DNA from: Antarcticirhabdus aurantiaca
GTDB lineage: Bacteria > Pseudomonadota > Alphaproteobacteria > Rhizobiales > Rhizobiaceae
Reading direction: 5' to 3'
NCBI RefSeq assembly: GCF_009765365.1
Contig: NZ_VTOM01000002.1
Span: forward strand, 186,001 to 250,000
DNA: 64,000 bases
Shown piece by piece: positions 1 through 64,000 of the stretch. Position 1 is the first letter of the stretch. Each line of letters begins with the position of its first letter. Below the pieces are notes generated by a model. That model did not search any database. It was given only the letters and a program-made list of their open reading frames with translations, and was not told the origin of the DNA. The translations under genes were made by a program, and so were the position numbers.

Positions 1-500
1 GCCTTGGCCAAGCGCTCGACCTCGCCGCGATCCTCAGCGTTTGCCGGCGTGACGTGAAGGGCCAGGAGATGGCCGAGCGTGTCGACGGCCAAGTGCAGCT
101 TGGAGCCTTTCTTACGCTTGGCCCCGTCATAGCCGGCCCGCGTCCCGCTCTCGGGCGAGGAGCGAAGCGTCCGGCTGTCCAGGATCGCCGCGCTCGGCTC
201 GGCCTTGCGACCCGCGGCAAGACGCAGAACCGCCCGCAGATCCTCGGCCAGAGCCTCGAAGCAGCCCGCCGCCAGCCAGCGCTGCGCCTGCTGGTAGACC
301 GCGGCCCAGGGCGGCAGATCGTTGGGCATCCAGCGCCAGGGAGCGCCCGTCTTCACCACGTAGCGCAGCCCGTTGAACACCTCGCGCAGCGAATGCTCGC
401 GCTGGCCTGCTTCCTCGGGCAGAAGCGTCAGGTAGGGCGCGACCAGCGCCCACTCCTCATCCGAAACGTCCGACGGATACGGCTTGCGGCAAGTCCTCAT
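1..500 (-). CDS. IS5-family transposase, N-terminal part (runs off the window)
   Basis: The reading frame opens with ATG at 500 (MRTCRKPYPSDVSDEEW) and is open to base 1. The N-terminal 90 residues match the helical DUF4096-type domain of IS5/IS427 transposases (SDEEWALVAPYL, RYVVKTGAPWRWMPNDLP). The start of the DDE_Tnp_1 catalytic domain follows, with the first catalytic Asp in ILDSRTLRSSPESG and then GYDGAKRKKGSKLHLAVDT. The remaining catalytic residues lie outside the window. It is a different subtype from the transposase at 27.3-28.1 kb. Confidence 0.8.
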   Translation of the reverse strand, partial: MRTCRKPYPSDVSDEEWALVAPYLTLLPEEAGQREHSLREVFNGLRYVVKTGAPWRWMPNDLPPWAAVYQQAQRWLAAGCFEALAEDLRAVLRLAAGRKAEPSAAILDSRTLRSSPESGTRAGYDGAKRKKGSKLHLAVDTLGHLLALHVTPANAEDRGEVERLAK

Positions 501-546
501 CCCCAACCAGATGAGCTATCCCGCCAAACCAGTCCATAACAGCCTC
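1..546 (-). mobile_element. IS5-family insertion sequence, right part only (continues beyond the left edge)
   Basis: The minus strand carries the first 166 codons of an IS5-family transposase. Upstream of its start the sequence ends in GAGGCTGTTATGGACTGG (minus strand, beginning at 546), which looks like a terminal inverted repeat. The other end lies outside the window, so neither the repeat pair nor a target duplication can be confirmed. The element abuts a shortened DUF5615-like gene, so its insertion may have broken that gene. Confidence 0.6.
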
Positions 547-587
547 TAGGCGTCGATGCGCACAAGTTCCCGAAACATCTCCGGCAG

Positions 588-893
588 ATGACGAACGGGG
601 AGTTGATCAGAGCGGTCGAAGCGGCGGGGTTCAACGTGCTTTTGACCAATGACAAGAACATCGCGAGCCAGCAGAGCCTGCGCGGCCGCAACGTTGCCGT
701 CGTAGCCCTTCCTCTCAACAAGAAGCGTCAACTCGTCGAGCGGGCAGCGGACGTGGCCGATACGGTGCATCGGTCGCGACCGGGCCAGCACGTCGAAATG
801 CGGATGGATGGAACACGCAGAGCGAAGAAGGTCGTAGCCGAGGATACGGTCACGGAAGAGCTTCCAGCCATATCGCCATTTAGCTTCAAATGA
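588..893 (+). pseudogene. DUF5615-like (PIN-like toxin) protein, N-terminally truncated
   Basis: The 101-residue frame begins MTNGELIRAVEAAGFNVLLT and continues NDKNIASQQSLRGRNVAVV. This is the usual middle and C-terminal part of DUF5615-type PIN-like proteins (NGELIRAAEAAGFDVLLT, DKNIRYQQ). Full-length members have about 40 more residues in front, starting with a short beta strand and a catalytic Asp. Here the frame stays open only about 13 codons upstream before reaching the end of the IS element at 546. I infer truncation by IS insertion or a linked deletion; the toxin is probably inactive. No antitoxin partner is evident. Confidence 0.5.
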
Positions 894-933
894 GCATGTA
901 ACCTGTTGCCGGGTGATCTCATCCCTAGTGCTC

Positions 934-1461
934 CTAGGGATCGGTTGCGGGGTGATCGTGCGATGATCTAATTGGTGTGCCGTTCCCGACAGCTTTCGCA
1001 TCGCCTGACTTGCCAACCCGTCTCGACCACAACAGGTTGCCTGCGTCGTCGACGGAGGACCGGACGCGCCCGGCCTCGCGATGAGAGCGTAGCGCCTTCG
1101 ACACCCGGTTCGAGATTTCGGTCACCAATCGCCGGTCGCGAGCGTCGTCGCCGCGCAGAGCCACGATGCTTTGCGCTATTTCACGCGTCGTCATAGGACC
1201 GTCGGCGTCACGCAGCTCGCGCAGGATCGAGCGTGACAGCTCGCCGGCTCCGAACATGACCTGACGCTTCTGGCGCGGCATCGCAGCGTCCAGATCACCG
1301 ATATACCCGAAGGTGCGCATCGTTCGGTCGAGCGCCTCGATGTCGTTCTTGATTTCAGCGATCCTGTCACGGAGACGGGTCGCCTCGTTGAATAGATCCG
1401 CTCGCTTGCGCAGCAGTCCGGATACCGTATGGTCGGTCGTGTCGAGCGTCTGGTCCAGCAT
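934..1461 (-). CDS. hypothetical protein with N-terminal coiled coil and winged-helix-like C-terminus
   Basis: This 175-residue protein has a charged helical N-terminus (residues 15-45, VSGLLRKRADLFNEATRLRD) followed by an acidic helix ending IEALDRTMRTFGYIGDL. A likely helix-turn-helix region covers residues 75-145 (MTTREIAQSIVALRG, RLVTEISNRVSKALRS). The layout matches a common uncharacterised Hyphomicrobiales family often found near integrated elements. A DNA-binding role is an inference; I recognise no specific function. Confidence 0.6.
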   Translation of the reverse strand: MLDQTLDTTDHTVSGLLRKRADLFNEATRLRDRIAEIKNDIEALDRTMRTFGYIGDLDAAMPRQKRQVMFGAGELSRSILRELRDADGPMTTREIAQSIVALRGDDARDRRLVTEISNRVSKALRSHREAGRVRSSVDDAGNLLWSRRVGKSGDAKAVGNGTPIRSSHDHPATDP

Positions 1462-1781
1462 GTCCCCATTCTAGGACGACAGCGATTCGTCCGAAACCGA
1501 CGTCGACATGTCTTTGCTACCTAATACCGTAATAATGTCCGCTTCGAGGATGCAGAAGGCTGACGCGTATGACCGAAATGGGTCGACAACGGACGGACCG
1601 CTTCTGGACGTCCGCTTTTCCGGCGACCTGAGACTGGACGGGGTGGTTGGCAGACGGTCTGCTTCCGGCAGAGCGCAAGCGAAAAGCGATCAAACGCTCA
1701 CTAGGGTCATCCTCAGCTTAGAAGGACTCATCGAGTGCCGCTCAGCATACGGACGATCGGCTGAGGCTAGAGACATCCGCT
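1462..1781. other. intergenic region, no gene recognised; carries one copy of an 18-bp repeat
   Basis: No convincing reading frame is present. Bases 1651-1668 (CAGACGGTCTGCTTCCGG) recur exactly at 20769-20786, in another gene-free gap. The surrounding sequence is only loosely similar, so this is probably a fragment of a dispersed noncoding repeat. Confidence 0.4.
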
Positions 1782-2846
1782 TCACTCGGGAACGTTTGGG
1801 ATCGCTACCGACCCCCGGTGGACAAGCCTCGTCTCAAGAACGACGCGGCTGATCTCCCGTCGTCCCTCGACGCGCTCGATCAGCAGGCGAACGGCCTCTG
1901 CACCGAGTTCGTGGGAGGGTTGCGCCAACACGGTGACGGTCGGCGAAATCGCCCGCGTCCATTCCGCATCGTCGAAGGTCACGAGCGACAGGTCTCGCGG
2001 GATGAGGAGGTTCGCGCGCTGGGCGGCTTGGAGGACGTCAAGGGCCAACTTGCTGTCGGAGGCGAGGATCGCCGTCGGGCGATCCGGCAGAGAGAGGAGG
2101 GCATCGAGGATCAGCCCGCTCGCGGCAGCGTCGACGGCGCCCAGGCGGATGTACCGCTCGGGCTCGGCGATCCCGGCGGCGTTCGATACCTTCAGCATGC
2201 CCTCGATGCGGTGCAAGACGGTGGTCAGCTTGATCTGCCGGGGATCGCGATAACCGACCTCGTCGCACTCGGTCGAAGTCAGATACGCGATCCTGCGATG
2301 GCCGGCATCGACGAGATAGCGCACGGCCGAAGCCGCCGCCTTCCGGTCGTCCGCGACCACGGCGTCGACCCGTAATTCCTCGACCTCTCGGTCGACGAGG
2401 ACGACCGGCATGCCCCGTCCGATCGCGTCCTCGAGATGATCCGAATGAGAGCGGTCGGCCGGGGCCACAATGAGCCCGTCCACCCGCTTGCCGAGGAGCA
2501 TGGCGACGGCGGCGCGCTCCTCGGCCACGCTTTCGGCGGAGTTGGTCACGATGACTCCGTAGCCGAAGCTCTTCGCCCGATCGGTGATCCCGCGTGTCAG
2601 GTGCCCGAAGAACGGGTTCTCGACGTCGCCGATGACGACGCCGATCGTAGACGAGCGCCCCGTCGCCATGGTCCGCGCGAGTTCGTTGGGCCGATAGTCG
2701 AGGCGCTCGGCCGCCGCCAGGACCCGCGCAGTCAGTTCCGCGCCGACGGTTCCGTAGCCACCGAGAACCCGTGCCGCAGTCGCCTTCGACACGCCCGCGG
2801 CCCTCGCGACGTCGGCTACGGTGACGGTGCGAGGATGCTCAATCAC
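1782..2846 (-). CDS. LacI-family transcriptional regulator
   Basis: This 354-residue protein has the N-terminal LacI helix-turn-helix (residues 8-32, VTVADVARAAGVSKATAARV) and hinge helix. A periplasmic-binding-protein-like effector domain follows (GVVIGDVENPFFGHLTRGI, GLIVAPADRSHSDHLED, DGLIVAP), at the full length expected of the family. It lies 100 bp downstream of the flavoenzyme gene, same strand, as the last gene of the catabolic cluster, and is the likely local repressor. The effector is unknown but is presumably a compound handled by that operon. Confidence 0.9.
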   Translation of the reverse strand: MIEHPRTVTVADVARAAGVSKATAARVLGGYGTVGAELTARVLAAAERLDYRPNELARTMATGRSSTIGVVIGDVENPFFGHLTRGITDRAKSFGYGVIVTNSAESVAEERAAVAMLLGKRVDGLIVAPADRSHSDHLEDAIGRGMPVVLVDREVEELRVDAVVADDRKAAASAVRYLVDAGHRRIAYLTSTECDEVGYRDPRQIKLTTVLHRIEGMLKVSNAAGIAEPERYIRLGAVDAAASGLILDALLSLPDRPTAILASDSKLALDVLQAAQRANLLIPRDLSLVTFDDAEWTRAISPTVTVLAQPSHELGAEAVRLLIERVEGRREISRVVLETRLVHRGSVAIPNVPE

Positions 2847-2946
2847 TACGCCACGCTTCCACGGATCTTGGGCAATCCGATGACATCCGATGGATGCCTA
2901 TACGAGCCAGCGCAAGGTGTGCCTCCTCCGCGATCCGGCCGCTCCG

Positions 2947-4074
2947 TCAACGGCCGTATTGTCCGAAGCGCGAGAGCGAAAAGGGCGACAGGTCGAACCC
3001 GGGATTTCGGCCGCCCGCGAAGCCGGCGGCGATCTCGCCGAGGACGGAGGCGAACTTGAACCCGTGGCCGCTGAGGCCGGCGACGACCATCACGTCCGGC
3101 TGGCCCGGCAGGGTGTCGACGACGAAGTCCTCGTCGGGCGAGTTGTCGTAGGTGCAGGAGGCGCCGTGCCGGATGGCGCCGACGCCCGGCAGGACACGAT
3201 CCAGGAACTCCGAGACCTCGTGCGCGTCGCTGTCGAGCGCGCCGAAGGGCAGGCGCTCGTCGGGGGACCCGATGGGCTGCCCGCCGTTGTGCCTCCCGAT
3301 CTTGAGGATGCCGTCCTCCGCCGGGAAGCCGTAGAACTGATTGCCGCTGGGCAGTTCGGACACGAAGCCCGGGAAGCCGGACACGGCCTCGTACCGCCCG
3401 TCGGTCTCATGCCACGTGAAGATCTTGCGGACCGGGGTCACGGGCAGTTCGGGAAACAGCGTGGTCGTCCAGGTCCCGGCGCTGACCAGCACCTTGCGGG
3501 CACGCCACCGTCCCCCATCCGCGACCACCGTCACCCCGTTCCCGTCCGAAGCGACCGACCGCACCGGGGTGCCGAACGCCTCCACGGCTCCCGCGTCCCT
3601 GGCAAGCCTGACATGCGCGCGGATCGACGCCTCGCTGCGAAGGACCCCGGCGCCGGGTTCGTAGAGGGCGACGAGCCCATCGGGCAGCGTCATCTGCGGC
3701 CATCGTGCCCGCACCTCCGCCGGCCCCATGACCTGGAGCGCCAGGTTCCAACGCTCGGCGCTGGCGCGCACCCGGCCGAGGAACGCGGCTCCCGCGGGAC
3801 CTATGTTGACGACGCCCGTGCGCTCGAAGATCCGCTCGCCCGTCTCCCGCTCGAGTTCCTCCCAGAGCGCCTGCGCGCGCAGCACCGTCGGGACGTACTT
3901 CTCGCCCTCGCCGTAGGCATGGCGCATCAGGCGGGTTTGACCATGGTGGCTGCCGAGGTCGTGGGGCGGATGCCCATTGTCGACCATCAGGACCTTCAGG
4001 CCCGAGCGCGAGGCGTGGAAGGCGGCCGCCGCCCCGACGGAGCCGGTGCCGACGACGATGAAGTCGAAGTCCAT
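2947..4074 (-). CDS. SolA/sarcosine oxidase-type FAD-dependent amine oxidase
   Basis: The product is 375 residues, the normal size for N-methyltryptophan oxidase and monomeric sarcosine oxidase. The N-terminus carries the Rossmann FAD motif (VVGTGSVGAAAA, residues 6-17). The C-terminal half has the family signature GLSGHGFKF and a cysteine in ASCTYDNSPDEDF, at the position that binds FAD covalently in MSOX and SolA. It should oxidise a secondary N-methyl or N-alkyl amino acid, giving an imine and H2O2. The start at 4074 (MDFDFIVVGTG) puts the Rossmann motif at the N-terminus; longer readings of the same frame are antisense to nothing and lack homology. It lies 29 bp after the cyclodeaminase gene, so is probably co-transcribed. 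The natural substrate is not known. Confidence 0.88.
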   Translation of the reverse strand: MDFDFIVVGTGSVGAAAAFHASRSGLKVLMVDNGHPPHDLGSHHGQTRLMRHAYGEGEKYVPTVLRAQALWEELERETGERIFERTGVVNIGPAGAAFLGRVRASAERWNLALQVMGPAEVRARWPQMTLPDGLVALYEPGAGVLRSEASIRAHVRLARDAGAVEAFGTPVRSVASDGNGVTVVADGGRWRARKVLVSAGTWTTTLFPELPVTPVRKIFTWHETDGRYEAVSGFPGFVSELPSGNQFYGFPAEDGILKIGRHNGGQPIGSPDERLPFGALDSDAHEVSEFLDRVLPGVGAIRHGASCTYDNSPDEDFVVDTLPGQPDVMVVAGLSGHGFKFASVLGEIAAGFAGGRNPGFDLSPFSLSRFGQYGR

Positions 4075-4103
4075 GATGCCGCTCTCCCCGTTCCGTCGGC
4101 GTC

Positions 4104-5165
4104 TCAGGCGGCCTTGAGCCGCTTCTCGCAGCGCAGGAGCATGCCGAACAGGTCGCGCGGCTCGTCCGGGTCGGCGAGGAGGTCCAGGCCCTGGTGCAGG
4201 CCCGTCACGCCGATCTTGGAGCGGACGTAGCGGAGCGCGGAGAAGTCCTCGACGGCGAATCCGACGCTGTCGAACAGCGTGATCTCGCGCTCCGAGCGGC
4301 GGCCCTCGATCCGGCCCGCGATCACCTCCCACAGCTCCTTGACGGGGTGGTCGGGGCCGAGCTGCTGGATCTCGCCCTCGATGCGGGTCTGCGGCGGGTA
4401 CTCGACGAAGATCTCCGAGCGCAGGAGGATGTCGCGGTGGAGCTCGGTCTTGCCGGGGCAGTCGCCGCCGACCGCGTTGATGTGCGTGCCGGGGCCGACC
4501 ATGTTGTCGGAGAGGATCGTCGCGTACTGCTTGTCCGCGGTCACCGTCGTAATGACATCCGCTCCCTCCACCGCCCCCTGCGAGCTGCGGCAGACCTTCA
4601 CCGAAAGCCCCATGCCGGACAGGTTCCGGGCGCACCGCTCGCTGGCAGTCGGGTCGAGATCGTAGAGGCGCAGGTTCTCGATCCCGACGATGGCCTTGAA
4701 GGCGAGCGCCTGGAACTCGCTCTGCGCCCCGTTGCCGATCAGGGCCATGGTCCGCGAATCCGTGCGGGCGAGGTGCCTGGCCGCCACCGCCGACATGGCC
4801 GCGGTCCGGAGCGCGGTCAGGATCGTCATCTCGGTGAGGAGGAGCGGGTAGCCGCTCGCGACGTCCGACAGGATGCCGAATGCCGTCACCGTCTGGAGGC
4901 CGTCGCGCGTGTTCTTCGGATGGCCGTTGACGTACTTGAAGCCGTAGAGCTGGCCATCGCTCGTCGGCATCAGCTCGATCACGCCGTCGGGCGAGTGGGC
5001 GGCGACGCGCGGCGTCTTGTCGAACGCCTCCCAGCGCCGGAAGTCCTCCTCGATGACCGCGGCGAGCTCGAGGAGGAAGGTCTCGATGCCGACGTCAAGG
5101 ACGAGCTGCATCATGTGCTCGACGCTGACGAAGGGGACGATGTTCAGGTTGGGTCTGGGCGCCAT
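4104..5165 (-). CDS. ornithine cyclodeaminase family protein
   Basis: This 353-residue protein matches ornithine cyclodeaminase/mu-crystallin enzymes. It has the N-terminal substrate domain (GQLYGFKYVNGHPKNTRDG) and a Rossmann NAD-binding segment (MALIGNGAQSEFQALAF, about residues 140-156). GPGTHINAVGGDCPGKTEL, with the catalytic Asp, follows. The family converts L-ornithine to proline plus ammonia with tightly bound NAD; related members act on other diamino acids. It sits 33 bp after the RocB-like hydrolase gene. With that neighbour and the amino-acid transporter it points to arginine/ornithine-type catabolism. Confidence 0.9.
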   Translation of the reverse strand: MAPRPNLNIVPFVSVEHMMQLVLDVGIETFLLELAAVIEEDFRRWEAFDKTPRVAAHSPDGVIELMPTSDGQLYGFKYVNGHPKNTRDGLQTVTAFGILSDVASGYPLLLTEMTILTALRTAAMSAVAARHLARTDSRTMALIGNGAQSEFQALAFKAIVGIENLRLYDLDPTASERCARNLSGMGLSVKVCRSSQGAVEGADVITTVTADKQYATILSDNMVGPGTHINAVGGDCPGKTELHRDILLRSEIFVEYPPQTRIEGEIQQLGPDHPVKELWEVIAGRIEGRRSEREITLFDSVGFAVEDFSALRYVRSKIGVTGLHQGLDLLADPDEPRDLFGMLLRCEKRLKAA

Positions 5166-5198
5166 GGCCTCACGCTCCGTTCAGGTCGAGCCGCGCCG

Positions 5199-6893
5199 TC
5201 ACGGGCGGTCGAGGACAATTCGGGCGATCCGGTAGACCGCCTCGGGAAGGACGCCGAACGCGTAGGGGACGTGGACCCGCTCGAGCCTTTGGTGGAACTC
5301 GCGGCCCCACGGGCCGATGTTGACGACGGGGAAGCGCAGGGCATCCGCCGGCGGATGGTCGACGAGCCTGGAGATCGGCGTGTTCGCCGAGACGACGTCA
5401 CGGCCCGCGGCCGCCTGTCCGAGGAAGCTCATGTCGGAGATCCCCTGGAAAAACGGCTTCCAGACGACGGCGCGGTCCGGCTCGGCAGCGAGTTCCGCGC
5501 GGACCCCGTCGATGGCCTCGCGGAGCGACCTGTCGTCGTCAGTGTCGAGGAGCCTGCTCGGCGGGTAGTGCAGCCCCGCGAAGCCGACCACCGCGGCGGG
5601 ACCGACGATCCTCGCGAGCCCAACCAGCCAGTCGGTCAGGAGGCGGCTGGCGACGAGCGGGTTGTCGACCTGCGCGTGCCGTCGCTCCTCGTCGGCGTAG
5701 AGCGCCTCGAAGTCCGCTCCCACAATGTCCGCGGCGCGGGCGCGAAGCTCGCCGACGGTCAGGACGCGCGGCGCCGGCTGGACCGCCCCGGCCTTCCGCC
5801 CTGTCCGCCGGGAATGCGCCTCGGACTGCGCCGCGAAGCGGGTCACGGCGTCCGTCGTGCCGGCCCGGACCTCGTCCGCGAAGCGCCTGAAGAGGTCTTC
5901 CGCCGTCATGGCGTGGTACAGCCAGTTGAAGGCGAGCCAGAAGCGTTCCGGCGTCGTCACCTCGTAGCCCTCCCGCAGGTCCTTGGCCTCAAGGCAGATC
6001 GGGGGCGGCGACACGTCGGTGTGGTCGCGGTCGGCCAGATCGGCGTTCCCCTCCAGCCGAGCGAGGACGCCCGCGGCCATCGCCTGCGCGCTGATGCCCT
6101 CGAAGGGATAGCTCGCGTGCGAGCCGCAGCCGACCATCATGGCGAAGGGAAGGAGCTTCCCGATCGTCCCCGCATAGGCCGCGCGGCCGTCCGCCCCGTC
6201 GCCCTGGTCGGACGTGACGTCGAGGTTGATCGCCCCGGCGATCTCGATGCCCAGGCTTGCGGCAAGGCTAGGGAGGGCGTCGCGCATGGCGCGCATCCCC
6301 CGGCTTTCGCGCTCCTCGTCCGGCGTCGCGACGAACAGGATGTTCCCGTGCCGGTCGGGGTCGGCGGCGAACCGCTCCAGGCACGCGACGGCGACCGCGA
6401 GGCCGCTCTTCATGTCGAGCATGCCCCGACCCGGCAGGAAGTCGCCGCCGAGGAGGTCCGCCAGCGCCTGCTCCTCCTGTTCGGTGCGTTCGCGTCCCGA
6501 CAGCTCGGCGACGAGCGCGTCCCTCAAGGCGAAGCCTTCGCAGGCGAGGTCCCTGAGGCTGCCGTAGTTGTCGACAGCCACGGTGTCGTAGTGCCCGGCC
6601 AGGACGATCGTCCGGCGGCCGCGCCCCCGCACCAGCGCCGCGACGTTGCGTGCCTTCGGGTCGCCGTAACCGTCGACGATGCGCAGGTCGTCGGGGTTTT
6701 CGCGGAAGTACGGGATCTCCAGCAGCAACTCTTGGAGGCGGCCCGCGAACTCGGCCTCGCCGGGCGTCCCGCCGACGCTCGGCCAAGCCACCATCCGGAG
6801 CGCCAGGCTCTCGACGTGGCCGGCGTCGATGCGCGCCGCGCCGCCCCACCCGTTCTCGGACCGCGCGTCGACGGCTTCCATGATCGCTGCCAT
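5199..6893 (-). CDS. RocB-like M20-family metallohydrolase
   Basis: The 564-residue product has M20 di-zinc motifs in order: LAGHYDTVAVDNYG (first His/Asp), GRGMLDMKSGLA (bridging Asp) and TPDEERESRGM (catalytic Glu pair). GCGSHASYPFEG supplies a further histidine. Length and C-terminal layout match RocB, the arginine-utilisation hydrolase, rather than shorter 370-400 residue M20 peptidases. The start at 6893 (MAAIMEAVDARS) lies 10 bp after the ATPase stop; in-frame sequence further upstream is the ATPase gene read out of frame. It is predicted cytoplasmic, cleaving an amide or acyl group from an imported arginine-like compound. The exact substrate is unknown. Confidence 0.82.
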   Translation of the reverse strand: MAAIMEAVDARSENGWGGAARIDAGHVESLALRMVAWPSVGGTPGEAEFAGRLQELLLEIPYFRENPDDLRIVDGYGDPKARNVAALVRGRGRRTIVLAGHYDTVAVDNYGSLRDLACEGFALRDALVAELSGRERTEQEEQALADLLGGDFLPGRGMLDMKSGLAVAVACLERFAADPDRHGNILFVATPDEERESRGMRAMRDALPSLAASLGIEIAGAINLDVTSDQGDGADGRAAYAGTIGKLLPFAMMVGCGSHASYPFEGISAQAMAAGVLARLEGNADLADRDHTDVSPPPICLEAKDLREGYEVTTPERFWLAFNWLYHAMTAEDLFRRFADEVRAGTTDAVTRFAAQSEAHSRRTGRKAGAVQPAPRVLTVGELRARAADIVGADFEALYADEERRHAQVDNPLVASRLLTDWLVGLARIVGPAAVVGFAGLHYPPSRLLDTDDDRSLREAIDGVRAELAAEPDRAVVWKPFFQGISDMSFLGQAAAGRDVVSANTPISRLVDHPPADALRFPVVNIGPWGREFHQRLERVHVPYAFGVLPEAVYRIARIVLDRP

Positions 6894-6903
6894 GGCCGGG
6901 TCC

Positions 6904-7668
6904 TCAGTTCGACAGGTGCTTGCGCAGGAAGGCCCGGGTGCGGTCCTCCGTCGGATTGGCGAGCACCCGATCCGGGGTGCCCTGCTCGACGACGACGCCG
7001 CCGTCCATGAACAAGACATGGTCGGACACCTCGGCGGCGAAGCGCATCTCGTGCGTGACGATCAGCATCGTCATGTGCTCGCCGGCGAGCTGCTTCATCA
7101 CGAGGTTCACCTCGTCGACCAGCTCGGGGTCGAGGGCGGACGTCGCCTCGTCGAACAGCATCACCTTCGGCTGCATGGCCAGCGCCCGGGCGATCGCCAC
7201 CCGCTGCTTCTGGCCGCCCGAGAGACGGTTGGGGTAGGATCCGCCCTTGCCCGTCAGGCCGACCTTGGCGAGGAGTTCGTCGGCGCGCTGGCGCGCCGCG
7301 TCCTTCGACAGACCCTTCAGGCGCATCGGCCCGATCATGATGTTCTGGTGGACGGTCAGGTGCGGGAACAGGTTGAACTGCTGGAACACCATGCCCATCG
7401 CCTGGCGGATGCCGTTGATGTGCCTCTCGAAGGCCCGGCCGGAGAGCGGCTGGTTCACCTGGGTCCCGTCGAGCCAGATCTCGCCGGCCGACACCTCCTC
7501 CAGCATGTTGACCGATCGCAGCAGCGTGCTCTTGCCCGAGCCGCTCGGGCCGATGATCGAGACGATCCGCCCGCGCTCGACGGAAAGGTCGATGCCCTTG
7601 AGCACCTCGAGGGTGCCGTAGGACTTGCGGATGTTCCGCAGCTCGACCATGGGGCGTTGGGTGCTCAT
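6904..7668 (-). CDS. amino-acid ABC transporter ATP-binding protein
   Basis: This 254-residue protein is a polar amino-acid uptake ATPase of the GlnQ/HisP group. It has Walker A (GPSGSGKST), Q-loop ([15 protein letters not shown]), signature ([15 protein letters not shown]), Walker B ([12 protein letters not shown]) and the switch histidine (IVTHEM). The ATG at 7668 overlaps the stop of the upstream permease by four bases (ATGA), indicating translational coupling. It would power the two permeases encoded immediately upstream. Confidence 0.95.
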
Positions 7669-8321
7669 CGGACGACCTCCGCTCTGCGGCTCGCGACCTT
7701 CAGGGCCAGCTCCATCGCCAGGTTGACGATGTAGTAGAGCGCGGCCGCGACGAGATAGAACTCGAACGGGCGATAGGTCTCGCTGATCGCCCGCTGAGCG
7801 TTGAGGACCAGCTCGGCGATGCCGAGCACGGACAGGACCGCCGTGTCCTTGAGGAGCATGATGGAGTTGTTCCCCATCTGCGGCAGGGACGACAGCATGG
7901 CCTGCGGGATGACGAAGTGCAGGAGGGTGGCTCCCCTCGCGAAGCCGAGGGACCGCGCCGCCTCGGCCTGCCCCGGGTCGACGGCCTTGAGGGCGGCGCC
8001 CAGGATGTCCGCGTTGTAGGCGGCATAGTGGATCCCGAGCCCGATCACGCCCGTCCAGAAGGCGGGCAGCAGGATCCCGACCTGGGACAGGCCGTAGTAG
8101 AGGAGATAGAGCTGCAACAGCAGCGGCGTCGCCATGAAGAGGAACGCGACCTCGCGAAGGAGCAAGCTGACGAGACGCGGGCCGTAGAGCGTGGCGACGG
8201 CCGCGAGGACGCCGAGGAGGATCGAGACCGCGCCCGCCAGGCAGGTGATCAGGATCGTCCACAGGAGGCCCGTGAGGATGAGCCCGCCGTAGCCGGGGAC
8301 CTGGGAGAAGTCGAGCATCAT
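7665..8321 (-). CDS. amino-acid ABC transporter permease (HisM/GlnP type)
   Basis: The 218-residue membrane protein has about five transmembrane helices. It carries the conserved cytoplasmic EAA loop that contacts the ATPase ([24 protein letters not shown]). It overlaps the second permease upstream and the ATPase downstream by four bases each. It forms one half of the heterodimeric channel of the importer. Confidence 0.93.
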
Positions 8322-8980
8322 GCCGGCGCCCTCCGGCTCGGGTCGAACGATGCCTCGACCATCCGCACGATGAGGGAGATGATCCCGATGATCAGGATGT
8401 AGGCGGCCCCGGCCATGGCGAACACCTCAAACGGCTTGTAGGTCGACGTCACGAGGCGCTGCGCCGAGTAGGTCAGCTCGACCACGCCGACGGTCGACAC
8501 GAGCGCCGTTCCCTTGGACAGGATGATGGTGTTGACCCCGAGCGAGCGGACCATCAGCGGGGCGGCCTGGGGCAGGATGAAGTACCGCATCGTGTCGAGC
8601 CGGCCGAAGCCGAGCGACCGGGCCGCCTCGCTTTGTCCCCTCTCCACGGAGAGGATCGCGCCGCGGATGCCCTCGGACATGTAGGCACCGATGTTGAACC
8701 CCATCGTGAGCACGCCCGCCGTGAACGGCGACAGGTCGAGGCCGAGCTGGGGACCGCCGAAAAAGACGAGGAAGAGCTGGACGAGGAGCGGGGTGCCGCG
8801 GATGACGCTGACATAGGCGACTGCGGCCCAGCGAAGGGGGGCGAGCCTCGAGAAGCGCGCAAGGACGACGAGCGCGGAGACGACGAGCCCGATCACTGCG
8901 GACACCACCGTCAGCTCCAGCGTGACGAGGGCCGCCTCTGCAATGAAGGGCGCGATGCGCGCCAGGAGTTCAAGGTCCAT
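8318..8980 (-). CDS. amino-acid ABC transporter permease (HisQ/GlnP type)
   Basis: This 220-residue permease has an N-terminal hydrophobic stretch ([20 protein letters not shown]) and the family segment [15 protein letters not shown]. The EAA loop is [20 protein letters not shown]. It is the first membrane gene after the binding-protein gene, separated by about 158 bp. It overlaps the next permease by four bases, so the transporter genes behave as one unit. Confidence 0.93.
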
Positions 8981-9138
8981 CTCGTGCCCCGCAGTGTCCG
9001 GCGGCCCCGCTCCGTCGGATGGAAGTGACGTGTTCGGGGGATGCTTGGGGTCGGCGAACCCGGCGACGGCCTCGACGCCGCTGGGGGGATGTCGTCACGC
9101 TCGACCCGGCACGCTGCCCGGGCGGGCGGGACCGGGCA

Positions 9139-9912
9139 TCAGCGGATGTCGGCGCCGATCCACTTCATCGAGATCGCCTCGTAGGTCCCGTCGGCCATCA
9201 TGTCGTCGAGCGCCTTCTGCATGGCGGCGGCGAGCTCGGGGTTGTCCTTGCGGATCGCGATCCCGATCTCGAACTTGGGCAGGCGCTCGTCCTTGATCTG
9301 GGCGATCGGGGCGTCGTTCTTGCGGATGGCTACGAGGACGGGGACGTCGTCGGTGACGAAGGCGTCGACGCGGCCCGCCGAGAGGTCGAGGATCATCTCG
9401 GGTAGGCCCTTGTAGGTGCGGACCTCGAAGCGGTTTTGGTCGCGCACCCACTTCTCGGCCACCTCGCCGAGGATCACGCCGACCGTCTTGCCCTCGAGGC
9501 TGTCGAGGGACTCGTAGGCACCGCCTTTCTGGACGAAGAGCCCGATGCCCGAGTGGTAGTAGGGGCCGACGAAGGCGACCGCCTTCTTGCGTTCGTCGGT
9601 GATCCCCATCGACCCGACGATCGTGTCGTAGCGTCCGGTCACGAGGCCCGCGATGATGCCGTCCCAGGCGGTGGTGACGATCTCCGGCTGGACGCCGAGG
9701 CGACGGGCGATCTCGGAGCCGATGTCGACGTCGAAGCCGACGACCTGGTTGGACTCGTCCACGAAGCTGAATGGCGGGAACGCGCCGGAGAGAGCGACGG
9801 AGAGCTTGCCCGCTTCCTTGATGGTCGCCAGGTCGTCGGCCCGCGCCGCCGCGGTGCCGAAGAACAGGCCAGCCGCAAGGAGCGCTGCCGCCGACATCCT
9901 GAAAATGCTCAT
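9139..9912 (-). CDS. amino-acid ABC transporter substrate-binding protein
   Basis: The 257-residue protein starts at 9912 (MSIFRMSAAALLAAGLF) with a Sec signal peptide of about 25 residues ending ARADD. The mature part is a family-3 extracellular solute-binding protein: GAFPPFSFVDESNQVVGFDV, GRYDTIVGSMGIT, then the second lobe. The open frame extends further upstream, but only this start gives a signal peptide. It is the first gene of the catabolic operon and determines ligand specificity, which I cannot read from sequence. Confidence 0.93.
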   Translation of the reverse strand: MSIFRMSAAALLAAGLFFGTAAARADDLATIKEAGKLSVALSGAFPPFSFVDESNQVVGFDVDIGSEIARRLGVQPEIVTTAWDGIIAGLVTGRYDTIVGSMGITDERKKAVAFVGPYYHSGIGLFVQKGGAYESLDSLEGKTVGVILGEVAEKWVRDQNRFEVRTYKGLPEMILDLSAGRVDAFVTDDVPVLVAIRKNDAPIAQIKDERLPKFEIGIAIRKDNPELAAAMQKALDDMMADGTYEAISMKWIGADIR

Positions 9913-10156
9913 GCTTTCCTCCCGTGTCGGCCCGGACGGATGCGCCGGGCATGGCCGATCGGTGCCGGGCCGCCGAGCGTCCGGAGGACGGGTCGGGCGG
10001 CGGGCATCCTGATCCTTGGGGCGCTCCTCGCGGGCGCCTGGTTTGGTGTGATGGGGAAAGTTAACGAGAGGCAGAGTTGCTGGATAGCAAGCAAAGTGCT
10101 GGAAAAGAGAGAATTCTGCCGAAACCGGCACCCACTCCGACGAAAAGGGAAACGAC
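9913..10156. promoter_or_regulatory. divergent control region between the ABC operon and the Lrp gene
   Basis: These 244 bp separate two divergent genes and must contain both promoters. The part nearest the Lrp gene (10040-10140) is locally AT-richer than its surroundings, as expected for Lrp binding. I could not assign individual -35/-10 boxes or operators with confidence. Confidence 0.4.
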
Positions 10157-10573
10157 TTGGACGATCTCGACGCGAAGCTAGTCGCCGAACTGCGGATCAA
10201 CGGACGCGCCTCGGTTCCCGAACTCGCCCAGCTCCTCGGGGTGGCGCGCGCGACCGCGCAGAAGCGCCTCGACCGCCTCGTCGCCAACGGCGACATCAAG
10301 GGGTTCACGGTCAGGCTGAGGGACGACGTCGGGAACGACGGCATCCGCGCCTTCATGCTGATCGAGATGCGTGTGTCGCCCATCCGCCCGACGATCGCCG
10401 CGATCAAGCGGATACCGGGCGTCGTCACGCTCTCCAACACGAACGGCATATGGGACATGATTGCCGAGCTTCAGGTCCCGACGTTGCCGGAGCTCAACCA
10501 GGTCATGGCGACCATCCGCGCGCTGGACGGGGTCCAGAAGAGCGAGACATTCATCATGCTCGGCCCTGCCTGA
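10157..10573 (+). CDS. Lrp/AsnC-family transcriptional regulator
   Basis: This 138-residue protein has an N-terminal AsnC helix-turn-helix (LDAKLVAELRINGRASVPE, then LAQLLGVARATAQKRLDRLV) and a C-terminal RAM/ligand-binding domain (AFMLIEMRVSPIRPTIAAIK). The start is TTG at 10157, with AAAGGGA about 8 bases upstream as ribosome-binding site. It is transcribed divergently from the amino-acid ABC operon and probably controls it in response to an amino acid; the LacI gene at the other end would be a second regulator. Confidence 0.88.
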   Translation: MDDLDAKLVAELRINGRASVPELAQLLGVARATAQKRLDRLVANGDIKGFTVRLRDDVGNDGIRAFMLIEMRVSPIRPTIAAIKRIPGVVTLSNTNGIWDMIAELQVPTLPELNQVMATIRALDGVQKSETFIMLGPA

Positions 10574-10732
10574 ACGCTCGGCAGCTTCCCGCGGCGCGAT
10601 CTCCCTGCCAGGGTCGCTGACGCTGCCTGTGATGACCTGGACTGCGCTGGCGGGGTCGCCGGCATGCGAGCGAGAGCGAGGATCGATCGGATGCGAGGGG
10701 CCCGGGAACGAACCCTTGCGCCTGAAAACAAA

Positions 10733-10771
10733 GCACCGCCGGAGCGATGGCGGGCATCGCTCCGGCGGTGC
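10733..10771 (-). terminator. intrinsic terminator of the DMT transporter gene
   Basis: A perfect 17-bp inverted repeat (GCACCGCCGGAGCGATG and its complement) surrounds a 5-base loop. Read on the minus strand it is followed by TTTGTTTTC. It starts about 40 bp after the stop of the minus-strand transporter gene. On the plus strand no U-run follows, so it serves the minus strand mainly. Confidence 0.85.
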
Positions 10772-10813
10772 TGGGATGAACTGGCCTCGCAGGCGGCGGA
10801 TGCCGCGCGAGGC

Positions 10814-11764
10814 TCACTCGTGCGGCACGGCCTCCTCGGGCACGCGGCGGTTGGCGACCGCGAGCGCGAGCCCGGCCAGGATCAGGACGACGCCGACGAC
10901 GAACAGGGCCCCGAGCCGGTCGCCGAATAGGACGGACGCCGCGCCGATGCCGAACACGGGCTGGAGGTACTGGACGCTCGCGGCCACCCGCGCCGGGACG
11001 TTGCGCAGGATGTAGAGCCACAGGAGGAGGCCCGCGACCGTCACCATGACGCCGAGGTAGGCGGCCATCCAGAGGGACAGCGCCGTGATCTGGAAGGAGG
11101 TGTGCGTCAGTTCCCAGCCTGCCATGGGCAGGATGGCGACAAGGCCGGCAAGGGCGTTCCAGGCCGCGACGGGCATCATCCCGTAGACCTCGGTCAGCTC
11201 CGCGCTCCAGATGTAGTAGAAGGCGATCGCCACGGCCGACACCAGCATCCATGCGACGCCGCTGGCGGTCGTGCTGGCTCCCTCGGGGGCGTCCGATCCG
11301 GTGCCGATCGCGACCAGGGCGATCCCGGCGAAGGCGGCGAACAGCCCGAGCCACTGGCGGGGCGCCACGGGTTGCTTGAGGCGGAAGGCGGCGAAGACGA
11401 CGATGAAGACGGGGATGGTCGCGGAGATGATCGTCCCGGCCGAGGCCGAGGTGCCGGCGACGCCGAAGGACTGGGCGACGTTGCCGAGGCTGATGCCCAT
11501 GACGCCGAGGGCCACGATGCTGGGCACGGCCCGCAGCGGCACCCGCAGGCGGCCGGCCGCCAGGATCAGGAGAAGGGGCACGGCGACCAGGAAGCGCACT
11601 GCGGTGAGCGTCAGCGGCGGCAGCGCCTCGAGGGCCAGCTTCGTGGCCGGGATGGACAGGCCCCACATGACGGCCAGGAAGAGCATGGCGCAGACGTTGC
11701 GCGCGCTGAGGCTGCTGCGCGACGCGGTAAGGCTGACATCTGCACGCATGGCGTGGTCGCTCAT
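10814..11764 (-). CDS. EamA-family (DMT superfamily) metabolite exporter
   Basis: The 316-residue protein has about ten transmembrane helices arranged as two EamA repeats (FLAVMWGLSIPATKLALEAL near the N-terminus; the second begins near GVAWMLVSAVAIAFYYIW). DMT transporters of this type usually export amino acids or other small metabolites across the inner membrane. A divergent Lrp-type regulator 146 bp away fits amino-acid efflux; the substrate is not determinable. Confidence 0.88.
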   Translation of the reverse strand: MSDHAMRADVSLTASRSSLSARNVCAMLFLAVMWGLSIPATKLALEALPPLTLTAVRFLVAVPLLLILAAGRLRVPLRAVPSIVALGVMGISLGNVAQSFGVAGTSASAGTIISATIPVFIVVFAAFRLKQPVAPRQWLGLFAAFAGIALVAIGTGSDAPEGASTTASGVAWMLVSAVAIAFYYIWSAELTEVYGMMPVAAWNALAGLVAILPMAGWELTHTSFQITALSLWMAAYLGVMVTVAGLLLWLYILRNVPARVAASVQYLQPVFGIGAASVLFGDRLGALFVVGVVLILAGLALAVANRRVPEEAVPHE

Positions 11765-11910
11765 CGTCGATCCCTGTTCTGGAACGCGCCCAAGCTACCA
11801 TGAGACTCCCTCGCGGCGATTTCTTATTAGACCGGGATGGCGTGCCTAGATTATCTGGGAGGCGTCAGCGAAGAAATCGGCTGACCCAATAGACGTTCGA
11901 CGGCTTCCGG
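11765..11910. promoter_or_regulatory. divergent promoter region, DMT exporter / Lrp regulator
   Basis: This 146-bp gap separates the two divergent genes and includes an AT-rich patch near 11820-11850. A binding site for the adjacent Lrp protein is expected here by analogy with other exporter/Lrp pairs. I cannot mark the operator precisely. Confidence 0.4.
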
Positions 11911-12387
11911 ATGCAAAGCTTCACCCTCGACGCCATCGATCGGCGCATCCTCAGGATCCTCCAGCGCGACAGCCTGATCGCGAACCAGGATCTGGCGCAG
12001 GAGGTCGGGCTCTCGCCTCCCGCCTGCCTGAAGCGGGTACGTCGGCTGCGCTCGACAGGGGCGATCCGCCGGACCGTCTCGATCCTCTCGCCCGACGCCC
12101 TCGGCTATCCGTTGACGACCGTCATCAGGGTCAAGCTGGCGCTGCCGATCGTCGAGGCGGCGAAGTCGTTCGAGGCGGCCATGGCAGAGCAGCCCCGCGT
12201 CTTCCAGTGCATGATGGTCGCCGGCGACTTCGACTACATCCTTCTCGTGCGCAGCCGCGACGTCGGCGACTACCAGGCCTTCGCCCGCGGCGTCCTGGCC
12301 GTCACGCCTGGCATCCAGTCCTACGCGAGCGAGATCGTCCTGACAGTCACGAAGGATACTACCGAGATCCCGGTCGACGACAGGTGA
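11911..12387 (+). CDS. Lrp/AsnC-family transcriptional regulator
   Basis: The 158-residue protein has an Lrp helix-turn-helix (LDAIDRRILRILQRDSLI, LAQEVGLSPPACLKRVRRL) followed by the RAM domain with the conserved FQCMMVAGDFDYILLV segment. It is typical in length for the family and paralogous to the regulator at 10157. It is divergent from the EamA exporter and probably activates it when its amino-acid ligand accumulates. Confidence 0.9.
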   Translation: MQSFTLDAIDRRILRILQRDSLIANQDLAQEVGLSPPACLKRVRRLRSTGAIRRTVSILSPDALGYPLTTVIRVKLALPIVEAAKSFEAAMAEQPRVFQCMMVAGDFDYILLVRSRDVGDYQAFARGVLAVTPGIQSYASEIVLTVTKDTTEIPVDDR

Positions 12388-12491
12388 CGTCATCCAGCGG
12401 TATGGATTGGATTGGAGTTGCCGGACCACTGACCACCCACAATGAAGGCTATGAAGCAAATAGAGGAAGCATCTTCACGTCCTCAAAGGGT

Positions 12492-12507
12492 GGAAGAACG
12501 AACCCGC
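12492..12507 (+). repeat. left inverted repeat of IS91-type element
   Basis: GGAAGAACGAACCCGC; its exact reverse complement lies at 14995-15010 beyond the transposase gene. It holds a GAAC tetranucleotide typical of IS91 target or end sequences. Confidence 0.6.
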
Positions 12508-12627
12508 TTCCGCGGGAGGGGCGGCGGCTTCGTCGTCGGCGGACTGATGCGAGCGCGCTGCGCTGATTGAGCGATGCCCGGCTGCGGGCGGACGATCCTG
12601 GCTCCTTCATCCTGACGGAGCCTTCCG

Positions 12628-13539
12628 ATGACGACCTCCCTCGTTCCCGCCGCTACCTCGATAAGTCCGTTGCGGCAGCGCCTGATCGCCGACATGACGA
12701 TGCGGCGCTTCTCGGCCGAGACGCAGCGCAACTACCTGCGCGAAGTCGGGCGCCTGGCCTCCTTCCTCGGGCGCTCGCCCGACACGGCCAGCCTCGAGGA
12801 CCTGCGCCGCTTCCAGATCGCCCTTCAAGAGGCGGGCCTCGGCGTGCCGACGATGAACGCCGTCGTCTCGGCGCTGCGCTTCTTCTTCGTCCACACGATC
12901 GACAGGCCCGATCTTGCCCGCAGGCTGGTGCGGCTGCGCTATCCTCGTAGCCTGCCCGACGTGCTCAGCCCCGAGGAGGTGCGCCGCCTGCTCGGCGCCA
13001 CCGTCTGTTTGAAGCATCTGACGGCGCTCTCGGTCGCCTACGGGGCGGGCCTGCGCGTCGCCGAGGTGGCGAGCTTGAAGGTCGGCGACATCGACTCCAC
13101 CCGGATGCTGCTGCGCGTCGAGCGCGGCAAGGGCGGGCGCGACCGCAACGCCATGCTGTCCGCCGACCTTCTCGCCCTCCTGCGCGAGTGGTGGGTGGAG
13201 GGACATCGGCAGGGCATCCTGCATCGCGTGGGCTGGCTGTTCCCTGGTCAGAGCTGGGCCCGGCCCATCTCGACGCGGCAACTTCACCGCATCGTCGTCG
13301 AGGCGGCACGGGCGGCCGGGATTCCCAAGCGCGTCGGGCCGCATACGCTGCGCCATTCCTTTGCCACGCACCTGCTCGAGGACGGCGTCGACATCCGCGT
13401 CATCCAGGTCCTGCTCGGCCACGCCAAGCTCGACACCACCGCGCTCTACGCCAAGGTCGCGGTCCGCACGGTGCGGGCCGTCGTCAGCCCGCTTGATCGC
13501 CTCGCCCTGGTTCCCCGCGAGGAGGCCGCGCCCGGCTGA
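12628..13539 (+). CDS. tyrosine recombinase of IS91-type element
   Basis: The 303-residue protein has an N-terminal SAM-like core-binding domain (residues 20-100, MTMRRFSAETQRNYLREVG) and a C-terminal catalytic domain. The active-site residues are visible: Arg in AYGAGLRVAEV, His and Arg in HTLRHSFATHLL, His in LLGHAKLDTT and the nucleophile in TALYAKV. The stop lies 4 bp before the Y1 transposase start, so the two are translated as a unit. Such accessory recombinases accompany several IS91-like elements; their precise role is uncertain. Confidence 0.88.
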   Translation: MTTSLVPAATSISPLRQRLIADMTMRRFSAETQRNYLREVGRLASFLGRSPDTASLEDLRRFQIALQEAGLGVPTMNAVVSALRFFFVHTIDRPDLARRLVRLRYPRSLPDVLSPEEVRRLLGATVCLKHLTALSVAYGAGLRVAEVASLKVGDIDSTRMLLRVERGKGGRDRNAMLSADLLALLREWWVEGHRQGILHRVGWLFPGQSWARPISTRQLHRIVVEAARAAGIPKRVGPHTLRHSFATHLLEDGVDIRVIQVLLGHAKLDTTALYAKVAVRTVRAVVSPLDRLALVPREEAAPG

Positions 13540-13543
13540 AGCG

Positions 13544-14749
13544 ATGTCCGCCTCGATCGAGGTCGCCGACATCCTGCGCGTCGCTGGACCCGCGTTCCGG
13601 GCGAGCCGTGCCGGACATCTCAGCCTGGCGGAGCAGAAGGTCATGTCGGCGATCGAGGCCTGCCGCACCGCCGCTCTCGGCGGTCATGTCGAGGGCTGTG
13701 ACACGTGCGGCCATCTGCGGATCGCCTACAACTCCTGCCGCAACCGGCACTGTCCGCGGTGCCAGGGCGCGGCGGCCCGCGACTGGCTGGCCGAGCGACA
13801 GGCCGACCTCCTGCCGGTCGGATACTTCCACGTCGTCTTCACGCTGCCCGCCGAGATCGGTAGCGTCGCGTTCCAGAACAAGCGGGCCGTCTACGACCTC
13901 CTGTTCCAGGCAGCGTCGCGGACCATGACGACGATCGCCGCCGATCCGAAGCATCTGGGTGCCCGCATCGGCCTGACCGCCGTGCTCCACACCTGGGGCT
14001 CGGCCATGACCCACCATCCCCACATCCACATGATCGTGCCCGGCGGCGGCCTGTCGCCGGACGGATCGCGCTGGATCGCCTCGCGTCCCGCCTTCTTCCT
14101 GCCCGTGCGCGTGCTCGGCGCCCTGTTCCGCCGCCTCTTCCTCGAAGGGCTTGCTGCTCTCCACAAGACGGCCAAGCTCGCCTTCCACGGCGCGCTCGCC
14201 CACCTCGCCGATCCACGCGCCTTCGCTCGTCATCTCGTCCCGGCGCGCCGCAAACGCTGGGTCGTCTACGCCATGCCGCCCTTCGCGGGGCCGCAGGCCG
14301 TTCTGGCCTACCTGTCGAGCTACACCCACCGCGTCGCCATCTCGTCGCGGCGCATCATCGCCTTCGACGGCCGCTCCGTCACCTTCCGCGTCAAGGACTA
14401 CCGCCAGGACGGCGCCGCCCGCCACCGCACCCTGACGCTGGAGGCGGGCGAGTTCATCCGACGCTTCCTGCTCCACGTCCTGCCGCGCGGCTTCCATCGC
14501 ATCCGGCACTACGGGTTCCTCACCGGGCCGAACCGCAAGGCCGGCCTCGATCGCATCCGCGAGCTGCTCGGCCCACCGCCTTCGCCCGAACCCGCTACCA
14601 CGGCACCGGACAAGCCCGAGCCGCGCGACGTCCGGCCGCCTTGCCCGTGCTGCGGCGGAGCGATGCGCGTCATCGGTACCCTCCTGCGATGGCGCCAGCC
14701 GCGAGGACCGCCGCCGCACCCGCCACCGAACCGGAATGGATCGCCATGA
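13544..14749 (+). CDS. IS91-family Y1 (HUH) transposase
   Basis: The 401-residue product starts at ATG 13544, 4 bp after the recombinase stop. It has an N-terminal zinc-binding domain (CDTCGHLRIAYNSCRNRHCP, about residues 52-71), the HUH motif (HHPHIHMIVPGG, about 162-173) and the YLSSYTHRVAIS segment that holds the catalytic tyrosine. This architecture belongs to rolling-circle IS91 transposases. The C-terminus has a further cysteine pair (CPCCGG). The gene looks intact. Confidence 0.9.
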   Translation: MSASIEVADILRVAGPAFRASRAGHLSLAEQKVMSAIEACRTAALGGHVEGCDTCGHLRIAYNSCRNRHCPRCQGAAARDWLAERQADLLPVGYFHVVFTLPAEIGSVAFQNKRAVYDLLFQAASRTMTTIAADPKHLGARIGLTAVLHTWGSAMTHHPHIHMIVPGGGLSPDGSRWIASRPAFFLPVRVLGALFRRLFLEGLAALHKTAKLAFHGALAHLADPRAFARHLVPARRKRWVVYAMPPFAGPQAVLAYLSSYTHRVAISSRRIIAFDGRSVTFRVKDYRQDGAARHRTLTLEAGEFIRRFLLHVLPRGFHRIRHYGFLTGPNRKAGLDRIRELLGPPPSPEPATTAPDKPEPRDVRPPCPCCGGAMRVIGTLLRWRQPRGPPPHPPPNRNGSP

Positions 14750-15109
14750 TCCGGCATCGCATGACATCCGCATCCGCCCCGAGCAGCACGCTCCCGGGGA
14801 GATTCGCGTGCGGCCATCGTGTCGGCACGAGCTGCCGCCGGCCCATGGTCGGAGAACCAAAGGCCCGCTCGCCGTCGTCGGCGGCAGCCTCACATGTCCG
14901 CCGCCACCGGCAACCGGTCCCGCCCGATGGTCGTCGCGGCCGACCCCGGCACGACCCTCAGCCCAAAACCCCATAGCTCACCGACCAGCATCCCGCGGGT
15001 TCGTTCTTCCGCGACTTTCGTACGCCTCGCGGCGCCCGAAACTCTTCAGGAAAGGCGACCGTCGGCTTTTCGGCAAGAAGTCTTCATAGCTGCCGTTGAG
15101 TTTATGCCC
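14750..15109. other. noncoding tail of the IS91-type element and flank
   Basis: No plausible gene is present in these 360 bp. The first 260 bp lie between the transposase stop and the inferred element end at 15010. The remaining 100 bp separate that end from the stop of the AraC gene. Confidence 0.5.
14995..15010 (-). repeat. right inverted repeat of IS91-type element
   Basis: The reverse complement of GGAAGAACGAACCCGC, matching 12492-12507 without mismatch. A CCCGCGGG palindrome overlaps its inner edge. Confidence 0.6.
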
Positions 15110-16075
15110 TCACCGAGCGAATGAGCGACCTGTGGGTTCCAATCTTTCGTCGGAGTAGCGGGCGGTGCTGGGCGCGATCCCGAACCGCTGGCGGAAAGCC
15201 TTGGCGAAGTGGCTGAGGTTCGAGAAGCCGGTCTGCGAGGCGGCGTCGGTGACGCTGCGGCCGGCTTCCAGGAGCCGATAGGCTGCCTGGAGGCGCTGCT
15301 CCTTCAGATAGGCGTGGGGCGGCAGGCCGGCGAGATCGCGGAAGCCCTGCTTCAGCTTGCGCTGGTTGAGGCCGACGGCCTGCGCGAGGCGGGGGATCGA
15401 CCAGTCGCCGGCGAAGTCCTCGTCGAGGATCGTCCGCGCTCTCTCGACGCGTCGGCGGTCGGCCGGCGCGGGAAGGGCGAAGGCGACCCGCGCCGGCGCC
15501 TCCACGAGCCGGGTGAGTTCCGACAGGACGTCGATTCCTCGCGCCAGCATGGAGAGCCGCCGGGCGAGTCCCGGCGGCAGCGGGCACCGGGCGACGTCGG
15601 CCGCGATGCGCATCAGGTTCGGGCTGGCCCGGAAGCCGAGGAGGATTGCGCTCGACGGATCGGACGCGGTCATGCTCAGGCGGCGGGCGCTGGAGAACGG
15701 GCTCTCGCCAATCCGCTCCAGAAAGCCCGCCGCGTAGCGGAAGTCGACGCAGACGAGGCTCTGGTCGCCCGCGAAGGCGTTCTCGCCGGATGCTGGACCG
15801 TCGCTGGCGAAGAGCACCGCGCTTCCCGCCCGAACCCGGAGCGAGTCGCCGCCGTCGAGGGCCAGGACGCCCTCGCCGCACAGGAACACCGCCACCGAAA
15901 AGGCCGCCGGCCCCTCGGTGCGGAACCGGACGGGACGGGTGACTTCCGCCTCCACGACGTAGATCCCGAGATCGTCCGACGGCCGCTCGCAGCGGATGGG
16001 CAGGCTCGGCCCGAGCCGCTCGATCTGAGGGTCGAGGAAGCGCTCGGGCGAAGGGTGAGCGCTCACGGGCTTCAT
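15110..16075 (-). CDS. AraC-family transcriptional regulator (PchR-like)
   Basis: The 321-residue protein has a variable N-terminal sensor domain and a C-terminal AraC DNA-binding domain with two helix-turn-helix motifs (SIPRLAQAVGLNQRKLKQGF and VTDAASQTGFSNLSHFAKAF). Domain layout and the position next to a TonB receptor match PchR-type regulators, which activate siderophore receptor genes when the ferric siderophore is present. It is divergent from the receptor gene with 115 bp between them. Confidence 0.88.
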   Translation of the reverse strand: MKPVSAHPSPERFLDPQIERLGPSLPIRCERPSDDLGIYVVEAEVTRPVRFRTEGPAAFSVAVFLCGEGVLALDGGDSLRVRAGSAVLFASDGPASGENAFAGDQSLVCVDFRYAAGFLERIGESPFSSARRLSMTASDPSSAILLGFRASPNLMRIAADVARCPLPPGLARRLSMLARGIDVLSELTRLVEAPARVAFALPAPADRRRVERARTILDEDFAGDWSIPRLAQAVGLNQRKLKQGFRDLAGLPPHAYLKEQRLQAAYRLLEAGRSVTDAASQTGFSNLSHFAKAFRQRFGIAPSTARYSDERLEPTGRSFAR

Positions 16076-16190
16076 CCCATAACTTGAGTGCTATAATCCT
16101 GTTTTCGTCCATAGCCGTCCCGGAACCGTTAGCCAAGCATGCCCGGCGAGGCGAAGGAGAACCATCGTCCGTCAGCTCCGGTTCGCGTCC
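16076..16190. promoter_or_regulatory. divergent promoter region, AraC / TonB receptor
   Basis: The 115-bp gap includes TATAAT at 16092-16097 on the plus strand, a possible -10 box for the receptor operon with a leader of about 85 bases. No clear -35 match precedes it, which suits an activator-dependent promoter. A Fur box was not evident. Confidence 0.4.
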
Positions 16191-18245
16191 ATGTCAATCC
16201 GCTTGCCCCGCCTCCTCCTGACCGTGCCGTTCGGCTTCGCCGCCCTTTCGCCCGCCCATGCTCAAGAGGGCGGCGAGACGATCATGCTGGACACCGTCAC
16301 CATCACCTCCTCGAAACGGCCTCAGGCGCTGGAGCGGGCCGATGCGGCGGTCTCGGTCGCGACCGGCGAGGAGTTGGCGGCGCGCAACGTCTCGACCGTC
16401 CAGGATCTGGAGAAGGTCTTTCCGGGCCTGAAGATCAACACGCGCGGCAACCGGACCTATGCGAACTTCACTGTGCGCGGGATCTCGTCGCCGGACTTCT
16501 TCAGCCCGTCCGTGCAGGTCTATGTCGACGGCGTTCCCCAGCCGCCCTCCGCCTATTCGCAGCCTCTGATCGACGTCAAGCGCGTCGAGTTCGTGCGCGG
16601 GCCGCAGGGCACGCTCTACGGCGGCAACGCGCTGGCCGGCGTCATCAACATCATCACCCGCAAGCCGGATGCCGACCGCTTCTACGTCCAGGGCACGGCG
16701 GGCAACCGCGCGGCCGGGGCGGAGATCGGCGGCACGCGCGTCCTCGTTCCGGGGTCAACCTATCTCGACTTCGCGCTCGGCGGCGAGCGACGCTTCGGCC
16801 GCATCGACGACGTCTCGACGGGCGACGACGACATCGATACCGCGCGTGATCTCACCGGGCGCGCGAGCCTGCGCTACGCGCCGGACGGCGGCGGTTTCGA
16901 CGCGACCTTCAGCGTCTCGAAGGAAAGGCTGCACTCGCACGAGGAACTCTACCTCTTCGGAGACGGCGTCGAGGACTTGGAGTACCAGAGCGCTCTCTAC
17001 GGTCCCCGGCCGGATCTGACGCGCGATCTCACCACCGCCTCGGCGCAGATGAACTGGCGGCTCGACGGCTGGACCCTGTCGAGCCTCTCCTCTTTCACCC
17101 GCTCCGACATCGGCCGGGACTTCCCCGGCATGGTGCCGAACTTCCTCTTCGCGTGGCCGCAGGACGAGAAGACCTACAGCCAGGAGCTTCGCGCCGCCTA
17201 CGAGGGCGACGGTCCCGTCTCGGGCCTCCTCGGCCTCTGGTACCAGCACGACGACTTCGAAAGCCGCAAGAACGCCTTTCCGGGCTTCTACGGCGAGTCC
17301 GTCAACCGCGTCCGGTCCGACGCGGCGGCGGCCTTCGGCGAGGCGACGTGGCAGGCGAGCGACCGCCTCGCCCTCACCGCCGGCGCCCGTCTCAGCTACG
17401 ACGCGCCCTCGATCGACGCGCGGCGCGCCGACACCTTCGGCACGGGCTTCGGCTTCGACTTCGAGCGCGACGCGGATTATACCGACATCCAGCCGAAGAT
17501 CGCCATCGGCTACCAGATCACCGACGCGACGCGGCTCTACGCGACGGTGGCCCGCGGCTACAAGCCGGGCGGCTTCAACCACTCCGTCTCGTCGCTCGTC
17601 GACGCCGAGCCCTACGAGCCGGAAACCGCGATCAACTACGAGGCCGGCGTGAAGTCGATCGGCCTCCTCGACGGGCGCCTCGACCTGACGCTCGCGGCCT
17701 ATCTCATCACGTCGAAGGACAAGCAGATCTATGTCGGCCCGATCGGCCAGCAAACGATCCGCAATGCCGGCGAGGCGGAAAGCAAGGGCGTCGAGATCGA
17801 GGCGGCCTTTCGCCCGACCGATGCGCTGACGCTGACCGGCAACCTCGCGCTCGGCCGCTCGCGCTTCACCGACTTCGTCGACCGGGCCGCCGGCATCTCC
17901 TACGACGGCAAGACCGTCCCCTACGCGCCGGACGTCACGGGCCGCCTCCTCGCGAGCTGGCTCCTGCCGCAGGAGGCGATCCCCGCCGATATCACCCTCT
18001 CCGGCGGCCTCAACTATGCCGGCCGCACCTATTTCGACGAGGCGAACCTCGCGGACCAGCCGGCGGTCGCCACCATCGACGCCGGACTCGACCTCGACTT
18101 CCGCAACGGCCTGACGGCCAAGCTCTTCGCCCTGAACATCGCCGACGAGATCGTACGCACCTCCGGCTACGTCGCCGGCGGCCGGCAGTTCTCGACCGTC
18201 GACACCGGACGCAGCTTCGGCATCACGCTGCGCAAGGAGTTCTGA
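16191..18245 (+). CDS. TonB-dependent siderophore receptor
   Basis: This 684-residue outer-membrane protein begins with a signal peptide (MSIRLPRLLLTVPFGFAALS, cleavage near AHAQ). A TonB-box-like segment (LDTVTITSSK) and the plug domain follow (FVRGPQGTLYGGNALAGVIN). The beta-barrel ends in a terminal phenylalanine (ITLRKEF), as required for BAM insertion. It is the first gene of a plus-strand operon with an MFS importer and a flavoenzyme. It most likely imports a ferric siderophore; which one is unknown. Confidence 0.92.
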   Translation: MSIRLPRLLLTVPFGFAALSPAHAQEGGETIMLDTVTITSSKRPQALERADAAVSVATGEELAARNVSTVQDLEKVFPGLKINTRGNRTYANFTVRGISSPDFFSPSVQVYVDGVPQPPSAYSQPLIDVKRVEFVRGPQGTLYGGNALAGVINIITRKPDADRFYVQGTAGNRAAGAEIGGTRVLVPGSTYLDFALGGERRFGRIDDVSTGDDDIDTARDLTGRASLRYAPDGGGFDATFSVSKERLHSHEELYLFGDGVEDLEYQSALYGPRPDLTRDLTTASAQMNWRLDGWTLSSLSSFTRSDIGRDFPGMVPNFLFAWPQDEKTYSQELRAAYEGDGPVSGLLGLWYQHDDFESRKNAFPGFYGESVNRVRSDAAAAFGEATWQASDRLALTAGARLSYDAPSIDARRADTFGTGFGFDFERDADYTDIQPKIAIGYQITDATRLYATVARGYKPGGFNHSVSSLVDAEPYEPETAINYEAGVKSIGLLDGRLDLTLAAYLITSKDKQIYVGPIGQQTIRNAGEAESKGVEIEAAFRPTDALTLTGNLALGRSRFTDFVDRAAGISYDGKTVPYAPDVTGRLLASWLLPQEAIPADITLSGGLNYAGRTYFDEANLADQPAVATIDAGLDLDFRNGLTAKLFALNIADEIVRTSGYVAGGRQFSTVDTGRSFGITLRKEF

Positions 18246-18250
18246 AGGCC

Positions 18251-19480
18251 GTGGCGCGCGCCCTTGCCCTGACACTTCCCGGCAGCGCCGCAGCGGTGCC
18301 GCTCCTCGCCATCGGCGGCATCGCCGCCGGCCAGAGCCTCCTCGGCGCCCTGACCTTCCAGGGCGTGCCGACGCTGATGCGCGCCTCGGGCGTCTCGCTC
18401 GACATCGTCGCCCTGACCTATCTGGCGATGCTCCCCTGGACGCTGAAGATCCTGTGGGCGCCGATCGTGGAGCGGCACCGCCTGCCGGCGACGGGCGGGC
18501 GGCGCACGAGGGCCATCGTCCTCGCCTGCCAGGCTGTCGTCGTCTGCACGCTCGCGCTTCTCGCGCTCGCGGGTCCTTCCGTCCCCGCGGTCGTGATCGC
18601 CCTCCTGGCCCTCGCGGCGACCGCGTCCGCCACCCTGGACGTCGCGGGCGACGGTTTCGCGGTGGAACAGGCCGGACCGCACGGGCGGCAGCGAACGTCG
18701 GCCGTCCAGATCGGCGGCGCCTATCTCGGCATGGTGGCGGGGGCTGGCGGGCTTCTCCTGGCGGCTCCCTTCCTCGGCTGGACAGGGAGCCTTCTCACGA
18801 TCGCCGGGCTGATCGCGGCGCTGACGCTTCCCGTCCTGCGGATCGAAGAAGCACCGCTTCCGGTGACCTGCGCGAAGACCCGTCGGCCGAGCCTTTCCCG
18901 TGCCTTCGGCTCGCGACCGGTGCGTTCCGGGCTCGTTGCCGTTCTTCTGTTCCAGGCGGGGCCGCGCATCGCGCAGGCGCTGGTCGGACCGAGCCTCGTG
19001 GAGTCCGGCCTCGACCCCGTCCGGGTCGGTTTGATCGTGATCGCCGGCTCGGCCTTCGCGCTCCCCGCCACGCTGCTGGCCGGCGGGATCGGGGAGCGCC
19101 TGTCGTCGTCGCGGCTCCTCCTCGCGGCGCTTCTCCAGGCGCTCGCCCTCACCGGACTGGTCTGCGCCACCGCCATCGGCTCCGTTCCCGCGCTCGTGGC
19201 GGGCGTCCTCCTGTTCTCGGCCGTCAACGCCTTCGGCTTCGTCGCTCTCTACGCGCTTCTCATGGGCGCGGCCTCACCCGACCAGGCCGGCGTCGACTTC
19301 ACCCTGTTCCAGAGCGCCGACGCCTTCGTCGCCCTGTCCTGCGGCCTCCTGGGCGGCGTCCTGACCTCTTGGTTCGGATATAGCGCGGGCTTCGCCCTTG
19401 CCTTGGCAGGAGCCGCTGCGGCCCTTGCCGTTCTGCCGCTCGTCACGCGCCCCCTCGCACACCTCGGAGCATCTCGATGA
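18251..19480 (+). CDS. RhtX/FptX-like MFS siderophore transporter
   Basis: The 409-residue protein is predicted to have twelve transmembrane helices. It resembles single-subunit inner-membrane siderophore permeases of the RhtX/FptX type, with FQGVPTLMRASGVSLDIVAL near the N-terminus. A GTG start at 18251 is chosen because it lies 5 bp after the receptor stop and directly before the first hydrophobic helix; in-frame sequence upstream overlaps the receptor gene. Together with the TonB receptor and AraC regulator it forms a simple siderophore uptake path without an ABC transporter. Confidence 0.82.
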   Translation: MARALALTLPGSAAAVPLLAIGGIAAGQSLLGALTFQGVPTLMRASGVSLDIVALTYLAMLPWTLKILWAPIVERHRLPATGGRRTRAIVLACQAVVVCTLALLALAGPSVPAVVIALLALAATASATLDVAGDGFAVEQAGPHGRQRTSAVQIGGAYLGMVAGAGGLLLAAPFLGWTGSLLTIAGLIAALTLPVLRIEEAPLPVTCAKTRRPSLSRAFGSRPVRSGLVAVLLFQAGPRIAQALVGPSLVESGLDPVRVGLIVIAGSAFALPATLLAGGIGERLSSSRLLLAALLQALALTGLVCATAIGSVPALVAGVLLFSAVNAFGFVALYALLMGAASPDQAGVDFTLFQSADAFVALSCGLLGGVLTSWFGYSAGFALALAGAAAALAVLPLVTRPLAHLGASR

Positions 19481-20646
19481 AGCCCGGACGCGTCCTCATC
19501 TCCGGAGCGGGCGTCGCCGGCCTCTCCGCCGCATTCTGGCTGTCGCGCGCCGGCTGGTCGGTCCGCGTTGTAGAGGCCGCGCCCGACCTGCGCCGCGGCG
19601 GCTACATGATGGGCCTGTCCGGCCCCGGCTACGAGACGGCGCGCCGCATGGGCCTCCTGCCGAAGCTCGAAGCCCGCGCCTTCGCGGTGGAGGAGAACGT
19701 CTACCGTGACCGGAGGGGCCGCGAGATCGCGCGGCTGCGCTACCGGGACTTCATCCGCGACCTGCCCTACCTCGCCCTCCTGCGCACGGACCTCGTGCGG
19801 GAGCTACGCGACGTGCTCGTTCCGGATGTGTCGATCGCGTTCGAGACGCGGATCGAGCGGATCGAGGACCGATCTCCCGACGGAGGGACTGTCCGGGCAA
19901 CCCTCTCGGACGGCTCGGCCGTCGAGGCCGACCTCGTGATCGGTGCCGACGGCCTGCGTTCGGCGACCCGCCGCCTCGTCTTCGGTCCGGACGAAGCCTT
20001 TCTGCGCCCGCTCGGCTACCGCTTCGCCGTCTACGACGTCGAGGCCGCGCTGGAGCCCGGCGTCGACTTCCTGTCTTATGTCGAGCCGGGTCACATGGCG
20101 GAATACTACCGCCTGTCGCCGACGCGCGTGGCGGCGCTCCACGTCTGGCGCAGCGTCGGGAGCGGCCCGGTGGAACCCTCGCGGCGCTGGAGCCTGCTGC
20201 GGGATGTTTCACGGGCCTCCCATCCCTTCGTTGGTCGGCATCTCGATCTGGCCGAGGCGGCCGGCTTGGACTGCGTCCTCGACGACCTCGTTCTCGCCGA
20301 AGCCGATTCGTGGTCGCGGGGCCGGGTGCTCCTCCTGGGCGATGCCGCCCATTCCCTGACGCTCGTCTCCGGCCAGGGCGCCGGCATGGCGATGGCCTCG
20401 GCCGAGCGTCTGGGGCGGGCGCTGGAGGCGGGATCCATCGAGGCGGCCCTCCGACGGCACGAGGCGGAATTGCGGCCTGCCATCGCCCGCCTTCAAGGCC
20501 GGGCGCGGCGCAGCGCCGCCATGTTCATTCCGGCCTCACCGCTCGCCTTCCGTCTGCGCAACGCCGCGATCCGCCACATGCCGCGTCGATGGCTCGCCCG
20601 CTACCTGTCGAGCGCCATTCGCGAGGAGGCGATGATGGCGCAATGA
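19477..20646 (+). CDS. FAD-dependent monooxygenase (PHBH fold)
   Basis: The 389-residue enzyme has the dinucleotide-binding motif (SGAGVAGLSAAFWLSRAG, residues 9-26), the DG motif (VIGADGLRSATRR) and the GD motif (LLGDAAHSLTLVSGQGAG) of class A flavin monooxygenases. It overlaps the MFS gene by four bases (ATGA), so is translationally coupled to siderophore import. A role in modifying an imported siderophore, or releasing its iron, is an inference from position. The substrate is unknown. Confidence 0.82.
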   Translation: MKPGRVLISGAGVAGLSAAFWLSRAGWSVRVVEAAPDLRRGGYMMGLSGPGYETARRMGLLPKLEARAFAVEENVYRDRRGREIARLRYRDFIRDLPYLALLRTDLVRELRDVLVPDVSIAFETRIERIEDRSPDGGTVRATLSDGSAVEADLVIGADGLRSATRRLVFGPDEAFLRPLGYRFAVYDVEAALEPGVDFLSYVEPGHMAEYYRLSPTRVAALHVWRSVGSGPVEPSRRWSLLRDVSRASHPFVGRHLDLAEAAGLDCVLDDLVLAEADSWSRGRVLLLGDAAHSLTLVSGQGAGMAMASAERLGRALEAGSIEAALRRHEAELRPAIARLQGRARRSAAMFIPASPLAFRLRNAAIRHMPRRWLARYLSSAIREEAMMAQ

Positions 20647-20827
20647 CAGCAATCCGAACGTTCGTTTGGCAGGCGCCGTCAGTCTTTTACGACGTTCCTC
20701 TCCGAGTACGTCATGTCTGCTCTCGAGTATTCCAAAGCTAGCGCCGAACGGCTCTGAAGGGTCGAATCCAGACGGTCTGCTTCCGGGCGCAGCGGCCGAA
20801 AAGCTGCCCATCCACTCTCGACCCAAC

Positions 20828-21760
20828 TCAGCCCATCCCGGCGCCGACCGACGTTGGCGACGTCCGGTCCACCGGATCGGCTGCGGATCGATAGGCGTCG
20901 ATGAAGGCGGCGAGTGCCGGGTTCTCGTTAGTCGGCAGCCAGACCATCATCAGTTCGACGGGCTTCGGAGGGGTGGTCACGAACGTCTTGAAGGAGACGC
21001 CCTCCATCCCGAGGCAGGCGGCGCTCCCGGGCACGAGCGCGGCGCCGAAGCCGGATGTCACGAGTGCCAGCATGGTGTGGATCTGACCAACCTGCTGCAC
21101 GACGTTCGGCCGCACGCCGGCGCGGTCCAGGAGGCCACTTGTCAACTCGAAGAAGTACCTCGACGCGTCGGGCGAGTAACCGATGAGGTCCCTGCCCTCA
21201 AGGTCTGCCGGCCCGAGTTCGTGGTGTGAGCAGAGCGGGTCGTCCTGCTGGAGGGCGACTAGCAGCGCTTCCGGCGCGAGCGGCAGACTGGCATGTCGAG
21301 CCCCGGGTGGCAGAGCGCGTACGAGCCCGACATCGAGCGTGCCGCTGTCGAGACCCTCAAGTTGGGCGTGGGTCACCATCTCCTGCAGGACGACGTCGAT
21401 CCCTGGCAACCGCCGGTGCAACAGGTTCAGGAGCAGCGGCATCCTGCTGTAGCCCGACGCAGCGGTGAACCCGAGGCGTAGCGTGCCTGCCTCGCCCCGC
21501 CAGACCCGACGCGTCCAGCTTGCCGCACTGTCCGACAGGCGAAGGATGCGTCGCGCTTCCGGCAGGAAAGCGCGCCCTGCAGGAGTGAGACGTACTACAC
21601 GGCTAGAGCGCTCCAGAAGGCGCGCCTCCAACGCGTGCTCCAGTAGTTGGATCTGGCGGCTGAGAGGCGGCTGCGTCATGTTCAATCGCGCGGATGCTCG
21701 TCCGAAATGGAGCTCCTCGGCCACCGCCACGAAGCAGCGCAACTGGCTCAGCTCGAACAT
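20828..21760 (-). CDS. LysR-family transcriptional regulator
   Basis: The 310-residue protein has the N-terminal LysR winged helix ([38 protein letters not shown]) and a full effector-binding domain ([20 protein letters not shown]). It is divergent from kdgD with 208 bp between the two starts, the usual arrangement for a LysR activator of a sugar-acid catabolic operon. Glucarate or a downstream intermediate is the expected inducer. Confidence 0.9.
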
Positions 21761-21968
21761 CGATCCATTCCTTGCATCGATCTATTCGTTCTTTGAGTTA
21801 GACCGCATCGTCGGTGACGTCTACTCGTCGGCTCGCGGGCTGCTGGCAGAGCGAGACGCCGACGGCCGACAAACGGCGCCGCCACTGGTGCAGATCGCTC
21901 GCGTCCGGAGCGAGCAGGCGCCGCAAGAGGCCGCTTCGCCCACCCGCTCCCGAACCGGAGGACAGCCG

Positions 21969-22913
21969 ATGACCAATCTTTCGCCCGCCGCGATGGCCGA
22001 CGCCGTCGGCTCCGGCCTCCTGACGTTCCCGATCACGCAGTTCGACGCGCAGAACCGCTTCGACGAGGCGGCCTTCCGCCAGCACTGCGCCTGGCTGCTG
22101 GGCTACGACGTCGCCGCCCTCTTCGCCGCCGGCGGCACGGGCGAGTTCTTCTCGCTCACCCCCGCCGAGGTCGACGCGGTGGTGAGCGCCTCCGTCGCCG
22201 AGACCGCCGGCCGCGTGCCGGTGATCGCGGGCTGCGGCTACGGCACGGCGATCGCCGTCGAGATCGCGCGGGCCGCCGAGGCGGCGGGCGCGGACGGGCT
22301 CCTGCTCCTGCCGCCCTACCTCACCGAGGCCGGGCAGGAAGGCCTCGCGGCCCATGTCGAGGCGGTCTGCAAGTCGGTCGGCATCGGCGTCATCGTCTAC
22401 AACCGCGCCAACGCGGTTCTCGGCCCGGACGCCCTCGCGCGGCTCTGCGAGCGCTGCCCCAACCTCGTCGGCTTCAAGGACGGCGTCGGCGACCTCGAGC
22501 TGATGGCGCGGGTCGCCAGCCGCATCGGCGACCGCCTGACCTATGTCGGCGGCCTGCCGACCGCCGAGACCTTCGCGCTGCCCTACCTCGAGATGGGCGT
22601 GACGACCTATTCCTCGGCCATCTACAACTTCATGCCGGAATGGGCGCTGCACTTCTACAAGGCCGTGCGGGCCCGCGACCGCGACACGGTGGCGCGCGAG
22701 CTGAAGGAGTTCGTGCTGCCCTACATCGCGCTGCGCGACCGCGGCCGCGGCTATGCCGTCTCCATCGTCAAGGCCGGCGTCGACGCGATCGGCCGCCCCG
22801 GCGGTCCGGTGCGCACCCCGCTCACCGACCTCACCCAGGCCGAGCGGGCCGAGCTGAAGGCCCTGATCGAGACGGCGAACGCGCGCCTGCCAAAGGCCTC
22901 GCTCGCCGCCTGA
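21969..22913 (+). CDS. kdgD: 5-dehydro-4-deoxyglucarate dehydratase
   Basis: The 314-residue product belongs to the DapA (class I aldolase) family. It has the catalytic tyrosine ([11 protein letters not shown]) and Schiff-base lysine ([14 protein letters not shown]). [13 protein letters not shown], the family's substrate-binding segment, is present. The enzyme converts 5-dehydro-4-deoxy-D-glucarate to 2,5-dioxopentanoate plus CO2 and water. ATG 21969 is preceded by a CCGGAGGAC ribosome-binding site about 5 bases upstream. The neighbouring glucarate dehydratase supplies its substrate, which supports the specific name over other DapA homologues. Confidence 0.9.
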
Positions 22914-22924
22914 ACCCAGAAAAG

Positions 22925-22943
22925 AGCCGCCACCGGCGGCTCG
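22925..22943. terminator. intergenic hairpin between kdgD and gudD
   Basis: GAGCCGCC, loop ACC, GGCGGCTC forms an 8-bp perfect stem. On the minus strand it is followed by TTTTCT, so it could stop antisense transcription. On the plus strand no U-run follows, so it is more likely an mRNA processing or stability element than a block to gudD. Confidence 0.45.
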
Positions 22944-22992
22944 GGGCCCCCGATGCGCCCCGCGCCGCCGGCATCCGGAGGGAGGAATCCAG

Positions 22993-24369
22993 ATGCTCGC
23001 CGAGTCCACGCCCAGCACCGCCGCCGACCCGCACCTTGCCCGCCACGCGCCTCGCATCGTCTCGGTGCGCGCCGTGCCGGTGGCGGGGCGCGACAGCATG
23101 CTCCTGAACCTCAGCGGCGCGCACGCTCCCTTCTTCACCCGCAACCTCGCTATTCTTCAGGACGATGCGGGGAACGTCGGCGTCGGCGAGGTGCCCGGCG
23201 GCGAGGCGATCCGCCAGACGATCGCCGAAGCGGGACCGCTCCTCGTCGGCCGCTCGGTCGGCGACTACAACGCCCTCCTCAACGGCGTGCGCACCGCCTT
23301 CGCCTCCCGCGACAGCGCCGGCCGCGGCCTCCAGACCTTCGACCTGCGCACCACCATCCACGTCGTCACCGCGCTGGAATCGGCGCTCCTCGACCTTCTC
23401 GGCCAGCATCTCGGCGTGCCGGTCGCAGCCCTTCTCGGCGACGGGCAGCAGCGCGACCGGGTCGAGATGCTCGGCTACCTCTTCTTCGTCGGCGACCGCG
23501 CCCGCACGGACCTGCCCTACCGCGCCGGCGAGGGTGCCACCGACGAGTGGACGCGGATTCGCGACGAGGAGGCGCTGACGCCGGACGCCGTCGCGCGCCT
23601 CGCCGAGGCCGCGCAGGAGCGCTACGGCTTCCGCGACTTCAAGCTGAAGGGCGGCGTTCTGGCCGGCGAGGCGGAGATCGAGGCGGCCGCCGCCATCAAG
23701 CGCCGCTTCCCCGACGCCCGCGTGACGCTCGACCCGAACGGCGCCTGGTCGCTGGAGGAGGCGATCCGCGTCTGCAAGGGCCGCGGCGACGTCCTCGCCT
23801 ATGCCGAGGACCCCTGCGGCGCCGAGAACGGCTATTCCGGCCGCGAGGTCATGGCCGAGTTCCGGCGCGCCACGGGACTGCCGACGGCCACCAACATGGT
23901 GGCGACCGACTGGCGCCAGCTCGCCCACGCCGTCCAGCTCCAGTCGGTCGACATCCCCCTCGCCGACCCGCACTTCTGGACCATGCAGGGCTCGGTGCGC
24001 GTCGCCCAGCTCTGCCAGATGTTCGGGCTGACCTTCGGCTCGCACTCTAACAACCACTTCGACGTGTCGCTCGCCATGTTCACCCATGTCGGCGCCGCCG
24101 CGCCCGGCCGGGTGACGGCGCTCGACACGCACTGGATCTGGCAGGACGGCACCGAGCGCCTGACGCGCGAGCCGCCGCGCATCGTCGACGGCCACGTCGC
24201 CGTGCCGCAGAAGCCGGGCCTCGGCGTCGAGCTCGACATGGAGCGCGTGGAGGCGGCGCACCGGCTCTACCTCGACCATTGCCTGGGCGCGCGCGACGAC
24301 GCTGAGGCCATGCAGTTCCTCGTGCCCGGCTGGCGCTTCGACAACAAGCGTCCCTGCCTCGTGCGCTGA
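22993..24369 (+). CDS. gudD: glucarate dehydratase
   Basis: The 458-residue protein is an enolase-superfamily member of GudD length. It has the KxK catalytic lysines ([11 protein letters not shown]), metal ligands ([26 protein letters not shown]) and the general acid/base histidine ([12 protein letters not shown]). It dehydrates D-glucarate (or L-idarate) to 5-dehydro-4-deoxyglucarate, the KdgD substrate. It lies 79 bp downstream of kdgD on the same strand. Confidence 0.93.
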
Positions 24370-24472
24370 GCGACGGGCGGCGGAACGAAGCCGCCGCATC
24401 CGAGCCGAACATAGGCGGCGCCCGCGGCCGGGAGGCGGGGCGCCGAAACGATCAACCCTGGGAGGATACCTC

Positions 24473-25441
24473 ATGAAGCCCAAGACCTTCATCGGACTGG
24501 CCGTCGGCCTGGCCCTGTCGGCCGTCGTCGGCGCGGCCCACGCCTTTCCCGACGGGCCGGTCACGATCGTCGTCCCCTTCCCGCCGGGCGGCGCGACGGA
24601 CACGACCGCCCGCCTCATGGAGCCGAAGCTCGCCGCGGCGCTCGGCGGCAACGTCGTCGTGGAGAACCTGCCGGGCGCGACCGGCGCGATCGGGGCCGGC
24701 CGCGTCGCGTCCAGCCCGGCGGACGGGCAGACGATGATCGTCGCCTCGCTCGGCACCTTCGCGACCAACCCGTACCTCCAGAAGAACCTGTCCTACGACC
24801 CGGTGAAGGACTTCGACCTCCTCACCGTCGCCGTGCGCACCCCCAACGTCCTCGTCGCCAATCCGGACTTCCAGGCGGCCACCGTGCCTGACCTTGTCGC
24901 GGCCATGAAGGCGAACCCGGAAACGGTCACCTTCGCCAATTCCGGCACGGGGTCCTCGGACCACCTGACGGCGGCGCTGTTCTGGCAGGCGACGGGCACG
25001 CAAGGCGTCCACGTGCCCTACAAGGGCGGCTCGGCGGCCCAGACCGACCTTCTGGGCGGCCACGTCGACGTGTCCTTCCAGAACCTCGGCGCGATCCTCA
25101 CCTACGTCCAGGGCGGCCAGATGAAGGCGCTCGCCCAGACCGGCGAGACGCGCCACCCCATGCTGCCGGACGTGCCGACCCTCAAGGAGCTCGGCTACGC
25201 GGACGTCGTCGTCAACTCCTGGCAGGGCGTCGCCGCCCCGGCGGGCCTCCCGGCGGAGACCAGGACGAAGCTGAACGAGGCGATCCAGGCCTCGCTGAAG
25301 GACCCGGCGGTCGTCGCCGAGTTCAACAAGCTCGGCTTCGAGGTCGTCGCCAACTCCAACGAGGAGTTCGCGACCTACCTCACGGAGGAGATGGCCCGCT
25401 GGAAGGGCGTCATCGACAAGGCAGGCATCCAGCCGGAGTGA
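24473..25441 (+). CDS. Bug-family (TctC) tripartite tricarboxylate transporter binding protein
   Basis: The 322-residue periplasmic protein has a signal peptide (about residues 1-23, ending AHA) and the Bug signature (VTIVVPFPPGGATDTTARL). Bug proteins bind carboxylated solutes and normally deliver them to TctAB permeases. Position after gudD suggests a glucarate-like ligand. No tctA or tctB gene follows; transcription ends at a strong terminator and island DNA begins, so it is orphaned in this window. Confidence 0.9.
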   Translation: MKPKTFIGLAVGLALSAVVGAAHAFPDGPVTIVVPFPPGGATDTTARLMEPKLAAALGGNVVVENLPGATGAIGAGRVASSPADGQTMIVASLGTFATNPYLQKNLSYDPVKDFDLLTVAVRTPNVLVANPDFQAATVPDLVAAMKANPETVTFANSGTGSSDHLTAALFWQATGTQGVHVPYKGGSAAQTDLLGGHVDVSFQNLGAILTYVQGGQMKALAQTGETRHPMLPDVPTLKELGYADVVVNSWQGVAAPAGLPAETRTKLNEAIQASLKDPAVVAEFNKLGFEVVANSNEEFATYLTEEMARWKGVIDKAGIQPE

Positions 25442-25457
25442 CCTGCCGCAGCATGGT

Positions 25458-25487
25458 GGGCGGGCGTCTCGAGGCGCCCGCCCTTTT
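25458..25487 (+). terminator. intrinsic terminator of the glucarate operon
   Basis: GGGCGGGCG, an 8-base loop, then CGCCCGCCC followed by TTTT. It begins 17 bp after the Bug-protein stop codon. Confidence 0.88.
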
Positions 25488-25521
25488 CTGTGGCCGACAA
25501 GTCCAGGCAGCGACGAGCATG

Positions 25522-25565
25522 TGGATCGGCGCGCAGCTTGAACGCCTATCGGCGCGGTAGCCGTT
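25522..25565 (-). repeat. dispersed ~40-bp repeat, copy A
   Basis: On the minus strand it reads AACGGCTACCGCGCCGATAG then GCGTTCAAGCTGCGCGCCGA. It matches the shared pattern of copies B, C and D (AAGG-T, CGCCGATCGGCGTCGAAGCT). Confidence 0.45.
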
Positions 25566-25765
25566 GAGGATGCTGGCCTTCCGCTGCTCGGCATGTGTTG
25601 CCGGTTGACACGGGACGGCCCATCTCTCGCGAGAACGCCGCCTAAACAACACTGCCGCCGTCAGCGACGCGACGGACGAGGCGAGCCTGCGCGGCAGTCA
25701 ACGTCGGCGTCACTTAGGAAACCCATCTGATTTCGCTTGCCGACAGGCAAAAAGCAGCCGCTCCC

Positions 25766-25806
25766 GAGCGGCGCGCAGCTTCGATGCCGACCGGCGCGGC
25801 AACCTT
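25766..25806 (-). repeat. dispersed ~40-bp repeat, copy B
   Basis: On the minus strand it reads AAGGTTGCCGCGCCGGTCGG then CATCGAAGCTGCGCGCCGCT, close to copy A, which lies 200 bp away in the same orientation. Confidence 0.45.
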
Positions 25807-26060
25807 TTGGGTGCGCTGACCTCAAGCTGGCCGTCATGCATCGCCGATCAACACCAAGTAAGCCACTGCGGCTTGGCAGGTCCACACTGACCGCTTCCGC
25901 TGCCACCTCGAGAGTGGTCGCCGAGCGCTCGATGTCCTAGATCTGGATACGCCCCATGCTGGCCGAGGGGGGATCGGACGACGGGGACGGCGGCCATGCC
26001 ATGAAGGGGCCTTCTCCGAAGTGGCTCGTGCGCGGCCGAACCAGAGCAGAGAGCATTGCG

Positions 26061-26939
26061 ATGAACGATGTCGTATCTCAGGCAGGCCAAGTCGGATCAG
26101 GTGGCAGCCTGCTGATGCCGCTCGTCCTGGTGCTTGCTGGCGGCCTGATGGGCGGGCTTGTCAGCTTCCTCATCGAGCTCCGATACGAAGATGAAAGAAT
26201 CCGTCTCTTCGGCAGGAATATCGACGGCAAACGCCTGGCCCTCCTCGCTTTCGTCGAGACGGCCGTCGGCATGGTCGGCGCTCTCGCCATCCAGTTTGTC
26301 GCAGTGCTCATCAGGCTATTCCCGAGCAACCTCGACACAGAAGGGTCGATGCTTCTTCTGTCGATCAGCTGCATCGCCGGGTTTGGCGCGAGACGGCTTC
26401 TTCCGAGAATCACCTCCAGCCTGGAGAAGCGCATCGAGCAGGCAGAGAGGGATGCCGAGGCAGCCACGAAGGAAGCGAGCGAAGCTCGGGAGAAGGCAGA
26501 GGAGACGGCAGAAGTCACACGAGCAATCGCTTCGGCGTTCCGACCTGATGCACCGGCATCGGAGCGGGAGTTCTCCATCGTTCAATTGACGAAGAGGTTT
26601 GAAACGGAGCCTTTGAACAGGAGCATCGCCATACCGCTCGCTCGCCTACATCGCATGTCCGGCGATCTGCACAAAGCTATCGAAGTTCTCGACGTTTTCG
26701 TTAACGCGAAGATGCTAAGAGGGCAGAAGGACAAGGATTGGGCGGATGGAGACTACAACAGAGCCTGCTACTACTCTCTACTCTACAAAGAGACGGGAGA
26801 GGAAAAATACAAATCGGAAGCACTGGACATCTTATTCTCTTCCGGCACCTCACATCCGGAAAACAAGACAGACGCCATTTCAGATCGAGACTTCGACGCT
26901 ATTAAAAACGACTCTAAGTTCGCCGAGATAACAAAATGA
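26061..26939 (+). CDS. membrane protein with TPR-like C-terminal domain, function unknown
   Basis: The 292-residue protein starts at ATG 26061 (MNDVVSQAGQ); the frame is open to an ATG at 25956, but that adds 35 residues without obvious structure. Three hydrophobic segments cover about residues 15-40, 55-80 and 95-110 (LMPLVLVLAGGLMGGLVSFL). A charged coiled coil follows (EQAERDAEAATKEASEAREK, about 130-165). The cytoplasmic C-terminus looks like tetratricopeptide repeats (NRSIAIPLARLHRMSGDLHK, YYSLLYKETGEEKYKSEALD). The last 250 bp are visibly AT-richer than neighbouring core genes, a sign of transfer. I do not recognise the family. Confidence 0.72.
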   Translation: MNDVVSQAGQVGSGGSLLMPLVLVLAGGLMGGLVSFLIELRYEDERIRLFGRNIDGKRLALLAFVETAVGMVGALAIQFVAVLIRLFPSNLDTEGSMLLLSISCIAGFGARRLLPRITSSLEKRIEQAERDAEAATKEASEAREKAEETAEVTRAIASAFRPDAPASEREFSIVQLTKRFETEPLNRSIAIPLARLHRMSGDLHKAIEVLDVFVNAKMLRGQKDKDWADGDYNRACYYSLLYKETGEEKYKSEALDILFSSGTSHPENKTDAISDRDFDAIKNDSKFAEITK

Positions 26940-26961
26940 AGGCCGCCTTCTGGCGGCCTTC
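26938..26961. terminator. bidirectional hairpin terminator
   Basis: GAAGGCCGCC, loop TTCT, GGCGGCCTTC: a 10-bp perfect stem that overlaps the stop codon of the plus-strand membrane protein gene. On the minus strand it is followed by ATTTTGTT, so it is the stronger terminator for a short minus-strand transcript from about 27060. Confidence 0.7.
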
Positions 26962-27006
26962 AACGAAGCGCTTGCACCTTCAAGTGCAGCACTACATTAT
27001 CAGGCA

Positions 27007-27030
27007 TTACCAGGTCTTGTCCTTGGACAT
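27007..27030 (-). CDS. 7-codon ORF (MSKDKTW) with strong ribosome-binding site
   Basis: ATG at 27030 opens MSKDKTW followed by TAA. AAGGAG lies 6 bases upstream (minus strand 27042-27037), the best Shine-Dalgarno match in this neighbourhood. It is far below normal gene length. It may be a translated micropeptide, a regulatory leader ORF, or chance. Confidence 0.25.
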   Translation of the reverse strand: MSKDKTW

Positions 27031-27064
27031 GACAGTCTCCTTGTGAGCAGCCTTTTCTGCATCA

Positions 27065-27093
27065 GATTTAATATGGATCGCCCAAAAGTCAAT
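27065..27093 (-). promoter_or_regulatory. possible sigma-70 promoter for the small transcript
   Basis: On the minus strand TTGACT (27093-27088) is followed 16 bases later by TAAATC, a weak -10 match, in an AT-rich patch. It points toward the 7-codon ORF. Confidence 0.3.
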
Positions 27094-27236
27094 AGGGTTT
27101 CAGCGCGGGATCCCGTATTTATCCGCTCCAATTGGAGGCCAGTCGAGGCACAGGCTCAAGCAAGCTATCAGATCAAGGTAGAACTGCACAAATCTTCTAA
27201 TTCTTAAGTATTCGTAAACGGCGAGTTGATTTCTGA

Positions 27237-28144
27237 GAGTCCGGCCGGAAACTCATTTTGCTGAGGCGATGCGGCGAATGAGGACGTTCGCTGCGGCGGC
27301 ATGGAGGAAGGCCGTCGACCTAGCGATCGCCGTCTCCGCGTCCTTCCAGAGCCGCCGATTGCGGCCGAGTCGGGCAAAGGTTCTCTCGACCACCCGGCGC
27401 CTCGGCTGCACGGCGAGGCCGATCTGCCCGGGTCCTGGTCGCACGATCTCGACCGGCACCGGGCTGGTCCGGCGGACCCTTTCGCCCTGATAGCCTCGAT
27501 CGGCGAAGATGCGCTCGACGAAGGGGAAGCGGTGGCGCGAAGCGCGGGCGAGCGGACCGGCGCCGTCACGGTCCTGGACCGACGCTGCGCCAACCACGAC
27601 CGTCAGCAATCGGCCATCGGTATCGACCAGCGCGTGGCGTTTGCGACCGACGATCCGCTTGGCCCCGTCGTAACCGCGGGGCCCGCCGCTCTCGCAGGTC
27701 CGTGCGATCTGGCTGTCCATGACCGCCGCGCTGGGCGAGGCTTGGCGGCCGCATCGCTCCCTGTCGGCCAGAACCAGCCGATGGCCGAGGCCCTCGAACA
27801 GGCGCTCGTCACGGAACCGGCGGAACCAGTTCCGGACCGTGCTGCGCGGCGGGAAGTGGTCCGGCAGCATGCGCCACGAGCAGCCGGAGCGCAGAATGTA
27901 CAGGACGGCGTCGACGATCTCGCGCATCGGCCACGCTCGAGATCGGTCGGCCGCGGCTGCCTTCGGCAGCACGGGTTCGATCACCGCCCATTCCGCATCG
28001 GTCAGATCGCTCGAATAGCGCAGAAAGTCTCTGTTATGCTGGGCGCGGGTGGCCGGCGTCCACATGCCTGGCTCCAACGAAGGCTTCGAACACCTCCACG
28101 GAAGCAGCCCGACGCGAGCCACTCAACCCATTCCGGACAGGCTC
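27237..28144 (-). mobile_element. IS5-family insertion sequence, complete, with 3-bp target duplication
   Basis: The ends are imperfect 14-bp inverted repeats, GAGTCCGGCCGGAA at 27237-27250 and GAGCCTGTCCGGAA (reverse strand) at 28144-28131, matching at 11 of 14 positions. TGA flanks the element on both sides (27234-27236 and 28145-28147). This fits the 3-bp TNA duplication of the IS427-type branch of IS5. It is about 908 bp long and holds one transposase gene. Confidence 0.8.
27253..28065 (-). CDS. IS5-family transposase
   Basis: The 270-residue product (start ATG 28065, MWTPATRAQHNRDFLRY) has the N-terminal DUF4096-like domain (LTDAEWAVIEPVLP, LRSGCSWRMLPDHFPPRSTV). The DDE catalytic domain follows: Asp in VMDSQIARTC, Asp in FADRGYQGER, Glu in RRRVVERTFARLGRNR. 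It appears intact. The frame is open 19 codons further up, but that extension crosses toward the IS end and is not typical of the family. Confidence 0.9.
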   Translation of the reverse strand: MWTPATRAQHNRDFLRYSSDLTDAEWAVIEPVLPKAAAADRSRAWPMREIVDAVLYILRSGCSWRMLPDHFPPRSTVRNWFRRFRDERLFEGLGHRLVLADRERCGRQASPSAAVMDSQIARTCESGGPRGYDGAKRIVGRKRHALVDTDGRLLTVVVGAASVQDRDGAGPLARASRHRFPFVERIFADRGYQGERVRRTSPVPVEIVRPGPGQIGLAVQPRRRVVERTFARLGRNRRLWKDAETAIARSTAFLHAAAANVLIRRIASAK

Positions 28145-28147
28145 TGA

Positions 28148-28589
28148 CTGGCGACACAACGAAGCTGCAGGTGCCACCCGGGCAGACCCGGCTTCAACCA
28201 TCGCTCGAGATGATCGATGCGCGTATCGCCGCCGACGATGATAGAGGTTTGATCCGCACAGAACTCGAAATGGCCGCCAGTTGCCACAAGCCGGGCGAGC
28301 AGACGGCTCGATCGCGCCGGGCCGCGAACGTCCTGGCTCCTTGACCATCTGGAAGCGGCGACGATGATATCCGCTATTGATATCGCCTTCCATCGATGTG
28401 TCGATCGGCGCCGCCGGTTGACCCTACCGCCATAAGCGCGACCAAAAGGCTGTCACGCCGATCGGCGTCGAGATCTGACGTCGATCACAACCCTAAGGAT
28501 GCACGGCTGCTTCCATAGAGCATTGTCACGCGCCTTGATGCTTCAGAGTGCCGCTCGAACCAGGCCAGCGAGCGGTACCGGTCGAAAAC
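28148..28589. other. gene-free stretch with repeat copy C
   Basis: About 440 bp between the IS5 copy and vsr show no supportable gene. Copy C of the dispersed repeat is at 28446-28486. The rest looks like decayed sequence. Confidence 0.4.
28446..28486 (+). repeat. dispersed ~40-bp repeat, copy C
   Basis: AAGGCTGTCACGCCGATCGG then CGTCGAGATCTGACGTCGATC. It shares CACGCCGATCGGCGTCGA exactly with copy D at 48168-48208. Confidence 0.45.
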
Positions 28590-29081
28590 TCAATGATCCC
28601 TGCTCGTCTGCCCTTCATGTGGAGGCGACGGGCGCTCGCCTTCGATGAACACTTCCACCTCGTCGCCGAAAAGAAAATTACGGGAGAACATCGCCACCAA
28701 GTCTGTAGACAGGCGTGAACGCCCCCTCAACGCACACTCCCAGATGACCAGGATACGCCATCCCAACTCGCGTAGCCGCCTTGCATCGTCCTCATCCCGG
28801 GCTCGATTCGCTCCGATCTTGTTCCGCCAGAACTCCTGCCGGGTCTGAGGAAGCTTCGATCTGGCGCAGCCGTGTCCGTGCCAGAAGCAACCATGAACGA
28901 GAACGACCGCCCCGTGGCGGGGCAGCACGATGTCGGGTGTGCCCGGCAGAGTACGGACATGCAGCCGGAAGCGGAAACCGTATCGGTGCAGCAATGAGCG
29001 CACTTGTCGCTCCGGTTGAGTATCGCGGGCGCGAACCCGACGCATGTTGAAACTACGCTGCTCGAGAGTGTGCCTGTCCAA
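28590..29081 (-). CDS. vsr: very short patch repair endonuclease (Vsr)
   Basis: The 163-residue protein has the complete Vsr fold: RSFNMRRVRARDTQPERQVR, GFRFRLHVRTLPGTPDIVLP with the catalytic Asp, and VHGCFWHGHGC with the metal/zinc ligands. Vsr nicks T:G mismatches that arise when 5-methylcytosine deaminates, protecting the recognition site of a cytosine methyltransferase. It is divergent from the adjacent methyltransferase gene, the standard association. Family length is normal. Confidence 0.93.
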   Translation of the reverse strand: MDRHTLEQRSFNMRRVRARDTQPERQVRSLLHRYGFRFRLHVRTLPGTPDIVLPRHGAVVLVHGCFWHGHGCARSKLPQTRQEFWRNKIGANRARDEDDARRLRELGWRILVIWECALRGRSRLSTDLVAMFSRNFLFGDEVEVFIEGERPSPPHEGQTSRDH

Positions 29082-29237
29082 CCTTTACCGCCTCGTCCAG
29101 GGCCCCTGCGATCCAAATGGCGCATGATCCCCTGCGTTCGAGTCGTGAGGAAGGGAACCTTGCCGCTTGCCTCGTCAGAAGCCGCTCTGTAAGGTCCGCC
29201 TACCTCAGAGGAGGAGCTTAGCGAGCGGAGCGGCAGA

Positions 29238-30614
29238 GTGGCCGGCGTAAGACGGTCTAGAGTACGGCGAACGAAGGTATGGCGGGAGCATGCATGTTTC
29301 GCGCCCCGTTCACGTAAGCACCGAATCCGTTCCGCGCAAAGTCACGTCCCGTCCGACCCGAACATCGGCGATTCTCAGGAACCGGCGCCCGCGCTGCTTC
29401 CGCCCGAGTTCCTCGCGGTCGACTTCTTCTGCGGCGCGGGCGGAACCACGAGAGGCATCATCGATGCAGGCGGTTACGTCATCGCCGGCATCGATAAGGA
29501 GCAGCGCTGCAAGGATACCTACGTCCTGAACAATTCCAACGAAAGGTACGACGGGGCGGCGCCCGAATATCTGGATTACGATATATTCCCGAAGACAAAG
29601 GATCATCCCGGCGGGCAACAGGTTGAGCTGTTCGACAGATTGTCGGTTCTTATCAATCATTATCGATCGGAACTCCCTGAAACTTCCCTCATGTTCGCGA
29701 TCTGCGCACCCTGTCAGCCGTTCACGACGTTGGCACGCAAGGAGTTGAGCAAGACTCGCCAGGAAAGACGGGAGCGAGACAGCAATCTTCTGAATGAAGC
29801 CGCTCAATTTGTTGAGAGATTTGTTCCGGACATGATCCTATCGGAGAATGTCGCAGGCATAGGCGACCCAAAATATGGCGGCATCTGGAGTGATTTCCGT
29901 ATAACGCTGGAGAATCTAGGTTATACAGTCGGCACTCGGCTGGTCTGCACATCCAAGTTCGGTATTCCGCAGTATAGGAAACGCTCGATCCTTCTAGCCG
30001 TTCGTCGCGACCGCGTGAGCGAGCATGCATTCGGCAATCTCATCCGGGATAGCCTCATGGTTCCTGAAGAGGACACGGAAGCAGCGCCCGTCACCGTCGA
30101 ATCGGTTCTCCGGCGCTTCCCCAGGATCGGCGCCGGAGAAGCCGACCCGGAGGTTCCGAACCACCGCACTCGGACTTTGAGCGAACTTAACCTGAAGCGG
30201 CTCGCTGCCGCCAAGCCGGGTCAGAACAACTCTTACCTGGAAAGCACGAGCGACGGCGACCTCAGCCTGGACTGCCACAGACGCCTGGAAAGGCGGCTCA
30301 AACAGAGATGCTTCACGGACGTCTACACGAGAATGCGGCCCGATGCTCCGGCACCGACGATCACCACCCGTTGTCACAGCATCTCGAACGGGCGCTTCGG
30401 TCATTACGACACGACACAGGTCCGCGGCATATCGCTTCGCGAGGCTGCGGCGCTTCAATCGTTTCCCGATAACTACGTTTTCTATCCGACGCACATGATC
30501 GAACCCGTGGCGCGAATGATAGGCAATGCCGTGCCTCCCAAGCTTGCCCGGTTCTTCGCACGTCACCTCGTGAGATCTCTTGACAACCAAGGACACTCCG
30601 CTCCGGTTCGGTGA
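29238..30614 (+). CDS. DNA (cytosine-5-)-methyltransferase, first of two
   Basis: The protein (up to 458 residues) carries the m5C methyltransferase motifs: I (VDFFCGAGGTTRG), IV with the catalytic Cys (CAPCQPFTTL), VI (ILSENVAGI), VIII (GIPQYRKRSILLAV) and X (GNAVPPKLARFF). The target recognition region between VIII and IX is about 120 residues. The start is uncertain: a GTG at 29238 follows GAGGAGGAG by some 20 bases, and the first 50 residues have no homology, so a later start is possible. It heads the plus-strand operon with the GHKL ATPase, DUF4420 and Z1 genes and would protect host DNA. Confidence 0.88.
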   Translation: MAGVRRSRVRRTKVWREHACFAPRSRKHRIRSAQSHVPSDPNIGDSQEPAPALLPPEFLAVDFFCGAGGTTRGIIDAGGYVIAGIDKEQRCKDTYVLNNSNERYDGAAPEYLDYDIFPKTKDHPGGQQVELFDRLSVLINHYRSELPETSLMFAICAPCQPFTTLARKELSKTRQERRERDSNLLNEAAQFVERFVPDMILSENVAGIGDPKYGGIWSDFRITLENLGYTVGTRLVCTSKFGIPQYRKRSILLAVRRDRVSEHAFGNLIRDSLMVPEEDTEAAPVTVESVLRRFPRIGAGEADPEVPNHRTRTLSELNLKRLAAAKPGQNNSYLESTSDGDLSLDCHRRLERRLKQRCFTDVYTRMRPDAPAPTITTRCHSISNGRFGHYDTTQVRGISLREAAALQSFPDNYVFYPTHMIEPVARMIGNAVPPKLARFFARHLVRSLDNQGHSAPVR

Positions 30615-30662
30615 ACGGGCGGCAGGACGGATGCGGATGCCGATGGTCGCAGAGGGAAAGGA

Positions 30663-32156
30663 TTGTTGAAGGCCGCACTCCGATCGGCGGGATCGTTCGT
30701 CCTTCCGCCTGACGATGCGGGTAGCGTAAGAGCATTTTCGCGCATCGGATACGATCTCGCCGAAGCCTTGGCCGACTTGATCGACAACTCGATCGACGCG
30801 GCAGCCCGTCGGGTGGAAATCACGTTCACACGCAACGACAGCAGGGTGACCGCGGTCACGATCGCCGACAACGGTCGCGGCCTGACCGAGGGTGAGCTGC
30901 AGGAGGCGATGCGGTTTGCGGGTCCGAAACACCGCGCCCCTTCGACCCTTGGGATGTTCGGGCTCGGCATGAAGTCGGCGTCTCTGAGCCAGTGCCGCAG
31001 CGTCAGCGTCCTTGCAAAATCTGCGACAGGCTCACCGGTCGGTTGCCGATGGACGGAAACATCGATCAGGGAAGGTTGGCGCTGCGAGACTCTCGAGAGT
31101 GCCGACGTCCGGGAGCGCTTCGCCGCCAGCTACGCCTCTCCGCAGAAGCCTGATGCGGGTCTGGTGGTCCTCTGGGAACAGCTAGACCGCCTGACGACAA
31201 CCGGCGGTGAAGGGGGATTGGACAGCTTCCTGCAGCAGATGCTGGTCAGCCTTGATCGCAGCCTGGGATTGACATTCCACCGTTTCATCGGTCCCGCATT
31301 TGGCATAGTGCTGAGGGTGAAGCACGAGGAAAGGCCTACCAGTCTGCCGCGTCGCGTTCGAGCCTACGACCCCTTCGGCTATGCTGCATCGGGACGCTCG
31401 GGCTATCCCAGGACCTTTGAGACATACATGCCGGGAGGACCCGCGCTTAGGCTTCACGCACACATCTGGCCGTCCGGGTCCGAATCGCCGGAATTCCTGC
31501 TCGGTAAGCGCCGCGCCCTATCGAACCAAGGCTTCTTCTTCTACCGGAATGATCGTCTTGTCCAGGCAGGTGGATGGCAAAGCGTGACCAACGATGCCGT
31601 TGATCCTGAACTGACCCTCGCCCGAGTCGCTATCGACATCCCGCCGGAGTACATTGACATCAATGTACAAAAGTCTCGGATCCAGACGACTGCGGCACTG
31701 TCTTCGGCTCTTGCCGATGCCAAGTCGGGCCAGCTTATGTTCGGAGACTATCTGGACGACGCCCGTCGAGCCTTCCGCCAGGCGCGAAGTAAATCTGCAG
31801 GTCCCGCTCCCCTCCCGCTCGTGCTCGGCGACGGCCTGCCGGTGTCCGTGCAACGTCAGTCTCGTCTGTATGCAGGCGGATCGATGTTCCGCCGCATCGA
31901 TTTCGTCTGGCACACGTTGCCGCCGGATCGCGTCTTCGCCCTGGATCAAGCATCCGATCGCATCGTATTGAACGATGTCCATAGAGCCCGGCTATCGCCG
32001 GGCTCGGAGGAACCGTCCATCGACTTGCCGATCTTCAAGACCCTGCTTTTCTTCCTTCTGAAAGAGGAACTTGACGGATCGCGGCTGTCTCAGCGTCGAA
32101 GAAGACGTTTGGATGAAATCAACAATCTTCTTTTGAGGGCGCTGGAGAATTCGTGA
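30663..32156 (+). CDS. MORC/MutL-like GHKL ATPase of a restriction-type system
   Basis: The 497-residue protein has the GHKL (Bergerat) ATP-binding fold at its N-terminus: N-box (EALADLIDNSIDAAARRVE, about residues 35-53), G1 (IADNGRGLTEGEL, about 67-79) and G2 (GMFGLGMKSASLSQC, about 100-114). A transducer-like domain follows (GFFFYRNDRLVQAGGW, RVAIDIPPEYIDINVQKSRI), as in MutL, Hsp90 and MORC proteins. It starts at TTG 30663 with AAAGG just upstream and ends in a 4-base overlap with the DUF4420 gene. In known Mza/MORC systems this protein is an ATP-driven clamp. No kinase H-box is seen. Confidence 0.85.
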   Translation: MLKAALRSAGSFVLPPDDAGSVRAFSRIGYDLAEALADLIDNSIDAAARRVEITFTRNDSRVTAVTIADNGRGLTEGELQEAMRFAGPKHRAPSTLGMFGLGMKSASLSQCRSVSVLAKSATGSPVGCRWTETSIREGWRCETLESADVRERFAASYASPQKPDAGLVVLWEQLDRLTTTGGEGGLDSFLQQMLVSLDRSLGLTFHRFIGPAFGIVLRVKHEERPTSLPRRVRAYDPFGYAASGRSGYPRTFETYMPGGPALRLHAHIWPSGSESPEFLLGKRRALSNQGFFFYRNDRLVQAGGWQSVTNDAVDPELTLARVAIDIPPEYIDINVQKSRIQTTAALSSALADAKSGQLMFGDYLDDARRAFRQARSKSAGPAPLPLVLGDGLPVSVQRQSRLYAGGSMFRRIDFVWHTLPPDRVFALDQASDRIVLNDVHRARLSPGSEEPSIDLPIFKTLLFFLLKEELDGSRLSQRRRRRLDEINNLLLRALENS

Positions 32157-33157
32157 ACAAGTCGGTCGCGGAAGCCAATCCTTTGCTGCTTCCCGATTGG
32201 GAGCAGGTTCACGACCATTACATCGTCACCGGAGTTCCCGTCATCTTCGCCCTGCGTACCCGACCGCTCATCCGCGTGTTCATCGACGATGGGGGCAGCC
32301 GGCTAGGCGCGGTGTTCCAAGGGGGAAGCTGCGCCGACGTACCGATTCGGCTTGCGGCCGTGAGCATGCAGGACATCCACGCGGATGGTGCAAGAGCCCT
32401 TGAGCTATCGGTCACATCAAGAGCATTGTTCCGCACCTTTCACGCTCTGCTGGCGGACCTGACGACACGGGTCGAAGCCAGCGAAGACGTGAGCCGAACC
32501 GTCACGGACGTCCTGCAGGAGTGGCAGTCTCTCCTCAAGGTGAACTCCGCGCTGAGCGAGGATCGGCGGCAAGGCCTCTACGGCGAATTATGGCTGCTGC
32601 GACGCCTACAGCAGTCCGGCACCGCCAATGCTCTGGACGCTTGGACAGGTCCGTTCGGAGCATCGCACGACTTTCGCCTTCTTGGCTTCGATGTCGAGAT
32701 CAAGACGACGAGAGGCACGCGTCGGGTACATCACATCCACGGATTGGCCCAGTTGACTCCCATGCCGGGTGTGCCGCTCTTCCTGCTTTCCTTGCGCCTC
32801 GAAGCTGCCGGCCAAGTTGGAGAGAGCCTGCCCGAAGCGGTTGAGTCCATTGCCCGCCGGATGGTCGCCTCGGAACGAGACCGGTTCGATAGTTTGATGG
32901 CACGTTGCGGCTATCGCGAAGCCGACGCTCATCTCTACTTGGAACGATGGCGATTGGCGGAGCGGCCGCGCATTATCGCGGTGGACGAATCCTGTCCTCG
33001 GCTCACGGCCGAAGCCATCCGGAGCATGCCGCCCTCGTTCGTGCCCGAGCGGATCATCGATGTCAGCTATGAAGTCGACGTGGACGGCCTGGGAGTGGCG
33101 GACGGGACGGAGGATTTCCTCGCCATCATACCTCCAGCTGAATGGCAGGATGAATAA
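32153..33157 (+). CDS. DUF4420 PD-(D/E)XK-motif protein
   Basis: The 334-residue protein matches the PD-(D/E)XK family DUF4420. A glutamate helix (RRQGLYGELWLLRRL, about residue 142) is followed by the nuclease core: Asp in FGASHDFRLLGFD and VEIKTTRG (E and K near residue 182). It begins GTG in a 4-base overlap with the MORC-like gene and ends 3 bp before the Z1 gene, so the three are tightly coupled. It is the likely DNA-cutting subunit; activity is inferred from the intact motif. Confidence 0.85.
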   Translation: MNKSVAEANPLLLPDWEQVHDHYIVTGVPVIFALRTRPLIRVFIDDGGSRLGAVFQGGSCADVPIRLAAVSMQDIHADGARALELSVTSRALFRTFHALLADLTTRVEASEDVSRTVTDVLQEWQSLLKVNSALSEDRRQGLYGELWLLRRLQQSGTANALDAWTGPFGASHDFRLLGFDVEIKTTRGTRRVHHIHGLAQLTPMPGVPLFLLSLRLEAAGQVGESLPEAVESIARRMVASERDRFDSLMARCGYREADAHLYLERWRLAERPRIIAVDESCPRLTAEAIRSMPPSFVPERIIDVSYEVDVDGLGVADGTEDFLAIIPPAEWQDE

Positions 33158-33160
33158 CGG

Positions 33161-36028
33161 ATGTTCGAGCAACTGAACGGAGCGCTGGCTTTGATGCAAT
33201 CGGGGCCGAAGCCGCTGGGCCCCGCCTTGGCCGCAAGCGCGGCCGTGAACGATGTCGCCTCACCCTTGGATGCCCTGGGTCTCGAGGAGTTGCTCTCGTC
33301 GGCAGCGCCCGGAGATGCTTCTGTCGGGATCTTTCGTCGGGCACTGGCCATATGGGACAACGAAGGCGAGGCGATCTGGACGCGAACGACGCTTCGCAAC
33401 ACCGCCGAGCGACGTGCCCGGATCTATGAGGCACTTCTCATGGCTCCATCCCTTCGCGAGCTGTGCAACGAGCGCTTCCCATTCCACCGTCTGGATGCGC
33501 CGTCGGTCATCGCCGCCGATCATGAGCGGTGGTATGATGAGGCGCGCAGAAGAAGCTCCGACTTCTACTGGACTGCCTATCGTCGGCAGCTCGAGCGCCA
33601 GGGTTGGTCGGAGGCCGGGATCTCGGCGCTGGACGAGAGCACGACCAGCGTCATCGAGAGGCTTTCGGATCCTCGACGGACTCAGGCTTATCAGGCTAAA
33701 GGGTTGGTCGTAGGGTATGTCCAGAGCGGGAAGACAGCCAACTTCACGGGCGTAATCTCGAAGGCAGCCGATGCGGGCTACAAGCTCATCATCGTGTTGG
33801 CGGGAACGCTCGACGTACTTCGTTCACAGACGCAGCGACGCATCGACAAGGACCTGATCGGGCGCGAACTCCTGGATCGCGATTACGTACACGATGCCGA
33901 TTGGAAGCGCTTTCTCGAGCACGGAGCCAAACCTTCGAGCCTGGGCAGCTTCGACTGGCATCGGCTGACCGGCCCTGAGTCGGACTATCGAAAGCTCGGA
34001 AGGGCGGTCCATTCCCTTGCGTTTGTACGCTCGAATACTGCCAAACCGTTCTTCGATCCCGACAATCTCGTGGATAGTCCGGCGCGCATAGCGATCGTCA
34101 AGAAAAACAGCAAGATCCTCGAACGCTTGCTGTCAGATCTCCGGTTCCTCGGCCGCACGCGCACGGGCGCACCGTTGGATCAGATCCCCACCCTTATCGT
34201 CGACGACGAGTCCGACCAAGCATCGATCAATTCCAACAAGCCGGTGACCGGACCTGAAGAGCAGGAGCGCACCGCAACGAATCGCGGCATCGTGGAGCTT
34301 CTCCGACTACTGCCCCGCGCCCAATATGTCGGATATACAGCAACACCGTTCGCGAACGTCTTCGTGGATCCCAACAACGAAGAAGACATCTTCCCGCGAG
34401 ATTTCCTCGTCTCTCTTCCACGCCCGGACGGCTACATGGGCGTGGCGGACTTCTACGACCTGAACGGCAGCTCGTCGGACGAGTCGACGCGGCCCAACCG
34501 CCGCGATTACATGCGGCCGCTCGTCGGAGACGACACTGCCGCCGAGAACCTTCCGCGAGCCCTGGACAGCTATGTTCTCAGCGGAGCCCTCAAGTTGTTC
34601 CGGGAAGCCGCCCGTCCCGATCTCACCTACCGCCATCACACCATGCTGGCACATGCTTCCGCCCGGGTGGCCGAGCACGACGATCTCGCCGAAAGCATAC
34701 GAGCGGTCTTACAAGGTGCAGGTTACGAAGCGGGAAGGGGACCGGACCGTCTCGCCAAGCTTCTGGAGACGGATTTCAGGCCGGTCAGTGCCATCCGCAG
34801 TCCCGATATGCCGTTTCCTGCCACGTTCGAGGAAATCGCGCCGTTCGTCGGCGAGACGCTTGCCCGTTTGGGAGAAGCACGGGAAGCCGTGCGCATCCTC
34901 AACAACGAGAACCAGGATCAGGCACCCGACTTCGACAAAAACCCGGTCTGGAAGATCCTCGTCGGCGGCACGAAGTTGTCCCGCGGCTACACCGTCGAAG
35001 GACTGACCGTCAGCTACTACCGCCGCCGGGCACAAACCGCGGACACCCTCATGCAGATGGGGCGCTGGTTCGGCTTCAGACATGGCTACAGGGACTTGGT
35101 CCGGCTGTTCATCGGCACGGACGAATGGCTGGACAGGAACGGGCGAAGACGCATCGACCTATACGAGGCGTTCGGCGCCGTGTGTCGCGACGAGGAGCTC
35201 TTTCGCGAGGAGCTGAAGCGGTACGCCTCGATGGAGGAGCCCCGCATCACTCCGATCCAGATCCCGCCGCTGGTGCCGATGCACATGCTCAAGCCTACGG
35301 CGGCCAACAAGATGTACAATGCACGGGTGACCTACCGGAACTTCGGTGGACAGCTGGCCGAGTCGACGTTCGCCCCAACCGACCCGAAGGACGTGCGCAG
35401 CAACCAGGATCTCGTTGAGGATATAATCGGCCGGACCACCGTCCGGGAAATGACGCTTGTCGGCGACGCCGCCCGGGGCTCCGGAGGATTGACGGTGAAC
35501 GCCGGGATCCTCCGGCCGAGCGACATCGTCGAGCTCATCCGCGGTTACATCTGGTTCGATCGCCGTGAACGAGGGCGCACACCGAACCCGCTCTATCAAC
35601 AGCTGGAGTTTCTTCAACAGACCGGCGATCGCAGCCCTCAGATCGAGGACTGGGTGTTCATGAGCCCGAAGTTCGATAGCCCCCGCGCGCACCTGTCGAT
35701 CGCGGGCGCGGATTTCCACGCAGTCTTCCGCAGCCGAAACGGGCCCCGATTCACGACCTACAACGATCCCGTGCATCGTAGATTCGCCGAGCATGTGACG
35801 GGCAAGATCGAGATGTCGAGGCCGAACGCCGCCCTCGACGAACTCCGCCGCCCCGGCCGAGGCGCAATGCTGTTCTATCCCATAACCGACGTGAAGACCG
35901 GCAAGGTCAAGCCCCCTTTTTCTCCCGGCCTGACCTTCCTCTTCCCGAAGAACACGATACGAACCCCTCTCACCTTCGGGGTCGTCAGACCTGATCGACC
36001 GTCGGCAGCGGTTGTGCCTGCGGAATGA
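33161..36028 (+). CDS. Z1-domain superfamily-II helicase-like ATPase
   Basis: The 955-residue protein is a Z1-type SF2 ATPase. Motif I is GYVQSGKTANFTGVI (about residue 186), motif II LIVDDESDQAS (about 347) and motif III VGYTATPFANVF (about 393). GGTKLSRGYTVEGL and QMGRWFGFRHGYRDLVRLF (about 631) are motifs V/VI. Z1 proteins occur with MORC-like ATPases and DUF4420 proteins in restriction-like defence loci. It is the last gene of the plus-strand operon; its final 44 bp overlap the end of the convergent receiver gene. Confidence 0.9.
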   Translation: MFEQLNGALALMQSGPKPLGPALAASAAVNDVASPLDALGLEELLSSAAPGDASVGIFRRALAIWDNEGEAIWTRTTLRNTAERRARIYEALLMAPSLRELCNERFPFHRLDAPSVIAADHERWYDEARRRSSDFYWTAYRRQLERQGWSEAGISALDESTTSVIERLSDPRRTQAYQAKGLVVGYVQSGKTANFTGVISKAADAGYKLIIVLAGTLDVLRSQTQRRIDKDLIGRELLDRDYVHDADWKRFLEHGAKPSSLGSFDWHRLTGPESDYRKLGRAVHSLAFVRSNTAKPFFDPDNLVDSPARIAIVKKNSKILERLLSDLRFLGRTRTGAPLDQIPTLIVDDESDQASINSNKPVTGPEEQERTATNRGIVELLRLLPRAQYVGYTATPFANVFVDPNNEEDIFPRDFLVSLPRPDGYMGVADFYDLNGSSSDESTRPNRRDYMRPLVGDDTAAENLPRALDSYVLSGALKLFREAARPDLTYRHHTMLAHASARVAEHDDLAESIRAVLQGAGYEAGRGPDRLAKLLETDFRPVSAIRSPDMPFPATFEEIAPFVGETLARLGEAREAVRILNNENQDQAPDFDKNPVWKILVGGTKLSRGYTVEGLTVSYYRRRAQTADTLMQMGRWFGFRHGYRDLVRLFIGTDEWLDRNGRRRIDLYEAFGAVCRDEELFREELKRYASMEEPRITPIQIPPLVPMHMLKPTAANKMYNARVTYRNFGGQLAESTFAPTDPKDVRSNQDLVEDIIGRTTVREMTLVGDAARGSGGLTVNAGILRPSDIVELIRGYIWFDRRERGRTPNPLYQQLEFLQQTGDRSPQIEDWVFMSPKFDSPRAHLSIAGADFHAVFRSRNGPRFTTYNDPVHRRFAEHVTGKIEMSRPNAALDELRRPGRGAMLFYPITDVKTGKVKPPFSPGLTFLFPKNTIRTPLTFGVVRPDRPSAAVVPAE

Positions 36029-37736
36029 GGTCGACAGCCTGCTCGACCGCAGCCGCGGCGGAAGCCGTGCTGTCCGTCCCGGGCATCCGCAGCCAGTTCA
36101 GCCCGATACGGGCCTTCTGGACTCCGGCATCCATGAGGAACTTCGCCGCATAGCCAGGACGGAGCTTGGCGATGACTTCGAAGCCGACTTCCTTGAACGT
36201 CGGCTTTCCGCCTTCCTGACGGATGAGCATACCTTGGAACTTGCCGGACGCGTATCGGCCCTGGTCGTTCACGAACAAGACCTCCAGCTTCGCCTGACGC
36301 TTGGTCTCGTCGGCGACTTCGAAGGCAGTCGGCTTGCCGTCGACGGTCAGATAGATATGGCGGCCGTTCGTGGCCTGCCGCAGTCGTTCTTCCAGGTCGC
36401 GAGCCGGCAAGCGGGCCAGCCGTGCGGCGTAGACGGCCTTGAATTCGCCCAGCTGCCCGTCCCAGCCGCCCTCATTCTGCCCAGGAACGAGATCGCAGCT
36501 CGGCGTCGTACAGACCCAAAACTGCTCGGCTCCCCGGCCCAGCGAAGCCTTGAAGACAAGGCCCGGCGCGAGCCGGCCGTCGGTTTCCAGCGGCCCCGAG
36601 CACAGGAACTCGTTGGCGGCATGGTACACGGCCTCGTTCCCGACTTCCTCGCCGAGGCGACTGAGATCGCGGGCGGCGGACAGAGCATCTGCCGGAGCAA
36701 CGTCGCCGATGATCTTGTTCCCGAAGGCACCAGCGGCGGCCTGCATCTCGGCGGCCAGGCTCGAGAAAAGGTGGCTATAGAGTTCGTTCATGCGGCCGGC
36801 CCGCTCGCCCGGGGCTGCCGACAGGAGGTTGAGAAACCATCCGGCCTGGGTCAGCGACTGGCGCAGCACCGAGCGGTCGTGCTTGGATCCTGCCTTCTCC
36901 AGCGCGGCGCGTGCCTGCACGACCATCGCCTGCAAAGGTGTGGGCCGCGAGGCGGCCAACCCGTCGCAGAGACGCTCGATGAGAACTTCTGGAAGTTCGT
37001 CCTTGCTGACCACCGCGACGAACAGGTTGGGCGTGCTGATCCACGGCACGTCGGAGTCGACGTCGCACGAAGGCGAGACGTCGGTCGGTCGACTTGCGAT
37101 CGCTTCAGCCCTCATGCGGTTTTCGAAGTGCCTCTTCGCGACCATGCTGAGCATGGGCTTGCCGAGTTTGTTCAAAACTTTTCCGTATGCCTTCTGTGCG
37201 TCGGCGAGCGTCCCTTCATAGCCGCGGCTGCCCACCATCGCCTTGATCAACTTGATGTCGGGGGGCAACTCGATTCCCTCGATGCCCTCGTCGAGCTTGT
37301 CGGACAGCTGCTCTTCCAGGTCGGCCGAAATGAACTCGCCCGATCCGAGCCCATAGGCAACGCTGAGCGCGACCGATGTTGGCTCATCGCTCGTGTAGAT
37401 CAGAACCAGATTGAAATGCGGAGAAATGGCAAGCTTCTGCAGAAGCTGGATCGCTGCCGTACAATCCTCCGGCCGGGCCGACTCCAGATGGAAATCGACG
37501 ATCAGGAGATCCGATTGATGCAGGTGCTTATTGTTCTCGATGTCGATTATCTTGTGAACGTTGCTCTCGACGTCGCAAAGCCAACCTCGCGCCCTGCAAA
37601 GATCGACCATCGTTCTGACTCGCGCGTTCGCGTCGACCGGCTGGCCGTAGGTCGGGAACTCGTCATCGACTAGCAGAGCGAACCGGATCGGCTCGAGGTA
37701 GGCCTCGGCCAGCAGGTCCCTGTGAAGTTCAGCCAT
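35985..37736 (-). CDS. receiver-domain protein with large uncharacterised C-terminal region
   Basis: The 583-residue protein opens with a response-regulator-like domain: acidic pair D24-D25 (FALLVDDEFPTYGQ), a phosphoacceptor candidate D81 (SDLLIVDFHLE) and Thr115/Ser116 (LVLIYTSDEPT). A conserved lysine at the usual place is not obvious. The remaining 450 residues show no DNA-binding motif; a CDLVPGQ segment (about residue 413, in WVCTTPSCDLVPGQNEGG) is the most distinctive part. It overlaps the upstream kinase-like gene by 8 bases. I infer it is the signalling partner of that protein; the output is unknown. Confidence 0.75.
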   Translation of the reverse strand: MAELHRDLLAEAYLEPIRFALLVDDEFPTYGQPVDANARVRTMVDLCRARGWLCDVESNVHKIIDIENNKHLHQSDLLIVDFHLESARPEDCTAAIQLLQKLAISPHFNLVLIYTSDEPTSVALSVAYGLGSGEFISADLEEQLSDKLDEGIEGIELPPDIKLIKAMVGSRGYEGTLADAQKAYGKVLNKLGKPMLSMVAKRHFENRMRAEAIASRPTDVSPSCDVDSDVPWISTPNLFVAVVSKDELPEVLIERLCDGLAASRPTPLQAMVVQARAALEKAGSKHDRSVLRQSLTQAGWFLNLLSAAPGERAGRMNELYSHLFSSLAAEMQAAAGAFGNKIIGDVAPADALSAARDLSRLGEEVGNEAVYHAANEFLCSGPLETDGRLAPGLVFKASLGRGAEQFWVCTTPSCDLVPGQNEGGWDGQLGEFKAVYAARLARLPARDLEERLRQATNGRHIYLTVDGKPTAFEVADETKRQAKLEVLFVNDQGRYASGKFQGMLIRQEGGKPTFKEVGFEVIAKLRPGYAAKFLMDAGVQKARIGLNWLRMPGTDSTASAAAAVEQAVDLIPQAQPLPTVDQV

Positions 37737-40662
37737 CGATGCCGTCCCGCATGCTTATCTTGAAGTTCGCACCGCTTAGGTCCCGCCTGTCCGGATCCGT
37801 CACGTATTCGATGGTGTGACCGCCGGCAGCCAAGGTCTGGCGGCATAGATAGAGCCCGACGCCTCGTCCTCTGATCCGCCGCGTGAAGAAGAGCTCGAAC
37901 AGGTTAGGCACGTCGTCGGGATCGACACCCGGGCCGGAGTCGCTGATCAGGATCGCTCCCTCGCTCACGCCGAGACGAATACGACGCTCCGGAGCATCGC
38001 TGACCCAGTAGAGCGCGTTGTTGATCAGGTTGATGAAGACCGGAAGCACACGGGAGGGGAACTCGCTGAAGCGGACGGCGAGAAAGGCCGCGCTCGCTTC
38101 CAAGCTGACTTTCCGGTCCGAGAGCCCGCGCTCGAAAAAGCGCCCGACATAGTCGAGGATTTCCTTACCGTTGATCTCTCTCCGCGCGTCTCCTTCCGAG
38201 ACCTGCATCTGGGACAGGAAGCGCAGCCGCTCGACGAGCTCTCGACGCGCCTCGTCGGCATCCTTGAATTCTGCCGTATCGCGGGCGGCCTGGGGCAGTC
38301 CGTGCAACGCTCGTTCGAGGCGCCTGTTGAGGGTATTGAGCTCGTGAGTGAGGATCTCGACGCTGATGCCGACCTGAGCCAACGCCTGAATGCGCCCCAG
38401 CTGAACTTCCAGGGTATCCTGCCGCGCATCCGCAAACGTCAACGCGCTGTCCAGATCGATGCCTTCCGAGAGCTGTTTGACGGAACGCAGATACGGGTCG
38501 TACACGCCGGCGAAACGCTCCGTGAGTTGCTCCCGCAAGGAGTCCATCTGGCCCAAGGCGTGGGAGAGGCTGATCCGTCCCTCTTCCAATTCGCCGAGCA
38601 GCGGAGCGGCACGCTTGTAGAACTCCTTTAGATCGCTTTCGATCGATTCCGCGACCCTGGCTTGCTCGGCGTCGAGCATCGCCGCGATATCTCTGCGCCA
38701 GCGGACCAGGAGATCCGTCACCGCCTTCTGGTTCCGGCCCAGGTGTGAGCGTGCGACGACCGGATCGGGCTCGGTCTGGATACGGTCGGTTTCCGCCCTC
38801 CAGACGTCCCGCAGTTCCTCCAGCCCGGCGGCGAACCGGCTGTAGTCGTCGCGGTAGGAGCGGTACGTCTTCTCGAAGGAGGCGAGCTTCTTCGGCTTCG
38901 GGGGCAGACGCAGCTCGCCTTTCGTGGTCACGAGATCGTCCAGCGGGCCGCCCACGGCCAGCAGGGCTTCGGGAGAGCCGTCGACGATGGCGGCATCGAG
39001 ACGTGAACGTGCCGCCTGCAGTGCAGTCAGGGAACGCTGGAGTACCGGAGCACGGTCGCGAACGGCGGTGCGGAAGGTGGTCAACGTGCGCTGTCTCGCC
39101 GCCTTTGCCTTCTCGGCCGCCCCGGCGTTCTCCGCCGCGATGCCCGGGAGCAAATCCTTGCGAACCTCCGATGCCGAACCGAAGTAGTCTCGGGCCAACC
39201 GCCGCAACAGGTCGATCACGAGCGCCTGCATGGCGCGAGCGGCCGTGTTGTCGATCAGGCCTTCCCGGCCTGCCTTGTCGCGCAGGTTCGGATTGGCTGC
39301 ACGCGTGATGGCCAACCGGCCGAACAGACGTCGGCTCGACCAGAACTCGCGTCCCGCATTGTTCGTGCGCCGCTCTTCGATCTTGAAAAAATCGTTCTCC
39401 GGGCGCCCGTAGGGCATCACCCGCAGGCCGTCGCGATAGACGTTCAACCCGGAATGTGCCTCGGAACGCCCAGCGATCTTAGCATGTACATCCGGCGGAT
39501 GCGTCGAGTAGCCTGCCTCCGGCTCGAAGGCGCCGATGCAGACGCCGAACGGGCCTACCCGATCCCGGGGCGCTGTCGGCGGATGCGCAGACGGAATGTA
39601 CTCGACCGTCCCGAGTTCGCGGCCGTACGCTTTCACCTCGCCTCGGAAGACGCCGTGCTCGTCGAAGGCGCCGTCGACATAGTGCTCGAGGCCGCGCAGG
39701 AAGCCCAGTCCGAAGTCCGGGTCGCGAGCAACGACCGGCACGATCTCGCCGTTTCGGTGAACGATCACCCGGTAATCCAGCGCGAGATCTTCGGCGGCGT
39801 AGGGATCGGAGAAACCGGTCAAGGTCCTCCTCAGAGAAATCTTGACTGCGTCGGCCTCGTCGGCGGTTACGCCGTAGTGCCTTCCCACCCATGCGGCAAG
39901 GAACGGATTGATGTCCGCGACGATCAAGGCCGTGCCCGTTCGGCTGTCGCCCTTCCAAACTCCCCAATCCTCAAGCGGGGCGAGGCTGGGAAGGCTCAGA
40001 TCGACGAGTTGCCGGATCCGCTCGGAGGTACGCTCTGCGGATGGATCCTGCGCCCGTTCGAGGCGGTCGAAGGCGGACCAGGCCGACTGCAGGCGCTCGG
40101 CGCGCTCCGGCTGATCGCGTGGTCCGTCTACGCTGGTCAGCAGTTCCCGCCTCAATCCTTCAACCAGTGATCCGAGCGATTCGAGGCTGTCGAACTCGAC
40201 GATAGGGACGGACACATCCTCGAGCAGCACAAAGGGATTCTCGAAAAGTCGCCAATCCACCAGCCCGGCTACGAACGGAGCGTCCGCCCGCTTCGAGACG
40301 ATGAGCACCGCGGCGCCAATGGCGGCGACCGACAGACGTCCGATTCCTTTCTGACCCTGACGCGGGCGTACGGGAAGCCCGAGCCTGAGAGTTTCGTCGG
40401 TCTCGGCGCCGCCCGCCTTCGACTCGGTACCCACGACCAACCATTTGGAGACGAAGTCTTCCCGCGACATTCCGTGTCCGTCGTCGAACACGGCAGCGGC
40501 AGGCTTGTGCCCCCCATACAGATGGAGAGACACGGAGCGGGCGTAGGCGTCGTAAGCGTTCTTCCAAAGCTCACTTACTGCAGTCGGCACGTCCGCGATC
40601 TGCTCGCGTCCCAGGTGGTCGATCGTGCGCGCACGCGTGCGGAAAGGAACGTTCTGAGACAT
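37729..40662 (-). CDS. double-GHKL ATPase with histidine-kinase-like C-terminus
   Basis: Start ATG 40662 (MSQNVPFRTRARTIDHLG) gives 977 residues; ATG 40671 is an alternative. An N-terminal paraMORC-like GHKL domain has an N-box (VSELWKNAYDAYARS, residues 29-43), G1 (VFDDGHGMSREDF, 58-70) and GQKGIGRLSVAAIG. A long helical middle (about 560-760) follows. The C-terminus is histidine-kinase-like: H-box EILTHELNTLNRRLE (about 772), N-box FINLINNALYWV (about 879), G1 ISDSGPGVD and G2 GRGVGLYLCRQTL. No transmembrane segment is seen, so it should be cytoplasmic. It is coupled by an 8-base overlap to a receiver protein gene, which suggests phosphotransfer. Confidence 0.82.
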   Translation of the reverse strand: MSQNVPFRTRARTIDHLGREQIADVPTAVSELWKNAYDAYARSVSLHLYGGHKPAAAVFDDGHGMSREDFVSKWLVVGTESKAGGAETDETLRLGLPVRPRQGQKGIGRLSVAAIGAAVLIVSKRADAPFVAGLVDWRLFENPFVLLEDVSVPIVEFDSLESLGSLVEGLRRELLTSVDGPRDQPERAERLQSAWSAFDRLERAQDPSAERTSERIRQLVDLSLPSLAPLEDWGVWKGDSRTGTALIVADINPFLAAWVGRHYGVTADEADAVKISLRRTLTGFSDPYAAEDLALDYRVIVHRNGEIVPVVARDPDFGLGFLRGLEHYVDGAFDEHGVFRGEVKAYGRELGTVEYIPSAHPPTAPRDRVGPFGVCIGAFEPEAGYSTHPPDVHAKIAGRSEAHSGLNVYRDGLRVMPYGRPENDFFKIEERRTNNAGREFWSSRRLFGRLAITRAANPNLRDKAGREGLIDNTAARAMQALVIDLLRRLARDYFGSASEVRKDLLPGIAAENAGAAEKAKAARQRTLTTFRTAVRDRAPVLQRSLTALQAARSRLDAAIVDGSPEALLAVGGPLDDLVTTKGELRLPPKPKKLASFEKTYRSYRDDYSRFAAGLEELRDVWRAETDRIQTEPDPVVARSHLGRNQKAVTDLLVRWRRDIAAMLDAEQARVAESIESDLKEFYKRAAPLLGELEEGRISLSHALGQMDSLREQLTERFAGVYDPYLRSVKQLSEGIDLDSALTFADARQDTLEVQLGRIQALAQVGISVEILTHELNTLNRRLERALHGLPQAARDTAEFKDADEARRELVERLRFLSQMQVSEGDARREINGKEILDYVGRFFERGLSDRKVSLEASAAFLAVRFSEFPSRVLPVFINLINNALYWVSDAPERRIRLGVSEGAILISDSGPGVDPDDVPNLFELFFTRRIRGRGVGLYLCRQTLAAGGHTIEYVTDPDRRDLSGANFKISMRDGIDG

Positions 40663-40948
40663 GCCGATCATGAGGCGCCGTATCGGACGAGCATGCGAGC
40701 AGCAGGCGTGCTGATCGGCCGTCGGCTCGGTCGAGCCTTCGTGACCGACGTCGCCGATCCGTCCCGCAAGTTCCGATCGGCTTCGAGCGGCTCGGCAGCA
40801 TCGGCGCAGATCAGCTGGCGCAGATAGAATGCGATCCGCAGGGATTGCCGATCCGATTTTGATACGACCGAACACGTCCCACATGCCGGGCGGCACACAT
40901 CGCCTACATCGCTTGATTGCGGATCCACGCCCGAGCGCCTGCTCTTCG
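40663..40948. other. gap upstream of the double-GHKL gene
   Basis: The kinase frame stays open through this 286-bp gap up to 41010, but residues there are Arg/Cys-rich and unlike a domain. It probably holds the promoter or leader of the kinase/receiver pair. Confidence 0.35.
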
Positions 40949-41890
40949 TCATGACTGATATGCATCCTCATCGCGACCTCGCGGCGGCGGAAAGCCGAAT
41001 TCCACCACACCCCAATCTTCGAAGGATCCTTCGAACGGCCGAGTGGCTTCCTCGATCAAGTTTCTAATCTCTCCGAGAGGCGCCGGGTCGGCTCCGACGA
41101 ACCTGTATCCGACCGAGAGTCGCAGAAAGCCATACCAGAGAAGGTCCGTAAGAATCCGGCCCTCGTGAGCGAGGATGACTGCATCCCTCCTGCAGTCCGG
41201 CCGGCTCTCCCGTTCCATCGGCAGGGAAGCTCCGATCGTATCTGCATGCTGTATGTGGCTTGCCAGAGCATAGCCGTGCGCGAGTCCTTGCAGATCCTTC
41301 AGAAGCAGATCCCCGGATCGGGACAGCTCTCCGACGATCCCTGTGAATCCCCACCGCGTCTCGAGCTCGCCGCGGACGCTTTTCGGATATCGGCCGGTCA
41401 GTCCTGCCAGGTCGGCATCGGACAGGATCAGGTCACGTATAGGTTGCCATCTGCCGTCGAGCGGGTCGTTTACCAAGGCGAGGATCTTGGCAGCCCTGGC
41501 GTGATCCTTCAGGAGCGATACGCCGAACAGATCCTCCGAGTATTCGCGGCAGCGTAGCGTGAAGTCTTCGCACGTTTGGAGTAGATAAGCGATCTTCAAT
41601 GAGGCTTCGAGCGAGGAGCGGACAAGCACCTCCGCGTCCCAGAGCTGCCCGCAGGCACACAGGAGCACCGCGCTCTCTGACGAGCGAGCAGCGGCCGACG
41701 CCAGTCCCATGATCGTTCCGCGCTGGGCTGGATCCCATCCGACATAGGTGGAAACGGGGGTCATGTGCGGAAGGAGCTTGCGCGACGCGTCCAACGCGCG
41801 CTCCGCCCATTGCCGTTGAAGGGCGGTCAAGTCCTCACCGTACATGGACGAATCCGGGATCTGGATCGAAAGGGACGGAGCCGCAAGCAT
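40949..41890 (-). CDS. DUF5677-like protein
   Basis: The 313-residue, largely helical protein has the core segment typical of DUF5677 proteins (LCACGQLWDAEVLVRSSLEA then SLKIAYLL, about residues 80-110) and a helical C-terminal half. Such proteins are small, soluble and of unknown function and recur in accessory islands. It lies between the second methyltransferase and the double-GHKL gene on the same strand, 90 bp after the methyltransferase stop. The family assignment is from pattern memory only. Confidence 0.6.
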   Translation of the reverse strand: MLAAPSLSIQIPDSSMYGEDLTALQRQWAERALDASRKLLPHMTPVSTYVGWDPAQRGTIMGLASAAARSSESAVLLCACGQLWDAEVLVRSSLEASLKIAYLLQTCEDFTLRCREYSEDLFGVSLLKDHARAAKILALVNDPLDGRWQPIRDLILSDADLAGLTGRYPKSVRGELETRWGFTGIVGELSRSGDLLLKDLQGLAHGYALASHIQHADTIGASLPMERESRPDCRRDAVILAHEGRILTDLLWYGFLRLSVGYRFVGADPAPLGEIRNLIEEATRPFEGSFEDWGVVEFGFPPPRGRDEDAYQS

Positions 41891-41980
41891 CGATGCAAAC
41901 TGACGGTTTCAGTGCGATCTCCATTCCACGTCCGACTCCCGAAAGGACGATCGCTTTGCCGCGGGAGCGCAAGGCTTCGC

Positions 41981-43135
41981 TCATGCGGCTGCAGGCCTCC
42001 GATCCCGTCTCGCATCTTGAAGCAGCTCGACAAGGGGAAGGACAAGAGTCCGGGCCATCTTAACCGGGACTGCGTTGCCGATCTGCGAGCCCCCTGCGGT
42101 CAAGCCGCCCTTGAACACAAACCATTCCGGGAAGGTCTGGAACCTTGCCGCGTGCCTGAGAGTGATACCGTGGGGTTCGGTAGGATGCACGAAGCGGCCC
42201 TTCGACGGATTGATGCATGCGGTCGTCATCGTCGGTCCCGGGAGGTCGGGGTTAATCCGACCGTAGACGTCCGAATGTCCGTCGTGTTCGCCGTGGCATC
42301 TAAGTGTCCGTCCCGACTGCTTCCGCGACCCTCCGTTGATCGGCGTCTTCGCGAAGGCAGCCGTCAGTTCCTCGCCATGACGCATGTGAACGCCGTTCTC
42401 GTCCGACGCGTCCACCGGCTCGTCGAACACGACGGAAGCCGGCGGCCAAGGTCGGGTGCCCGCGATGAGGCCTCCTTCGCTGCAGGTCGGCTCCGGAGGC
42501 CACGCCACCGGATCCTGCGTCCGATCCGTTCCGAGAAGGAAGACCCGTCTTCTGTTCTGAGGAACGCCGTAGTCCCGGGCGTTTAGGGAGAAGGGCATCG
42601 GCAGATGATAGCCGCTTTCCTCGGTAAGCCTGTAGAACTCCTCCAGGAACCAGCGATGTCGCGGCCACAGCATGCCGGGAACGTTCTCCACGAGGAAGAT
42701 CCGAGGACGCAAAGCTGCGACAAACTCGAAGTATCGGAGCAGCAAGCGATTTCGCGGATCGCCCACGCCGGCATCATTGAGACGGTGGGACGAGAATCCT
42801 TGGCAAGGAGGTCCGCCAAGCAGGATGTCGCACCGTCCCTCGTCGAGTCCGGTCTCGCGCATCAGCCGAGCCGGATCGAGTTCGAGTATGTCCGTCTCGA
42901 ACAGCTTCGTGCGCGTCAAACGGTTGTCAATCAAGTTCGACCTGTACGTCGCGCACGCCCATCTGTGCATTTCGACCGCACCGACGACCTGCACACCGGC
43001 GGCCAAGGCTCCGAGAGACAGTCCGCCAGCACCTGCGAAAAGGTCGACTCCGATCAACGGCCGTCCCATTCGGCTCGCCCCGGCCCAGACTCCGCGAAGA
43101 TTCTCGATTTGCATGGTAGGGTCGGAAACAGGCAT
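41981..43135 (-). CDS. DNA (cytosine-5-)-methyltransferase, second of two
   Basis: The 384-residue protein has motif I (GVDLFAGAGGLSLGAL), motif IV with the catalytic Cys (LGGPPCQGFSSHRLND), motif VI (IFLVENVPGML), motif VIII (GVPQNRRRVFLLG) and motif X (GSQIGNAVPVKMARTL). ATG 43135 is chosen because AAGGAG lies 6 bases upstream; the frame is open further up but without homology. It is distinct from the methyltransferase at 29.2 kb in length and target domain, so probably methylates a different site. It is the first gene of the minus-strand operon. Confidence 0.9.
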   Translation of the reverse strand: MPVSDPTMQIENLRGVWAGASRMGRPLIGVDLFAGAGGLSLGALAAGVQVVGAVEMHRWACATYRSNLIDNRLTRTKLFETDILELDPARLMRETGLDEGRCDILLGGPPCQGFSSHRLNDAGVGDPRNRLLLRYFEFVAALRPRIFLVENVPGMLWPRHRWFLEEFYRLTEESGYHLPMPFSLNARDYGVPQNRRRVFLLGTDRTQDPVAWPPEPTCSEGGLIAGTRPWPPASVVFDEPVDASDENGVHMRHGEELTAAFAKTPINGGSRKQSGRTLRCHGEHDGHSDVYGRINPDLPGPTMTTACINPSKGRFVHPTEPHGITLRHAARFQTFPEWFVFKGGLTAGGSQIGNAVPVKMARTLVLPLVELLQDARRDRRPAAA

Positions 43136-44457
43136 CGTCGCTCCTTCTGCTCCGCCCTCCCTACTCCGCAGATCGGAAAGCTCCTCATCCGACGTCGCGA
43201 AAGATCCCGGCAGCCATGCACCCATGGCATACGCGATTTGTCTAAAGACCGGTTTCCGCCATATGCTTTTCCAGCGCGATTCTGGAATCCCGACAACCTG
43301 ACGGTGAGGCGGTCGGATTGACCCGACCGTCCCCGGATCATGGAGCGACGCACCGATCGCACGACCGTTCCTCGGGCACGATCCACCCAGCCGCGAGGGG
43401 TGCATGACCGACTTCGCAGTAGCAGAAGACCGCCGCGATCCGATCGACATGGGCTGCGATCGTTTTCCGAGATGTGTCGGGAATTGCCCAGCACTGCTTC
43501 GCTTCGAAGGGGAAATGCGCGACACCGCACGATCGCCGAAGCCCCTCCCCTCGTCAGAAAACGTCATCGGGCGCCCGGAGGCTCGATCCGCCATCAGAGC
43601 TGCCCGCTTCGATAAGGCGACGCAGACTGCAGGACGGGGCTCACAAGATGCGCTCGGGGTATCTTGCAGCGGCAAGGAACGCCAAGCCGAACGGCCGAAC
43701 GCAGGCGATCGTATGCCATCGGCGCAGATGGCCCCGAACCGCCGAGCGGCAGGATCGAAGTCGGGGCAGCCGAGGACGCGCCTTCTGACGCGTTCATAGG
43801 CGGGTCCTCGGCGAATCGGACGAGCTGCCGCGATCATGGAAACTCAACCGGGCTCGAGGCGTGCGCTGCTCGAGAACCGCTCGCGGTTGCGGAGATGCCG
43901 ACGACATGCGGCAGGCGATCGGTCTCCATGACGCTGGAGGAGAGGCCGGCAACTTTCAGATCCTGATGACTTGCATGCCGGCCAAGTCCCTTCGGCTCAC
44001 CACTGCCGAGCCCGTTGCCGCAGTGCGGGCGAGTGGGACGGGCATCGGCTATGAGAAGGTTGCCATCATGCGCGTTACCTCAGCGTGACAACCCGTTCGC
44101 CAGACGACTCGCTTCCTCGCAGGCATCCAGATCGCTCACCGGCCTGCTTGAGATCAGCTTGCTAGGCAGCTTACCGTGCCGATCAACGACCAAATGGAAG
44201 GCCGATCCACACCAGCGCATCCATATGACGCGAACCTCATGCAAGATGGCCGGCGGCATCCCGATTTCTCGAGCTTCGAGCCGTTCGAACGGATCTTCCC
44301 TGGCGACGGGCAGCTGTCATGACGCGGGACCCATTCGCCCTTCTTCCGGACCGGCATCGCCGGCCGGGTTGCTGGCAAAGACGGCTTGCTGCATCAGCTA
44401 GCACGTGATGCAAGCGATGACGCTTCCCCGCCTCGGGCTTCATAGTAGGATGTCGGC
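43136..44457. other. 1.3-kb divergent gap with no clear gene
   Basis: This large gap separates the divergent methyltransferase and dUTPase-fold genes. Open frames on both strands lack recognisable features. One 59-residue minus-strand frame (44080-44259) looks the most protein-like. The region probably holds both operon promoters and decayed DNA. Confidence 0.4.
44080..44259 (-). CDS. possible small protein, 59 residues
   Basis: ATG 44259 opens MPPAILHEVRVIWMRWCGSA and ends DLDACEEASRLANGLSR, with a plausible strand-helix pattern and a frame that stays open about 20 codons upstream. No family is recognised. It may be a remnant of a longer gene. Confidence 0.25.
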   Translation of the reverse strand: MPPAILHEVRVIWMRWCGSAFHLVVDRHGKLPSKLISSRPVSDLDACEEASRLANGLSR

Positions 44458-45306
44458 ATGCTGAACTCGGTGCAGATCAATGCCCGCAAGCTAGTCCTTG
44501 GTGGCGTGGACGCCTCCTTCCGTGCGATCAGCTACGATCTGCGCGTCGGAAAGGTGGTTAGGCCAGGCGGCCAGCTGGCCGATCACTACGTCATTCCGCC
44601 GCAGGGCATCGTCGAGATCGTCTCCGAAGAACGACTGGCGCTGCCGATGGATGTCGCGGGCATCGCCATGGTGAAGACTAGCCTCAGCAACCAAGGTCTT
44701 CTCGCTCTCAACATCGGAATCGTTGATCCAGGCTATAAAGGGAAGATCGGAAGCTTCTTCGTAAACTTCGGGAGGCGGGAGCAGACCCTTCGGAAAGGTG
44801 ACGTATTCCTGCGAGTAGTGTTCCATGCGGTAGCTCAAGACGCCGAGCTTGAAGAGCCGAGGCCGGTTGATGACGACAGGTATCTCGCCGACAAGCGGAT
44901 CAATATGGAGGCAAATTTCGGCACTGAATTCCTCAACATCGCAGATATCACGGAACGGTTCGCCAAAGAACAGTTTGAGAAGTATCGGACGAAGATACTA
45001 GGCCTCGTCGCGTCAGCGGCCTTCATCCTCGCCGCCCTGACTTTCATGCTGAATTTCGGCAACCTCCTGCTCGTCCAGCGCTTCCTCCAGCCCAACGACG
45101 CGACCAGGGCGGAGCTGCTGCGGCAAGCTCTCGATAGGAGCAACGGGGATCTGGCCGAGGAAAATCGTGCGCTGCTGGAACGGGTCCAGCAGCTCGATCG
45201 AAATCTCAGCTCCGCTATCGACCGGCTGGAGGGCACTGGTGGACGCATCGATCAGAGCGAGGGAGGCCCGTTGGCTCGGCCACCGCAGGGGCAGGCAAGG
45301 CCTTGA
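44458..45306 (+). CDS. membrane-anchored dUTPase/dCTP-deaminase-fold protein
   Basis: The 282-residue protein has a trimeric dUTPase-like domain (residues 1-130) with the motif KTSLSNQGLL (73-82), which replaces the usual SSLAR, and motif III GIVDPGYKGKI (87-97). Aligned with E. coli Dcd, the catalytic deaminase glutamate (VLEFYN) falls at Phe100 (GSFFVN), so normal dCTP deamination is not expected. The dUTPase aspartate D90 is kept. A transmembrane helix follows (180-206) and then a coiled coil (215-258). It reads into the next gene with a TTGA overlap. I infer nucleotide binding, perhaps sensing, at the inner membrane. Confidence 0.75.
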   Translation: MLNSVQINARKLVLGGVDASFRAISYDLRVGKVVRPGGQLADHYVIPPQGIVEIVSEERLALPMDVAGIAMVKTSLSNQGLLALNIGIVDPGYKGKIGSFFVNFGRREQTLRKGDVFLRVVFHAVAQDAELEEPRPVDDDRYLADKRINMEANFGTEFLNIADITERFAKEQFEKYRTKILGLVASAAFILAALTFMLNFGNLLLVQRFLQPNDATRAELLRQALDRSNGDLAEENRALLERVQQLDRNLSSAIDRLEGTGGRIDQSEGGPLARPPQGQARP

Positions 45307-46271
45307 CCGCGTCGGCTGCCCTGCCCTCTTTTCATTCCATGGACGCGGTCCAGCGCTGGGCCATGGAGCGGATCATGAGTCAGGGAAGGCTCTCTTCGCC
45401 TCGAGGGCGGGAGACTCTGGAGCTACTCGCCGCAGGTTTCACGCTGGCAGATCCGCGCCGTCGCTGCATCACCAATCGCGAGCGCCGCTGGAGCCTGCCT
45501 CTGGCCATCGGCGAATTCGCCTGGCACGTCTCTGGATCGGACGAGCTCTCGTTTATCGGCTCCTACGCGCCTCGGTGGCGAGATTTTTCGGAGGATGGCC
45601 GGACCATCCGCGGAAGCTGCTACGGCCGCCGGATCTTCGGCACGCCGGATGGCACTCGGAGCCAATGGGCTCTCCTCAAGGAAATCCTCCGGGAGGATCC
45701 GATGTCGAGACGCGCCGTCCTGAACTTCCAGCAAGAGCCGCCGGAGGCGCTCCGGTCCGATTCGCTGGACACGGCCTGCGCCACCGTACTTCAATTCCTT
45801 GTGAGAGACGGAAGGGTCCACGCGATTGCTTACATGCGAAGCAACGATGTGGTCTGGGGACTGCCCTACGACGTGTTTTTATTCACGATGCTGCAGGAAA
45901 TGCTAGCGTGCGAGATCGGGCTAGACATAGGAACGTATAGTCACGTGGCTGGATCGCTTCACGTCTACGCAAGACATTTCAGCCTCATTGAACGCATCTT
46001 GGAGAGCAAGGACCCTGACGCCTTTTCGATGCCGCCGATGACGGACCTGCCTGGCCTGACGGACTTCTTGGCATGGGAGCGGGCAATCCGCACAGGACAG
46101 TCACTGGGTTCTTTGCAGGCAGCGCATGGCTTCTGGCAGGATCTCGCCAACGTCCTTTGCATTTCCTCAAACCGGGGGGAAGGCAATGCGGCGCTGAGGC
46201 CTGCTGCCATCGGCCCCTACGGGCCAGTCCTCGTGCCGTCCGCCGGACCTGCATTTGGGTCCTCGGCGTGA
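45303..46271 (+). CDS. thymidylate-synthase-fold protein, predicted dCMP-specific
   Basis: The 322-residue protein follows thymidylate synthase throughout: Glu71 (IGEFAWHVSGSDEL), the Arg pair 136-137 (SRRAVLNF), nucleophile Cys159 and Gln164 (TACATVLQF), Arg179/Ser180/Asp182 (YMRSNDVV) and His220/Tyr222 (GSLHVYARH). The residue matching TS Asn177 is Asp190 (GLPYD instead of GLPFN). That change is the hallmark of dCMP hydroxymethylase and converts TS to dCMP use. I predict a dCMP (or CMP) methylase/hydroxymethylase. The start is TTG 45303 in a 4-base overlap; ATG 45339 is an alternative. Normal cellular TS is probably elsewhere. Confidence 0.78.
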   Translation: MTASAALPSFHSMDAVQRWAMERIMSQGRLSSPRGRETLELLAAGFTLADPRRRCITNRERRWSLPLAIGEFAWHVSGSDELSFIGSYAPRWRDFSEDGRTIRGSCYGRRIFGTPDGTRSQWALLKEILREDPMSRRAVLNFQQEPPEALRSDSLDTACATVLQFLVRDGRVHAIAYMRSNDVVWGLPYDVFLFTMLQEMLACEIGLDIGTYSHVAGSLHVYARHFSLIERILESKDPDAFSMPPMTDLPGLTDFLAWERAIRTGQSLGSLQAAHGFWQDLANVLCISSNRGEGNAALRPAAIGPYGPVLVPSAGPAFGSSA

Positions 46272-46392
46272 GATTTCCCGGATCAACGGCAGCGCGAACC
46301 TGGCAGCCAACGGCGACAGGTTTGCTCATTTCCGATCTGGCAGGCCGAGCGGCCTTCCGTGCTCAAGGCGGCTACAATTCCGGGAACGATGA

Positions 46393-46947
46393 ATGGCGAT
46401 CAGCGAAGACGAAGCTCAGACGCTCATGGATGCCATCCTTGATGCTATTGCAAAGCAATCTACTCAGCCCGGTAGCAGCACAGCCGACGAGATGATCGGC
46501 CAGTGGCGAGCCGAGGTGGAGGCGGGGCGGCCGATTGATCGAAAATTGAAGGTGCGGGGCAGCCCCGGCCTTGATGAGCTAGCTGGGGTTCCTCGCTCCC
46601 GGACGACTTCGACCGGAGAGTTTGTAGGAAAGCAGGCGTATCTGAAGGTCGAACAACTGGATATGTTACTCGAAGCACTTGGACTGGCATTCATTGTACC
46701 GCACATGATGGCCTTTCGGCTCGTCGAGACGATCGAACGCTATCGCGAGCCAGATGACGACGCACCGCCTCCGTGGGTCGCGCTCGCAAAGACCGGAGAG
46801 GTTGGCGATCCGTCTCTTTTTTTCGACCGCAGGGTCGCAGAGCAGGCCGCCGCTGCAACGGCACCGCTCGCTCGGCTCATCGACGAGCTGTCCCGGAAGA
46901 CCGGACTGCGCGAACGCCTTCTCGCCCTGGTCGCGGATCCGATCTGA
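46393..46947 (+). CDS. hypothetical protein of the nucleotide-enzyme cluster
   Basis: This 184-residue soluble protein has a mostly helical composition, with no signal peptide or membrane segment. Its visible features are a helical N-terminus (EDEAQTLMDAILDAIAKQS) and a hydrophobic core stretch (LDMLLEALGLAFIVPHMMAF, about residues 90-109). It ends in TGATG overlap with the nuclease-like gene, so the two are translated together. I do not recognise the family; a partner or immunity/adaptor role for the nuclease is only a guess. Confidence 0.65.
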   Translation: MAISEDEAQTLMDAILDAIAKQSTQPGSSTADEMIGQWRAEVEAGRPIDRKLKVRGSPGLDELAGVPRSRTTSTGEFVGKQAYLKVEQLDMLLEALGLAFIVPHMMAFRLVETIERYREPDDDAPPPWVALAKTGEVGDPSLFFDRRVAEQAAAATAPLARLIDELSRKTGLRERLLALVADPI

Positions 46948-47615
46948 TGCCGCTGCGGGCCGACATGTGGGACGACATAGCCGCGGCCATCGCAGGCACG
47001 GCGGGATCCAATCTCTCGGCCACCTCCAATGGAGCCGATCTGTACGAATGCTACGTCTGGACGCTTGTGCTCGAGGCGGCCCGCCGCGAAGGCGCGGCGA
47101 TCAGGCTGCTAGATCGCAGCGGCGCACCTGCCGCCAATGTCTGGTTCCGCACTTCTCCGTCGTCGATCTTCTCGACCGCCCACGATTACTGTTACGCCGA
47201 GATACAGTTCCCGGCCCGGGAGACACTGGAGGCGCACATCGGCATCTACGTATCCGGGAAGTCCAAAGTAAACCATGAATGCGACATCGCGGTCTTATCC
47301 AAGGATGAAGCCGACACCTGTCGCAGGGAGAGCGTACACCCGCGATCCAGCAAGGTCCTGCTCGCGATCGAATGCAAGTACTATCTGAGCAGCAGCCTGG
47401 GTGTAAATCTCGGACGATCGTTCCTCGGGCTGATCAACGACATCTACATCAACGGAAGATTCTTCGTTTCCACTCAGAATACCGGTTCTGTCGATCGGCT
47501 CTTCTCTAGACACAACAAAGAATACGAAGTCGGCATGTCACCGATGGCACCTGATTTGGAGGTTCGGCTGAGAGGATCTTTCGAGAAGCACTTCCGCAAT
47601 TTCAAGGCCGCCTGA
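46947..47615 (+). CDS. PD-(D/E)XK nuclease-like protein
   Basis: The 222-residue protein shows a restriction-endonuclease-like core: an upstream Glu helix (DLYECYVWTLVLEAARR, E33), then Asp113 (VNHECDIAVLSKDEA) and Glu142-X-Lys144 (KVLLAIECKYYL). The spacing of about 29 residues between D and ExK is within the family range. ATG 46947 overlaps the previous stop. It is the last gene of the 44.5-47.6 kb cluster. Nuclease activity is inferred from the motif only. Confidence 0.7.
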   Translation: MPLRADMWDDIAAAIAGTAGSNLSATSNGADLYECYVWTLVLEAARREGAAIRLLDRSGAPAANVWFRTSPSSIFSTAHDYCYAEIQFPARETLEAHIGIYVSGKSKVNHECDIAVLSKDEADTCRRESVHPRSSKVLLAIECKYYLSSSLGVNLGRSFLGLINDIYINGRFFVSTQNTGSVDRLFSRHNKEYEVGMSPMAPDLEVRLRGSFEKHFRNFKAA

Positions 47616-47739
47616 CAGCCACGTTGGGACGCGAACACTTTCCGCGAACGCATCGGGATGCGTGCATGTGAGACCCGGAGGCGTCCAAGCCTTTTGGTAT
47701 GTGAGCCCCCGCCTCGGCGAGAAGCCGTCCAGGACGTTG

Positions 47740-47997
47740 AGCTGTCAAATCGTACAGTCCTGGAATGAGGTGTAACGGATCGAGCGTTAAGTGATCGGGC
47801 TCTTGTGTCCAAGGGCGGGCGATGAACTCGTAGGGCGTGAAGCCGCGCAGGATTTTGAGCCGGCGGGCATGATTATAGGCATCGACGAAGAGCCGTAGGT
47901 GGCTTCGAAGCTGCCCGTGACTGTCGCAGTGGAAGTGTTTGACAGTCGCGCCCTTGATCGTGCGGTTCATCCTGTCGACTTGGCCGTTATCCGGCAT
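47740..47997 (-). pseudogene. IS481-family transposase, C-terminal remnant
   Basis: The minus-strand frame from 47997 reads NGQVDRMNRTIKGATVKHFH, then AYNHARRLKILRGFTPYEFI and DPLHLIPGLYDL. This is the integrase-core C-terminus of IS481 transposases. The helix-turn-helix and the first two catalytic acids are missing upstream, so it is a degraded fragment. Confidence 0.7.
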
Positions 47998-48121
47998 GAT
48001 GACGGCGGTGTCCTGACATCCCGCTGGTCTTCGGATCGGTGTTATGGTGAACCCATCCGTGATCTGGGGCATCGGGAGCACGTAAGTGCGGGCAGGCCGA
48101 CCCTTGAACCATGGGCTGAGT

Positions 48122-48211
48122 GTAGATCGGCGTCCACTTGCAGCCTCGCTGACATCGGCACGATCGATAGGTCGGCACGCCGATCGGCGTCGAAGCTTGG
48201 CGCCGATCTAC
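48122..48211. repeat. 11-bp inverted pair enclosing repeat copy D
   Basis: GTAGATCGGCG at 48122-48132 and CGCCGATCTAC at 48201-48211 form an inverted pair. It lies beside the IS481 remnant and may be a leftover IS end or a hairpin. Confidence 0.4.
48168..48208 (+). repeat. dispersed ~40-bp repeat, copy D
   Basis: TAGGTCGGCACGCCGATCGG then CGTCGAAGCTTGGCGCCGATC. It shares an 18-base core with copy C and the GTCGAAGCT..CGCCGATC part with copies A and B. Confidence 0.45.
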
Positions 48212-48342
48212 AGGCCTGACCGTCTAAACGCCGGCCCTACGTCGATTACATCCCTCCGCCGGGTTGCCTACGGACTTACTCGATCGCGACCGCAGACTAC
48301 CTTTGTGGCATGCTGTGCTGCGAATCGAAGGTGGAGGTTTCC

Positions 48343-49500
48343 ATGTCGAACAACTATGCCGGGCTACGTCGTGACCTCGCCGGGGAGAACGGAGCCGCCG
48401 AACGATGCGCCGAGCGGCTTCTGGCGATCCGCAAGCGCTTGGCTCCGGTCCGGGCGCGCAAGAGCGACGGCTTGCTCTTGCTCGCCACCTGGAACATCCG
48501 CGACTTCGACTCGAACAAGTTCGGCTGGGGTCCGCGGCTGCCCGAGACCTTCTACTATCTCGCCGAGGTGATCGCCTCTTTCGATCTCGTCGCGATCCAG
48601 GAGGTGAACGAGGATCTCGGGCCTTTTCGCAAGCTGATGCGGATCCTCGGTCGCGAGTGGGACTACATCGTTACCGACGCCACCGAAGGACCGGGCGGCA
48701 ACGGCGAGCGCATGGCCTTCGTCTACAACACCGAGAAGGTCTGGTTCCGGAAGGTCGCCGGCGAGATCGTGCTGCCCGAGGGCCAGCTCGTGGTCGCCCG
48801 CAAGAAGGTCCGGGCGAAGGACCAGCCCGACATCCCGCCTACCACCGTCGAGACCCGACAGCAATTCGCCCGCAGCCCGTTCCTCGTCGCCTTCCAGTCG
48901 GGCTGGTTCCGCTTCTCGCTGTGCACCGTGCACATTTACTACGGCGACGACTCTGGGGACAAACTCCGGCAGCGCATCGACGAGATCCGCAAGCTGATTG
49001 GCTTCTTCGCCAAGCGGCAGGACAATGCCACACCCGATGCCGATCACCTCGGCGCGCCCGAGAACTACATCCTGCTCGGCGACTTCAACGTGGTCAGCCC
49101 CGAGCACGAGACCATGGCCGCCCTCCAGGACAAGGGCTTCCAGGTGCCCGCCGAGATCGACGGCCAGAAGGTCCGCCATAAGGGCGATCACTTTTACGAC
49201 CAGATCGCTGTCCGAGTGAAAGACAGGCGCTTCAAAGTCACTGGCGGGGGCTTGGTCCCGCTTTTTGACGACGTGTTCCGCGACGAGGACATGGCCGTCT
49301 ACGCCCCGCATGTGCCGGCGGAGGACCCCGAAAAGAAACTGAAGTTCAAGGCGAAGACGCCCGGAGACCATTACAAGAAATGGCGCACTTGGCAGATGTC
49401 CGACCACGCGCCCCTATGGATCGAGATTCGCACCGACTTCGCGGACGATTATCTGCGCGAGATCGCGAGGCCTTCGGGCCGACCGGCGATCGACCGATAG
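48343..49500 (+). CDS. endonuclease/exonuclease/phosphatase-family protein
   Basis: The 385-residue protein has the DNase-I-like motifs in order: Asn in LLATWNIRDFDSNKFG, catalytic Glu in LVAIQEVNEDL, VHIYYGD, Asp/Asn in ILLGDFNVVSPEHE and the SDH motif in MSDHAPLWIEI. Start ATG 48343 (MSNNYAGLRRDL) has GGAGG 7 bases upstream. No signal peptide is visible, so it acts in the cytoplasm. Substrate (DNA, RNA or phosphoester) is unknown. It lies within the island, between the IS481 remnant and the integrase. Confidence 0.85.
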   Translation: MSNNYAGLRRDLAGENGAAERCAERLLAIRKRLAPVRARKSDGLLLLATWNIRDFDSNKFGWGPRLPETFYYLAEVIASFDLVAIQEVNEDLGPFRKLMRILGREWDYIVTDATEGPGGNGERMAFVYNTEKVWFRKVAGEIVLPEGQLVVARKKVRAKDQPDIPPTTVETRQQFARSPFLVAFQSGWFRFSLCTVHIYYGDDSGDKLRQRIDEIRKLIGFFAKRQDNATPDADHLGAPENYILLGDFNVVSPEHETMAALQDKGFQVPAEIDGQKVRHKGDHFYDQIAVRVKDRRFKVTGGGLVPLFDDVFRDEDMAVYAPHVPAEDPEKKLKFKAKTPGDHYKKWRTWQMSDHAPLWIEIRTDFADDYLREIARPSGRPAIDR

Positions 49501-49649
49501 GGAGACGCCTTTCCTGCGGCCGCACCCATGCAGCTCTTGGCGCCTTCGCTTGAGAGGGTTTAGCTGTCCCGCAGCGCCTCGTCGATGCGCAGGGTCGGCG
49601 ACGGTAGCCGCTTCGCGGCCAAGGCGGCATGGACTGACCTATCGCAGCT

Positions 49650-51266
49650 TCAGCTGCCTATCCTCGCCTTGTGCCGTCCTCTGCTGGAAGCGCGCCAACC
49701 ACGAGAAGCCACATCTGCCTTCTTCATCTCGTAACAAGGCATTCGCACGATTTCGGCAAACATGGTCGCTACGTCGAACTCGCCATAGTTCCCGCCTTCG
49801 GTGCGCGGCACGTGGCCCTGAATGGCATCGAGGACGTCGGGCGCAATCCGTGTCCGCCTGCCGACTGTCTTGAACCGATGCCGCCAGCCGTGGAACGGAT
49901 CGACCCGTGGGTCATCAAGCCCGACTGAGCGAGCCCATCGCGTCAACCGCTCTCCGAGCTTTTTGAAAGGCGGCGTCGCCCGCTCCGCACCTCCCTTGGG
50001 TAGAGGCTCGTAAAACAGCGGGCCAGCCTTTGCTCTGTGAACGAAGTCGAGGAATCCCTGCTCCTTCAGGTGCGGATGCAGCGGCACCAAGCGGAAGCGG
50101 CCGGTCTTCACGGTGCCGGCTTCCGGAGTGATGCGCAGCACCGGGATATTTCCCTCGAAGGTGATGTCCTCCTTCCGGATCTGCGTGAGCTCGTTGAGAC
50201 GCGCTCCCGTGTAAGCGCACAGCCAGGGCACCCAACGTCGGGCCGCGGCATGCCTCGGCCCTAGCTTCGCCGAGGGCGTCTCGAGCGAGGCGGCCAGGGC
50301 GATGGCGGCCTCCTTGTCGTCGAGGCTGCGGCTGCGCTCCACCACCGACTTGGCGACCTTGATCCTGAAACCGGACGCGACGTTGGTCGCGAGCCGTCGC
50401 TCGCCGACCAGCCAGCCCAGCAGCGCCTTCAGGCCCGCGAGATGCACGTCGCGGATCGTCCTGTCCGATCGGCCGCCCTTGCGCAACGTCGAGATCCATC
50501 CGGACACGTCATCGCTCGTCATCCGCGAGAGGTCGTCGTGGCCGACCTGCGCCTCCAGCGTCTTCAAGGCCAGGCCCCACCGCTTCTGCGTCGACTTCGC
50601 CAGCTTCGCCGCCCTGGAGTAGGCCTCGAACTCCTCGGCGATCCGTAGGGACTTCATGGACGCCGCCCGGCTGACCAGACCGTTCGGAAAAGCTTCGGCC
50701 AAGAGCGGGAAGCGCGAGGCGGCGGGGTCGGGAGAATAGTCGCCGAGCACCATCATCTTGACCCCCGTGTCCGTCGCGTCGGCAACGGCGCGAGCGACGG
50801 CAAGGTCGAAGGGCCCCTGGAAGCTCGGATCGAGACGGATGCCGCGGGCTTCGCAGAAGCCATCGATCTTCGATCCGTAGGCATCCCGGAAGGCTCGATG
50901 AGCTTGCGCGTCGTTGGACGACTCGATGAAGTTGCGAGACAGGAGCCCGATGATGCCGTCGAAGAAGAACGAGGCGCGCCCTTCCTCGTGGTCGCGGACG
51001 ATGGCCCGGTAGAACTCGCCGGCGAGGGCGTGCATCTCCTTGGCAGTCGGCCGGAAGTACCCCGCCCTGAGATTGCGCCACCGCGCCTCGATCTCGGCGA
51101 GCGCCTCGGCGTGAAGCCTGCGCGCCTCGGCGACGTCCTTCGTGCCGAGCGAGCGCTTGATCGTCGGACGCCCGACCAGCGCGATCAGATCGGCTGGCAC
51201 GCGCTTGCGCAGGTAGTAGACCCCTGTCTTGGGGTGCTTCTCGGGCCGGGCCATTCGCAGGACCAT
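49650..51266 (-). CDS. tyrosine integrase of the genomic island
   Basis: The 538-residue recombinase has an N-terminal DUF6538-like segment (HPKTGVYYLRKRVPADL), a core-binding domain and a C-terminal catalytic domain: Arg in AYTGARLNELTQI, His-x-x-Arg in FHGWRHRFKTV, His in IQGHVPRTEGG and Tyr in GNYGEFD. ATG 51266 is used; a GTG at 51293 lies within a tandem GGTGGTACACA repeat. It ends 63 bp short of nothing else and starts about 90 bp from the 3' end of tRNA-Ser, the usual site of integrase-driven islands. Confidence 0.9.
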   Translation of the reverse strand: MVLRMARPEKHPKTGVYYLRKRVPADLIALVGRPTIKRSLGTKDVAEARRLHAEALAEIEARWRNLRAGYFRPTAKEMHALAGEFYRAIVRDHEEGRASFFFDGIIGLLSRNFIESSNDAQAHRAFRDAYGSKIDGFCEARGIRLDPSFQGPFDLAVARAVADATDTGVKMMVLGDYSPDPAASRFPLLAEAFPNGLVSRAASMKSLRIAEEFEAYSRAAKLAKSTQKRWGLALKTLEAQVGHDDLSRMTSDDVSGWISTLRKGGRSDRTIRDVHLAGLKALLGWLVGERRLATNVASGFRIKVAKSVVERSRSLDDKEAAIALAASLETPSAKLGPRHAAARRWVPWLCAYTGARLNELTQIRKEDITFEGNIPVLRITPEAGTVKTGRFRLVPLHPHLKEQGFLDFVHRAKAGPLFYEPLPKGGAERATPPFKKLGERLTRWARSVGLDDPRVDPFHGWRHRFKTVGRRTRIAPDVLDAIQGHVPRTEGGNYGEFDVATMFAEIVRMPCYEMKKADVASRGWRASSRGRHKARIGS

Positions 51267-51356
51267 CTGTGTACCACCGTTGTGTACCACCACGGCGATT
51301 ACGAAAGCCTTGCGGCGCAGGACTTACCTGCGTCTATAAGGGTTTAGGGATCCAAA

Positions 51357-51446
51357 TGGCGGAGAGGGAGGGATTTGAACCCCCGATACGGTTGCCCGTA
51401 TGCCGCATTTCGAGTGCGGTGCATTCAACCACTCTGCCACCTCTCC
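51357..51446 (-). tRNA. tRNA-Ser (anticodon CGA)
   Basis: On the minus strand a 90-base cloverleaf runs from GGAGAGG to CCTCTCC plus G-CCA, with a long variable arm typical of serine tRNAs (ATACGGGCAACCGTAT). The anticodon stem-loop is CCGCA-CTCGAAA-TGCGG, anticodon CGA, reading UCG codons. CCA is encoded. Its 3' end faces the integrase gene, so it is the likely attachment site. Confidence 0.95.
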
Positions 51447-51742
51447 GTCGAGGTGCGCCTTCTGCGAACGCGAGCCTCGGCGCGAAAGGCCGGGCGGCGG
51501 GCGGAAGACGCGATGGGCGCGCCCGGTGGTGTCGGGTGTCTCGCGCGCCGTCTCCTTATCAAAGGGGTGGCGGCGCGCACAAGAGCCAAAATCGCGCGAC
51601 CTGGGCTCGCGGCCCTGGCATGCGGCGTTCCGTCGTCAGGCTGGCGTAAGGTTCGCGGCCCGCTCGCCCGCCGGAGCGAAAACTTGCCGCTTCGCTGGGT
51701 GCCGACCGGCTCCGTTCGGGCGGGACGGCGCGGGTCGGCGTG

Positions 51743-52132
51743 TCATAGGCGCGAGATCTCGACGCGGGCAACGCCCGAGCTGATCATGCCGATCGACTTC
51801 GCGGCGGCCTGGCTGAGGTCGATGACCCGGCCGTGGGCATAGGGGCCGCGGTCGTTGATGCGCACGATCACCGAGCGACCGTTGTTGCGGTTGGTGACGC
51901 GAACCTTGGTGCCGAAGGGCAGCGAGCGGTGGGCGGCGGTCATCGCGTTCATGTTGAAGCGCTCGCCATTGGCGGTCTTCCGGCCGTGGAACTGCTTTCC
52001 GTAATAGGAAGCGGAACCGGAGAGCCCGGCGCGCGTTTCAGCTGCAGCCGACCCGTGTCCGCTGCCGAAACCGGCGAGGAGGGCACAGGAGAAAAGGGCT
52101 GCGGAGAGCGCGGCTTTGGGCAGGATCGTCAT
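51743..52132 (-). CDS. rlpA: RlpA-family septal ring lytic transglycosylase / double-psi beta-barrel protein
   Basis: The 129-residue protein starts at ATG 52132 ([16 protein letters not shown]) with a signal peptide ending near AAAE. The rest is the RlpA double-psi beta-barrel: [60 protein letters not shown]. The catalytic Asp of the NDRGP motif is present. It lacks a SPOR domain, as in short alphaproteobacterial members. It acts on peptidoglycan in the periplasm. The ATG at 52162 is an alternative start. Confidence 0.88.
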
Positions 52133-52546
52133 TCGGTCGTCCGTTGGTCCGTTGCGGGGCATGCGGTGACCGGCTTCCTGATCGTTGTCCGTGGCGTCGG
52201 CGTGGAGCACCCGTGGCCAAAACAAGGTCATTTCGGGGCAACTGGCCTTGCGCGCAAGCTCCTGCCAGACCAGAGAAATTTCGATCGACAGCACAGTCGG
52301 GCTCGACTTGGCCCTCTCTCACCCGCGGGTGAATGGCGCCGGGCGATGCTTGCGGGCCTGACCTGTGGGACTTTCGCTCTCGACTTGAGCGAGCATCCGA
52401 CACTCTTCTACGATGCTGATGCTCCCAGGCGCATCCTTCGGTCAGATGATCATAAGGGCGCCGCGCCCTTTCCCTCCGGGGCTTGCCGGCCTAAGCTCGT
52501 TCCCGTCGCATCGGCGGGGAGGCCGGCGCGTCGGGAGGAGCGTGAG
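52133..52546. promoter_or_regulatory. divergent gap between rlpA and nosP
   Basis: This 414-bp gap holds both promoters. No gene is supported. GGGAGGAG at 52533-52540 is the ribosome-binding site that sets the GTG start of the FIST gene. Confidence 0.4.
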
Positions 52547-53791
52547 GTGGTTCCAGTCGACCGCGCCGCGATGCGGCTGCACGAGGGCGGCGTCGCGACG
52601 CTGACCTATCGCGGCCGCGATCCGGACGATCTGGCGAAGGCCGCCGCGCGCCTCGTCGACGGCGGCGCCTACGCGCTCGTTCTCGCCTTCTTCGATGCCG
52701 CGCTCGATGCCGCCCGCCTCGCGGCGGCGCTCGCCCGGGCCTTGCCCGAGGTGCCCGTCCAGCTCGGCTGCTCGACCGCGGGCGAAATCGGCCCCTTCGG
52801 CTATCTCGACGGCGGAGCGGTGCTTCTGTTCTTTCCGGCCGACCGCTTCCAGGCCGTGGCAGGCGTCGCCGAGAACGCGGCGCAGGGCGGGCTCGAAAAG
52901 GGCGCGGCGCTCGCCGAGGAGCTGCAGGCCCGGCTCGCCGCGATGCCCCCGCCCGCTCCGGCCGAGCATCCCGACGATGCGCCCCCGTCCCCTCCCTGGT
53001 CACCGCTCGCGCTCTGCTTCCTCGACGGGCTGTCCAACGACGAGGAGGCGGTGCTGTCCGCCTTCGACGCCCGGCTCGGCGGCATGCCGCTCGTCGGCGG
53101 CTCGGCCGGCGACGGCGAGGCCTTCGGACAGACCCGCATCCTTTTCAACGGGCAGGTCCACGCCGGCGCCGCGGCGCTCTGCCTCCTGCGCACGAACCTG
53201 CCCTTCCGCATCTTCAAGTCCGATCATTTCCGCCCGACCGAAACCCACCTCGTCGTGACCGAATGCGACGCTCAGGCCCGCCTCGTCGGCGAGCTGAACG
53301 GTGCACCGGCGGCGCAGGAATACGCCACGGTCCTCGGCCTCGACCCGGATGGCCTCGACCGCCTGTCCTTCGCCGCCTATCCCGTGGTGGTGAAGGTCGG
53401 GAGCGAGCATTTCTGCCGCTCGATCCGCCGCCTGGAGCCGGAAGGACTGTCCTTCTTCTGCGCCGTCGACACGGGGCTCGTCCTGACGCTCGCCGAGCCG
53501 CTGGACATGGCGGAGTCGATGAGCGCGGTGCTGTCGCGGTGCGGCGACGATCTCGGCGGGATCGACTTCGTGCTCGGCTTCGATTGCGTGCTGCGGCGCG
53601 TGGAGGCCGAGCAGCGCCAGTTCGGCCGGCGCATCGCCGAGGTCTTCGAGCGCTTCGACGTCTTCGGCTTCACGACCTATGGCGAGCAGTTCCGCGCCAT
53701 GCACCTCAACCAGACCTTCACGGGCGTCGCCTTCGGGCGGCCCGCCCCGGCGTCGGCGGCTGTCCGGCCGCTGGCGGTCGCCGCGGAATGA
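52547..53791 (+). CDS. nosP: FIST-domain sensor protein, NosP-like
   Basis: The 414-residue protein contains the FIST N domain (VQLGCSTAGEIGPFGYLDGG) and FIST C domain (GFDCVLRRVEAEQRQFGRRI, FGFTTYGEQFRAMHLNQTFT). In Pseudomonas and relatives such proteins co-occur with NahK and bind haem to sense nitric oxide (NosP). The GTG start at 52547 is set by a GGGAGGAG site 6 bases upstream; ATG 52571 is an alternative. It overlaps the kinase gene by four bases (ATGA). Haem binding is an inference from the operon partner. Confidence 0.82.
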   Translation: MVPVDRAAMRLHEGGVATLTYRGRDPDDLAKAAARLVDGGAYALVLAFFDAALDAARLAAALARALPEVPVQLGCSTAGEIGPFGYLDGGAVLLFFPADRFQAVAGVAENAAQGGLEKGAALAEELQARLAAMPPPAPAEHPDDAPPSPPWSPLALCFLDGLSNDEEAVLSAFDARLGGMPLVGGSAGDGEAFGQTRILFNGQVHAGAAALCLLRTNLPFRIFKSDHFRPTETHLVVTECDAQARLVGELNGAPAAQEYATVLGLDPDGLDRLSFAAYPVVVKVGSEHFCRSIRRLEPEGLSFFCAVDTGLVLTLAEPLDMAESMSAVLSRCGDDLGGIDFVLGFDCVLRRVEAEQRQFGRRIAEVFERFDVFGFTTYGEQFRAMHLNQTFTGVAFGRPAPASAAVRPLAVAAE

Positions 53792-55194
53792 CCGGGCGGG
53801 CGGACGAGACGCAGGCGCGGGGCGTCCTTCTGGGAACGCTCGGACGCGTCGGCGACGGCTCGCCGCGCGAGCGCTCGGCGGAGGAGGTGCGCCGGCTCGA
53901 AGCCGTCAACGCCGCGCTGATCCGCCGCGTCGAGCGGATGACGGACACGCAGTCCGGCGCCTTTTCCTTGTTCCAGACCGCGCTCCACCTCGAGGCCCAG
54001 GTGCGCAGCCGCACCGCGGAACTGTCCCAGGCGTTGTGCCGCGTCGAGCAGACGAGCCGCGAGAACCTTGCCGCACGCGAGGCGGCCGATCGCGCCAACC
54101 GCTCCAAGACGCGCTTCCTCGCCGCCGCCGGCCACGACATCCTCCAGCCGCTCAGCGCCGCCCGCCTGTCCTTGTCCACCATCGAGGCGCCGAACGCCGA
54201 TGCGGCCGCGCGCCGGCGCGGGCTCGACACGATCGCGGCGGCGCTCGACACGATGGAGGAGCTGATCGCCAGCGTCCTCGACATGGCGCGCATCGACGCG
54301 GGCGCGGTGCGGCCGGAATTCGCCGCCGTGCCGCTGCGCGCGCTTCTCGAGGCCGTCGCGCGCGCCTTCGCGCCGCTCGCGGCCCGTAAGGGCCTCGTTT
54401 TGCGCGTCGCGGGCGCACCGACGATCCTCGGGACGAGCGATCCCGCCCTCCTGCGGCGCATCCTCGCCAACCTCGCCTCCAACGCCATCCGCTACACGCG
54501 AAGGGGCGGCGTTCTCCTGTCGGTGCGCCGGCGCGGCGCCCACGCCGTCCTCGAGGTGCGCGACACCGGCATCGGCGTGCCGGTCGACCAGCACGAGCTG
54601 ATCTTCGAGGAGTTCCATCGCGGACGCGCCGTCGGTCTGGACGCCGGCACCGCGGCGGCGGGGCTCGGCCTCGGCCTGTCGATCGTCCGGCGCCTCGCCG
54701 ACGCGCTGGAGCATCCGCTCGACCTGCGCTCCGTGGAAGGGCGGGGCAGCGCCTTCCGCATTCTCGTGCCCCGCACGGCTCCTCTGCCCGCCGGCTTCGA
54801 CGCGCCGCCCGCCGGCCGGGAGCCGCTTGCCGGCGCGCGCGTCCTTCTTCTCGGCGACGGAGAGGCCATCGCCGCGGCCGGGGTGCTCTTCGCGCGCTGG
54901 GGCTGCCGCGTCGCGCGCGAGCCGGCCGACGGGCGGGCGGCCTCGGCGGAAACGAGCACCGACCTCGTCGTTCTCGGCGGCGGCGAGGCGGGCGGGCCGA
55001 TCAGCGAGGCGGGTGCGCTTCGCGCGCTGGAGCGCCTGCGCGCCGCTCTCGGCCGTCCGGTGCCGGCGATCCTCCTGGTGCCGCGGCGCGAGGGGCACGA
55101 GCCCGGCGCGCCGCGCCCCGAGGCCTGCGAGCGGCTCGGCATTCCCGTCAGGCCGGCGGCGCTGCGGGCTCTGGCCGCCCACCTCCTCAGGTGA
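53788..55194 (+). CDS. NahK/ErcS-type hybrid sensor histidine kinase
   Basis: The 468-residue protein has a coiled-coil N-terminus (AFSLFQTALHLEAQVRSRTA) typical of NahK/ErcS kinases but no PAS domain. An H-box (TRFLAAAGHDILQPLSAARL, His about residue 112), N-box (ANLASNAIRYTRRGG), G1 (VRDTGIGVP) and G2 (GLGLGLSIVRR) follow. The C-terminal receiver is degenerate: TDLVVLGGGEAGG lacks the phosphoacceptor Asp. Co-translation with NosP indicates it is the NO-responsive kinase. Its stop abuts the convergent response regulator. Confidence 0.85.
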   Translation: MTGRADETQARGVLLGTLGRVGDGSPRERSAEEVRRLEAVNAALIRRVERMTDTQSGAFSLFQTALHLEAQVRSRTAELSQALCRVEQTSRENLAAREAADRANRSKTRFLAAAGHDILQPLSAARLSLSTIEAPNADAAARRRGLDTIAAALDTMEELIASVLDMARIDAGAVRPEFAAVPLRALLEAVARAFAPLAARKGLVLRVAGAPTILGTSDPALLRRILANLASNAIRYTRRGGVLLSVRRRGAHAVLEVRDTGIGVPVDQHELIFEEFHRGRAVGLDAGTAAAGLGLGLSIVRRLADALEHPLDLRSVEGRGSAFRILVPRTAPLPAGFDAPPAGREPLAGARVLLLGDGEAIAAAGVLFARWGCRVAREPADGRAASAETSTDLVVLGGGEAGGPISEAGALRALERLRAALGRPVPAILLVPRREGHEPGAPRPEACERLGIPVRPAALRALAAHLLR

Positions 55195-55908
55195 TCAGGC
55201 GGCCGTCGGGCCTACCCCTGCCCCCGCCTCGGCCAGCGCCATGATCTCCTTGTCGAGGCGGGCGGTCTCGACCACGGCCTGGGTCCGGCTGATGACGCCG
55301 AGCTTCCTCAGGATCTCGGACACGTGCGCCTTCACCGTCGTTTCCCCGACGCCGAGCTCGAAGGCGATCTGCTTGTTGAGGAGGCCCTGGCGGATCATGC
55401 CGAGAACCCGCAGCTGCTGGGGCGTCAGGCTGGCGAGCCGCGCTTCGAGGCCGCTCCCCGCGGCGCCGGGATCGGCGGCGGCCGACGGCGATAGGGCCGC
55501 GATGTCGGCTTCGAGTCCGTCGGCGAGGTGCACCGCGCCGGCGAGGACGTCGGCGATGGCGCGGGCAAGACCTGCCCGGTTGGCGGATTTCGGCACGAAG
55601 CCGGACACGCCGTAGGACAGCGCTTGGCGCGCCACGCGCGGATCGCTCTGGGCCGAGACGACGAGGATCGGCAGGCTGGGAAAGCGGCTTCGCAGCGTCG
55701 TGACGCCTTCGAAGCCGGAAATGCCGGGCATGGACAGGTCGAGAAGGGCGAGGTCGAAGCCTTCGGCGCCCTCCTCGCGCAGGACCGCCGCAGCCTCCTC
55801 GATGCCCGCCGCCTCGCGGATGTCCGGTTCGGGATCGACGGCCTCGATCGCGCCGCGCAGCGCCTCGCGAAACAGCGGGTGATCGTCGACGATCAGGAAA
55901 CGGTTCAT
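55195..55908 (-). CDS. NarL/FixJ-family response regulator
   Basis: The 237-residue protein has a receiver domain (FLIVDDHPLFREALRG; Asp in LALLDLSMPGISG; Lys in FVPKSANRAG) and a LuxR-type helix-turn-helix (LTPQQLRVLGMIRQGLLNKQ, IAFELGVGETTVKAHVSEIL). It is convergent with the kinase gene with no bases between the stop codons. The position makes it the probable phosphotransfer partner of the NahK-like kinase. Confidence 0.9.
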   Translation of the reverse strand: MNRFLIVDDHPLFREALRGAIEAVDPEPDIREAAGIEEAAAVLREEGAEGFDLALLDLSMPGISGFEGVTTLRSRFPSLPILVVSAQSDPRVARQALSYGVSGFVPKSANRAGLARAIADVLAGAVHLADGLEADIAALSPSAAADPGAAGSGLEARLASLTPQQLRVLGMIRQGLLNKQIAFELGVGETTVKAHVSEILRKLGVISRTQAVVETARLDKEIMALAEAGAGVGPTAA

Positions 55909-55996
55909 GGGCGCGGCACCCCTCCCGAAGGCGCGGATCGATGCGCGACCTTAGAAAGGCTCCAGGCCATTCGCAATCGGGCCGAAGCCCGCCGGC

Positions 55997-56683
55997 TCAG
56001 CCCGCCCCGCCGCGCCCGCCATGGACCGAGGACCAGGTCACGGGATCGGACAGGAAGCTCTCGACGATCGCGAGGGTTTCGGGCGGAAAGCTCTTCTGCG
56101 CCTTGGCGACGGCGAGAACGTCGTGCCAGGTGACGAGCGAGTGGAGGCTGAGGCCGGCCTTGGCGAGCTCCTCCGCGACGCCCGGAAAGACGCCGTAGAA
56201 GAAGATCACGAAGGTGTGGTCGACGGTGGCGCCCGCCTCGCGCAGCGCTTCGGCGAAGCCGACCTTCGAGCCGCCGTCGGTGGCGAGGTCCTCGACGAGA
56301 AGGACGCGCGCGCCCTCCTTGAGATCGCCCTCGATGCGGGCGTTGCGGCCGAAGCCCTTCGGCTTCTTGCGGACGTAGAGCATGGGAAGGCCGAGCCGGT
56401 CGGCGATCCAGGCCGCGAAGGGAATGCCGGCGGTCTCGCCGCCCGCCACCGCGTCGATGTTCTCGAAGCCGATCTCGGACAGGATGCGCCCGCAGGCGAA
56501 GTCCATCAGCGTCGAGCGGATGCGGGGATAGGAGATGAGCTTGCGGCAGTCGGTATAGACCGGGCTCGCCCAGCCGGACGTGAAGCGGAAGGGCTCCTCC
56601 GGCCGCGCGCCGACCGCGCCGATCTCCAGGAACATGCGCGCCGATAGTTCGGCGACGCGCGCCTTGTCCACGAATGCCGTCAC
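55997..56683 (-). CDS. pyrE: orotate phosphoribosyltransferase
   Basis: The 228-residue enzyme has the PRPP-binding motif ([20 protein letters not shown]) and conserved substrate segments ([57 protein letters not shown]). It transfers ribose-5-phosphate from PRPP to orotate in pyrimidine synthesis. Length and layout match alphaproteobacterial PyrE. It is a core gene and marks normal chromosome here. Confidence 0.93.
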
Positions 56684-56762
56684 CGCCTGCTCTCCTTCGA
56701 TCCTGACCGCTCCCGAGCCTCCATAAGCGCATCGCTTGCCGATGGAAACGGCGAGCTGCCGG

Positions 56763-56927
56763 TCAGCAGAGAAAGGGCAGGCCCGAACAGGCGAGAGCGA
56801 AGGGCGAAATGCCGAACAGAACGACGAGGATCGCCAGGAGAACCAGGAGGCCGACGAGAAACAGAAGGGCGCCTGCGGCGCTTCCCCGTCGCGGCGGCGG
56901 AGCGCCGGGCTGGGGCTCGGGCGCCAC
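56763..56927 (-). CDS. small single-span membrane protein, 54 residues
   Basis: GTG 56927 opens a frame with a proline/arginine-rich start ([20 protein letters not shown]) and then one hydrophobic helix ([20 protein letters not shown]), ending CSGLPFLC. It starts 15 bp after the SleB-like stop, same strand. The pattern of positively charged N-terminus then a 20-residue helix is that of a real small membrane protein. No family is known to me. Confidence 0.5.
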
Positions 56928-56942
56928 GGGGCCGGCGCCCGC

Positions 56943-57473
56943 CTACTGCAGCCGCAGCGCCTCGGCCTGGGTGCGCAGGCGCTTGTCGCCGCGCTCCTGC
57001 CGGCTGACCTTCTCGTAGAAGGCGTTGCCCCCGGCGATGGCCAGGTAGTGCATGTTGTCGTAGCCGAAGGAATAGCCGGCGGTGTGGAAGAACATGGAGC
57101 GGCCGACCTCGCGCAGGCGCTGGCCCTTCAGCACGGAATAAGCGGCGCGGAAGGCGAGATCGCGCCCGCCGCCATCCATCGGGCGGGTCAGGACGCCGGG
57201 CGCGAACTGGTTCTTCTGCCCGACGACCTCGCAGACCGTATCGGGATAGTTGGGGCTCGCGACGCGGTTCATGACGACGGTCCCGACGCCGAGCATGCCC
57301 TCGACGCTGTCGCGGCGCGACTCGAAGAACATGGCCCGCGCCATGCAGGCCTGCTCGCGCGGATCGACGGCATTGTAGCCCATCGGCCGGTAGGACCCGT
57401 AGCCCGCGCATCCCGACAGGACCGCGCCGGCAAGAAGAACGGAGCCGAGAGAAAGAACGAAGGACGGACGCAT
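56943..57473 (-). CDS. SleB-like cell-wall hydrolase lipoprotein
   Basis: The 176-residue protein starts at ATG 57473 with a lipoprotein signal peptide ([20 protein letters not shown], lipobox LSGC). The hydrolase-2 (SleB/CwlJ) domain follows: [48 protein letters not shown]. The catalytic Glu is in FFES. It should cleave peptidoglycan while anchored in a membrane. Confidence 0.88.
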
Positions 57474-57689
57474 GATCAACCCGAACGACCCTGATGACGG
57501 GAAGGATTCGATCCGACAATTCGCCTCGAATGATTGGCGAATGCTGAAGATCGCGCCCCGCGTGACCGCATGGTTAACGAAGCTTGTCGTGGCGGAAATC
57601 TGGCGAAGCGGCCCCGAACCTCGCGCGAAGCTTGGGACCGCGCCGCTTGGATGCCGCCTGTGGCCGATCTGCCGCAGGCGGGCGCGTCG

Positions 57690-58736
57690 TCAGGCTAGGC
57701 GCATCGCCGCGTAGAGGATGTTGCCGTTGGCCCCGCGGAAGACGTCCGTCTCGACGCGGTCGGAAACCTGCGCCGCCGCTTCCTCGGCGATCTGCCAGAT
57801 CTCGCGCTCGGAGCGCAGCAGCAGCGGCCAGTTCATGAAGGTCTCCATGTAGCCGTCGTCGACGATGTCGTGGTTGAAGTTGGCGAACAGGAAGGTCCCG
57901 CCGGGCTTCAGCATGCGCAGGCAGGTTTCGGTCAGCCGCACGGCCGCCGCGTGGGGCAGGTAGTCGTAGAGGCCCGCGGCATAGGCGAAGTCGAAGCGGC
58001 CGAGCCCGTAGCGCTGCGAGAGGAGGCCCTTCACCGAGCCGTTCATCGCCTCGACGGCGGTGCCCGCGAAGTCGCGCGCGACCGTGCCGACGCTCAACGG
58101 GTCCTGGTCGAGCGCCACCCAGCGCCGGATGCGCCCGCCCGCGAGCGCATCCGACAGGGCGCCCTCGCGCAGGTGCCCGCTCGCGATCGTCAGGATCTCG
58201 GTTTCCGCGCCTCGCTCGGCGGCCAGGGCGTCGACGCGAGCCGCCAGCAGGTCGCGGCGCTCGCGCACCGCCGATGCTGCCGGGGCGGCCGCGGTGTAGG
58301 CGTGGATCGCCCGGCCCCGATCGCTGGCTTCCGAAACGAGCGAGGCGACGCTTTCGTGGCCGTAGATGAAGTCGAGGAGACGAGCGTCGCCCGAATAGCC
58401 CCGCGGCTTGTCGAAGGACCAGGCGGTGAACGGGTCCTCGTGGACGATGGCCGCGACGGGGTGGCGCTGCGCCAGCGGCACCAGAGCCTGCCAGAGGGCG
58501 GGCGCGAGGCGGGCGCGCAGCTTGTGCATCTCGTGGAACAGGCGCGCAGTCACACGCTCCGGGGCCTCGCCGGCGCGAAAGCGTTGATCCACAAGGCTGA
58601 GCGCCAGGGCGAGTTGCGTCCGAGCAATCGATAGCTGGCCATCCTCTGCGGCAGATGACGCGTAGTCATGCTGCGAACCGATGAGCTCTGGGGTTATGAG
58701 ACTTTCACCATCGATAGCCGTCGTTACTTGTCTCAT
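57690..58736 (-). CDS. class I SAM-dependent methyltransferase with helical N-terminal domain
   Basis: The 348-residue protein has a helical N-terminal half (about residues 1-160) and a Rossmann methyltransferase C-terminal half: ILTIASGHLREGAL as motif I, WVALDQDPLSVGTVARDF (acidic residue of motif II), FDFAYAAGLYDYLP (motif IV) and MLKPGGTFLFANF (post-motif). The C-terminus resembles PhcB-like or extracellular-factor methyltransferases. The substrate is unknown. It is divergent from the GGDEF-EAL gene, 295 bp away. Confidence 0.8.
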   Translation of the reverse strand: MRQVTTAIDGESLITPELIGSQHDYASSAAEDGQLSIARTQLALALSLVDQRFRAGEAPERVTARLFHEMHKLRARLAPALWQALVPLAQRHPVAAIVHEDPFTAWSFDKPRGYSGDARLLDFIYGHESVASLVSEASDRGRAIHAYTAAAPAASAVRERRDLLAARVDALAAERGAETEILTIASGHLREGALSDALAGGRIRRWVALDQDPLSVGTVARDFAGTAVEAMNGSVKGLLSQRYGLGRFDFAYAAGLYDYLPHAAAVRLTETCLRMLKPGGTFLFANFNHDIVDDGYMETFMNWPLLLRSEREIWQIAEEAAAQVSDRVETDVFRGANGNILYAAMRLA

Positions 58737-59031
58737 GCTGTGTCCCGCTCGATGAAGTGGCGAGCTATCTTTACCTCCGCAACCATCCGTGAGTCTCGGG
58801 ACTCGTAGACAATTTGATTTAAAGGTTAACGTAAGAGTTCCAGACAGTTCGCTCCAACCTGCAGGATCGATCGGTGGCGGACGGATCGGATTGCTCCACC
58901 GCGATTAAGTCTCGATTCCGAAGTGCGCCTTAATGTGCAGCATCCGGCCGAGGATCCGGAGCATGGAGGCCGACGCGAGCGGGACACGATCGGCCGACAG
59001 GATACCAAGAGGCGATGAGACAGGTTCACCC
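58737..59031. promoter_or_regulatory. divergent promoter region, methyltransferase / GGDEF-EAL
   Basis: About 295 bp with an AT-rich core at 58810-58845 (AATTTGATTTAAAGGTTAAC), a likely promoter area. No gene is present. Confidence 0.4.
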
Positions 59032-61011
59032 ATGACCGCCAGCTTATCCCGGCTCGTCGAAGCCGAGTTGGCCAAGCGCTGGCACGCGCAGGCCGCCGCC
59101 CCGCTCCGCGAACTCTACGAAGCGCGGCGCGAGGACTCGCGGCGGGTCGACACCCGCTACACGATGTGGGCGGCGGTCGCGATCTACGTGGCCTTTTCCC
59201 CGCTCGACTTCGTCCTGATCCCGGATGTCGGCGCCTGGACGACGCTGGCGCGCCTCCTCTTCGGCGGGCTGGCGATCCTCCTGATCGAAGGCCTGACGCG
59301 GCTCGACGCCCGAGCGGACGTCCTCGACGCCGTCGGCGCAGGGATCGTGGTCGCCTGCTACATCGCCTGGCTCGCCATCGCCGTCTTCAGCAGTCACGCG
59401 CTCAGCGCGTCCTACTACATGGTCTTCGGCACCATCTTCATGATGGTCGCCAGCCTGTTCTTCAATTTCCGCCCGCTGAGCTCGATCCTGGCCTCGGTGG
59501 CGATCCTGTCCGCCTTCTTCGCCGCCACCATCTTCGTCGCCCCGGTGACGCCGGCCTATCGGCTGGCCTTCGGCACCTTCTATCTCTGCTGCTTCGGCTT
59601 CACCGGCCTCGTGAACTGGAAGCTGAACGCCGAGCGCTACAACGTCTTCCTCAACGCGCTCCAGGCGGAGCTGCGCCAGGAGGAGGTCGACGCCCGAAGC
59701 CGCGACCTCCTGCGCCTGTCCAACACCGACCCCCTGACCGGTCTCGACAACCGGCGCGCCATCGACGAGAAGCTCCGCCGCCTTTGGGCCGACTGGCAGG
59801 ACACCGGCCGCGGCTTCGCGACGGTCCTGATCGACATCGACTTCTTCAAGAAATACAACGATTTCCACGGCCATCAGGCGGGCGACCGCTGCCTCGTGGT
59901 GGTGGGACATGCCCTGGCGGCGGCGCTCAAGCCCTTCGACGCCTCGATCGGGCGCTACGGCGGCGAGGAGTTCATCGTCATCGCCCGCCTGAAGCGCGCC
60001 GACGAGGTCGCCTGCCTCGCCGAAACCATCCGCGGCACGGTCGAGGCGCTCGGCCTGCCGCACGGCCATCGGCGCGACGGCACGAGCGTGGTGACGGTCA
60101 GCGTCGGCGCGGCCGTGACGCGTCCCCAGATCGGGCCGAAGCTGGAGAAGCTGATCAACGAGGCCGACCGGGCGCTCTACGGCGCCAAGGCGAACGGGCG
60201 CAACTGCGTGCGCTTGTTCGATCCCAACGATCCCCAGAGCAGCGACGAGAGCGAGAACATCGCGGCGCTCCTGCGCATCGCCGTCGCCCAGAACCTCGTC
60301 TCGCTCGTCTACCAGCCGATCCAGAACGTCGCCACCGGCGAGGTCGAGGCGGTGGAGGCGCTGATGCGCCTGCGGATGCTGGACGGCACCAACGTGCCCC
60401 CGAGCCTCTTCATCCCGATCGCCGAGCGGACCGGCGCGATCCTGGAGCTCGGGCGCTGGGCGATCCGGACCGCCTGCCGCGAGATCCTAGCCTCCCATCC
60501 CGGCCTCGTCGTCAGCGTCAACGTTTCGGCCGTGCAGCTGCGCGCGCCGGGCTTCCCGGCGAGCGTCGCGGCGATCCTGGGAGAGGCGGGCGTCACCGGC
60601 AACCGGCTGGCCCTGGAGATCACCGAAGGCCTCGAGCTGGAGATGCACTCCGACGTCCTGCGCTGCATTTCGGAGCTGAAGCAGCTCGGCATCCGCATCT
60701 GGCTCGACGATTTCGGCACGGGCTTCGCCGGCCTCTCCTGGCTGCGCCTCATCAGCTTCGACACGGTGAAGATCGACCGCTCCTTCCTGCACGACAGCGC
60801 CGACCCGCGCGGCGCCGCCATGCTCCAGGACATCATCGCCCTCATCCGCAACCGCGGCCACCGCATGCTGGTGGAAGGGGTGGAAACGGCCGAGCAGATG
60901 GCGCTGATGCGGGCCTACCGGATCGATCAGATCCAGGGCTACCACGTCGGCCGCCCGATGCCCGCCGACAGCATCAAGGCGGACCTGCGGACCCGCCGCG
61001 TTCGCGCCTGA
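59032..61011 (+). CDS. membrane GGDEF-EAL cyclic-di-GMP protein
   Basis: The 659-residue protein has about six transmembrane helices (residues 40-205), then GGDEF and EAL domains. The cyclase site is GGEEF (RYGGEEFIVI, about residue 308), which is active-type. The I-site position reads KPFD rather than RxxD, so product inhibition may be absent. The EAL site is intact (EAVEALMRLR; DDFGTGFAGLSWLR; VKIDRSFL), so it may be bifunctional. ATG 59032 is used; in-frame ATGs at 58963 and 58933 lack better sites. Confidence 0.88.
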   Translation: MTASLSRLVEAELAKRWHAQAAAPLRELYEARREDSRRVDTRYTMWAAVAIYVAFSPLDFVLIPDVGAWTTLARLLFGGLAILLIEGLTRLDARADVLDAVGAGIVVACYIAWLAIAVFSSHALSASYYMVFGTIFMMVASLFFNFRPLSSILASVAILSAFFAATIFVAPVTPAYRLAFGTFYLCCFGFTGLVNWKLNAERYNVFLNALQAELRQEEVDARSRDLLRLSNTDPLTGLDNRRAIDEKLRRLWADWQDTGRGFATVLIDIDFFKKYNDFHGHQAGDRCLVVVGHALAAALKPFDASIGRYGGEEFIVIARLKRADEVACLAETIRGTVEALGLPHGHRRDGTSVVTVSVGAAVTRPQIGPKLEKLINEADRALYGAKANGRNCVRLFDPNDPQSSDESENIAALLRIAVAQNLVSLVYQPIQNVATGEVEAVEALMRLRMLDGTNVPPSLFIPIAERTGAILELGRWAIRTACREILASHPGLVVSVNVSAVQLRAPGFPASVAAILGEAGVTGNRLALEITEGLELEMHSDVLRCISELKQLGIRIWLDDFGTGFAGLSWLRLISFDTVKIDRSFLHDSADPRGAAMLQDIIALIRNRGHRMLVEGVETAEQMALMRAYRIDQIQGYHVGRPMPADSIKADLRTRRVRA

Positions 61012-61079
61012 TCCCTGGAGATCGACGGATGGGTCGCGCCGGAGGGAACGCTCGGGCGGGCTTGCGCATTGCGGGGCCG

Positions 61080-61823
61080 ATGACTTCCGACGCCGCGCCG
61101 GCCGCCCCTTCCGCTTCTCCGCTCGATCCCGCCGCGGAACGCCGCCACTTCATCTGGGTCGCGGCGGCCTCGCTCGGCGGCTTCGCGCTGCTTCTCGCCG
61201 CCTGGTTCGTCCTGCCGGTCGACGACTGGCTCGCGCGCTTCGCCGCGTTCGCGGACGGCCTCGGCTGGCCCGGCATCCTCATGCTGTCGGCGGCCTACGT
61301 CCTCGGCACCGTTCTTCTCGTGCCGGGCTTTCCGATGACGCTCGCCGCGGCCGTGGCCTACGGCTGGGGCGCGCTCGCCATCTGCTTCTTCGGGGGCCTC
61401 CTCGCCGCCTCCATATCCTTCTTCATCGCCCGCTTTCTCGCCCGCGACTTCGTCCAGCGGATGCTGCAGCGTCGTCCCGTCCTCAAGGCCGTGGACGAAG
61501 TGGCGGGAGAGGACGGGTTCATGACGATCCTTCTCGCCCGGCTGACGCCGATCACGCCCTTCGCCTTCGAAAACTACGCCTTCGGCGTCACCGCCGTGCG
61601 GTTCTGGCCGTTTCTCCTGGGCAGCGCGCTCGGCATCGTGCCGGGCACGATCATGAACGTCTGGATCGGGGTCATCGGCCGCACCGCGGCGACCGGCGAG
61701 GCGAGCCTTGCCAACTGGCTTCTGCTCGGCGTCGGCTTCGCCGCGACCGTGATCCTCACCGTCTGGATGACGCGCAAGGCCAAGCGCAAGCTCGCCGCCG
61801 ACGGGGTCGCCACCCCCGCCTGA
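61080..61823 (+). CDS. VTT-domain (TVP38/DedA-like) membrane protein
   Basis: The 247-residue protein has about six hydrophobic segments and the VTT/SNARE-associated core (GTVLLVPGFPMTLAAAVAYG, LLARLTPITPFAFENYAFGV, GIVPGTIMNVWIG). ATG 61080 is used; ATG 61029 is an in-frame alternative. The family is thought to include lipid scramblase-like proteins. It precedes a phospholipase-D-family gene by 110 bp. Confidence 0.87.
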   Translation: MTSDAAPAAPSASPLDPAAERRHFIWVAAASLGGFALLLAAWFVLPVDDWLARFAAFADGLGWPGILMLSAAYVLGTVLLVPGFPMTLAAAVAYGWGALAICFFGGLLAASISFFIARFLARDFVQRMLQRRPVLKAVDEVAGEDGFMTILLARLTPITPFAFENYAFGVTAVRFWPFLLGSALGIVPGTIMNVWIGVIGRTAATGEASLANWLLLGVGFAATVILTVWMTRKAKRKLAADGVATPA

Positions 61824-61933
61824 TCCCGGCGCCATTCGTCCAGCCGCGACCGGTCCGCCGCTGGGCAAGCGCGCGCGGCGCCCGATATTCGATGGCGCCC
61901 GCTCCGTGTCTGACCCCCTGCCGCGAAGGCCCG

Positions 61934-63451
61934 ATGGACCTGCCGATCGAACCAAGGCTCTCCTCCTCCGCTTCCGCCGCCCCGCCGAGCCTCGCGCCCG
62001 CCGGCGAAGCCGTGCTTCAGCCGGGCCGCAACTGCTGGCGGATCGAAGACGCGACCCGGGCCGCCGTTCTCGTCGACGCCGCTCCTTATTTCGCCCGGCT
62101 GGAGCCGGCGCTGCGCGGCGCCCGCCGCTCGATCATGGTTCTCGGCTGGGACTTCGACGGCCGCATCGCCTTCTCGCGCGGGGCGGATGACGAGCCGGCG
62201 GGCGAGCGGCTGGGACCGCTTCTGCGCCGCCTCGTCGAGGAGCGGCCGGAGCTCGAGGTGCGCATCCTCGTCTGGAGCGTCGCCGTGGTCCACGCGCCGA
62301 GCGACGCCGTCTCGCTCGTCGTCGGCGCCAACTGGCAGAACCATCCCCGCATCACGCTGCGGCTCGACACGAACCACCCCGCCTACGGCTCGCACCACCA
62401 GAAGGTCGTCGTGATCGACGACGAGCTCGCCTTCTGCGGCGGCATCGACCTCACGGTCGACCGCTGGGACACGCCTGAGCACCGGGTGGACGATCCGCGC
62501 CGCCGCACCCCGGACGGACGACCCTACCGCGCGGTCCACGACATGATGATGGCCGTCGAGGGACCGGTGGCCATGGGCCTCGGCGATCTCGCGCGCCGAC
62601 GCTGGGAGCGCGCGACCGGCGAGACGCTGTCGCCACCCGCCCCGCGCGTCGAGGCCGAAGGCCGTCTCTGGCCCGTGGACCTCGCGCCGGACTTTTCCGA
62701 CATCCCCGTCGCCATCGCCCGCACCGAGCCGGCCTGGAACGGCGCGCCGGAGGTACGCGAGTCCGGCCGGCTGACCCTGGACATCCTGTCGGCGGCGCGC
62801 ACCCTCGTCTATGTCGAGGCGCAGTACCTCGCGAGCTTCGAGGTCGGCACGATCCTCGCGCGCCACCTCGCCCGCGAGAGCGGGCCGGAGGTCGTGATCC
62901 TCGTGTCGCGCCGGCTCAACGGCTTCCTCGAAACGGTGTCGATGGGTGGCAATCGCGACCGGCTGATCCGCCGGCTGAAGCGCGCCGACCGCTTCGATCG
63001 CCTGCGCGTCTTCCAGCCGGTGGTGCCGGGGCCGGCGGAGAGCGACTGCGAGGTGTTCCTTCACGCCAAGCTCCTGATCGCCGACGACCGGCTCCTGCGG
63101 ATCGGATCCTCCAACCTCAACAACCGCTCCATGGGCCTCGACACGGAGTGCGACCTCGCCGTCGAGGCGGGCACGGAAGCGACGGCGCGGGCGATCGGCG
63201 CCTTGCGCGAGCGGCTCCTCGCCGAGCATCTCGGCGTCGATCCGATGCTGGTGAAGCGGACGGTGGCGGAGATGGGCTCGACCGTCGCGGCCATCGATGC
63301 CCTCAATACCGGCGCCCGGGGCCTCAAGCCCTACGCGGTCGGCAGCGGTCCCGGCCCGACCCACCGGGTGCCCGGCTCCTCGCTTCTCGATCCCAAGCGG
63401 CCCTTCAGGCTCGCCGGCGGGCTGCGCCGGCTGGTCCGGCGGAAGCGCTGA
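61934..63451 (+). CDS. phospholipase D-family protein (cardiolipin-synthase-like)
   Basis: The 505-residue protein contains two HKD motifs: GSHHQKVVVIDDELAFCGG (about residue 155) and FLHAKLLIADDRLLRIGSSN (about 376), the active site of the PLD superfamily. No N-terminal membrane helices are visible, unlike classical cardiolipin synthase. Start ATG 61934 has GAAGG upstream. Its last 47 bp overlap the 3' end of the convergent YbhN-like gene. Confidence 0.88.
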   Translation: MDLPIEPRLSSSASAAPPSLAPAGEAVLQPGRNCWRIEDATRAAVLVDAAPYFARLEPALRGARRSIMVLGWDFDGRIAFSRGADDEPAGERLGPLLRRLVEERPELEVRILVWSVAVVHAPSDAVSLVVGANWQNHPRITLRLDTNHPAYGSHHQKVVVIDDELAFCGGIDLTVDRWDTPEHRVDDPRRRTPDGRPYRAVHDMMMAVEGPVAMGLGDLARRRWERATGETLSPPAPRVEAEGRLWPVDLAPDFSDIPVAIARTEPAWNGAPEVRESGRLTLDILSAARTLVYVEAQYLASFEVGTILARHLARESGPEVVILVSRRLNGFLETVSMGGNRDRLIRRLKRADRFDRLRVFQPVVPGPAESDCEVFLHAKLLIADDRLLRIGSSNLNNRSMGLDTECDLAVEAGTEATARAIGALRERLLAEHLGVDPMLVKRTVAEMGSTVAAIDALNTGARGLKPYAVGSGPGPTHRVPGSSLLDPKRPFRLAGGLRRLVRRKR

Positions 63452-64000
63452 GACGGCGCGCGCGGCGCGCCAGGATCTCTGTCAGCGCGAAGGTGGCGCC
63501 GCCGAGCGCCAGCGGCACGAGGTAGTAGACGAGGCGGAACAGGAGAAGCCCGGCGATGATGTCGGCGTTCGGCAGGAGAAAGGTCACCACCGCCTCCAGG
63601 ACGCCGATGCCGCCGGGCACGTGGCTGACGAGAATGCCGGCATTGGCCAGGAGATAGGCCGCGGTTGCCTGCGGATAGGAGACGGTCGCGACGGCGCTCA
63701 GCGCCTGATGGAGGCAGGCGGCGACGAGGGCGAAGTTGAGTGTTCCGACTGAGAGCTGGGCGAGCGCGAGCCGGAAGCCCGGCATGCGCAGCGACCAGGC
63801 CCGCAGCCGCAGCGGCCGCCGCGCCAGGGCGGCGAGCGCGAGATAGGCGCAGACGAGCGCCGCGCAGCCCGCTCCCAGCCCCAGGACCGCCGGCTCGGGC
63901 AGGCCCGTGAGGCTGGAGACGAGGCCGGGGCGGCCGAGAAACACGAGGGCGGCGAGGCCGAGAAGGCCGAGCCCGACGGTTGCTCCGCAGAACACGATCA
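63405..64000 (-). CDS. YbhN/UPF0104 (lysylphosphatidylglycerol synthase TM-like) protein, partial
   Basis: The visible 198 residues hold about five hydrophobic helices and the family signature (ATAAYLLANAGILVSHVPGG, IGVLEAVVTFLL). The N-terminal part lies beyond the window edge. Members often neighbour PLD and VTT genes, as here, and probably handle lipids. The 3' ends of this gene and the PLD gene overlap by 47 bp. Confidence 0.8.
   Translation of the reverse strand, partial: IVFCGATVGLGLLGLAALVFLGRPGLVSSLTGLPEPAVLGLGAGCAALVCAYLALAALARRPLRLRAWSLRMPGFRLALAQLSVGTLNFALVAACLHQALSAVATVSYPQATAAYLLANAGILVSHVPGGIGVLEAVVTFLLPNADIIAGLLLFRLVYYLVPLALGGATFALTEILARRARRLSASAGPAGAARRRA

What the first reader, a model, noticed from the sequence alone, without database searches (positions are those of the whole stretch)
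44458..47615. Candidate undescribed system: membrane dUTPase-fold protein, dCMP-type TS homologue, unknown protein and PD-(D/E)XK nuclease
Four plus-strand genes form a tight cluster (two with 1-4 base overlaps) inside a tRNA-bordered island. Two are nucleotide-enzyme folds with changes at key residues, one is membrane anchored, and the last is a nuclease. Known nucleotide-depletion defences use active dCTP deaminase or dNTPase. Here the deaminase glutamate is missing and a dCMP-modifying enzyme is present instead. A model: the dUTPase-fold protein senses phage nucleotide pools at the membrane, the TS homologue makes or detects a modified cytosine nucleotide, and the nuclease acts as effector. 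The model is inference.
Basis: partly seen in the sequence, partly recalled or inferred. Interest (0 to 1): 0.87.

Follow-up and report, generated by a model that had tools for sequence, protein, structure and literature searches.

The report
Membrane-anchored deoxycytidine-nucleotide gene pair
Two of the four genes form a rare but conserved pair, a membrane-anchored nucleotide-binding protein plus an enzyme predicted to alter the DNA building block dCMP, and it looks like a new variety of bacterial anti-virus module, while the other two genes appear to be an unrelated neighbour.

Summary
Genes A (44458-45306) and B (45303-46271) are a conserved unit. A is a dUTPase/dCTP-deaminase fold without the deaminase glutamate, then one membrane helix and a probable coiled coil. 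B is a thymidylate-synthase homologue with intact catalytic residues and dCMP-type substrate residues.

I found 11 non-duplicate core-A loci. Each has a nucleotide-type enzyme gene directly beside A: a B-type synthase (5), a zinc dCMP-deaminase-type gene (4, one locus having both) or a HAD phosphatase (3). The five A-linked B proteins form one clade among 94 TS rows. C-D is separate: neither C nor D was found at the other A-B loci held, and D relatives occur on two plasmids without A or B.

Three core-A loci lie in P2-like or P4-like elements, five near cytosine-5 methyltransferase genes, and the window island carries an Mza-like set. A defence role is likely but untested.

Best mechanism (inferred): A binds or hydrolyses dCTP at the membrane and the partner removes dCMP, starving phage replication. 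It is a new variant of nucleotide-centred defence, not a new kind. D's nuclease role rests on a motif; its model failed.

The parts
44458..45306 (+). Gene A, 282 aa: dUTPase/dCTP-deaminase-fold domain, linker, one membrane helix, probable coiled coil
44458..44829 (+). DCD/dUTPase-fold domain of A (residues 1-124; block mean pLDDT 88-95 over residues 1-120); Asp90 of motif 3 kept, deaminase Glu position is Phe100
44989..45063 (+). Membrane helix of A (residues 178-202)
   Evidence: Kyte-Doolittle 19-residue maximum 2.46; a segment passing the same threshold follows the fold domain in 17 of 18 proteins scored, the window's included
45106..45243 (+). Predicted long helix after the membrane segment, probably coiled coil (residues 217-262, low confidence)
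45303..46271 (+). Gene B, 322 aa, TTG start overlapping the end of A by 4 bases: TS-fold, dCMP-type 5-hydroxymethylase homologue
46393..46947 (+). Gene C, 184 aa, no family above cut-off; not part of the conserved A-B unit
46947..47615 (+). Gene D, 222 aa, PD-(D/E)XK-like motif (HE-D...ECKY); not part of the A-B unit
41981..43837 (-). Neighbouring cytosine-5 DNA methyltransferase, divergent from A
29238..36028 (+). Defence neighbour: m5C methyltransferase + MzaB-like HATPase + MzaD-like DUF4420 + MzaC-like Z1 protein
49650..51293 (-). Integrase-like gene at the right edge of the island (Pfam DUF6538 above cut-off, Phage_integrase below it)
51357..51446 (-). tRNA-Ser(cga), right border of the island

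Best explanation
A-B is a two-gene module of a small family: a membrane-tethered dCTP-deaminase/dUTPase-fold protein without the deaminase residue (A), coupled to an enzyme predicted to consume dCMP (B). The most likely job is anti-phage defence by attack on the deoxycytidine nucleotide pool. A binds dCTP (or dUTP/modified dCTP) and either hydrolyses it to the monophosphate or, as a sensor, licenses the partner. The partner then takes dCMP out of reach of the kinases: hydroxymethylation by B, deamination by the zinc deaminase, dephosphorylation by the HAD enzyme in sister systems. Shown here by sequence: the conserved unit, the architecture, the partner swap, the loss of A's deaminase residue, the intact B active site, the mobile/defence settings. 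Inferred: the substrates, that A still hydrolyses, that the target is the phage, and how the system is switched on. C-D is a separate neighbouring cassette.
For: Under one profile (A5) core A scores 154 bits or more; next come a shortened E. coli copy (101), L046 (96) and L144 (85). Of 11 non-duplicate core-A loci, 11 have a nucleotide-type enzyme gene overlapping A or starting within about 70 bases: B-type TS at window, L001 (A partial, frameshifted at the contig start), L002, L003, L147; Zn deaminase at L012, L016, L135, L147; HAD at L148, L173, L174. L147 has TS and deaminase on either side of A with no R-M genes seen. The five A-linked B form one starred clade (100/99) of 94 TS rows; of 96 other TS-like ORFs none lies within 3 kb of a core A. 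B keeps Cys159, Arg179, Asp182, His220, Tyr222, Glu71 in 5 of 5, with Asp190 (dCMP-type) and Arg136 and Ser180, which align with MilA Lys133 and Ala176 (alignment); Arg and Ser there favour dCMP in MilA mutants (passages of PMC5175136). A folds nearest to dUTPases 8y1w and 9ln3, then E. coli dCTP deaminase; Asp90 is kept in 10 of 10. Three deaminase partners match the PADLOC dCTPase model at 6e-20, 6e-15 and 4e-13. L148 lies between portal and gpA of a P2-like prophage, the antiviral hotspot of PMC9122126 (passages). A TS domain was validated in phage defence by DefensePredictor (PMC13092281, section 5).
Against: No activity is known to me for any member. A lacks the C-terminal dUTPase motif 5 and its motif 2 is changed (K-T for R-S; motif letters recalled), so it may bind but not cleave. 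The HAD partner's substrate is unknown: L160 passes the pyrimidine 5'-nucleotidase model UMPH-1 by only 1.2 bits (24.9 against 23.7) and L173 does not hit it at E 0.01. Hydroxymethyl-dCMP could be recycled rather than wasted. '11 of 11' depends on where core A is cut off: the next relative, L046, sits beside a methyltransferase and an adenylosuccinate synthetase gene, and L144 beside a radical-SAM-like gene (below cut-off). Other weak A-like proteins have HMUDK_hel, thymidylate kinase or ImmA/IrrE neighbours, so the cytosine theme holds for the core group only. Many weaker matches were not read (most of L017-L044; 43 of the 47 loci). Core A is rare: 6 genomes (two of them the window's own and L002's) among the 1,475 listings.
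Confidence: 0.45

Rival explanations
1. Signal model: B makes a modified cytosine nucleotide that acts as a ligand for A; binding switches the membrane-anchored A and its coiled coil to harm the membrane (abortive infection).
For: 17 of 18 proteins scored have a membrane helix after the fold domain, and core A has no intact deaminase site. Clover shows that nucleotide signals made by a partner enzyme can regulate a nucleotide effector (abstract of PMC12265719).
Against: The partner swap (hydroxymethylase, deaminase, phosphatase) would give three different products, which fits removal of a shared substrate better than a shared signal. One membrane helix only.
Confidence: 0.2
2. Modified-cytosine sensor: A detects 5-modified dCTP made by phages that replace cytosine to escape cytosine-5 restriction, so the pair backs up m5C R-M systems.
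For: 5 of 11 core-A loci lie near cytosine-5 methyltransferase genes, 4 of them with a recognised restriction enzyme gene (L002 BglII family, L003 HpaII family, L012, L173 EcoRII; the fifth is the window).
Against: 6 of 11 loci show no such neighbour in the DNA held (two of them, L001 and L174, start at a contig end). The A-HAD stretch of L173 occurs 100% identical over 1521 bases in E. coli L221 with no EcoRII gene annotated within 7 kb. B itself would make the 'foreign' nucleotide.
Confidence: 0.14
3. Nucleotide hygiene: the pair cleans up unusual deoxycytidine nucleotides released when methylated DNA turns over, serving the host or the R-M system.
For: m5C neighbours as above; deaminase and phosphatase partners could act on 5-methyl-dCMP (inference).
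Against: A TS-fold enzyme needs a free C5 and should not clean 5-methyl-dCMP (established chemistry, recalled); loci without R-M genes and prophage/satellite loci exist.
Confidence: 0.08
4. First reader's four-gene system A-B-C-D with D as nuclease effector.
For: Same strand, adjacent, two short overlaps.
Against: No C-like or D-like ORF at the other four A-linked B loci in the DNA held; D relatives on two plasmids lack A and B in the regions read; C has no match in the plasmid collection; B-C gap of 121 bases.
Confidence: 0.06
5. Ordinary metabolic or antibiotic-type genes, such as a mildiomycin-like hydroxymethylcytosine pathway.
For: B is closest in the PDB to MilA.
Against: B has the dCMP-type Ser/Arg pair and not MilA's Ala/Lys; no biosynthetic neighbours noticed; the genome has another TS gene.
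Confidence: 0.04

Closest known systems
dCTP deaminase / nucleotide-depletion defence (DcdV, AvcD) and dGTPase defence
   Same: Works on the deoxycytidine nucleotide pool; three deaminase partners of A match the PADLOC dCTPase model; AvcD depletes dC nucleotides on infection (abstract of PMC10511110).
   Different: The window unit has no deaminase; the DCD-fold protein lacks the deaminase residue and is membrane anchored; the enzyme is a separate, swappable gene.
Nucleotide-centred systems of DefensePredictor (TS, dNMP kinase, 5hmdU kinase, dUTPase, MazG)
   Same: A TS domain is validated and a dUTPase predicted in defence (PMC13092281, section 5 and passages). The weak A-like gene run L163 holds several of these domains.
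   Different: Whether any of their systems is this A-B pair could not be checked: figures and supplements were not available.
T4 dCMP hydroxymethylase / MilA CMP hydroxymethylase
   Same: Same fold, catalytic residues and cytosine-type Asp as B.
   Different: Bacterial island gene coupled to A; dCMP-type Ser/Arg rather than MilA's Ala/Lys.
Clover (dNTPase + nucleotide-making regulator)
   Same: Two-gene nucleotide-pool defence logic (abstract and start of text of PMC12265719).
   Different: A and B match neither an HD dNTPase nor a nucleotidyltransferase in Pfam; the resemblance is of logic only.

Membership tests
dCTP deaminase (gene A) | DCD/dUTPase fold | tested here: met
   Pfam DCD 36 bits; Foldseek to 8y1w E 7.5e-12 and E. 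coli dCTP deaminase 2v9x E 1.9e-9
dCTP deaminase (gene A) | Catalytic deaminase glutamate (E138 in E. coli) | tested here: not met
   F/L/V/S/A at the aligned position in 10 of 10; equivalence to E138 placed by eye from the recalled E. coli sequence. A also stays below the NCBIfam dCTP_deam cut-off (52.7 against 92.8 bits)
dUTPase (gene A) | Motif 3 aspartate | tested here: met
   Asp90 in 10 of 10; motif recalled
dUTPase (gene A) | C-terminal glycine-rich motif 5 | tested here: not met
   by eye, absent from the sequence of A, which runs into the membrane helix; motif recalled
dUTPase (gene A) | dNTP hydrolysis | not testable with these tools
   needs an enzyme assay
Thymidylate synthase superfamily (gene B) | Catalytic Cys, phosphate-binding Arg, folate-side Asp, sugar-binding His and Tyr | tested here: met
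   invariant in 5 of 5; roles recalled
Thymidylate synthase proper (dUMP to dTMP) | Asn at the uracil-recognition position | tested here: not met
   Asp190 in 5 of 5; B is below every NCBIfam thymidylate synthase cut-off listed; the genome has another TS gene
CMP hydroxymethylase MilA | Ala176 and Lys133 (CMP preference) | tested here: not met
   Ser180 and Arg136 align there (residues from PMC5175136)
dCMP hydroxymethylase | Cytosine-type Asp with Ser/Arg sugar and phosphate pocket | tested here: met
dCMP hydroxymethylase | Activity on dCMP | not testable with these tools
   needs assay
DcdV/AvcD defence | Zinc deaminase domain in the system | tested here: not met
   none seen in the window unit; present beside A in four other loci
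PD-(D/E)XK nuclease (gene D) | D...ExK motif | tested here: met
   E111, D113, E142, K144 kept in 3 of 3
PD-(D/E)XK nuclease (gene D) | Restriction-endonuclease-like fold | tested here: inconclusive
   model pLDDT 32, no fold search made

The most novel reading that the evidence does not exclude
Core A defines a previously unnamed class of immune modules: a membrane-tethered, catalytically altered dCTP-binding protein that works with interchangeable dCMP-consuming enzymes (hydroxymethylase, deaminase, phosphatase), so that the cell converts or withholds dCTP at the membrane when a phage replicates.
Probability: 0.28. Interest if true: 0.85.

Novelty: new variant of a known kind. Interest (0 to 1): 0.62.

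Why it matters
If true, it adds a two-part, membrane-anchored design to nucleotide-depletion immunity. It would explain why a dCTP-deaminase fold without its deaminase residue turns up beside dCMP-type enzymes. The A-HAD version sits in E. coli P4-like elements and a P2-like prophage, so the idea can be tested directly in laboratory strains.

Tried and rejected
Four-gene system: rejected for C and D (see rivals). Housekeeping role of B: unlikely, the genome has another TS gene. MilA-type CMP enzyme: rejected on two residues. Of ten other MilA-like TS loci read, seven (L004, L008-L011, L168, L169) have the TS followed by a gene of about 270-330 aa and mostly an ImmA/IrrE-type protease gene, without A; L005-L007 differ. 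An R-M accessory role was weakened by loci without R-M genes and by the E. coli copy without EcoRII genes. Viral-contig scans: B alone found none; B alignment 204 relatives, 80 kept; A3 gave 3 weak hits; A5 gave 47, of which I read L173, L174 and L177 (an ordinary-looking dUTPase), and L175 is the contig of L148's prophage; D found none. The prophage A found no phage record; the window A found two partial matches to annotated dCTP deaminases. Promoter/terminator scan was at background (1 against 0.7; 3 against 2.9). The D model failed. Literature: nine searches (135 was about Mza) listed no paper that, from title and abstract, describes this pair; I opened seven papers, in parts, and the library lacks Burroughs 2015.
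Full report
Observation. The four ORFs exist at the stated coordinates. A and B overlap by 4 bases (B starts with TTG inside the end of A), C and D by 1 base, but 121 bases separate B from C, so there are two coupled pairs rather than one chain of four. The cluster lies in a stretch of lower G+C (0.59-0.64 in 2-kb bins from 26 to 50 kb, against mostly 0.67-0.74 outside and 0.63 in the first 2 kb), ending at a tRNA-Ser at 51357-51446 with an integrase-like gene beside it. One tRNA is found in the window; no direct repeat of its end of 14 or more bases was found elsewhere in the window.

Gene A. Pfam DCD and dUTPase both pass their cut-offs. A model from 7 sequences has block mean pLDDT of 88-95 over residues 1-120, and Foldseek puts it nearest to Thermococcus dUTPase 8y1w (E 7.5e-12), dUTPase P45 (9ln3, 9ln0) and then E. 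coli dCTP deaminase (2v9x, 1xs4). Motif-3 Asp90 is kept in 10 of 10 full-length core sequences; the position of the deaminase glutamate is F, L, V, S or A in 10 of 10; R119, N103, Y142 and F158 are invariant. A hydrophobic helix follows at residues 178-202; 17 of 18 proteins scored (8 core, 10 weak, the window's included) pass the same threshold after the fold domain (L146 misses with 1.52 against 1.6), and L173 and L174 have it too.

Gene B. It is a thymidylate-synthase-fold protein, best in the PDB with MilA (E 7.5e-55). In the five A-linked B proteins every catalytic residue checked is invariant. Asp190 replaces the uracil-reading Asn, and Arg136 and Ser180 stand where MilA has Lys133 and Ala176 (alignment); in MilA, changing Ala176 and Lys133 to Ser and Arg turned the preference from CMP to dCMP (passages of PMC5175136). 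B is thus predicted to be an active dCMP 5-hydroxymethylase or methylase. The genome has another TS gene.

Conserved unit. A scan of genome contigs with B gave three relatives. L002 and L003 have A directly before B. L001 begins at a contig end, where the end of an A reading frame (membrane helix and coil, with a frameshift) precedes B. A fifth, L147 in genome G1321, has A-B plus a divergent zinc deaminase, between genes that by eye look like housekeeping. These five B proteins form one clade with support 100/99 among 94 TS rows (which flags long branches elsewhere in the tree). Of 96 other TS-like ORFs in the loci then held (86 of them with at least 2 kb on each side; some from overlapping records), none lies within 3 kb of a core A, and one (L163) lies near a weak A-like protein.

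Partner swap. With one profile (A5), core A scores 154 bits or more; below it come a shortened copy in E. coli L222 (101), L046 (96), L144 (85) and then 63 or less. Core A pairs elsewhere with a divergent dCMP-deaminase-type gene: L012 (S. meliloti pSymA), L016/L045 (G203), L135/L170 (G676) and L147. Three of these four deaminases were tested and match Pfam dCMP_cyt_deam_1 and the PADLOC dCTPase model; the L012 one is 51% identical to that of L016. A third group pairs A with a convergent HAD phosphatase whose end overlaps that of A: L148/L160 in a P2-like prophage, L173 and L174 in P4-like elements. Altogether 11 of 11 non-duplicate core-A loci have such an enzyme gene overlapping A or starting within about 70 bases. 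This count depends on the cut: the next relative, L046, lies beside a SAM methyltransferase and an adenylosuccinate synthetase gene and groups loosely with the core in the tree (86/76). In the A tree the deaminase and HAD groups are each one starred clade and the deaminase group lies among the TS-linked rows, as expected if partners were exchanged, with L147 carrying both; the deeper forks are not strongly supported.

Defence setting. In L160 the A-HAD pair lies between the portal gene and gpA (Pfam), the place that Rousset et al. describe as an antiviral hotspot of P2-like phages (passages of PMC9122126). In E. coli, 5 of 5,426 genomes match the A-HAD stretch of L173 over at least 80% of its length, 3 at 99% or more and 2 at 87%; the two regions read, L221 and L222, are P4-like elements with primase and polarity suppression protein genes, but there the pair lies beyond the primase gene and not in the psu-int hotspot. 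HAD proteins are mentioned for both hotspots in that paper (passages), but I could not see whether an A-type protein is with them. The window island carries an Mza-like set (MzaB 4e-43, MzaC 7e-64, MzaD 8e-11). Five of 11 core-A loci lie near cytosine-5 methyltransferase genes, four of them with a restriction enzyme recognised by PADLOC or Pfam. The link is not fixed: the same A-HAD sequence occurs in E. coli L221 with no EcoRII gene annotated within 7 kb.

C and D. D relatives on two plasmids (L132, E 5e-17; L133, E 8e-4) have no A or B in the regions read, and among 240 genomes of the class only the window's own has D at E 1e-5 or better. C has no match above a cut-off in the families searched, none in the plasmids, and none outside the window's own records among the 223 sources held. 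D's motif HE-D...ECKY is conserved in 3 of 3, but a single-sequence model failed (pLDDT 32). I treat C-D as a separate small cassette of unknown role.

Mechanism. The partners of A are a predicted dCMP hydroxymethylase, a dCMP-deaminase-type enzyme and a HAD phosphatase, and dUTPase-fold enzymes turn dNTPs into dNMPs (established for the fold). The simplest common logic is that A takes dCTP (as hydrolase or sensor) and the partner removes dCMP irreversibly, which would starve a phage of dCTP. This is inference; the main rival is that B's product is a signal for A. Either would be a variant of nucleotide-pool defence (AvcD: abstract of PMC10511110; Clover: abstract of PMC12265719). DefensePredictor validated a TS domain in defence and predicted a dUTPase (PMC13092281, section 5 and passages); overlap with this pair cannot be excluded because its supplements were not available.

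Rarity. Core A was found in 2 of 385 genomes of the class, 2 of 297 of the order and 3 of 398 of the phylum, the window's own genome being one in each, and in 1 of 395 of the phylum of L002's genome, which is L002's genome itself: six different genomes in all. Many weaker matches of these searches, at the level of ordinary dUTPases and dCTP deaminases, were not read.

Noticed in passing
window 29238-37736: An Mza-like defence set: m5C methyltransferase, MzaB-like HATPase, MzaD-like DUF4420 protein, Z1 protein, then a receiver-like protein on the other strand (receiver read by eye; no PADLOC match).
   Followed up: partly
window 37729-41010: A 1093 aa ORF (start uncertain) with two HATPase domains, one resembling the BbrUII restriction-enzyme family near the N-terminus and one histidine-kinase type at the C-terminus.
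   Followed up: no
L163 4383-10238 (genome G965): A same-strand gene run with an M78 (IrrE-like) protease, a weak A-like dUTPase-fold membrane protein, thymidylate kinase, HMUDK_hel protein and TS, with a MazG/MazG_C gene on the opposite strand: a possible larger nucleotide-centred system.
   Followed up: partly
L137, L139, L141, L149: Weak A-like membrane proteins preceded by a ~190 aa gene without a Pfam match (tested for L137 and L149); HMUDK_hel genes are next door in L139 and L149.
   Followed up: partly
L047, L048 (plasmids): Weak A-like membrane proteins near genes annotated as ImmA/IrrE protease, helix-turn-helix, C1 peptidase and uracil-DNA glycosylase.
   Followed up: no
L004, L008-L011, L168, L169: MilA-like TS genes followed by a ~270-330 aa gene and mostly an ImmA/IrrE-type protease gene: a second recurrent TS cassette, different from A-B.
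   Followed up: partly
L173 3144-8401: EcoRII methyltransferase and restriction enzyme genes beside the A-HAD pair in a viral contig.
   Followed up: yes
L222 7001-8516 (E. coli strain E1): The A gene beside HAD looks shortened compared with L221 (annotated 7425-7853; profile match 101 against 154 bits).
   Followed up: no
L005, L006 (Geobacillus and Streptococcus salivarius plasmids): TS relatives inside long same-strand gene runs annotated with PqqD-family, QueA-type and AAA ATPase genes; they look like biosynthetic clusters.
   Followed up: no
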